Assembly (NCBI RefSeq): GCF_018860705.1
Contig: NZ_JAHKQA010000050.1
Location: forward strand, 1-32,822
DNA length: 32,822 nucleotides
Direction: 5' to 3'
Origin: Citreicella sp. C3M06
GTDB lineage: Bacteria > Pseudomonadota > Alphaproteobacteria > Rhodobacterales > Rhodobacteraceae
Shown here: piece by piece, positions 1 to 32,822 of the stretch
Layout: every line of letters begins with the position of its first letter
Position numbering within the stretch: position 1 is the stretch's first letter
Position numbers and translations under genes: made by a program
Notes under the pieces: generated by a model
The model's database searches: none
Told to the model about the DNA's origin: nothing
What the model saw: only the letters and a program-made list of their open reading frames with translations

Positions 1-61
1 TCATTGTCCGTCCCTTCGTTGGGTCGGACTCTAATTCCAAATGGAGGAAAAATCCCGTGGC

Positions 62-391
62 AGGTCAGAAGCGAGCGATCTGTCAAAGCGCTAACCGGCC
101 ATAGCGCCGAGCTGGCGGCGGGTCTGGAACGAGCTCATTCCGTTCTTAGATTTTCCACCCGAGGTGCGCAGGCTGATTTACACGACCAATGCCATCGAAG
201 CGCTGAACTCGGAAATAGCCGCGCGGTCCGAACCCGCGGCTATTTCCCCAGCGATGAGGCGGCGGCCAAGTTGATCTATCTGGCGCTGAACACTACCTCA
301 GCGGAGTGGACGCGGTCAGTGTGTGAATGGCATGCGGTGAAAAGCCCGCTCGCGCCATCATGTTAGAGGAACGCTTCCCATTGGCGAAATA
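62..391 (+). pseudogene. IS256-family transposase, C-terminal remnant
   Basis: This is the C-terminal third of a mutator-type (IS256) DDE transposase, broken by frameshifts. Read in shifting frames it gives EASDLSKR-stop-PAIAPSW, then WNELIPFLDFPPEVRRL and IYTTNAIEALNSE, then (frame change near 220) AVRTRGYFPSDEAAAKL, then (frame change near 350) ARAIMLEERFP. These blocks are the usual IS256 landmarks in the usual order, including the TTNAIE.LN block near the C-terminus. An in-frame TAA stands where a Tyr codon is expected in KYPAI. The copy is certainly inactive. No terminal inverted repeat could be identified. Confidence 0.85.
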
Positions 392-604
392 GAAGGCGCG
401 AGGCCATCGCCATTCGGCGCAGCGGCGCCCGCGCACGCGTCGCAGTGGAGTTTATACCCACGAACGCATGCTGGAAGCTATAAATCGCTGCCCGCGCGGG
501 GCTGTCGGCCATCCTGCCGCCCCTAGTCTTCCCGTTCCATGCCTTCCCCCGGCGGGCGGCGCGCAAGGTGCCGCTCTCGAACCCGAGCCGCACAGGAGCC
601 ACGT

Positions 605-1095
605 ATGAACTGGTCTGCGATGTTATTTCGGGGGTCGAACGGCACCGTTCGCACCGCGATCACAGGCACGCCTTCCTCGTGGTGCCGCAGCGCGCTTCAG
701 GTAACCGCACGCTGGCAAAGCTGGATGCGTCAGATCTAGTGGTAACGGTCGCCTTCGGGTTCACCCTTTCGTCAATGCTGGCAAGCGCAGATGTGGCGCT
801 GGCCGAAGGCGCCGTGGCGCTGATACTGGTGATCGCGCTGCGATATGGGATGATGGAATTTTCGGCGCGGTCGCGCCGCTTTGCCCGGGCCGAGCGAAGC
901 GAACCAAGTTTGCGGCTGCGCGATGGGGCGCAACTTCCCTACGCCATGCGCCGTGCCTCTGTCACGCGAGAGACGCTGGAGGTGGTGGTTCGCAGCGCAA
1001 GAAGCCGGCAGCAGGACGATATGTCGGTTGTGACCCTGAAATCGGATGGATCGTTTTCGGCTATAGGTGGCGAGGCGGCCCGGACCGGAACCTGA
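605..1095 (+). pseudogene. DUF421 (YetF-like) membrane protein, frameshifted paralogue
   Basis: This is a broken copy of the intact DUF421 gene at 12555-13070. The ATG at 605 follows an AGGAG ribosome site and begins MNWSAMLFRG, matching MNWSEMFFQG of the intact copy. At about 670/671 ten bases present in the intact copy (CTGGCCTATG, between GGCGCG and CCTTCC) are missing. The frame then changes to one reading AFLVVPQRASGNRTLAKL, DASDLVVTVAFGFT and LRDGAQLPYAMRRASVT, all collinear with the paralogue up to the stop. An uninterrupted frame exists from an ATG at 568, but it would replace the first membrane helix with unrelated residues. Similarity also extends into the 5' leader and just past the stop (GGAACCTGATCCC in both), indicating a duplicated segment. 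Confidence 0.8.
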
Positions 1096-1098
1096 TCC

Positions 1099-1112
1099 CT
1101 GCGCGGGCGCAG
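1099..1112. terminator. small GC hairpin between convergent genes
   Basis: CTGCGC-GG-GCGCAG is a perfect 6-bp stem between the end of the DUF421 pseudogene (plus strand) and the end of the GH13 gene (minus strand). Its position suits a bidirectional terminator, but there is no T-tract and the loop is only two bases, so the call is tentative. Confidence 0.3.
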
Positions 1113-1114
1113 CG

Positions 1115-2797
1115 CTATAGCTTCCAGGCCAAGCTTTCATAGGGAACAAGCCGCAGAGAACGCGGAATTTCGCCGCGCGGTGTGTGCGACCAGACAAGAC
1201 AGTCCGCCTGCCCTGCCAGTCCCTGCGGCAGCTCACGCTCACGGTCCTGCGCGGTGAAGTTGGCGATGACGAACAGTCGTTCGTCACCCAGCCGACGTTC
1301 GAAGGCGATGATGTCGGGATCATCCTGCATCAGCTGCACCGTGTGGCCAAAGGTCACCAGATCGCTTTCCTTGCGCAGTGCGATCAGCCGCCGGTAATGG
1401 GCGAAGACGCTTTCGCTATGCACCATGTCTTGTTCGACGTTCACCTCGCCGAAATTCGGGTTGGCCTGTATCCAGGGCGTGCCTGTGGTGAACCCGCCGT
1501 GGGGCGCCGCGTTCCACTGCATTGGCGTGCGGGAATGGTCTCGGCTGTTGCGGTTGGCCCCGGCAAGAAACGCCTCAGGGGAAACGCCCTGCGCGATCTG
1601 TTCTTCGAAATGGTTCAGCGTCTCAAGGTCGCGGTACTGGTCGATGCGTTCGAAACGCGCATTGGTCATGCCGATTTCCTCGCCCTGATAGACAAAGGGC
1701 GTGCCCTTGAGCAGGTGCAGCACCGTGGCCAGCGTCTTGGCGGCAGGGCGGCGGTGGGCACGGTCATCGGCATAGAACGACACCTGCCGCGGCAGGTCGT
1801 GGTTGGACAGGAACAGCGCGTGCCAGCCATCGTCGCGCGTCAGGTCCTGCCAAGAAAACAGCGCGCGCTTGAACGCTACGAGGTCAAACGGCTTGGGCGC
1901 GAACTTGCCCAGCTCGGGGTGCCAACCCTCGCGGATGTGAGAAAATTCGAACACCATGTCCAATTCATCCCGATCACGCCCGCAGTAGAGCAGGCCGGTT
2001 TCGATAGATACCGACCAGCTTTCGCCGATGGTCAGCACATCGCGCCCGGCCAGCACCTCGCGGTGCATTTCCTGCAAGAATGGGTGAAGGTCGGGGCCTT
2101 CCTCGTAGATGCGGGCATCGACATCCTTGCCGATCAGGCTGATCACATCCATCCGAAAGCCCGCGATACCCCGGTCGAGCCACCAGCGCATCATGTCGTA
2201 GATCTCGGCCCGCAGGGCGGGGTTCTGCCAGTTCAGATCGGGCTGAGCAGGGCTGAAGAAGTGGAAATAATACTGCCCGACCTCTTCGCAATAGGTCCAC
2301 GCCGGGCCACCAAAGGCGGCGCGCGCATCGTCGGGCGGCCCGCCATCAGGGGCGGGATCGCGCCAGATGTAATAATCATGCTGGGCGCAGTCGCGCGATG
2401 CGCGCGCCGCCTGAAACCAGTGATGCAGCGATGACGAGTGGTTCACCACCAGATCCATCACGATGCCGATGCCGCGCTCGCGTGCTTCGGCAATCAGGTG
2501 GTCCATGTCATCCAGCGTGCCGAATTCCGGGGCAATATTGCGATAATCCGCGATGTCATAGCCGTTGTCGATCATCGGAGAGGCATAGACCGGCGACAAC
2601 CAGATGAAGCCGATGCCAAGGTCGGACAGGTGCCCCAGCTTGGAGGTGATGCCGGGAATGTCTCCCATGCCGTCGCCGTTGCTGTCGGCAAAGCTGCGCG
2701 GATAGACTTGGTAGCCAGTGGCACGGTGCCACCAGCGTTCGGTACGTTCGGACGCCGCATTGGGGGCCGCGTGCGGAGGGGGGGCATGAGCGGTCAT
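1115..2797 (-). CDS. GH13 alpha-glucosidase, oligo-1,6-glucosidase-like
   Basis: A 560-residue cytoplasmic-type glycoside hydrolase of family 13; no signal peptide is seen. All signature regions are present: DLVVNH (region I, residues 115-120), GFRMDVI with nucleophile D217, IGES with acid/base E259, and SNHD with D334. The calcium-type loop DSNGDGMGD (38-46) and QPDLNW are canonical. Val218 directly after the nucleophile is the residue associated in GH13_31 enzymes with alpha-1,6 linkages, so isomaltose-type oligosaccharides are the likely substrates (inference). The reading frame is open upstream to a GTG at 2839, but the ATG at 2797 has AGGAG five bases before it and leaves a 35-bp gap to the upstream GH13 gene, so I chose it. 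It is probably cotranscribed with that gene. No sugar transporter or regulator lies beside it. Confidence 0.85.
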   Translation of the reverse strand: MTAHAPPPHAAPNAASERTERWWHRATGYQVYPRSFADSNGDGMGDIPGITSKLGHLSDLGIGFIWLSPVYASPMIDNGYDIADYRNIAPEFGTLDDMDHLIAEARERGIGIVMDLVVNHSSSLHHWFQAARASRDCAQHDYYIWRDPAPDGGPPDDARAAFGGPAWTYCEEVGQYYFHFFSPAQPDLNWQNPALRAEIYDMMRWWLDRGIAGFRMDVISLIGKDVDARIYEEGPDLHPFLQEMHREVLAGRDVLTIGESWSVSIETGLLYCGRDRDELDMVFEFSHIREGWHPELGKFAPKPFDLVAFKRALFSWQDLTRDDGWHALFLSNHDLPRQVSFYADDRAHRRPAAKTLATVLHLLKGTPFVYQGEEIGMTNARFERIDQYRDLETLNHFEEQIAQGVSPEAFLAGANRNSRDHSRTPMQWNAAPHGGFTTGTPWIQANPNFGEVNVEQDMVHSESVFAHYRRLIALRKESDLVTFGHTVQLMQDDPDIIAFERRLGDERLFVIANFTAQDRERELPQGLAGQADCLVWSHTPRGEIPRSLRLVPYESLAWKL

Positions 2798-2832
2798 GTC
2801 TGCTCCTGTGTTTTTGGGGTTCATCAGGACGG

Positions 2833-4521
2833 TCAGCACAGCGCGATCACGGCCAGTGGGCCGAGTGTCAGGCTATCCTGATCAAGCGCTATTTCGCCGC
2901 GCGAGAACTGCGTTTGCAGGGACGATCTGGGCAGCGTCAGCTCAGTCGGCTTCAGGGCAAAGTTCACCGCGCAGATCAGGCTGTCTCCCGCCTTTTCTCG
3001 TTCAAAGGCGATGACCTTGCTGGGCACGTCTTCGAAGATGCGCTCGGACGCGGTTCTGAGCATGGGCATCGTGCGGCGCCAGCGCATCAGCTTGCGGGTG
3101 AATTGCAGTACAGAGTCGGGGTCCTGTTCCTGCACATCGATGGCGCTGTCGCGGTGGTCATGCGGCACCTTGAGCCAAGGTGTTTCAGAGTCAGAGAACC
3201 CGCAGTTGAGCGCTTCTCGGGTCCAGGGCAGAGGACAGCGCACACCGTCGCGGCCCTCGAAATCGGGCCAAAGCGCCTTGGCCCACGGGTCCTGCAGTTC
3301 CTCGAACGGGATGTGGGGCTGTTGCAGGCCTAACTCTTCCCCCTGAAATAGGATCGCGCCGCCCATCAGCGTGGTTTGTAGGAAAAGCAATAGCTTGGCG
3401 GCGTCTGGCGCGCGCCCGGCGGCACAGGCTTTAGGCATCAGATTGGACACCGAACGCGGGGAGTCGTGGTTGGTGAACACGTTCAGGCTGGACCCCGGCA
3501 TCAAGTAGCGCGACCGCAGGTGCAGCATCGAGGTCCAGTCGCGCAGCGTGTCGGCGCGGTTGATGAGGTCGAAGTCATAGACCGCGTGCAGCCGGTCGTT
3601 GTCGACGGTGTATTTCGGCGCAAGGCGCGAGCTGTCCACATCGGCCAGCTCGCCGATCAGCACGCGCGGCGGGTCGTATTCATTGGCCACGCGGCGCAGC
3701 TGGTGCAGGATCGGGATCGCTTCGGGGACGTCACGGTCAAACAGGTGTATCTGCTGCTTGAACGGGTTGTTGGGGCCGCCCCCGACCGACGGGTTTTCCG
3801 TCGCGCGGGCGGGCGGGTTGGATCGCAGCTCACTGTCGTGGCTCAGGCATTGAATGGCATCAAGGCGGAACCCGTCCAGCCCCATGTCCAGCCAGAACCG
3901 CATGTTATCCAGCACCTCGGCCATCACCTGCTGGTTGCGCAGGTTCAGCGCAGGCTGGCTGGCCAGAAAGGGGCGATAGCAATACTGCGCCCGCTGCGGC
4001 ACCCAGCGCCACGCCCGCCCGCCGAACGAGCTGATCCAGTTGTTGGGCGGCCCGCCGTCGGGCGCCGGGTCGGCCCAGACGTACCAGTGGGCCTTGTCAT
4101 TGTCGCGCGAGGCGGCGCTTTCCTTGAACCACGGGTGTTCGTCGGACGTGTGCCCGGCGATGAAGTCGAACATGATCTTGAGATCAAGGTCATGCGCCGC
4201 GTCGATCAGTTCCTGCACATGTTCGACCTTGCCAAAGGGCGGATGGACACCGCGAAAGTCGCTGACATCATAACCATTGTCTTGTTGCGGCGAGGGGTAG
4301 AACGGCGTCAGCCACAGCCCATCGACCCCAAGATCGCGGATATACGGCAGCTTTTCGGTGATGCCGCGGATATCTCCGTAGCCATTTCCCGAACTGTCAT
4401 TGAACGAATGGGTGTAGACTTCGTAGAACACCGCGCCGCGCCACCATTCAGGAGGCTCGGGCACAGTGCCCCGATGGGTGATGGCATAAACGAGTTCTGC
4501 GTCTCTTTCAGTGACGGACAT
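2833..4521 (-). CDS. GH13 alpha-glucosidase/alpha-amylase-family hydrolase
   Basis: A 562-residue GH13 protein without signal peptide, first gene of a two-gene minus-strand unit. The catalytic triad is intact: D221 in GFRLDAI, E291 in IGELAD, D353 in TNHDSPR. Ala222 after the nucleophile, where the downstream enzyme has Val, suggests preference for alpha-1,4 linkages if the GH13_31 rule applies. Several normally conserved positions differ: region I reads DFIAGH (119-124) with Gly for the usual Asn, the usual QPDLNWRN is QPALNLRN, and the calcium loop is DSSGNGYGD. These could shift specificity or reduce activity. Family membership is certain; the substrate is not. The ATG at 4521 is the only reasonable start, just upstream of the (beta/alpha)8 barrel. 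Confidence 0.85.
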   Translation of the reverse strand: MSVTERDAELVYAITHRGTVPEPPEWWRGAVFYEVYTHSFNDSSGNGYGDIRGITEKLPYIRDLGVDGLWLTPFYPSPQQDNGYDVSDFRGVHPPFGKVEHVQELIDAAHDLDLKIMFDFIAGHTSDEHPWFKESAASRDNDKAHWYVWADPAPDGGPPNNWISSFGGRAWRWVPQRAQYCYRPFLASQPALNLRNQQVMAEVLDNMRFWLDMGLDGFRLDAIQCLSHDSELRSNPPARATENPSVGGGPNNPFKQQIHLFDRDVPEAIPILHQLRRVANEYDPPRVLIGELADVDSSRLAPKYTVDNDRLHAVYDFDLINRADTLRDWTSMLHLRSRYLMPGSSLNVFTNHDSPRSVSNLMPKACAAGRAPDAAKLLLFLQTTLMGGAILFQGEELGLQQPHIPFEELQDPWAKALWPDFEGRDGVRCPLPWTREALNCGFSDSETPWLKVPHDHRDSAIDVQEQDPDSVLQFTRKLMRWRRTMPMLRTASERIFEDVPSKVIAFEREKAGDSLICAVNFALKPTELTLPRSSLQTQFSRGEIALDQDSLTLGPLAVIALC

Positions 4522-5725
4522 GGGCAGCTTCCTGTCGTTGATTGTTTCGCTAGCGCGGTGGCGAAATTAACCTGCGGGTCCGGGCGTGCCTGCGTTGGCA
4601 GTTCCGCTGGGCCCCTTGCGAAGGGGGCGATTGCTGCATCGCTGTCGATTACAGATTTGACGATTGACGGCGAACCTGACTTGACCTGCCGGTGTGCGTT
4701 TGTTTGCCCACTGGCACGGCGGAAGTCGGCTAAGTCGTACGGCACGATGCCGCTATTGAGCCAAGTTGCTGCTAACGGGGTGAACAGTGGCCTTGAACAG
4801 ACCCAGCCGGCAGTCGCAAAGCGGATCGGCATGCCTGTCGCAGGATTTGTTGAACAAGTGGTGACTCCTTTGGTTTGGACTGCTCGGCGGAGCACGCCCT
4901 AGACGTAGCGAGCGGGACGGCGTTGACCAACAAGCGCCTGTTGACGACAAACCCTTACTGGGCTCGGCTGGTTCCGAAACAGGCGGTCACCGCGCGGGGT
5001 GCCTTTAGCGCCCTGTCAGTCTGCGCCACCCGAGAAACAAGCGGCGCTGCGGCGCAGGATCCGATTCTGTCTGCTTCCGAGCGCGCGGATGCCGCGACGG
5101 ACGGCGCTTTCCGTGCAGGTGCTCGCGTGCGAGACCGCTCGAAAGACGTCGCCGCCCAGCTTTCTGAAGCCACCGAGCGCATGAGCGCCCATTCACGCGA
5201 AGGCGATAGTACTGACGGCCTGCGGCCTGCCGCGTGATGACCGGGAAGACATCCTAGAACCGGCAGAGACTTCGTCGAGTTTTCCGACGCCGGCATTGTC
5301 CCACGCTGGCTCCGTATCAGAGCAGCACAGGACTGTGCGGCTGTCTGCATCGAACAGGCAAGTCATGTGGTTATGCAGCACACGACGACCCGGCAGGAAT
5401 TGCGGCTCGACCTTCGCCATCGCAGCCGGCGGGCGGGCCGATGCCTACCTCCCGACGCCCCCACCGGTGCCGTCATCAGCGCGGCCATCCCCGACAATCG
5501 GTTTGAACTGCAGTGTTCCTCTTCGCACTCATCGGGAGGGTCTGAATGTGCGGTGTGCTGTCCACGCGGTTCAGTTTGAGGAAGAGTGCAGGAAGATGCC
5601 CCGCTTGAGCTCTTCATTTTCAAGCTGTGCGCGGGCCTGAATTCTGGATGGCGTCATTCCAGTTTCCCTTTGGCCAGCGGCGATGTCGCGCACCCTGCAT
5701 CAGCGCTCCATTTCGCGTGGCGCAG
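4522..5725. other. 1.2-kb stretch with no recognisable gene
   Basis: Frames here are short, overlap on both strands, and show no family motif I recognise. A minus-strand frame ending near 5193 and a short one near 5575-5660 (LENEELKRG) could be fragments of decayed genes. The 5' end of this stretch must hold the promoter of the GH13 pair, but I see no convincing sigma-70 or EcfG motif close to 4521. Given the insertion-sequence debris elsewhere, decayed mobile DNA is the most likely content. Confidence 0.5.
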
Positions 5726-5751
5726 GGAACGTTATAGCTCGCCCATAAGTT
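5726..5751 (+). promoter_or_regulatory. candidate EcfG-type promoter for the four-gene cassette
   Basis: GGAAC (5726-5730), a 17-base spacer, then AGTT (5748-5751). This matches the alphaproteobacterial general-stress sigma factor consensus GGAAC-N16/17-CGTT except for the first base of the -10 element. It lies 35 bases before the chosen GTG start at 5787. One match of this quality could occur by chance in a window this size, so its support comes from position and from the better motif before the nearby catalase. Confidence 0.4.
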
Positions 5752-5786
5752 GACGCAGGACACTATCCGCAGTGAGGGGATCGTAC

Positions 5787-6839
5787 GTGTTGACGTTCAA
5801 GAATATCGCTTCGCAGCCGGATCAGGCTGGCAGTGGCCGTGAAGGCAGACCCGGCGAAAGGCCCGAAGACAGGCTGACGGCAGCGTCGGTGCGACCGGCT
5901 GCCGCCGGCCTCGAAAACTGCGGCCCACATGAGCTGGCACGGCGACTGCGCGATGCCGCCGCGATTGATCTGTCGCTGGGCCGGCTGCTGGAAGGTCATG
6001 CAAATGCACTGCGCCTTGTCATGACCTATGGCGATGATGCAGACCGCGCCGCGCTGCGATCCGATCTGAAAGCGGGTCACATCTTTGGGGTATGGGGCGC
6101 TGATGCCACACCTCCGGTCAGTACCGATGGCGAGCGTCTGAGCGGGGCGAAACGCTTTGCGTCGGGGCTTGGCATCGTGGATCAGGCCATCGTTACGACC
6201 GGCAGCGGCGCTGAGCAGCAGCTTTACCTCGTGGATGCAACCGATCCCGAACGCCATGACCCTGGCTGTTGGGATATGAGCGGCATGCAGGCGTCGCGCT
6301 CGGGCCGGTTCGATTGCAGCGATCTTGCCGCACGTCCAATCGGCCCACCCGGATGCTACACCACCGAGCCGCACTTTGTCGGGGGCACCTGGCGGATCGC
6401 GGCGGTGGCGGTGGGCGGGATCACGGGCTTGCTGGATCGCGCCGCCGCGCAGCTGCGGGCGCGCAACCACCTGCAGGCCGATGCCCATCTGCTGCGGCTT
6501 TCCCCGATAGCTCTGCGAGTCACTGCCGCTTGGGCAGCGATCCGGCGGGCAGGACGCTATGCTCAGGGGGCATCGGGCGCCGCCGCCCCCGAAAAAGCCG
6601 CCGTACTGTCAGTATCGACGCGGCTGCTGACCGAGGAGCTGGGGCAGGATTGCATCGCGGCGGTGGAACGATCGGTGGGCTTGTCGATGTTTGCCTCCGA
6701 TGACGATATCGGGCACCACGCACGCGACCTAGCCTGCTACCTGCGGCAAGCGGCACGCGATGCGTTTTTGATGCAGGTGGGCCGGGCGATGCTGGGCCGC
6801 CCCGGCGGAATGGCGGAGTGGCTCGATGATTGCGACTGA
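5787..6839 (+). CDS. acyl-CoA dehydrogenase-like protein
   Basis: About 350 residues, resembling acyl-CoA dehydrogenase-family flavoproteins. The middle has the beta-domain pattern (GHIFGVWGAD, LSGAKRFASG, then TGSGAEQQLYLVDA), and the C-terminal third is alpha-helical with RNHLQAD and AAVERSVGLSMF. It is shorter and more divergent than catabolic acyl-CoA dehydrogenases (about 380-400 residues), and I cannot confirm a catalytic Glu, so it may act on an unusual substrate. A GTG at 5772 is possible, but the GTG at 5787 is preceded at the right distance by GAGGGGA (5774-5780), so I prefer it. The 3' end overlaps the PIG-L gene by 14 bases, showing translational coupling in a four-gene operon. 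This same gene set recurs in proteobacterial genomes with no settled function, to my knowledge. Confidence 0.7.
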   Translation: MLTFKNIASQPDQAGSGREGRPGERPEDRLTAASVRPAAAGLENCGPHELARRLRDAAAIDLSLGRLLEGHANALRLVMTYGDDADRAALRSDLKAGHIFGVWGADATPPVSTDGERLSGAKRFASGLGIVDQAIVTTGSGAEQQLYLVDATDPERHDPGCWDMSGMQASRSGRFDCSDLAARPIGPPGCYTTEPHFVGGTWRIAAVAVGGITGLLDRAAAQLRARNHLQADAHLLRLSPIALRVTAAWAAIRRAGRYAQGASGAAAPEKAAVLSVSTRLLTEELGQDCIAAVERSVGLSMFASDDDIGHHARDLACYLRQAARDAFLMQVGRAMLGRPGGMAEWLDDCD

Positions 6840-7554
6840 CACGCCCCCCCTCGCCCGCCCGGTCACCGCATCGTACCTGTGCGGGCCCTACCCCATCGTC
6901 GTCTTGGCGCCCCACCCGGATGATGAATCGCTTGGCTGCGGCGGCTTGCTGGCCAATGCATTTGCTGGCCACGGTGCGCATGTCGTGCTGATGACGAACG
7001 GCGCTGCGTCGCATCCCGGCTCGCGCGGCTGGCCCGCGCGGCAGCGGACAGACGTCCGGGCGCGGGAACTCGACGCTGCGATCCGCGAGCTGGGCGGAAC
7101 TGCAGAGGATGTCACCCGCCTTGGTCTGCCTGACGCGGGCATGGCGGACCCGTCCGTCCCGGTGTTCTCCATCGCCCGCAGCATCGCCGCGCTTATGTCC
7201 CGGCTGGGCGCGCGCTGTCTGTTCGCCACAGCCCCCACGGACCCGCATTGCGACCACGAAGTAACCGCCGAGATTGCTCGCCTCGCGGCCCGGGTGACTG
7301 GCGCTCGGCTGATGTTCTACCCGGTCTGGTCGCGCTGGAAACAGCCTGATTTCCGCACAGAGCTGGCGGGCATGAGCGAATACCGGCTGGACACCTCTGC
7401 AGTGCGCGAACGCAAGGCCCGCGCCATCGCAGCGCACCAGAGCCAGCACGGTAAGATATTTACCGATGACGACCAAGGCTTCGTGCTCGACCCCGGCTTC
7501 GTGCGCCTGTTCGTCGAAACCGACGAGATCTTCTTCGAGGAACACGCCACATGA
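6826..7554 (+). CDS. PIG-L/LmbE family N-acetylglucosaminyl deacetylase-like
   Basis: A 242-residue PIG-L family zinc deacetylase. The metal-binding motif PHPDDE (H30, D32, D33) follows VVLA, and the second site is TDPHCDHE (H141, H144); both are intact. The family removes acetyl groups from N-acetylglucosamine-type sugars in GPI precursors, mycothiol, bacillithiol and some antibiotics. The conserved QRTDVRARELDAA stretch (73-85) is also typical. The gene overlaps the dehydrogenase upstream and the methyltransferase downstream (ATGA), so the three are made together. A plausible role is deacetylating an amino-sugar intermediate that the neighbouring transferase assembles; the actual substrate cannot be read from sequence. 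Confidence 0.85.
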   Translation: MIATDTPPLARPVTASYLCGPYPIVVLAPHPDDESLGCGGLLANAFAGHGAHVVLMTNGAASHPGSRGWPARQRTDVRARELDAAIRELGGTAEDVTRLGLPDAGMADPSVPVFSIARSIAALMSRLGARCLFATAPTDPHCDHEVTAEIARLAARVTGARLMFYPVWSRWKQPDFRTELAGMSEYRLDTSAVRERKARAIAAHQSQHGKIFTDDDQGFVLDPGFVRLFVETDEIFFEEHAT

Positions 7555-8108
7555 GCGCCGTGCATCTCGATCACCTCGAAACGCTTTATGCCAGCGGAGA
7601 CGACCCCTGGGGCTTTCGGACGAGCGCCTACGAACAGGCCAAGTTCCGCGCCACGCGTGCCGCCCTTGGCCGGCCAGCCTATAGCTCCACGCTGGAATTG
7701 GGATGCGGCAACGGAGAGCTGGCGCGCCACATCGCGCCGATCTGCGGACAGTATACTGGCGTCGATGCGGTCGAGACGGCCCTGCAGGCGGCGCGACGCG
7801 CCGTCCCGGGCGGGCGCTTCGTGAAGCTGTTCCTGCCCGCGCCGTTGCCGGACGGGCCGCATGACCTGATCATCCTGTCCGAGATCCTCTATTTCCTGGA
7901 TCCGGATGGCATCCGCGCGCTTGCCGCGCAGCTCGACAGGCGATGGCCCGGGGCGGAACTGCTCTGCGTCACATGGCTTGGGCACAGCGGCAACCCGCTG
8001 CAGGGGCGCGACGCGCTGGACCTGTTCCGCGCCGCAACCCCCCGCGGCTGGCACCGCGCAGGGGGCGGCGCCCGCTACCGCATCGACCGCGCCGAGGGCA
8101 GAGCATGA
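7551..8108 (+). CDS. NodS-like SAM-dependent methyltransferase
   Basis: A 185-residue class I methyltransferase. Motif I is TLELGCGNGELARHI (47-61), followed by the acidic YTGVDAV strand end and the DLIILSEILYFL motif IV region. The N-terminal DPWGFRTSAYEQAKF is characteristic of proteins annotated NodS-like, after the rhizobial Nod-factor N-methyltransferase that methylates a deacetylated glucosamine. Its position right after a PIG-L deacetylase (ATGA overlap at 7551-7554) suggests sequential deacetylation then N-methylation of an amino sugar, by analogy with NodB/NodS. That pathway is inference. Start ATG 7551 is fixed by the overlap. Confidence 0.85.
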   Translation: MSAVHLDHLETLYASGDDPWGFRTSAYEQAKFRATRAALGRPAYSSTLELGCGNGELARHIAPICGQYTGVDAVETALQAARRAVPGGRFVKLFLPAPLPDGPHDLIILSEILYFLDPDGIRALAAQLDRRWPGAELLCVTWLGHSGNPLQGRDALDLFRAATPRGWHRAGGGARYRIDRAEGRA

Positions 8109-9142
8109 CGCAGCACTCCCTGACGGCAGTCGACCCCGGTGCCTTCGCCGCATCCGGCACCGTGATCGTGATCCCTGCGCGCAATGAACAGGCCTATATC
8201 GCCGATTGCCTCGACAGCCTGTTCGCGCAAGCCACCCCGCGCCGCGCCGGTATCGTGATATGCGTCAACAACACCACGGATGACACCGCCGCCATCGCTC
8301 TGGATCGCGCCCGGTCCAGGCACTGGCCCCTGATCGTGATCCAAGCAGATCTCGCCAAGGGCAGTGTCGGACAGGCGCGGGGCCTTGGTCACAGTGTAGC
8401 GCTGCGTGCTGCGCCGCATGCGTCGGTCCTTCTGTCGACCGATGCCGATTGTCGGCCCGCCCCTCGATGGCAGGCCGAGATGGAAATGACCTTGCACCGC
8501 GCGCCCGCCGTTCTGGGGCGCATAGAGGTTGCCGCACAGGAGCTGGCCGGTTTTCCCGGGCAGTTCCTGCGCCGTCAGCATATCGAAAACGACTTTGCTG
8601 AACTCGCCATGGAGTTTGAACGCCTGATGGACCCCGCCGGCCCGGACGGGATCGGGCTGAACACCGCCGGCGGCGCCAACCTTGGCTTTCGCCGGGCCAC
8701 CTATCTACATGTGGGGGGCTACCGCGCGATGCCCTCGGGCGAAGATCGCGACATCATCGCCCGTGTAAGGCAGGCGGGGCTACGCCCGATCCGGGCGGAT
8801 CAGGCCGTCGTGGTGGCGTCGATGCGGCTGATCGGCCGCGCGCCGGGCGGTATGGCGGATCAGATCCTAGCGCGGTCGGGCTGCGGCGATTGCAGCGTCG
8901 ATAGCGCCCTCGTCCCGTTCGAGGCGATGGTGGCGCAACACCTCGGCCGACAAACCCCATCCCTACCGATGACCCTGTCGCGCGCCATGCAGGATCTTCC
9001 GCTGTTGCGCGATTGCGTCGAAGGTCTGCGCGGGCTTTCCTGCATCCACAGCCGCCGCCGACACCTAGCGGCGCTGCTGCAGAACCCTCTAGAGATGGAA
9101 AACGGCTGCGGGACTGAAGATGCCGACGACAGTTGGAACTGA
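8105..9142 (+). CDS. family 2 glycosyltransferase
   Basis: A 345-residue GT-A fold glycosyltransferase, last gene of the cassette. The N-terminus has TVIVIPARNEQAYI (19-32), the nucleotide-sugar metal motif STDAD (111-115), NTAGGANLGFRR, and a SGEDRDI acceptor-region motif. There is no transmembrane segment, so it is probably cytosolic or membrane-peripheral. The frame is open well upstream inside the methyltransferase gene, but the ATG at 8105 overlaps that gene's TGA (ATGA) and starts just before the GT2 fold, so it is the true start. Donor and acceptor are unknown; the neighbours suggest a modified amino-sugar product. Confidence 0.85.
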   Translation: MTQHSLTAVDPGAFAASGTVIVIPARNEQAYIADCLDSLFAQATPRRAGIVICVNNTTDDTAAIALDRARSRHWPLIVIQADLAKGSVGQARGLGHSVALRAAPHASVLLSTDADCRPAPRWQAEMEMTLHRAPAVLGRIEVAAQELAGFPGQFLRRQHIENDFAELAMEFERLMDPAGPDGIGLNTAGGANLGFRRATYLHVGGYRAMPSGEDRDIIARVRQAGLRPIRADQAVVVASMRLIGRAPGGMADQILARSGCGDCSVDSALVPFEAMVAQHLGRQTPSLPMTLSRAMQDLPLLRDCVEGLRGLSCIHSRRRHLAALLQNPLEMENGCGTEDADDSWN

Positions 9143-9513
9143 GAACACCGCCGCCGAATTTGTGAGGAACCTGATGGTTCTGGCGTAGGATGCCATGGCC
9201 GCCGATGAAACGCCCATCGAGCGGCTCGACGACGCCGGGGATCGCGCGCAGGGTGACGGAGTTTGCATGGTCACCGGCCCTTACAGCGATCATGTCACAG
9301 CCCCTCACCACCCGATCGCTGCCGACCGGGCGCAAAAGCGCCTGCGAGCCGCCAGACCGTCTAACGGATTGATGGGTTTCAGGCCATCGACCACGAATCT
9401 TGTGATGAGGTTCGCGGACGTCTCGACAAGCATGCGCAGCTACGCCCGCGCCAGAGCACGACGGCAAGACACGACCGGGCGCAGGTGTGGTGGCGTGAAA
9501 TCGCGGGGCGGCG
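9143..9513. other. gene-free spacer before katE
   Basis: About 370 bases without a frame I can assign to a family. Open frames on both strands lack motifs. The functional content I can support is the promoter motif at the downstream edge (9514-9539). I did not find a strong terminator for the cassette here. Confidence 0.4.
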
Positions 9514-9539
9514 GGAACAAGATCCGTCGCGGATACGTT
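9514..9539 (+). promoter_or_regulatory. EcfG (general stress response) promoter of katE
   Basis: GGAAC (9514-9518), a 17-base spacer, then CGTT (9536-9539): an exact match to the alphaproteobacterial EcfG/RpoE2/SigT consensus GGAAC-N16/17-CGTT. It lies 95 bases before the catalase ATG, leaving a leader of about 85-90 bases. Catalases are known members of EcfG regulons in several alphaproteobacteria, which supports the call. Confidence 0.7.
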
Positions 9540-9634
9540 CCGTTCCAGAACCGCCCGGATACAACCCTTGCGACACTTAGCCCTTCCGGGCGCCTCATTT
9601 CCCGACGCTCCAACCGATCCGAAGGATAGCTCAC

Positions 9635-11740
9635 ATGACAGACCACAAGGCGCTTTACCCCACCACCGCGGACACCCAGCAAGGAACCGAGATCGCAGAC
9701 CATCCGGTCGAGGTCGGACAGGGCGGGGAATGGCATCAACGAAACCCCGACGCACCGCGCATGACGACCGCGCAGGGCACCCCGGTATCGGACGATCAGA
9801 ACACCCTGACGGGGGGCGAACGCGGCCCGTCGCTGCTTGAAGACTTTCATTTCCGCGAAAAGATCTTTCATTTCGACCACGAACGCATTCCCGAACGCGT
9901 TGTCCACGCCCGTGGCTACGGCGCGCACGGCTTTTTCGAATGCACCGATGCCATCCCCGAACTGACCTCGGCCAACCCGTTCCAGGAAGCGGGCAAGCGC
10001 ACCCCCGCCTTCGTGCGGTTTTCCACCGTGGCGGGCAACAAGGGGTCTTTCGACCTTGCGCGGGACGTGCGCGGCTTTGCGGTCAAGATGTACACCGAAG
10101 ACGGCAACTGGGACTTGGTCGGCAACAACATCCCGGTGTTCTTCATTCAGGATGCGATGAAGTTCCCCGATCTGATCCATTCGGTGAAGGAAGCCCCCGA
10201 CCGCGCCTTCCCGCAGGCCCAATCGGCGCATGACAACTTCTGGGATTTCATCTCGCTCATGCCCGAATCCATGCACATGATGCAGTGGGTCATGTCCGAC
10301 CGTGCCATCCCCCGGTCTTTCCGCTTCATGGAAGGGTTCGGCGTTCATACGTTCCGTTTCGTGAACGCCGAAGGCAAGAGCCATTACGTGAAATTCCACT
10401 GGAAGCCCAAGCTGGGCCTGCAATCGGTGGTCTGGGATGAGGCCGTCAAGATCAACGGTGCCGACCCTGATTTCCACCGTCGCGATCTGTGGGATGCGAT
10501 TCAGAGCGGCGACTTCCCCGAATGGGAACTCGGTCTGCAGATCTTTGACGACGAATTCGCCGACAAGTTCGATTTCGACGTGCTGGATGCCACCAAGATC
10601 ATCCCCGAAGAAGACCTGCCCATCCGCGTCGTCGGCCGCCTTGTGCTGGACCGTACCGTCGACAACTTCTTTGCCGAAACCGAACAGGTGGCGTTCTGCA
10701 CGCAGAACATCATCCCCGGCATCGATTTCACCAATGACCCGCTGCTTCAGGGGCGCAACTTTTCCTACCTCGACACCCAGACCAAGCGTCTGGGCGGGCC
10801 GAACTTCACCCATATCCCGATCAACGCGCCGCGCTGCCCGTTCCACCATTTCCAGCAGGATGGGCATATGGCGATGCACAACCCCACCGGGCGTGCCAAC
10901 TATGAACCCAACAGCTGGGCGCAGGGCGGCCCTCGTGCCGATCCCAAGGCCGGGTTCAAGAGTTACCCCGCCGAAACCTCCGGCCCCAAGCGGCGCCTGC
11001 GCCCCGAAAGCTTTGCGGACCACTACAGCCAAGCGCGTCAGTTCTACATCTCGCAGACGCCGGTGGAACAGGATCACATCGCCAACGGTTTCGCGTTCGA
11101 GCTGTCCAAATGCGTGGTGGCCGACATCCGCAACCGCATCCTGTCGCACCTGCAACTGGTCGACGAGGGGCTTGCCGCCAAGGTCGCCGATGCGCTTGGC
11201 CACGATCTGCCAGAGCCTGCCACTCCGGCGCTCGCTCCGGTCGATCTGAAAGTGTCGGACAAGTTGTCGATCCTCAAGAACGGGCCGGACAGCTTCAAGG
11301 GCCGCAAGATGGGCATTCTGGTCAGCGACGGCATGGACAAAGCGATCTTTGATGCGCTCGTCGATGCCGTGAAAGCCGAAGGCGGCATGGTCGAGATCGT
11401 GGCGCCCAAGGTCGGCGGTGTCACCGCATCCAACGGCGAGGTGGTCGAAGCGAACCAGAAGGTCGATGGCGGGCCCTCCGTGCTTTATGACGCGGTCGCG
11501 CTTGTGCTGAGCAAAGAAGGCGCGGAAAAGCTGGGCAAGATGCTGCCGGGCAAGGATTTCGTGACCAACGCCCACGGGCATTGCAAGTTTATCGCGATGA
11601 CCGCCGACGCCGAGCCGCTGATGCAGGCCACTGGCCTCGCCGAGGCCGACGGCGGAATGATGACGCTGAACGCGCCCGGCGATGCGCCCGCCTTTGTGCA
11701 GGCCTGCCGTGCCCTGCGCTTCTGGGACCGTGCCGCGTGA
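9635..11740 (+). CDS. katE: large-subunit (clade 2) monofunctional catalase, KatE/HPII type
   Basis: A 701-residue haem catalase that dismutates hydrogen peroxide in the cytoplasm. The catalytic His is H91 in [11 protein letters not shown], the distal Asn lies in [10 protein letters not shown] (N164/N165), and the proximal haem ligand is Y378 in RNFSYLDTQ. The length and the extra C-terminal flavodoxin/DJ-1-like domain (from about residue 550, beginning near KMGILVSDG) identify the large-subunit clade typified by E. coli HPII. The start ATG 9635 has GAAGGA (9621-9626) before it. It has its own EcfG-type promoter and a strong hairpin downstream, so it is probably a single-gene stress-induced unit. 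Confidence 0.95.
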
Positions 11741-11760
11741 TCCAGATCCGTTAAGAACCG

Positions 11761-11788
11761 CCCGGCCCCGCGCACGCGCGGGGCCGGG
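11761..11788 (+). terminator. GC-rich hairpin downstream of katE
   Basis: A perfect inverted repeat, CCCGGCCCCGCGC (11761-11773) and its complement (11776-11788), separated by AC. It starts about 20 bases after the catalase stop. There is no clear T-run after it, so termination may be atypical, but stem strength and position are convincing. Confidence 0.7.
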
Positions 11789-11843
11789 CATATCGCGGCG
11801 TGCGTGATCTCTTCGACACGCTTTTTCTCTGAAAGGTTTCCTG

Positions 11844-12158
11844 ATGATCGATCTTGCGTTTTCAACCGCGCAGCAATGGCAGCGTTGGGCATTTGGCGCG
11901 ACGCAGATAATGCTGTCTTCCGCCACCGTCATACAGATCCGCATGATGCAGATGTCCCTCGGCACCATGCACCCCGAGGAAGCCACGCGCATGGTGTTCG
12001 AAAAGTGCTCCGCTCTGGCCAAGGCGACCGAGCTGACGAACCGTGCCCTTGCCGCCAACAAGGGCCCCGCTGCGGCAGCGCTAGCCGGGCTCGCGCCCTA
12101 CAGTCAGGCAACTCGGGCCAACGCGCAGCGCCTGTCGCGCCGATCGCGCGCGAGATGA
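11844..12158 (+). CDS. small phasin-like hypothetical protein
   Basis: A 104-residue protein, mainly amphipathic helix, beginning MIDLAFSTAQQWQRW with a central QIRMMQMSLGTMHPEEATRM segment. It resembles small rhodobacterial proteins annotated as phasin-like or loosely as 'antifreeze' proteins; I cannot assign a function. The C-terminus (RLSRRSRAR) is basic and may be altered by a late frameshift. GAAAGG lies shortly before the ATG at 11844. It sits after the katE hairpin, so it is probably transcribed separately or by readthrough. Confidence 0.5.
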   Translation: MIDLAFSTAQQWQRWAFGATQIMLSSATVIQIRMMQMSLGTMHPEEATRMVFEKCSALAKATELTNRALAANKGPAAAALAGLAPYSQATRANAQRLSRRSRAR

Positions 12159-12554
12159 TGCTGCGCCGCGATCAGATGACTTCATTACTGTGGTGCTGTA
12201 GCGGGCGCCCTCCGGTCCTTAGCGCCGCCCGCCGTAACGTTCAGACCTTGGTGAACGGCGCAGCCCCCCGACTAGAACCGCGTCTGCGAGGGGCTATTCT
12301 GGCTCACACATCGCCATAGGCGGTTGGCTGATCGTGCCGGTGTCCCTCGCCTACAGCCTGGGAAGACCAAGGCAATCCTATCGCCCAAATCGTCGGCGCA
12401 ACCCACGTGCAGGTCGCGCGGCGATATCACCAAAGCGATCATCCTGATCCGCCTGTGCAACGACCCGAGGGCCGGTGTTTGGGCAGATTAGGTACCTCGG
12501 GCAGGGCGTCAGGTGCCGCCCCGAACTTGCACCCGAACCGCAAAGGAGACGCGC
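12159..12554. other. spacer upstream of DUF421 gene, no gene seen
   Basis: About 400 bases with no supported gene and no clear promoter motif. The last 40 bases resemble the leader before the DUF421 pseudogene at 565-604 (CCCGAGCCGCACAGGAG against CCCGAACCGCAAAGGAG), so the duplication included the ribosome-binding region. Confidence 0.4.
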
Positions 12555-13070
12555 ATGAACTGGTCTGAAATGTTCTTCCAAGGGTGGAACGACATCGTTC
12601 GCACGCTGATCGTAGGCGCGCTGGCCTATGCCTTCCTTGTGGTGTCGCTGCGCGTTTCGGGCAAGCGCACGCTCGCCAAGCTGAACGCGTTCGACCTTGT
12701 CGTGACGGTGGCTTTCGGCTCGATCCTCGCGACCATCCTACTGAGCGAGGACGTGGCGCTGGCCGAAGGCGCGACGGCGCTCGGGCTGCTGATCGCGCTG
12801 CAATACGGGGTGACAACCTTGTCGGTGCATTCGCGCAGTTTCGCCCGAGCGGTGCGGGCCGAACCGACATTGCTGCTGCGCGATGGCGCGCCGTTGCCGA
12901 ACGCTATGCGCCGCGCCCGCGTGACCCATGAAGAGTTGCAAGCCGTGGTGCGCACCGAAGGCGGCCGGAACCTCGAGAATGTCTCAGCCGTAATTCTGGA
13001 GACGGACGGCTCGTTCTCGGTGATCGGCGCGGGATCGGCGGGCGTGCAGGTGGCATGCTCAGGAACCTGA
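12555..13070 (+). CDS. DUF421 (YetF-like) membrane protein
   Basis: A 171-residue intact DUF421 protein. About three N-terminal membrane helices are visible (TLIVGALAYAFLVVSL near 16-31; DLVVTVAFGSILATILL near 47-63; EGATALGLLIALQYGV near 71-86), followed by a soluble domain with LLLRDGAPLPNAMRRARVT and EELQAVVRTEG. The signature GKRTLAKLNAFDLVV is conserved. ATG 12555 follows AAGGAG (12543-12548); the open frame upstream of it is spurious. The molecular function is not established; spore-germination and stress links have been proposed for relatives. Near katE in an EcfG-type context, an envelope stress role is a guess. Confidence 0.85.
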   Translation: MNWSEMFFQGWNDIVRTLIVGALAYAFLVVSLRVSGKRTLAKLNAFDLVVTVAFGSILATILLSEDVALAEGATALGLLIALQYGVTTLSVHSRSFARAVRAEPTLLLRDGAPLPNAMRRARVTHEELQAVVRTEGGRNLENVSAVILETDGSFSVIGAGSAGVQVACSGT

Positions 13071-13080
13071 TCCCGGCGGA

Positions 13081-13119
13081 GGCGCGGCTCTGTCCGGTCC
13101 CCCCGGGCAGAGTCGCGCC
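13081..13119 (+). terminator. 17-bp stem hairpin downstream of DUF421
   Basis: GGCGCGGCTCTGTCCGG (13081-13097) pairs along its whole length with 13103-13119, with two G-T wobbles and a 5-base loop. It begins 10 bases after the DUF421 stop. No T-tract follows, but the structure is strong. Confidence 0.65.
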
Positions 13120-13253
13120 CGCGGTGAGGATGGGCATGACGAAACGCCGTTCGTCGTTAACCTACGCGCAGAGTACTTCCCGCATCGCCGCAAGCTGCTG
13201 GCTTTGCTATGGCGCGCGCTCAGTCCGCCACAGAAGCGACGGGAGGCCGTGTA

Positions 13254-13463
13254 TCAAAAGCCCTCAGCGTCGATCTCGGCGATCACCCGGTCCGGAGGGG
13301 CGGACATATTGTAGAACCGCTCCTTGCTCCACAGATGCACCATGTTCGCGTTCAGCCCGTGTCGCCGAGCGATGGCCGCGATTGATGGCGCTGCCAGCGC
13401 TTCGGCAACCACCTGACGCTTGAAAGCGAGCGTGTCGTTCCGCGACCCCTCCTTCCTGCCCAT
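13254..13463 (-). pseudogene. IS66-type TnpA (OrfA) remnant
   Basis: A 69-residue minus-strand frame starting MGRKEGSRND and containing VVAEALAAPSIAAIARRHG followed by LNANMVHLW. This is the helix-turn-helix signature of the small OrfA/TnpA proteins of IS66-family elements. The protein is much shorter than a full TnpA, its C-terminus does not look complete, and no TnpB or TnpC lies beside it. It is debris of an inserted element just before the toxin gene. Confidence 0.7.
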
Positions 13464-13945
13464 GTTTTGGCGTGTATCAGACTCCAGCGGGCACTGGATT
13501 GCCCCGGCTTTTGCCTCCATGTTGTTTGCGGTATCCAGAAGCACGTAGCCAAACAGGTCGGGGTCAAGGACACGGGATAAGCTGGGGGCGTCTGTGGTTT
13601 CGGTGTCCAACCTTGGCCGCGTTCGCTGAAAGGTGTCAACTGCGCGTCAGACAGCCTCTGCATGGGGAAAACCTGAACCGAAGCCCAAAAACTGACGCGG
13701 GCGCTATCCGGTATCAATGCGCACCAGATATCGCAGGATGCCGCAACATCGGCAGTTGACTCAGAGCATGATTTGATTGCTATCCTCTAGATTGACTAGA
13801 CAGGCAATACAATCCCCATAGGGCGTATCCTGATCGCAGGCTTGTTCCGTTGCAGGCCCTGCCTTAGCACCCGCGATCCGACCGACGCTTTGGTTCAAAC
13901 CATCCGCCCGACCGGGCCAGCGCGTTCCTGAGAGGTGATAGCCAC
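13464..13945. other. spacer upstream of the Tc toxin gene
   Basis: About 480 bases without a supported gene. The first part is probably insertion-element debris. The 13760-13830 part is more AT-rich than its surroundings and contains a small palindrome (listed separately), making it the likely regulatory region of the toxin. I could not define a convincing -35/-10 pair. A good ribosome site, GAGAGGTGAT (13930-13939), precedes the toxin ATG. Confidence 0.4.
13786..13800. repeat. short palindrome upstream of toxin gene
   Basis: TCTAG-ATTGA-CTAGA, a perfect 5-bp dyad in the AT-rich stretch about 150 bases before the toxin start. It could be an operator, but it is short enough to be chance. Confidence 0.3.
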
Positions 13946-16900
13946 ATGCTCAGCCCGACCGATTTTTCACCCCATGCCGACCGGAAACGCCATCGCGCCC
14001 GCCGCGTCGCCGCAAAGGACGCGCTGAGGCGCCAGAGCTTCAGACACTCGCAGCGTCTGTCGTTTACCGCGATGGCGCGCGATCCGTTCTATCGGGGCAT
14101 TGCCGCCGGGTGCTGCCCCGCCACGCTGGCCGCGAACATCAGAGATCTGGGTTTCAGCCTTGCAGCCGATGTGGCCGCGTGCGGAACTCCCGCCGCGCTT
14201 CGGGCGCGCCTTGCGGATCGGGCGCAACCCGATGAGGCCAACCTCAGCCGCCTTCTGACGCAAGCGCGGCGCGAGGCGCTTCGGGCATGGCGGCTGTCAC
14301 GCCACGCGCTGGCGGTGAACGATCCGATGGGCCGCGCGCTGCGTCATATTCCCGCGCCCCTGTCGCAAGACAGCGCGTCGACACAATCGCTTCCAGCCTA
14401 TGCCAGCCCCGCCAGTTTGCAATCGTCGCAATCCCCGGCGGCCTACCTGTGCCACTTGTACCGTATCGCGACGGGCGAGGACGCAGAGATTGGCATTCGC
14501 TGCCCCACGTCCAGCCCCTTTGCCATCGCCAAGCGACGACCGGACCTGCACGCGCTAGTGCTGAGCGAAGCCAACCTCAAGACAGAACTGCCGACGCTAG
14601 AGCTGGTGAACGAGGTGCTGGGGGCGGAACGCTCCGCGGCAAAGCTGGCGGCGGATCTTGCGGCCGGGTTTCACCCGCTGGCCCTGCCCTACGATCATGC
14701 CGCCACGAGGGCACGAACGGCGCTGGCGCAACTGGGGAATACCCGTTTCAACGACATCGCGGCCCGTATCACAAGCCTGCCGACCGATGGCAGCGCAGGG
14801 TATGGCTGGGCCAGAGACCGCCCCGGCCTTATGGGCGTGCCGGACGCGGTGATGCCGCTTCTGACCGGCGCGCAGGCGGACCCGGCAGAGCGTCCGGCCA
14901 CGCTTCAGGGCCTTTACGGCTGCACCACCCGCGCCGCCGCGTCGGGTACCGATCAGCTGATGCAAAGTCTCGATCAGACGTTCGACGGGCTGACGCAACT
15001 TCTTGGGCTCTACAATGTCTCGCGCGAGGGTACGGGCAGCGCGGCGCAGCGCGATTTTGCCACCGCTTTCCTGAACAACGACGTCCCCTTCGCGATCACC
15101 TATGCCCAACTGCTCAAATCCGCCACCATGGCGGGCGAGCCCCTGCCCGCCCCTGTCCTGCGCAGCCTGAATATCCTCGCCCGGTTGCAGCGCGGCACAG
15201 GCCTTGCATATCACGACCTGAACACGATCCTTGCGCTGCCCGGAGCGGCGGCGGATGGCGCGGCCACGGGGGCGGATGATCCGGTTGCCCCGGCCCGTAC
15301 CGTGACGGATGCTGGGGTGCGCCTGCTGGCCAGCTACCCGCTGTATCAAGAGGCTTTTGGCCTGTCTCCGGCTGGGTTTGCGGCGCTGTTCGGCGCGCCC
15401 TGCCCCTACTGGCGCGCCGATGTGATCCTGCCCGCGCAGGACGATGGCACCGCGCTGGAACAGACCGAACGCTCGTTCCTGCGCAGCCTGTTTCACGAGG
15501 ATGCGCCAGCATTGCAGACACTGCTGGATGCGGGAACCACGCCTGTGCTTGATCCAGATCTTGCGCCGCTGATCGCGCGGGGTCTTGGGTTGACCGCGCT
15601 TGAACTGGACCGGCTGGTGGCGGTGCTGGACGCATCATTCGCGCTGTCGCAGGGGCTGGATGCCCGCGGGCTTGGCGGGCTTTACCGCCTGTCCACGCTG
15701 TGCCGGATGCTGGGATGGCCTGTGCTGTCGGGCCTTGCGGCGATTGATCGTCTGCCGGGGGGTCCTGCGGCGCTGTACCTGCGCAATGAGACCGCCGCGC
15801 AGACCCTTGCGCTGTGCGATGCGCTCGACTGGCTGCTCGCCCTGTCGCGCTGGATGACCGAGACCGGGCTGACGCCAGATGCGCTTTGCGCCCTGCTGGC
15901 GCCGGACGCGGCCCTCCTCGGCGATGCCCAGATCGCATGGCTGGGCGCATTGCAGGACGCCTTTGCGCCGATTGCCGCGAAGGCGGGCGTTTTCGCGGGG
16001 GCCGAGACATGGCAGGGGCCAGAGGGCGGCGAGACGACGATTGCCGCCGAAACCTGGCATGCCCACCTGAAAAGCACCGCCTCAGGCCCCATTCTGCGTA
16101 GCTCCGGCGTATTCTACGACGATGCGGACCGAGCGGGTATCGAGGCGGCCTGCAAGGATTGCCTTATCGCCGCCGGGCTGGATCCCGCCGCATCGGGCAT
16201 CGCCGAGCCGCTGCGATTGCTGGTCGCGCGGCTGGATGCGCTGCGCAATGCGCAGGCCGAGCTGATCGCCGCGCAGGTCGTCTCGCTCGATCCGGGCCTG
16301 AGCGTGGTTGCAGCCGTGTCGCTGATCGGCTGGGCGCAGTCCCGCCCGCTCAGGCTGCTGCATGATCTGCTCGCCGGGCCGGACGATCCCGCTTGTCTCC
16401 ACTGGATGTCCGAACTGACACGGCATATTTCCGCGGCATCGGCGCTATCGCTGGGCGAGGCCGATCTGTGGCTGGTGGCCGAACATCCCGACTGGCTTGT
16501 CGATGCACCGCAGTCGGATACGCTGGGGCTGGCGCAGCTGTACCATCTGCAACGCTTCGGCACGCTTCAGGTCGGGGTCGCCAGCGACGCTGCGTGGGTC
16601 GGCTATCTGGCGCAATCTCAGGACAGCCCGCCCGAGGCGCAGGCGCCGGGCGATCTGCCGGGAGACTGGGTCACTGGCTGCCGGCAGGTGATGGCGCTGA
16701 TGCTGGGCTGTGCCACAGAAGACGCCGACGTCTATCTGGACGCGCTTCTCGGCCCGGGGCGCGTGGCGCAAAGCGTTGCCGAGATCGACGCGGTCGCGCG
16801 CCATGTCCGGCTGGCCGACGAGCTGGGACTGAGCGCGGCCGACCTGCTGGCATTGACGCGCGTCAGCGACCCCGGCCTTGAGACCCAGTCCAGCCCGCAC

Positions 16901-19900
16901 AGGGGCGACGCATGGCAAGCGGCGGCCAGCGCGGCGCAGGCTAGCCTGTCGCGGCCCGGCGACGAGCAGAACCTGCAAGCGTTTCAAAACGCGCTGGCCG
17001 AGCGGCATCGCGATGCGCTGGTGGCCGATTTTATGCAGAACCGCATCGCCGCCGAGCCGCGGCTGAGCGCCCGCATCACCGATCACGAGGCGCTTTTCGG
17101 CTATCTGTTGCTGGACGTGAACGTCAGCAGCGCCGTGCCGACCAGCCGCATCATAGAGGCGACCGCCGCGCTTCAGCTGTATATCTCGCGCGCGCTCGAA
17201 GGGCTGGAACCCGACGTTTCGTTCATCGACCGCCGTGGCAACGACCGTCGCCCCGCGCTGGCCGCCCAGTGGGAGCTGGACCGCGATTACCGCATGTGGG
17301 AGGCGAACCAGAAGCTGCAGCTGTATCCGCAGAACTACCTTGAACCCGAATTACGGCAGATCACCTCGCCGGAGTTCGACACGCTGTTGCAGGCCGTCTC
17401 GGGCGGTGACATGGGCCCCGACACGGTCGAGGCGGCGGTCAACGCCTACATGAGCGCGCTGGCCGGGCTGTGCGACCTGAGCCTGTGCAGCTTTTTCGCC
17501 GACCGCCACAGCGACGGCGCTGCGGACGGGATCGAAAATACCACCTATCATGTGCTTGCCAAGGCCAAGTGGGAACCGGGGCGTTTCTTTTATCGCAAGC
17601 TGGACGCAGATTTCCGCACCATCGCCGCGATGGAAGACGGACTGGAAAACGGCGTGCCATGGCTCAAGGCGATGGATTGGACCTATTGGCAAGAGGTGAC
17701 GCTGCCGCTGACCTTCGATCTGTTCTCGGAGGTCGCGGTCTGCGTGTTCCGCAACCGGTTCTATTTCTTCTGGATCGAGATCGAGGAGCGCCGCGAACAA
17801 AGCGGCGAGGCCCCCCGGTCGATCTGGCGTCTGCACCCTCGCTACATGCGCTGCGATCAGAACGCGCTGGTGGGGCCGATGCTCAAACCCGGGCTTTTCA
17901 CCCACGGCGACCCGGGCAAAGGCGCTGCGGCAGTGTCGCTTGGGGATGCGTTCGAATGGACCGGCGCGCGCCCTGAGTTGAACGGCACCTACCACCCGAC
18001 GCGCGCCCCGGACAACCTGTACACTTACGGCGTGCTCGATCCCCAGCCGAACGACAGCGCCCCCAGCGGCGAGACGCTGACCGTGAGTTTTGGCATCGAC
18101 CTGCCCGAACAGACCGCCGAAGCCAGCCCCACGGATGCGGCCAACACCCGCCGCAGCACGTCGCTGCACATACGCTTGTCGCAGGAATGGTCCGACGCGA
18201 TCCTTGACCTGAACCGGGCCATCGACACCGCCGCCGAAGACAGCGCGCCGGCGGGTTACGCGCCGGTTCATCCCCGGCTGGTGTCGGATTTCGCGGTCGT
18301 CGCCGACCAGTACAGCCAGACGATCGAACACGAGGTGCCGGACAAACTGGTCGCGCGCTATGAGTTTTCCCAGCCCTGCCCGATCAAGCTGCACAACGGC
18401 TTTGCGCCCGGGCGGATGCGCTCTGTCGCCACCTTTGTGCCCGCCCCGCGTGGCGCCTCCAGCGCGGGATCGGTCAAGGTTCAGTTCGAGATCGGGCAAG
18501 GGCTTTACACCCTCACGACGACGGACCCGGATCTGGATATCCTGCACCTGCTCGAAGAAACCAAAGCCACGCCGGGGTCTGTTGTCTGGACCACGGAATT
18601 CAGGAAACACGGGGAACGGGTCGGCGGCTCTGGCTCTGGCGCGACGGAATGGATGCCCGCGCGCTTCGTGCGATCCGATGTGCCGATCCCGGCCCCGGAC
18701 AGGACCGGCCTGCGCACCGCCAGCTTTTCCCATCCGCTGAATGTGCAGGTTTCAACGGGTTTGTCGATGTTCTCGGGCTGGACCGTCGCCGAGGGCGAAA
18801 CCGGAGAATACGAGATCGAGGCCGTCCTGCGGCGCTATCCCAGCCCGGTGACGCTGCTGGCCGGATCGCCCGGCGCGCGCGAGACCGTGGCCCCCGAAGA
18901 AGCGGAACTGCGCGCCGATCTTTCGGTGGGCACCTTCGTCCTGCGGCCCGCGAACGGGCTGGTCAACATCGGCTGGACCCAGACCGGGCAGCACGGCAGC
19001 CGCAATTTCATGCATCTTGTCGACCGCCCCGACCGTACCATCGGCGACACCTATGTGTTGGCGAATTCATCCACGGTGCTGGCAGATCTGGCGCGAACCA
19101 TGCCCCGCCCGGGTGGCTGCGAAACTCTGTTCGAGCTGCGCAACCAAGGCGGAACCGAGGATTACGGCACCTTTTTCCACCAATACGGTGCCACGCTTGG
19201 CGCGATCTACGGCGACGACGCCGCGCTAAACCCGGCGCGCCTGCCGACCGAGGCATTCGACTTTGACAGCGCCTATGGGGCCTATGGCTGGGAGGTGTTC
19301 TATCACCTGCCTGCCGCCATTGCAGCGGGCTATACCAGCGGCGGGCAATACGATCTTGCGCTGGAATGGCTGCGCCGCATCTTCGATCCGCAGCTGGACC
19401 CCGCATGGCGGGTGCAGCCGCTGATTGACGCGCGCGATCCCGGCGGGCTGCACGCCTTTGATACCGGGGCGGTCACCATCGACCCCGACCGCATCGCGCA
19501 GGATTACCCGTTTTACTACCAGCAAGCCGCCATCCGTAGCACGCTGGAGGTTCTGATCGATGCCGGAGACGCCGAATACGAACAGGAAACCCGCGACAGC
19601 CTGCGCCGGGCCAAGGCGCGCTATGTCGCGGCACGGCAGTTGTTCGACGATACCCTGTCGGCCTCGCTGGAAAACGTGGTGAACACTCCGTGGACCGATC
19701 CGACCCTCGGCGCTGCGGCCACCACGGACCAGGACGTCTTTCTGCCGCCCTACAATGCCGAGTTGCGCGCGCTTTACGCCACCATTCAGGACCGGTTGCA
19801 CAACCTGCGTCACTGGCTGACCCTTGCGGGTGAACCGCTTGACGTGCCGCTTCTGGCGAAACCCGTCGATCCGCGCCAGTTGCAGCGCGCCGCCAAGGCC

Positions 19901-21502
19901 AGCCTTGCGCTGCGCGGCGGATCGCCGGACGAAGACCCGGAACCCGCCCCTCCCCCTGTCGATTTCATCTATGTTCTCGACTCCGTGCGCAGCTGCCTTG
20001 GCAACCTCAAGCTGACCAGCTACCGGCTGCAGGATACCTGCGAAAAGGAAGCGGATGCCCAGATGCGGCAACTGCAAATGGACGCCAGTATCGCCAAGGC
20101 AGGGCGCGCGATAGATCTGCATGATTACGTCATCAACGCCGCCGAACGCGATGTGGCGATCAAGGGCGTTCAGGTCGCCGCCGCGACCACCGCGATGGCC
20201 GGTCTTGTGGCGCAGATGCTGCTTCGCACCTATGACGTCGTGTCCCGGACCGCCGAGGCCGGTTTTGCCCGGGTCGACGTGGCCCGAACGCATCTGGTGA
20301 ATGTCGCCAGCAAGATTTCGGCGGCGCTGAAATCCAGCATCCCGGACACGTTCGGCCTGTCGACCGGCGGGCAGAATCTGGAACAGGCGGATGTGGTCGG
20401 CTGCATCCACCTGATCAGCTATTTTCTGTACAAGAAAGAGGCGCGGGACAAGACCGCCGCCCTGCGCGTCTCGAAGGGCGAGTTGCTTGAACTAAGCGCG
20501 AAATTCTCGACCCTTGGCTTTGCGCTCACCACCGCAAGCATGGACCTGAGCAAGGCCAAGGCGGTGCTGGACCATCAGCGCGCCGTTGGCGAAGAGCTGG
20601 ACAAGCAGGAGCTGGCCGCGCAGGCGGTGCGGGACAAATGGGACGAGGTTTTTGGCGGCACGCGCGTTTACAGTCCCTTCCGGCAGGATCTGGAGCGCCT
20701 GTACCAACAGGAATGGGCGGTGGCGCAGGAACGCTGCCGGTTGCTGGTTCGGCTTTACGACGAAGAAACCGATCGCAGCGACGGGGCCAGCTTTCTCACC
20801 ACCTCCAGCATCGGGGGCGAGCCTGAAAAGTTCAGCGCGCCGCACCGGCTGGCGCTGGATGTGGAACGGCTTGAAACCGCCTTTATCCAGGCCGCGCTGG
20901 ACAAGGCCAGCGACACGAGCGAGTTCACCGTTGCCCTGTCCGAAATGCCGTCGCTCGGGCAGCAGACCGCGGCGCTGGACGAGCTTCTGGCGCAGGGCGA
21001 AACCTGTTTCCGCCTGACCGACGAGATGGTCGATGTGTTCTATCCCGGCCAGTACGACCGGCGCATTCAAAGCATCGCCGTGCGCTGGCCCAGCCTGTCG
21101 GATGCCGGGCTGCGCCCGCATGCGCGTCTGACACAGATTTCAAACACATGTTTCCTGTCGCCGAACCGCGCCGCCGCGGGCGAGGCGCGCATCCGGCGGG
21201 ACCGATACCCGATGCAAAGCCTGTCGCTGGGGTCATGCGAGGTCGACTCCCGGTTGCTGCAATCGCCGCCGGGGGTGCTGGGCCGGTTCCAGAACACCGG
21301 GCTGGATTCGTGCTGGAAGCTGGTGATCCCGACGCTTCAGGCGCTCCACCGGGACCCGAAGGGTCACGGCGCGGGGGCAGGCATAGGTCGCGGCGCGGGT
21401 CGGGCGTGGCGCAGCGCGGCCGAGGCCCGCAGCAAAACCCTGCGGGACGCCCTGACAGAGATCGAATTCACGGTCCGCTTCAGCGGCCGCTGGGCACCAT
21501 AG
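13946..21502 (+). CDS. Tc-toxin A subunit (TcA/TcdA-like)
   Basis: A 2518-residue single-gene relative of Photorhabdus/Yersinia TcA proteins, which form the pentameric receptor-binding, pore-forming translocation channel of Tc toxins. Landmarks in order: a VRP1-type N-terminal region with QSPAAYLCHLY (162-172) and KRRPDLHALVLSEANL (196-211); the ABC-toxin/neuraminidase-like region (about 1045-1290) with VPTSRIIEATAALQLY, QLYPQNYLEPELR and FFYRKLDADF; the C-terminal part from about 1765 with GWEVFYHLPAAIA, EWLRRIFDPQ and DRLHNLRHW; a long helical channel segment (about 2165-2275); and the TcB-binding end with FYPGQYDRRIQSIAVRWPSL. No signal peptide is seen, as is normal for TcA. GAGAGGTGAT precedes the ATG. 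No TcB, TcC/YD-repeat or holin/lysozyme gene is in the window. The frame is intact throughout, so it is probably functional or recently so. Confidence 0.9.
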   Translation: MLSPTDFSPHADRKRHRARRVAAKDALRRQSFRHSQRLSFTAMARDPFYRGIAAGCCPATLAANIRDLGFSLAADVAACGTPAALRARLADRAQPDEANLSRLLTQARREALRAWRLSRHALAVNDPMGRALRHIPAPLSQDSASTQSLPAYASPASLQSSQSPAAYLCHLYRIATGEDAEIGIRCPTSSPFAIAKRRPDLHALVLSEANLKTELPTLELVNEVLGAERSAAKLAADLAAGFHPLALPYDHAATRARTALAQLGNTRFNDIAARITSLPTDGSAGYGWARDRPGLMGVPDAVMPLLTGAQADPAERPATLQGLYGCTTRAAASGTDQLMQSLDQTFDGLTQLLGLYNVSREGTGSAAQRDFATAFLNNDVPFAITYAQLLKSATMAGEPLPAPVLRSLNILARLQRGTGLAYHDLNTILALPGAAADGAATGADDPVAPARTVTDAGVRLLASYPLYQEAFGLSPAGFAALFGAPCPYWRADVILPAQDDGTALEQTERSFLRSLFHEDAPALQTLLDAGTTPVLDPDLAPLIARGLGLTALELDRLVAVLDASFALSQGLDARGLGGLYRLSTLCRMLGWPVLSGLAAIDRLPGGPAALYLRNETAAQTLALCDALDWLLALSRWMTETGLTPDALCALLAPDAALLGDAQIAWLGALQDAFAPIAAKAGVFAGAETWQGPEGGETTIAAETWHAHLKSTASGPILRSSGVFYDDADRAGIEAACKDCLIAAGLDPAASGIAEPLRLLVARLDALRNAQAELIAAQVVSLDPGLSVVAAVSLIGWAQSRPLRLLHDLLAGPDDPACLHWMSELTRHISAASALSLGEADLWLVAEHPDWLVDAPQSDTLGLAQLYHLQRFGTLQVGVASDAAWVGYLAQSQDSPPEAQAPGDLPGDWVTGCRQVMALMLGCATEDADVYLDALLGPGRVAQSVAEIDAVARHVRLADELGLSAADLLALTRVSDPGLETQSSPHRGDAWQAAASAAQASLSRPGDEQNLQAFQNALAERHRDALVADFMQNRIAAEPRLSARITDHEALFGYLLLDVNVSSAVPTSRIIEATAALQLYISRALEGLEPDVSFIDRRGNDRRPALAAQWELDRDYRMWEANQKLQLYPQNYLEPELRQITSPEFDTLLQAVSGGDMGPDTVEAAVNAYMSALAGLCDLSLCSFFADRHSDGAADGIENTTYHVLAKAKWEPGRFFYRKLDADFRTIAAMEDGLENGVPWLKAMDWTYWQEVTLPLTFDLFSEVAVCVFRNRFYFFWIEIEERREQSGEAPRSIWRLHPRYMRCDQNALVGPMLKPGLFTHGDPGKGAAAVSLGDAFEWTGARPELNGTYHPTRAPDNLYTYGVLDPQPNDSAPSGETLTVSFGIDLPEQTAEASPTDAANTRRSTSLHIRLSQEWSDAILDLNRAIDTAAEDSAPAGYAPVHPRLVSDFAVVADQYSQTIEHEVPDKLVARYEFSQPCPIKLHNGFAPGRMRSVATFVPAPRGASSAGSVKVQFEIGQGLYTLTTTDPDLDILHLLEETKATPGSVVWTTEFRKHGERVGGSGSGATEWMPARFVRSDVPIPAPDRTGLRTASFSHPLNVQVSTGLSMFSGWTVAEGETGEYEIEAVLRRYPSPVTLLAGSPGARETVAPEEAELRADLSVGTFVLRPANGLVNIGWTQTGQHGSRNFMHLVDRPDRTIGDTYVLANSSTVLADLARTMPRPGGCETLFELRNQGGTEDYGTFFHQYGATLGAIYGDDAALNPARLPTEAFDFDSAYGAYGWEVFYHLPAAIAAGYTSGGQYDLALEWLRRIFDPQLDPAWRVQPLIDARDPGGLHAFDTGAVTIDPDRIAQDYPFYYQQAAIRSTLEVLIDAGDAEYEQETRDSLRRAKARYVAARQLFDDTLSASLENVVNTPWTDPTLGAAATTDQDVFLPPYNAELRALYATIQDRLHNLRHWLTLAGEPLDVPLLAKPVDPRQLQRAAKASLALRGGSPDEDPEPAPPPVDFIYVLDSVRSCLGNLKLTSYRLQDTCEKEADAQMRQLQMDASIAKAGRAIDLHDYVINAAERDVAIKGVQVAAATTAMAGLVAQMLLRTYDVVSRTAEAGFARVDVARTHLVNVASKISAALKSSIPDTFGLSTGGQNLEQADVVGCIHLISYFLYKKEARDKTAALRVSKGELLELSAKFSTLGFALTTASMDLSKAKAVLDHQRAVGEELDKQELAAQAVRDKWDEVFGGTRVYSPFRQDLERLYQQEWAVAQERCRLLVRLYDEETDRSDGASFLTTSSIGGEPEKFSAPHRLALDVERLETAFIQAALDKASDTSEFTVALSEMPSLGQQTAALDELLAQGETCFRLTDEMVDVFYPGQYDRRIQSIAVRWPSLSDAGLRPHARLTQISNTCFLSPNRAAAGEARIRRDRYPMQSLSLGSCEVDSRLLQSPPGVLGRFQNTGLDSCWKLVIPTLQALHRDPKGHGAGAGIGRGAGRAWRSAAEARSKTLRDALTEIEFTVRFSGRWAP

Positions 21503-21563
21503 GCGGCCCCCGAATGCATCGCCTCGGCGTTCAGCCCACTGATACCAAATGCGAAACCATTGT

Positions 21564-21576
21564 TGACAAGATGTCA
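21564..21576. promoter_or_regulatory. inverted repeat upstream of the polysaccharide operon
   Basis: TGACA-AGA-TGTCA, a perfect dyad, with looser symmetry extending outward (TGTTGACA on the left, TGTCACAACA on the right). It lies about 210 bases before the HPt start in an AT-richer spacer. It may be a response-regulator or repressor operator. Confidence 0.35.
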
Positions 21577-21601
21577 CAACAGTCACCTCTCACAGACATC
21601 T

Positions 21602-21631
21602 TTCACCGTCTGTGCAAGACATGCTTACAAT
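21602..21631 (+). promoter_or_regulatory. weak sigma-70-like promoter candidate
   Basis: TTCACC (21602-21607), an 18-base spacer, and TACAAT (21626-21631). The -10 is good (5 of 6 to TATAAT) but the -35 is poor (4 of 6). It lies between the dyad at 21564 and the HPt gene and would give a leader of about 150 bases. Confidence 0.25.
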
Positions 21632-21784
21632 TTTTGACTAGTTTGAGGATGAATTGGGATGAAATCCGCGTCTTCGGGTTTTCCAGGGCGCAAAGTCTGC
21701 TATTACCTGCAAACTCCGGCTCTGGCTTTCCTGGGTACGAATGAACGCCCTATCTACTTTGCGTCTGGCAGGAGGACGTTTGCG

Positions 21785-22153
21785 ATGCCCGAAGACAAGC
21801 CGCGTTTCGAAGACCGCGTAGCGGAGATCCGCATGCGATTTCTCGAGACCATTCCGGACCGGCTGAAGGAAATCCGGGAGGCCATTCAGACCCCGGAAAA
21901 CTCGGACCCCGAAGAAACCCAGCTGCGCAAGGCGCACCGCATGTTGCATGACATGACCGGCAGCGCAGCGATGCTGGAACTCGACCACATCGAGGGCGCA
22001 TTCCGCCGCGCGCTGCGCATTGCCGAAGTGGCCGATGCCAAGAACACGCCATTCAACAGCGAAGAGCTTGTCATCATCAATGATGCGCTTGCCGATATTC
22101 TGGACGTGCTAGGTCAAGAGAACGCCAGCGCCCAAAATCAGAACCAGGACTGA
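21785..22153 (+). CDS. histidine phosphotransfer (HPt) protein
   Basis: A 122-residue, almost wholly helical protein with the HPt core AHRMLHDMTGSAAMLELDHI (50-69). By alignment with the usual H-x-x-K-G-x-x motif, H55 is the phospho-accepting residue; the usual Lys is Thr58, and Gly59 is kept. The frame is open upstream to 21659, but the ATG at 21785 has a perfect AGGAGG (21770-21775) nine bases ahead, so it is the start. It is the first gene of the operon and sits six bases before the BcsB-like gene. It probably shuttles phosphate between the histidine kinase and two response regulators encoded further down. Confidence 0.75.
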   Translation: MPEDKPRFEDRVAEIRMRFLETIPDRLKEIREAIQTPENSDPEETQLRKAHRMLHDMTGSAAMLELDHIEGAFRRALRIAEVADAKNTPFNSEELVIINDALADILDVLGQENASAQNQNQD

Positions 22154-22159
22154 GATTTC

Positions 22160-24094
22160 ATGACCCTTGCCAGACTCCTCATCGGCGTACTTGCCTTTGC
22201 GCCGGGCGTCGCCTCTGCCCAAAGCACAGACCAAGAGCAGCCCGCCGCCGTGGCCGATGCCACTGCCGGGTCGATCACCCGCACTACGACGCTTGCGGAT
22301 CTTGGATTTGGCGACGGTCTGACGTTCCGGCAGCTGTCCGGGCAAAGCACCGTGTTCGTTCCCGTGCCGGACACCGCTCCGCTGCGCGGCGGGACGATCA
22401 CGCTGGATCTGAAGCATGGCGCAACCGTGCCCGTGGACCGCTATCTGCAAATTTCGGTCGGCGCCCGGGTGGTGTCGACGCAATCCCTTGGGAACCGCGA
22501 AGAGACCCTGAGCATTCCGGTGCCCGTTGGCCCGTCGGACGTGGCGAACGGGTTTCTTGCGGTCAGCCTGTCGTATTCAGGGGCTTTTTCGGATCGGGTG
22601 TGCATCGACGAACGCGCCTCGGGTGATTTCCTGCAAATCTCGCCCGCGTCTTCGATCACACTTGAACTGGACGCGGACGGCATCAACTCTCCGGCGTTGT
22701 TCGCGGGCTTCCGTCCGGGAAATATGCGCATCGCGCTGCCGGATCAATCGTCGCTGGGCGGGCTGGCCGCTGCCACCCGCGCCGCTGCGCTGTTCGGCGG
22801 CGAGACCGGCAGCGTCCGGTTCGGCACGGACGCAGGCCCGAGCGGGCAGGACTGGACCGAAGGCGCCGTGCAACTGGACATCGCGACCTCGGGCGTGCAA
22901 AGCGAAATGCAGGTGCTGACCGACGCCCGCTTCCCCCACCTGACGGTGCGCGGCACCGATCCGCAGCTGGGCCTTTGGCAGCTTGCATCGAACTGGGCCG
23001 CGCTGGCCGGGGGCGACAGCGCCATCACCACGGCGGTGTCGCCGGACAACCCGACCAATGATGTTCTTGCGCTGTCGTCGCTGAACGCCGACCTGACGCC
23101 GCGTCTGGTGGTCTCCACTCAGGATGTGCTGATCCCGTTTGAATCCGCGGATCTGCCGGCGGGCAAGACCGTGGCAGCGGTCGATCTGATGATGGCGGCG
23201 GCGCTTGACGCCGAAGGGCACGGCGCGACCGCGTCGGTCTATCTGAACGAAACGCTGCTGGGAAACCGGCCGCTGCCCAACGGCACCCCCGAACGGCTGA
23301 CCTTCAACGTGCCGCGCGGGCTGATCGGGCGCGACAACCTGCTGCGCGTGTCGATCCAGCGGCAGCCCTCGGGCGGGGAATGCCGGTTCAAGCCGCAGGG
23401 CTACCCGGCGCAGATCCTGCCCGGCAGCACGCTGCGTCTGGCCGATGCCGATGATGGCGACGACCACTTCTTCACCCTTCGTCAGGATTTCGGCGAGGGC
23501 GTGCAGCTGGTGCTGGACCCCGATCTTGACCTTGCAAGTGCACTGCCCTGGATTTCCGGCGTGGCCGGGACCATGATCCCCGACCGCGCGACGATCCTGC
23601 CCCGCGCCAGCGTGTCGGCGCTCGAGCCGGGGCTGCCCTTTTTCGTCATCTCTCAATCCAATCCCGGAGACGGCGATCCAGCGATCGATTTCGACAGCGG
23701 CCGGGTCGAGATCCGCAACCGCAGCGGCGAATTGATGTTTGCCGGAGACGAGCTTGACCGGATCGGCGTCGCCCAGATCGTCACGCGCGGCGATCAGACG
23801 GGGCTCTGGCTGCGGCCGGGCACTGGCCCCGCTCCGGAACCCACGGTGCAACAGCCGCTGGTGCTGAACCGCGGCGATCTGGCTTTGCTCGACCAGAAGG
23901 GCGTGATCGTCGCCACCGGCACCCGGGTGAACCCGGTGCTGGATGTCGCCTATCCCGACCGCACCAGCCTTGCGCAGATCCTTGCCAAGTACCGGCCGTG
24001 GATCGTTGGTGGCGCATGGCTTTTGCTGACGCTGCTCGTGCTGATCGTCTTCCAGCGCATCTATCGGAACCGGCGCAACGGCTCGGCGGGCTGA
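22160..24094 (+). CDS. BcsB-like periplasmic polysaccharide synthase subunit
   Basis: 644 residues. A Sec signal peptide (LARLLIGVLAFAPGVASAQS, cleavage about residue 20) is followed by a large beta-rich periplasmic region and one C-terminal membrane helix (IVGGAWLLLTLLVLIVFQ, near 616-633) with a short basic tail. This is the topology of BcsB, the partner that completes the BcsA synthase in cellulose production and guides the polymer through the periplasm. Supporting segments are the repeated jelly-roll-like halves, SVYLNETLLGNRPLP and the C-terminal half FFTLRQDFGEGVQL. It is shorter than E. coli BcsB (about 780). It is directly followed, six bases later, by the membrane glycosyltransferase, as bcsB usually neighbours bcsA. 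Whether the polymer is cellulose cannot be said. Confidence 0.75.
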   Translation: MTLARLLIGVLAFAPGVASAQSTDQEQPAAVADATAGSITRTTTLADLGFGDGLTFRQLSGQSTVFVPVPDTAPLRGGTITLDLKHGATVPVDRYLQISVGARVVSTQSLGNREETLSIPVPVGPSDVANGFLAVSLSYSGAFSDRVCIDERASGDFLQISPASSITLELDADGINSPALFAGFRPGNMRIALPDQSSLGGLAAATRAAALFGGETGSVRFGTDAGPSGQDWTEGAVQLDIATSGVQSEMQVLTDARFPHLTVRGTDPQLGLWQLASNWAALAGGDSAITTAVSPDNPTNDVLALSSLNADLTPRLVVSTQDVLIPFESADLPAGKTVAAVDLMMAAALDAEGHGATASVYLNETLLGNRPLPNGTPERLTFNVPRGLIGRDNLLRVSIQRQPSGGECRFKPQGYPAQILPGSTLRLADADDGDDHFFTLRQDFGEGVQLVLDPDLDLASALPWISGVAGTMIPDRATILPRASVSALEPGLPFFVISQSNPGDGDPAIDFDSGRVEIRNRSGELMFAGDELDRIGVAQIVTRGDQTGLWLRPGTGPAPEPTVQQPLVLNRGDLALLDQKGVIVATGTRVNPVLDVAYPDRTSLAQILAKYRPWIVGGAWLLLTLLVLIVFQRIYRNRRNGSAG

Positions 24095-24100
24095 TCCTTC

Positions 24101-26014
24101 ATGCGGCCGGACGCTGAAAGTGAAGCCATCGGGACGCTGCTGCTTGAACGCGGCGCCCTGACGGCGGAACAGCTCGACGAGGCCGAAGAGCTCGCCGAGA
24201 AATGGAACCTGTCCTTGGTGCAGGTTCTACTGTCGCGTCGATGGCTGACCACGCATGAGCTGTACGCGCAGATCGCCACCTATCACGATCTGCCGCTGGT
24301 CGATCTGATGAGCGATCCGCCCGACAACGATCTGGTGCGGCGCCATGATCCGGCGGTGATGAACCGGTTCACCACGATCCCGATCCGCGAAAGCGGTGGA
24401 ACCGTGACCGTGGCGACCTCGCGCCCCGGTCCGGCCATGCTGTTGCACATCCGCGAAATCTATGGGCCGAAGACGCAGATCGTCGTGGCATCGCACCTTC
24501 AGATCTCGGCCGCATTGCAACAGGCCTTCCGCGAACAGCATTCGCACGAAGCGGTCTATGCGCTGGCCGAACTTGACCCGGATATGTCGGCGCAGCAGGT
24601 GGTGACGCCGCCGCAGGTCATGGTCATCTATATCCTTGTGTCGATCTTTCTGCTGGGCATGGCGTTCGCGCCGGTGACCACGCTGATCACGCTGAACGTC
24701 TTCCTGACGATCTTTTACACCGGCAATTTCCTGTTCAAGGGCGTGCTGGTCTGGGTCGGCGGCGCTGCGCAGGAAACCTCGTCGCGCGCCATCGCGGCAG
24801 AGGCGCAGCTTCTGCGTGACGAGGATCTGCCGGTCTACACGGTGCTTGTGCCGATGTTCCGCGAACCCGAGGTGCTGCCGATCCTTGCGCAGGCGCTGCG
24901 GAACCTGAATTACCCGCTGGCCAAGCTAGACATCAAAATCGTGCTGGAAGAAGGTGACCACGACACCATCGAGGCCGCGCAGAAACTTGATCTTGAAGGC
25001 GTGTTCGAGATCGTGCGCGTTCCCGCCTCGCATCCTCAGACCAAGCCCAAGGCCTGCAACTTCGCGCTGCGCTATGCCCACGGCGACCTGCTGGTGATCT
25101 TCGATGCGGAAGACAAGCCAGAGCCGGACCAGCTGCGCAAGGTGGTGGCCGCCTTCAACCAGTCCTCGCCCAACACCGCCTGCATCCAATGCCGCCTGAA
25201 CTACTACAACGCGCGCGAGAACTGGCTGACGCGGATGTTCACGCTGGATTATTCGCTGTGGTTCGACCTGATGCTGCCGGGGCTGGAAAAGATGGGCGTG
25301 CCGATCCCGCTGGGTGGAACCTCGAACCACTTCCGTATGGACGTGCTGCGCGACCTGAACGCGTGGGACCCGTTCAACGTGACCGAGGACGCCGATCTGG
25401 GCATTCGCCTGACCCAGAAAGGCTACCGCGTCGGGGTGATCGACAGCACCACCTATGAAGAGGCGAACGTGTCGATCCCCAACTGGATCCGGCAACGCTC
25501 GCGCTGGATCAAGGGGTACATGCAGACCTTCCTCGTGCATTCGCGCCGCCCGCTGCACCTGTGGCGATCGGTCGGGGCGGCGGGGGTGTTCGGCTTCGTG
25601 TTCTTCATCGGCGGCACGGTGCTGTCAGGGCTGCTGAACCCGCTGTTCTGGGCGATTTTCGGTGGCTGGATGCTCTTTGGCTCTGACGTGATCGAACCCT
25701 ACTTCCCTCTGCCCGTGCTGTATCTGTCGTTGATCAACCTGCTGGTGGGCAACGGTCTGCTGATCTACCTGACGATGGTTGCCCCCTTCCGGCGGCGCTG
25801 GACCGACCTTGCGCCATGGGGCGTGACGGTGATCGGGTACTGGGTGCTGATGACCGTGGCGGCCTACAAGGCGCTGTGGCAGCTGATCTCGAACCCATTC
25901 TACTGGGAAAAGACCCAGCACGGCCTGTCCAAGCACACCGCGAGCGAATTGGCCGACGCCGAAAGTGAAAGCCTTGGACCCGAGCCTGCCGCCACGAAGG
26001 AGGCCAGCCTATGA
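24101..26014 (+). CDS. membrane GT2 polysaccharide synthase with N-terminal MshEN-like domain
   Basis: 637 residues. Residues about 5-150 resemble the MshEN (type II secretion E N-terminal) fold: IGTLLLERGALTAEQLDEAE, then a second repeat LVQVLLSRRWLTTHELYAQI and LPLVDL. Two membrane helices (about 167-215) lead into a processive GT2 domain with FDAEDKPEP (DxD-like), TEDADLG (catalytic Asp) and QRSRW (about 465-469, the Q-x-x-R-W of cellulose/chitin/hyaluronan-type synthases), then further C-terminal helices. MshEN domains in other proteins bind cyclic di-GMP, and here one would replace the PilZ domain of BcsA. The Arg of the usual RLG motif is missing (AIG) and the second LG is LV, so binding is uncertain. 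Its stop overlaps the next gene (ATGA). Confidence 0.85.
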   Translation: MRPDAESEAIGTLLLERGALTAEQLDEAEELAEKWNLSLVQVLLSRRWLTTHELYAQIATYHDLPLVDLMSDPPDNDLVRRHDPAVMNRFTTIPIRESGGTVTVATSRPGPAMLLHIREIYGPKTQIVVASHLQISAALQQAFREQHSHEAVYALAELDPDMSAQQVVTPPQVMVIYILVSIFLLGMAFAPVTTLITLNVFLTIFYTGNFLFKGVLVWVGGAAQETSSRAIAAEAQLLRDEDLPVYTVLVPMFREPEVLPILAQALRNLNYPLAKLDIKIVLEEGDHDTIEAAQKLDLEGVFEIVRVPASHPQTKPKACNFALRYAHGDLLVIFDAEDKPEPDQLRKVVAAFNQSSPNTACIQCRLNYYNARENWLTRMFTLDYSLWFDLMLPGLEKMGVPIPLGGTSNHFRMDVLRDLNAWDPFNVTEDADLGIRLTQKGYRVGVIDSTTYEEANVSIPNWIRQRSRWIKGYMQTFLVHSRRPLHLWRSVGAAGVFGFVFFIGGTVLSGLLNPLFWAIFGGWMLFGSDVIEPYFPLPVLYLSLINLLVGNGLLIYLTMVAPFRRRWTDLAPWGVTVIGYWVLMTVAAYKALWQLISNPFYWEKTQHGLSKHTASELADAESESLGPEPAATKEASL

Positions 26015-27420
26015 CCCGCACCGCCGGATGGCTTGCCGCGGCCGTGCCCCTGTTTGCCGCTTTGCTGCTGTGGCTCGGCTGGACCGAGGCGCACGGGTTC
26101 ACCTCCTCCGACGTAACCGAACTTTGGGCCAAGGCCATCGTCCAGATTGCCGGTTCCGAACAGTTCACCGCCTCGGATGCCTTCTATCCGCCGCTTCCCT
26201 ACGCGCTGACGCTGCTTTTGCAGGCCCTTCCCGGCCAGCACGGCGTCCCGGTGCCCTTTGTGCTGTCGGCCTTCGTCGGCACGGCGCTGCTGCTGCTGTG
26301 GTTCGCCAACCTGTGGCGCGTCGGCAGGTTCTCATGGGGCAGCAGCGTGGTGATCACGGCCCTTGTTGGGCTGAACCCGTATTTCCTGCGTGCCGTGGCC
26401 GACGGGCCAGAAACCATGCTGACCATTCTTGGCGCATGGGTTTTTGCGCGCGGGCTGGTGAACCTGCGCCTGACGGGCAACGCGCCGGACATGATGAAGG
26501 TCGCGGTCGGCCTGCTGATCGTCGCGCTGTCGGACAATTACGGGCTGATGATCAGCTTCGGCGCCCTGCCCTTTCTGATCGTCGCCGCGCGCCCAAGCCT
26601 GATCGCCACCTCTTCCACTGGCTATCTGTTCGCGATGTTCTACCCGGTGCTGGCGGCCATCGGATCGCTGTTCTTCGTCAGCATGATTTTCAACAGTGCG
26701 CTGGTGCCGCAGCTTCTGGAAACGCCGGCCTCGGTATCCGTGTCCGAGCATCTGCTGATCCTGTCCGGCATTGCCCCGCTCGCGATCATCGCCGCCTTGC
26801 GCAACATCAAGGTGACGCGCCTGCTGATGCCCATCGTTGCCGCAACGGCCACCGTCGCCGGAGCGTATGTTCTGAACATGTACCTGAACGTCGAAGGCGA
26901 TCCACTGATCGCCATCGCGCCGATGCTGGGCGTGGTGCTGGTGGGGATGCGGTTCTGGCCGCCGGTGCGGTTGCGTGAACCTGTGGTCATCGCGCTGCTG
27001 TGCCTCAGCCTGCTGCAATCCGTGGTGGTCATGCGGCACACCACCGTTGCGGAAACCCGCGACTGGGCGCAGGCGTCGCTTGGGCAGGTGATCGACGTTG
27101 CGGCCCCGACGCGCGCGGCGGCGGCCTTTGTCAGTGACAAGACCGACATCATGCTGGATGTGGAACGCAATGCCGGAATGGTCGTGGCCCTTGGCGATGT
27201 CAGCGGGCTGCTGATGGCCGGACAGCCCACCTATGACTGGGCGCTCGAAGGAGGACTGCCGCAGGCGCGCTACATTCTGGTTCCCCGCCCCGCAGAGGGC
27301 GCGCCGGTGACCGACCGCGTGCTGCGCCGCTTTCCGGAACTGAGCCGCAATCGCCTGTCCGGGTATAACGAGATATACGCCAACAGCCAGTGGCGTGTAT
27401 TCGAGAAGACAGGGTTTTAG
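26011..27420 (+). CDS. polytopic membrane protein, possible GT-C/GT39-like transferase
   Basis: 469 residues with roughly ten hydrophobic segments and a soluble C-terminal end. After the first helix come SSDVTELWAKA (D34, E37) and then FYPPLPYALTLL, reminiscent of the first loop and the H-P-P-L-x-Y block of GT-C enzymes such as PMT/ArnT-type transferases. I cannot confirm catalytic residues, so this is tentative. ATGA overlap with the synthase upstream indicates coupled translation and a shared pathway. It could decorate the polymer from a lipid-linked donor, or be a structural or export subunit. Confidence 0.5.
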   Translation: MTRTAGWLAAAVPLFAALLLWLGWTEAHGFTSSDVTELWAKAIVQIAGSEQFTASDAFYPPLPYALTLLLQALPGQHGVPVPFVLSAFVGTALLLLWFANLWRVGRFSWGSSVVITALVGLNPYFLRAVADGPETMLTILGAWVFARGLVNLRLTGNAPDMMKVAVGLLIVALSDNYGLMISFGALPFLIVAARPSLIATSSTGYLFAMFYPVLAAIGSLFFVSMIFNSALVPQLLETPASVSVSEHLLILSGIAPLAIIAALRNIKVTRLLMPIVAATATVAGAYVLNMYLNVEGDPLIAIAPMLGVVLVGMRFWPPVRLREPVVIALLCLSLLQSVVVMRHTTVAETRDWAQASLGQVIDVAAPTRAAAAFVSDKTDIMLDVERNAGMVVALGDVSGLLMAGQPTYDWALEGGLPQARYILVPRPAEGAPVTDRVLRRFPELSRNRLSGYNEIYANSQWRVFEKTGF

Positions 27421-27431
27421 AGGGTTAACAG

Positions 27432-28364
27432 ATGTCACATCGAATCATGTCCGTAGACGATTCCGAGACCGCGCAGGAATATATCCGCGCCGCGCTTCTC
27501 GATGTCGGCTACGAAGATGTCGTTTCCTTCCTGAACCCCCTCGACGCGTTCGAGGCCCTGACCTCGGGCGAGGTCAAGGCGGACCTGATCCTCGTGGACG
27601 TGATGATGCCGGGCATCGACGGGGTCGAATTCTGCGCCCGCATCCGGGGGATGGACGATTATGTCGACACCCCGATCATCATGCTGACCAGCCGCACGGA
27701 TATGGACACGCTCAACCACGCCTTTCTGGCCGGGGCCAGCGACTACCTGACCAAGCCGTTCCACCGGATCGAATTGCAAGCGCGGATGCGCAGCTGCCTG
27801 CGGCTGAAAGCCGAACTCGACCGCCGCCGCGCCGGATCGGGGCGCCGGCGGACCATCGGGGCCGAAGTCGCCGAGATGACCGAGGTGCTTAACAACAAGG
27901 CCGGGTTTCAGGCCGCGCTGCTCGCCATTCCGCCACGGCTGCATGCGCAGCTAGGGCTGACAGTGTTTCGCATCACCGGCCTGCCGGCCAACGCCGACCG
28001 CACGTCTGATGAATCCTCCGCGATCTATCGCAGCATTGCCCGCCTGCTGGGCACCGTGCCCTTGCCGGCGCGGAACATCTTCTGCCACTGGGACAAGGAC
28101 CTGTTCTGCCTTGCCAGTCCCGACGCCACCGAAGAATCCCTGCGCGAAACCGCGCAGGCCTTTATCGCCGCCGTCGCGGATGCGCGGCTACATTGCCGCG
28201 AAAGCTGGACCAAGCAGCCTCTGGGGCTGAACGCCACGCTGGTGATGCCGCGCAACCAGCCCCCCGCGTCCGGGCTTGGTCAGGCGATCGCCGCCGCCGA
28301 ACGGCTGGACGAGATGACCGGCGCGGGCATTCAGGTCGTGCCCGCCGCGCAGGGCGGTCTCTGA
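27432..28364 (+). CDS. response regulator with degenerate GGDEF domain
   Basis: 310 residues. The N-terminal receiver is complete: acidic pair D9/D10, phospho-acceptor D56 in LILVDVMMPG, T86 and K108 in YLTKPF. Residues about 150-305 have the layout of a GGDEF domain (LNNKAGFQAAL near the start, LTVFRI strand, ATLVMP and AIAAAERLDEMTGAGIQVV at the end). The active-site motif that should read GGDEF is DKDLF (221-225), and the metal-binding Asp region is also changed. It is therefore unlikely to make cyclic di-GMP and may instead bind a nucleotide or partner. It starts 11 bases after the membrane protein gene, with GAGGGTT as a modest ribosome site. Confidence 0.8.
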   Translation: MSHRIMSVDDSETAQEYIRAALLDVGYEDVVSFLNPLDAFEALTSGEVKADLILVDVMMPGIDGVEFCARIRGMDDYVDTPIIMLTSRTDMDTLNHAFLAGASDYLTKPFHRIELQARMRSCLRLKAELDRRRAGSGRRRTIGAEVAEMTEVLNNKAGFQAALLAIPPRLHAQLGLTVFRITGLPANADRTSDESSAIYRSIARLLGTVPLPARNIFCHWDKDLFCLASPDATEESLRETAQAFIAAVADARLHCRESWTKQPLGLNATLVMPRNQPPASGLGQAIAAAERLDEMTGAGIQVVPAAQGGL

Positions 28365-28366
28365 TC

Positions 28367-30364
28367 GTGTCACGCCCCGATTTCTTCCCCGAGGTAGAAC
28401 GCGTCGACGGAACCCGCTCGAAAACGAAGTTCCGGCTGCTGACCGCCCTCGTCGCACTGGTGTTCATCTTCGATCTCGTGCTGCTTGCAGTGGCAGATCA
28501 TCGCCGATCCGAGGCCCGCGCCCAACAACAGCTGCGGCATTTCGCAGAGCTTTTCGAACAGTCCCTTGACGCCTCCCTGGCGGTCGCCAACCTTGAAATG
28601 TGGGCGATGATCGACGACATTTCCTACGTTCCGCTGCGCAACAAGCAGTACATCGAGCAAAGCTACGGTCGCCGGATGCGCCGCGCGATGCTTGAGATCG
28701 AACAGATCGACAGCCTCGTCCTGCTGTCTACCGACGGCACGGTGATGTGGTCCACCGCCGAGGGGCTGTTGGGGATGAACCTTGCCGACCGGGCCTATTT
28801 TGCCAACGCCATCACCCTGTCGCGCGGCGAGTACACGGTCGGATCGCCCATCACCTCGCGCGCGAACAGCCGCCATCTGACCCCGATTGCATGGCCTGTC
28901 ATCAGCCGGTCGGGCGAGCTTCGCGGTGTCGTCGCATCGTCGCTTGGCGCGGAGTACTTCGGCAAGCTTTTGTCGCTGCAAGATGTCGGCGACGATATGA
29001 TCGTGCGGCTCGTCACCGCCGATGGGGCGTCCGCCTTTGCCATCGGACCCGAAGAGGCGATCGACACATCACAGCTGATGACCGCCACCCGCCCCCTGCC
29101 CGAAGTCGGGCTTCGGATCGAAGTCAGCCGCACCCGCAAGGCGGTCATGCGCACCTTTTGGGAACGGACCATCATCTTTGGCCTCATCACGTCGGCGCTG
29201 TCCGTGATCGTGCTGGTGTCGGTCCTTCGGACGCGGGCGCAATCGGTCAAGCTCGCCTCCGCGCTCAAGCAGTCCGAGCTGGACCGGATGAAGATTCAGG
29301 CCACCCAACGGGAATTCGACGCCATTTTCGAGAACGTTGGCGATGGCATCGTGGTGTTCGACGATCTTGGCACTTTGCACCGGTCCAACCTTGCCGCGCG
29401 CCAGTTCCTCAATGCCAAGGATGACGAATCCGCCGTGAACTGCCTGCGCAACCGGCTTCCTTTGCTGACGGAAATTCCCAAGGAAACGGCGGTTATCCCG
29501 CTATCCCTGCCGCAAACCGGCTGTGCCGAAACGCCCCAGACCATGCAATGCCGGGTGATGAAGCTTCAGCTGTATGGCGCCGAAATCGCCTATTGCGTGC
29601 TCGAAGACATCTCTGCCCAAGAACGCCTGAGCGAAACCCGCATGTCCTTCATCACATCGGTGAACCATGAACTGCGCACCCCGCTGACCTCGCTGTCGGG
29701 CGCGCTGGATCTGCTCAGGGACCGCTTTGGCGCCGAGCTGCCGGCGGGCGCGTCAAAGCTGGTCAGCATGGCCACGCGCAACGCGGACCGGCTGCTGGTG
29801 CTGGTCAACGACATCCTGACGCTTCAGGCCATCGACCAGAATCAACTGTTGATCAGCCTAGAGCCCATCCGCGTGTCCGATGCGCTGTGCGACGCCGTGC
29901 AGACCAATGCCGGCTACGGGCTTGGCCGCAACGTGACGATCGCCGCAGACCCGCTGCCCGACGGCGAAGATGCCATCGTGATGCTCGACCCGATCCGGCT
30001 GCAACAGATCCTGTCGAACCTCGTCTCGAACGCCATCAAGTATTCCCCGCAGGGATCGCAGGTGCGGATTGGCGCCGAGCTTTTGCCGGACAGCGTGCGG
30101 TTCTACGTGACCGACCGCGGCCCCGGCATTCCCTCCGACGCGCTCGGCCGGCTTTTTGAACGGTTCGGCAAACCCATCCACGGGCGCGACCTACAGGCCA
30201 GCGGCACCGGGCTGGGCCTTGCGATCACCCGCGAACTGGTCCAGCGTCAGGGGGGTGAAATCTCGGTCACCAGCCGTTCGCAATTCGACGGCGCGCAAGA
30301 CACCGGTACGACATTCCACATCCGTTTTCCGCGCCACACCAAAGACACGGGTCACACGACATGA
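28367..30364 (+). CDS. membrane sensor histidine kinase with periplasmic sensor and PAS
   Basis: 665 residues from a GTG at 28367, two bases after the preceding stop; the open frame further upstream lies inside the previous gene. Layout: TM1 (about 23-43), a periplasmic Cache-like sensor (about 45-262) containing DGTVMWSTAEGLLGMNLADR (142-161), TM2 (about 266-287), a short coiled linker, a PAS domain (from EFDAIFENVGDGIVVFDDLG, about 316), a HisKA domain with the phosphorylated H434 in NHELRTPL, and a HATPase domain with NLVSNAIKYS (N box), DRGPGIP and GTGLGLAI. There is no attached receiver, so it is not a hybrid kinase. The stop overlaps the next regulator gene (ATGA). A Cache sensor suggests response to a small extracellular ligand. 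Confidence 0.9.
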   Translation: MSRPDFFPEVERVDGTRSKTKFRLLTALVALVFIFDLVLLAVADHRRSEARAQQQLRHFAELFEQSLDASLAVANLEMWAMIDDISYVPLRNKQYIEQSYGRRMRRAMLEIEQIDSLVLLSTDGTVMWSTAEGLLGMNLADRAYFANAITLSRGEYTVGSPITSRANSRHLTPIAWPVISRSGELRGVVASSLGAEYFGKLLSLQDVGDDMIVRLVTADGASAFAIGPEEAIDTSQLMTATRPLPEVGLRIEVSRTRKAVMRTFWERTIIFGLITSALSVIVLVSVLRTRAQSVKLASALKQSELDRMKIQATQREFDAIFENVGDGIVVFDDLGTLHRSNLAARQFLNAKDDESAVNCLRNRLPLLTEIPKETAVIPLSLPQTGCAETPQTMQCRVMKLQLYGAEIAYCVLEDISAQERLSETRMSFITSVNHELRTPLTSLSGALDLLRDRFGAELPAGASKLVSMATRNADRLLVLVNDILTLQAIDQNQLLISLEPIRVSDALCDAVQTNAGYGLGRNVTIAADPLPDGEDAIVMLDPIRLQQILSNLVSNAIKYSPQGSQVRIGAELLPDSVRFYVTDRGPGIPSDALGRLFERFGKPIHGRDLQASGTGLGLAITRELVQRQGGEISVTSRSQFDGAQDTGTTFHIRFPRHTKDTGHTT

Positions 30365-30720
30365 AAGTGCTGTTTGTCGACGACGAGGCTGACATCCGCG
30401 AGCTGATCGAAATCGCGATCATGATCGAGGACGACATCGAGGCAACCTTCGCTGGCTCCGGCTCCGAGGCGCTTGCCCTTCTGGAAACGCAGGTCTTCGA
30501 CGTGATGCTTCTGGATGTGATGATGCCGCCGCCCGACGGGCTTCACGTGCTGCGCGCCGCTCGCGCCAATCCCGATCAGGACACCGCGAAGATCGTCATG
30601 TGTACCGCCCGCACGTCGCCCGAATCCGAGGCAGAGTTTCGCGGCCTTGGAGCAGACCACGTGTTGCACAAGCCCTTTAAGCCCCTGAAACTGGCGGATT
30701 ACATCCGCTCCATCGCCTGA
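30361..30720 (+). CDS. single-domain response regulator (CheY-like)
   Basis: 119 residues, a lone receiver. Conserved residues are D7/D8 in FVDDEAD, phospho-acceptor D52 in MLLDVMMP, T82 in MCTAR and K104 in LHKPF. There is no output domain, so it acts by protein contact or as a relay intermediate between the histidine kinase (whose stop it overlaps) and the HPt protein at the front of the operon. Start ATG 30361 is set by the overlap. Confidence 0.92.
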   Translation: MKVLFVDDEADIRELIEIAIMIEDDIEATFAGSGSEALALLETQVFDVMLLDVMMPPPDGLHVLRAARANPDQDTAKIVMCTARTSPESEAEFRGLGADHVLHKPFKPLKLADYIRSIA

Positions 30721-30747
30721 TTGTCCCTCCAGCGCCGGACCAAACAG

Positions 30748-31467
30748 ATGTCTCATTCCCTGCTTCGATCCGGCTTCGTGCCCGCTGCGCCCGCCGCCGC
30801 CCGTTCGATTGCCCATCCGATTGCCCTGTCGCTTGCCCTCGCCCTGCCCGGCTCCGGGGCGGCGGCCAACGCATGGCAGCGCGAGCCGGGCACTTCGTTC
30901 CTGTCGTTCTCGGTGCAATCCACCGTCAACGGTGTGGATTTCGGGGAATATGCCTCGCTATATTACGAATACGGGCTGACCGATGGGCTGACGCTGGGGC
31001 TTGATGCAGGGCGCAACCTTGTCAGCAGCGACAGCTCCGCGATCTTCTTTGTGCAGACACCGCTGTTCACCTCGGGAGCCAACCTTTTTGCGTTCGATCT
31101 GGGGATCGGCGTGGCGGATGTCGCTTCTGAACGCCGTGCCGCCCTGCGCCCCGGCCTCGCCTGGGGGCGGCCCTACACCGCGCCGTGGGGCAACGGCTGG
31201 ATGGGCGTGGATGCGACCTATGCGTTCTATGATGGCGGCGAAGCTCTGGGCAAGGTCGATGCCACTTTCGGGGTCAATCACGCCAGCGGATCGCTCAGCC
31301 TCGCACAACTGCAATTCGCCGCGCCCTCTGGTGGCGATGCCACCTTTGGCCTTGCCCCGTCCCACGTCATGAAGATTTCCGACAACAGCTTCATCGAGCT
31401 GGGCGCGCTGTACGAATTCCGCAACGGCGTCACGGCCATCAAGCTTGGCATCTGGACGACCTTCTAA
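30748..31467 (+). CDS. small outer-membrane beta-barrel protein
   Basis: 239 residues from the ATG at 30748 (a TTG at 30721 would give 248; neither has a strong ribosome site). A signal-peptide-like hydrophobic stretch (IALSLALALPGSGAAANA) is followed by alternating beta-strand sequence rich in aromatic residues (YASLYYEYGLTDGLTLGLD, ATYAFYDGG), and the protein ends in WTTF, a C-terminal aromatic as expected for Bam-assembled barrels. No TPR repeats are present, unlike BcsC. As the last gene of the operon it is a candidate exit pore or sensor-linked barrel for the polymer (inference). Confidence 0.7.
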   Translation: MSHSLLRSGFVPAAPAAARSIAHPIALSLALALPGSGAAANAWQREPGTSFLSFSVQSTVNGVDFGEYASLYYEYGLTDGLTLGLDAGRNLVSSDSSAIFFVQTPLFTSGANLFAFDLGIGVADVASERRAALRPGLAWGRPYTAPWGNGWMGVDATYAFYDGGEALGKVDATFGVNHASGSLSLAQLQFAAPSGGDATFGLAPSHVMKISDNSFIELGALYEFRNGVTAIKLGIWTTF

Positions 31468-31539
31468 GACTTGCCTGTTGCTTTCCACCCAGAAGTGGCC
31501 CGGGTCGCGGCATAATTTCCATTGAGAATGGACCCACGT

Positions 31540-31905
31540 GGCCCTTCCACTCGGTCGCCCGAAGCCGGACGGGTTTACCGGGATTGTCGATCAGTGGCTA
31601 TCGTAGGATCGGGACCGCCCTCCAAAGCAGCGTCATGCGGCCAAGCGGATCTTTGTGCGGCTCTGTGACAAGCACGGCTATGCGGGCGGTTACCCCATTA
31701 TCAAGGACTAGGTGTGGCAACACGCTCAACGGCATCGGGAAGTGTTCATTGCCCTGACGCACACGCCGGGGCATGCCCAGGCCGACTTTGGCGAAGCGGT
31801 CGTGGTGATCGGAAGCGATGAACAGAAGGCCTATGCCTAACCCGCATGCCGATGCCTGCTATGACCGGGTTTATCCGGCGGCGACGGCGCAAGCCGGGAT
31901 GGCCT
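31540..31905 (+). pseudogene. IS21-family IstA transposase remnant
   Basis: A decayed fragment of an IS21 IstA protein. Readable blocks include RPKPDGFTGIVDQWL-stop, PPKQRHAAKRIFVRLCDKHG, YAGGYPIIKD-stop, REVFIALTHTPGHAQADFGE and, in another frame, PHADACYDRVYPAATAQAG. The order and motifs (QADFGE core Asp region) are those of IstA, but stops and a frameshift kill it. No IstB follows; instead the sequence passes straight into IS256 sequence. Confidence 0.8.
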
Positions 31906-32822
31906 TCTGAAGAGCGTGGCGCGCCCTGAGGATCTGCTCGGTGATGCCGGGCGGATGCAAGAGCTGAAGAACGGGTGCTTGGCGCGAGTCGATGGCGCAT
32001 CCACTGCCCGGCAGGGTATTGCATAGCCATATCCCGAAAGGGTGGGCTATGAGGAGGGCAATGAAGCGCCGCCGGGCCAGGGCAACCGCCGGAACGGCGC
32101 CTCGCGCAAGGTGTTGAAGGAGCAGGAAGGCGAGTTGCCGGTGGCGGTGCCTCGCGTGTGCGATAGCAGCTTCGAGCCCATGCTGGCGAAAATGGGTCAG
32201 ACCCAGATCGACGGGATGGATGACAAGATCCTTGGTCTCTCTGCCTCCGGGCTGAAGGTCCGGGACATCCAGCCCCATCTGCTCGATTTCTACGGCTTGA
32301 AGGTCTCCCCGACCTGATCAGCCGCGTCACTGATGCGGTGCCCGACGAGGTCCGGGAATGGCAGAGCCGGGCGCTTGAGCGGACGTATCCGATCGTGATC
32401 TTCGATCCTTGCGAGTGGCGATCCGCGATGCCGACAGTCGGACGGTGAACAACAAGCCCGTGTATGTCGCCTCTGGCATCCCCCGTGACGGCCAGCGCGA
32501 CGTTTTGGGCCTGCGGATCGCCGAGAACGAGGGGGCCAAATTCCGGCTCTCGGTGATGAACGAGTTGAAGAGCCGGGGCGCTCAAGACGTCCCGATCGCG
32601 TTTGTGGACGGGCTCAAGGGGGGTCCCCAACGCCTTCCCTGACGCCATGGTTCAGACCTGCGTTCGGCATCGGGTTCGAACCTATGGTGACCAATGCCTC
32701 ACTGCATCTGGTGCGCCATAGCCTGAACTTCTGCACCTAGAAGGACCGTAAGATCGTGGCCGCCAGTCTGCGCCGGATTTACAGCGTTTCGAACGCCGAT
32801 ATGGCCTAGGGTCAGGATTCAT
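31898..32822 (+). pseudogene. IS256-family transposase, N-terminal and central remnant (runs off the window)
   Basis: A decayed IS256 mutator-type transposase. Blocks in order: [60 protein letters not shown], then a frame change near 32312 to [20 protein letters not shown], another near 32405 to [20 protein letters not shown] and IAFVDGLKG, then further shifts to HLVRHSLNF and KIVAASLRRIYS. It matches the family up to just before the region where the fragment at window position 62 begins. Stops and shifts make it inactive. Confidence 0.85.

Follow-up and report, generated by a model that had tools for sequence, protein, structure and literature searches.

What system is encoded by eight tightly packed genes of Citreicella sp. 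C3M06 (Rhodobacteraceae), in which a cellulose-synthase-like polysaccharide synthase stands among the parts of a phosphorelay, and what controls this synthase? The genes lie at 21785-31467, all on the + strand, of a contig of 32,822 nucleotides (NZ_JAHKQA010000050.1), the whole of which is here called the window. A sequence-only reading of this DNA had proposed a secreted-polysaccharide operon, distinct from a standard bcs operon and from any described system, whose activity is set after translation by a dedicated relay. Here, we propose that the locus makes and exports an exopolysaccharide by machinery of the sfb/sfz (xag-like) type, in which control has moved from cyclic di-GMP (c-di-GMP) to a dedicated phosphorelay, a proposal whose chances we consider about even.

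Gene content of the operon

Coordinates and domain searches bear out the co-directional, tight packing and the domain types that had been read from the letters alone:

21785..22153, +, HPt protein, a single domain (122 aa; Pfam Hpt 1.7e-7, 31.8 bits against a cut-off of 24.6)
22160..24094, +, BcsB-like subunit, probably periplasmic and membrane-anchored (644 aa; Pfam BcsB 4.9e-9, residues 41-217)
24101..26014, +, synthase with an N-terminal MshEN domain (degenerate c-di-GMP site) followed by a processive-type GT2 domain (637 aa; Pfam)
26011..27420, +, GT-C-fold membrane protein, possibly polymer-modifying (469 aa)
27432..28364, +, receiver plus GGDEF-derived domain without the GGDEF motif, hereafter the degenerate REC-GGDEF protein (310 aa; Response_reg 1.5e-24)
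28367..30364, +, membrane histidine kinase (HK) with dCache-like, PAS-like, HisKA and HATPase domains (Pfam; dCache-like and PAS-like both under cut-off)
30361..30720, +, lone REC, a single-domain receiver (119 aa; Response_reg 1e-21)
30748..31467, +, 12-stranded outer-membrane beta-barrel with a signal-peptide-like start

Pfam finds no DNA-binding domain in any of the eight proteins, and no further domain over its cut-off in the degenerate REC-GGDEF protein or the lone REC. The BcsB-like subunit is the sole BcsB match of the window genome. Upstream, one sigma-70-like site (21602-21631) was found where 1.8 are expected, which is chance level, and therefore no promoter is claimed. Searching solved structures with a profile of the GT-C protein gave nothing meaningful by sequence, and the fold was consequently taken from structure prediction, which yields a GT-C fold for this 469-aa protein; Asp34 lies in its first outer loop, but by visual count only 16 of 24 homologues have an Asp or Glu in one or other of two columns there. 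Neither the barrel nor the GT-C homologues have a Pfam match over a cut-off, and no TPR match was found in the 248-aa barrel protein, which may be KdgM-like and belong with the 12-stranded saccharide porins of the KdgM/NanC family.

Comparison with known polysaccharide systems

With bcs cellulose operons the window shares a BcsB-like subunit and a GT2 core related to BcsA, but none of the eight genes encodes PilZ, BcsC, BcsD or BcsZ, and the synthase scores 50.4 bits with the CelA model against a cut-off of 699.1, which rules out a standard bcs operon, in agreement with the sequence-only reading. The NfrB-NfrA system of E. coli (N4 glycan receptor) likewise combines a GT2 and MshEN synthase with an outer-membrane protein, and the diguanylate cyclase-type protein DgcJ binds NfrB directly (PMC8669469). 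As described there, however, NfrB has GT2 before MshEN whereas MshEN is N-terminal in the window, the system works with DgcJ and c-di-GMP, NfrA carries TPR repeats, and the operon is presented without BcsB, GT-C or phosphorelay. Domain order and type of outer-membrane protein thus rule out an Nfr system.

The closest likeness in gene order is to the sfb/sfz cluster, which was proposed for the stalks of the iron-oxidisers Ferriphaselus and Mariprofundus and is not biochemically characterised (PMC8250860, PMC4643136). This xag-like cluster corresponds to CDS9-12 of Kato et al. 2015, who called the Ferriphaselus genes similar to xagBCD. At the locus of Ferriphaselus R-1 (L067), the BcsB-like, MshEN-GT2 and GT-C-type genes are homologous to those of the window and in the same order, the two synthases are 47-48% identical and fall on one tree, and an ORF with a CXXCH motif lies just upstream, where the published table places cyc2. 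Xanthomonas xagABCD is likened to this cluster on the statement of Kato et al.; xagA and xagB contribute to the biofilm of an rpfG mutant (PMC3609779). The Ferriphaselus copy differs from the window in three respects: a GH113 gene follows as the fourth gene (sfz4/xagD) and is lacking in the window, no HPt, degenerate REC-GGDEF protein or barrel was found there whereas the window has the relay, and its MshEN scores 59.7 with the NCBIfam c-di-GMP motif (cut-off 38) against 24.9 for the degenerate MshEN of the window. The claim that no such system had been described consequently holds in part: the core is of a named kind, while for the signalling module beside such a synthase no description was found in the literature searched, which left most subscription journals out of scope.

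Conservation of the signalling genes

The locus set (n=81) consists of the window and 80 fetched relatives. All 81 synthases keep the GT2 catalytic residues D, D, ED and QxxRW, and a secreted-polysaccharide operon is supported as probable. A GT-C-type gene occurs at 81 loci and BcsB at 74. The signalling genes, whose absence next to the synthase in relatives would have spoken against the sequence-only reading, recur as well: the degenerate REC-GGDEF protein at 54, HPt at 31 and the HK with lone REC at 15. HPt ahead of BcsB and the degenerate REC-GGDEF gene directly behind the GT-C gene are recurrent positions across several alphaproteobacterial families; Sulfitobacter dubius (L015) and Celeribacter halophilus (L049) are two roseobacters that carry the operon. 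Among the 68 loci at which GT2 is flanked by more than 3 kb in either direction (13/81 being dropped), the degenerate REC-GGDEF protein is present or absent in a ratio of 28:0 with HPt and 19:21 without it (Fisher 1.4e-6, a value that, like the one given below, overstates independence, as the rows are related).

The phospho-sites are intact: the phospho-His of HPt in 31/31 aligned homologues, the HK motif HELRTP and, by alignment, the phospho-Asp of the lone REC each in 15/15, and the phospho-Asp of the degenerate REC-GGDEF protein in 54/54, with a full pocket in 51. The latter protein has the same layout as REC-GGDEF response regulators and its profile matches 3bre and 6zxb, which we take to be WspR and DgcR, over the full length, the best stretch with PleD covering the receiver; unlike those regulators, it retains the GGDEF motif in 0/54 cases, and the window protein has no Pfam GGDEF match. 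Mean pairwise identity is 22% for its GGDEF-derived half, compared to 45% for REC, 42% for MshEN and 80% for the GT2 core, and with so poorly conserved a half no specific docking surface is apparent.

A shorter route, in which the kinase phosphorylates the degenerate REC-GGDEF protein directly, HPt and lone REC act as a sink or return route for phosphate and the synthase is still phospho-controlled, is rather unlikely in our estimate. It draws on the absence of the HK-REC pair from the operon at 16/31 HPt loci, which makes HPt and the degenerate REC-GGDEF protein look like the older pair, and on the HPt itself, since a Lys at H+3 is usual in HPt proteins and is lacking here in 31/31. Against it, four of these 16 loci (L028, L030, L031 and L076, three of them divergent) have a small REC gene overlapping HPt or within 60 bp of it, which fits a chain from kinase through REC to HPt.

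Close synthases are sparse: 5/295 family genomes (at least 1065 bits) and 4/385 class genomes (at least 879 bits), or 12/385 at E 1e-150; L116-L118, whose contigs are as long as those of L011, L012 and L059, were not added to these as loci. A GT2 paralogue (33-45% identical; E 1e-100 in more than 120/295 family genomes) was considered as a possible second copy of the system and set aside, having no BcsB or GT-C match in three neighbourhoods (L114, L119, L120). The patchy distribution of the close synthases fits the transfer of a cassette and hence signalling genes that merely travel with the operon and serve other targets such as motility or transcription, and a sigma-54 regulator indeed adjoins the synthase genes of a Desulfobulbaceae relative (L071). 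We nevertheless give this idea very little credence, in view of the recurrent positions of HPt and the degenerate REC-GGDEF gene and of eight proteins in which no DNA-binding domain was found. The two upstream genes of L071 encode this regulator and a hybrid kinase that contains both a receiver and an Hpt domain, which argues against relay control as a peculiarity of the alphaproteobacterial branch; going by their sequences, these neighbours are a form of transcriptional control. Active cyclases inside gammaproteobacterial operons were rejected from one locus (L060), where the two genes behind are of the CotH and phosphodiesterase/sulfatase types, without GGDEF.

Decay of the c-di-GMP site

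The MshEN domain of the window keeps 6 of 14 c-di-GMP-site positions, lacks the twice-repeated RLG...Q motif and, compared to V. cholerae MshE, has the changes R9A, Q32A, R38S, G40V and Q61Y. Among the 78/81 loci scored (L048, L052 and L056 left out, the first two lacking the N-terminus), 4-8 positions are kept at the 31 HPt loci and 10-13 in beta/gamma and Azospirillaceae-type relatives. At least nine are present in 0/31 HPt rows (maximum 8) versus 19/49 other rows of the tree (Fisher 2.1e-5), the tree omitting L056 and the 49 including L048 and L052. The NCBIfam motif, run on 11/81, is over its cut-off in 7/7 near-canonical and under it in 4/4 HPt-bearing synthases. That the contact residues are mostly lost at all 31 HPt loci renders the reading of a post-translational relay more specific.

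A synthase still under c-di-GMP control, with a degenerate REC-GGDEF protein that binds c-di-GMP or acts as a scaffold and an MshEN domain that tolerates its changes, seems improbable. With five GGDEF matches in the window genome, the messenger is probably present, and in MshE the replacement of charged residues, Arg9 and Gln32 among them, shifted affinity by no more than about fivefold (PMC5013675). In the window, however, R9, Q32, R38, G40 and Q61 are all replaced at once, the motif score is under its cut-off, and the degenerate REC-GGDEF protein is not among the five matches.

In the tree, all 53 degenerate REC-GGDEF rows fall in one 57-row group (99), whose first-branching seven Azospirillaceae-type rows combine this protein with a near-canonical MshEN, as in Azospirillum L036 for the latter domain, no HPt being found. 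Degenerate MshEN domains occur as well in Acetobacteraceae relatives without the degenerate REC-GGDEF protein and in Sphingomonadales-type rows that have it, again with no HPt found, so decay needs neither HPt nor relay; the Acetobacteraceae rows weaken the notion of a degenerate MshEN as the outcome of the relay alone. R9 is also gone in most near-canonical rows, which speaks against the switch as well.

Proposed product and mechanism

A GH113-type gene, of a mannanase family, lies near 29/81 loci (own profile; two checked by Pfam), and mannose-activation genes lie near five, a GDP-mannose pyrophosphorylase-type at four and a mannose-6-phosphate-isomerase-type beside one. For GH113 enzymes, mannans are the substrate where tested (PMC9032380). 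The window genome has no GH113 match, and its mannose-isomerase-family matches sit on other contigs. Gene neighbourhood across the loci suggests a beta-mannan-like product.

In the proposed relay-controlled machine, the GT2 synthase would polymerise sugar through the inner membrane, the likeliest donor being GDP-mannose and the likeliest chain a beta-mannan-like one. In the periplasm this chain would be guided by BcsB and might be decorated by the GT-C-fold protein, and the KdgM-like barrel would pass the polymer or its fragments across the outer membrane. The dCache-like kinase would sense an outside signal, with phosphate passing to the lone REC, HPt and finally the degenerate REC-GGDEF protein. 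The latter, a presumed descendant of a REC-GGDEF cyclase that lost catalysis, would switch the synthase by binding MshEN, itself derived from a c-di-GMP receptor, a contact for which that of DgcJ with NfrB in E. coli offers a precedent; the contact and the sign of its effect we infer from these parts. That synthase and private cyclase both dropped the messenger, a dead phospho-gated cyclase now docking on the ex-receptor MshEN so that the relay gates export by contact, is a more tentative idea, which we hold at somewhat below even. Possible intermediates survive: a near-canonical receptor without cyclase-like protein, a near-canonical receptor with a dead cyclase, a degenerate receptor accompanied by both dead cyclase and HPt, and this last set joined by a private kinase and REC.

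Conclusions

The synthase core is of the named sfb/sfz type, and no description of the signalling module beside it was found in the literature searched. If the proposed reading is true, this locus would illustrate, through intermediates that are still alive today, how a hard-wired protein switch takes the place of a widespread second-messenger switch. The reading would also extend a little-studied stalk/xag polysaccharide machine to several alphaproteobacterial families, with a beta-mannan-like chain as its predicted product, and would open the role of dead GGDEF and MshEN domains to bench work in named strains.

Distribution and identity of the operon

The relatives compared were the best 80 of 564 loci from a search that took a single genome for each species, giving 81 loci with the window, in several of which the contig stops within the operon. 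Scored with profiles built in this analysis, all 81 carry a GT-C-type gene, 74 have BcsB, 54 REC-GGDEF* (a receiver with a GGDEF-derived domain), 54 the barrel (at a threshold of only 20 bits), 31 HPt and 29 a GH113-type gene. A histidine kinase (HK) and lone receiver (REC) follow REC-GGDEF* in 15 loci including the window, and nine of the other 14 also carry the barrel. By name the loci are mainly alphaproteobacterial, together with beta- and gammaproteobacteria, one Desulfobulbaceae and one Eremiobacterota bin; a further relative (L115) carries the operon's first seven genes. A close synthase is rare, being found in 5 of 295 Rhodobacteraceae genomes and, across the class, in 4/385 at 879 bits or more (12/385 at E 1e-150). 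The order of the operon is therefore conserved and its distribution patchy.

These counts bear out the operon recognized in the sequence-only reading as real and conserved, including its signalling genes; the accompanying view that no such system had been described was borne out only in part. On a contig of Ferriphaselus sp. R-1 (L067), the run BcsB-GT2-GT-C-GH113, its fourth gene a GH113 by Pfam, agrees with the bcsB-xagB-xagC-xagD cluster that Kato et al. 2015 propose to underlie twisted stalks (PMC4643136, available text). This cluster has been named sfb1-4, homologous to sfz1-4 (PMC8250860), its function being proposed from gene distribution (PMC4643136, PMC8250860). The operon represents a variant within an already named class of machinery, not a system that stands alone, and is more informative than first supposed.

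Predicted product

Within the REC-GGDEF* group a single product is likely, given a GT2 core with a mean identity of 80% across the 54 loci and catalytic residues invariant in 81/81 loci, except the T of TED (79/81). GH113 enzymes tested to date act on mannans, and one large GH113 clade has no assigned function, as far as the available text of PMC9032380 reports. A GDP-mannose pyrophosphorylase-type gene adjoins the GH113-type gene in L036, L038, L055 and L057; in L016, BcsB has a mannose-6-phosphate-isomerase-type neighbour. These loci are of separate lineages, and two of them, L036 and L016, were checked with Pfam; one further match, in L074, lies about 9 kb away. In the window's own genome GH113 was not found and the mannose-isomerase-family matches lie on other contigs. 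Beta-mannan is therefore a prediction, which we favour slightly.

Other genes and paralogues

The window further holds:

568-1095 and 12513-13070, about 12 kb apart, a pair of small YetF-like membrane proteins that share 62% identity across 138 residues (Pfam run for the second alone)
1115-4521, minus strand, two alpha-amylase-family genes overlapping by 7 bases, opposite in strand to the operon
13946-21502, plus strand, TcA-like protein of 2518 aa (ABC_toxin_N, TcA_TcB_BD, neuraminidase-like and VRP1 domains), ending 282 bases upstream of the HPt gene
26011-27420, the operon's GT-C-fold protein

In GT-C enzymes an acidic residue is expected after the first transmembrane helix; it is absent in 8/24 homologues of this protein, which may thus be inactive in some lineages.

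A GT2 paralogue with an MshEN-like N-terminus (33-45% identical) occurs at C89:65107-66886 of genome G000 (L114) and in L089-L113, and in more than 120/295 family genomes (E 1e-100). It adjoins a carA-like gene, judged by eye, in 3/3 loci looked at, and spans two separate open frames in the window's own genome. Barrels of the operon's family also occur outside it: L120 carries a homologue at 762-1442 (146 bits), a few kb from this paralogue.

Signalling module and c-di-GMP site

The phospho-accepting Asp is kept in 54/54 REC-GGDEF* proteins and the full pocket in 51, with the GGDEF motif found in 0/54; none of the three loci with a broken pocket (L023, L039, L052) has HPt, although L052 is truncated on its upstream side. 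The His is kept in 31/31 HPts. Where GT2 is flanked on each side by more than 3 kb, as it is in 68 loci (13/81 omitted), REC-GGDEF* is present:absent in 28:0 with HPt versus 19:21 without. An HK or REC gene besides REC-GGDEF* lies within 9.5 kb in 25/31 HPt loci, the operon's own pair counted, and a small REC gene overlaps HPt or lies within 60 bp of it in 4/16 HPt loci without the in-operon HK-REC pair. Upstream of the BcsB-GT2 genes in a Desulfobulbaceae bin, the stretch 519-5219 of L071 encodes a sigma-54 regulator and a hybrid kinase that combines receiver and Hpt domains, so relay genes by such a synthase are not limited to the window's branch.

VcMshE binds c-di-GMP by two 24-residue motifs (PMC5013675, available text). 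The MshEN domain of the window's synthase aligns in the same register, with substitutions R9A, Q32A, R38S, G40V and Q61Y. Of 14 positions, scored in 78/81 loci, 4-8 are kept in the 31 HPt rows (one locus each), 11-13 in nine beta, gamma and Desulfobulbaceae rows, and 10-12 in seven rows of Azospirillaceae type, six of them so named, that have REC-GGDEF* and in which HPt was not found; R9 is mostly gone even in near-canonical rows. On the tree, at least 9 positions are kept in 0/31 HPt rows versus 19/49 others; two of these 49 lack the N-terminus and weigh against our reading. Among 11 loci scanned with the curated c-di-GMP motif model (cut-off 38), seven near-canonical relatives reach 40.7-59.7 bits and four HPt-bearing loci about 25 bits or are unlisted. 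Degenerate MshEN domains also in Acetobacteraceae rows without REC-GGDEF*, and in Sphingomonadales-type rows with REC-GGDEF* where HPt was not found, tell against a simple story.

Proposed order of change and mechanism

On a quick, midpoint-rooted synthase tree the HPt label requires 7 changes against other REC-GGDEF* rows, at least 4 forced by starred branches. In the favoured order, a near-canonical synthase would first have been joined by a cyclase-like receiver protein, whose catalytic activity was lost; HPt would then have been gained as the c-di-GMP receptor domain decayed, followed by a kinase and REC of the operon's own. Direct contact between a cyclase and an MshEN synthase is described for E. 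coli, where DgcJ touches NfrB (PMC8669469, available text). If such contact were ancestral, loss of the messenger would leave a phosphorylation-gated protein-protein switch; what tells most against such a putative specific interface is how little GGDEF* is conserved (22% mean identity). The window's genome has 5 GGDEF matches, so it is the operon that would have left the c-di-GMP network, and not the cell as a whole that lost it.
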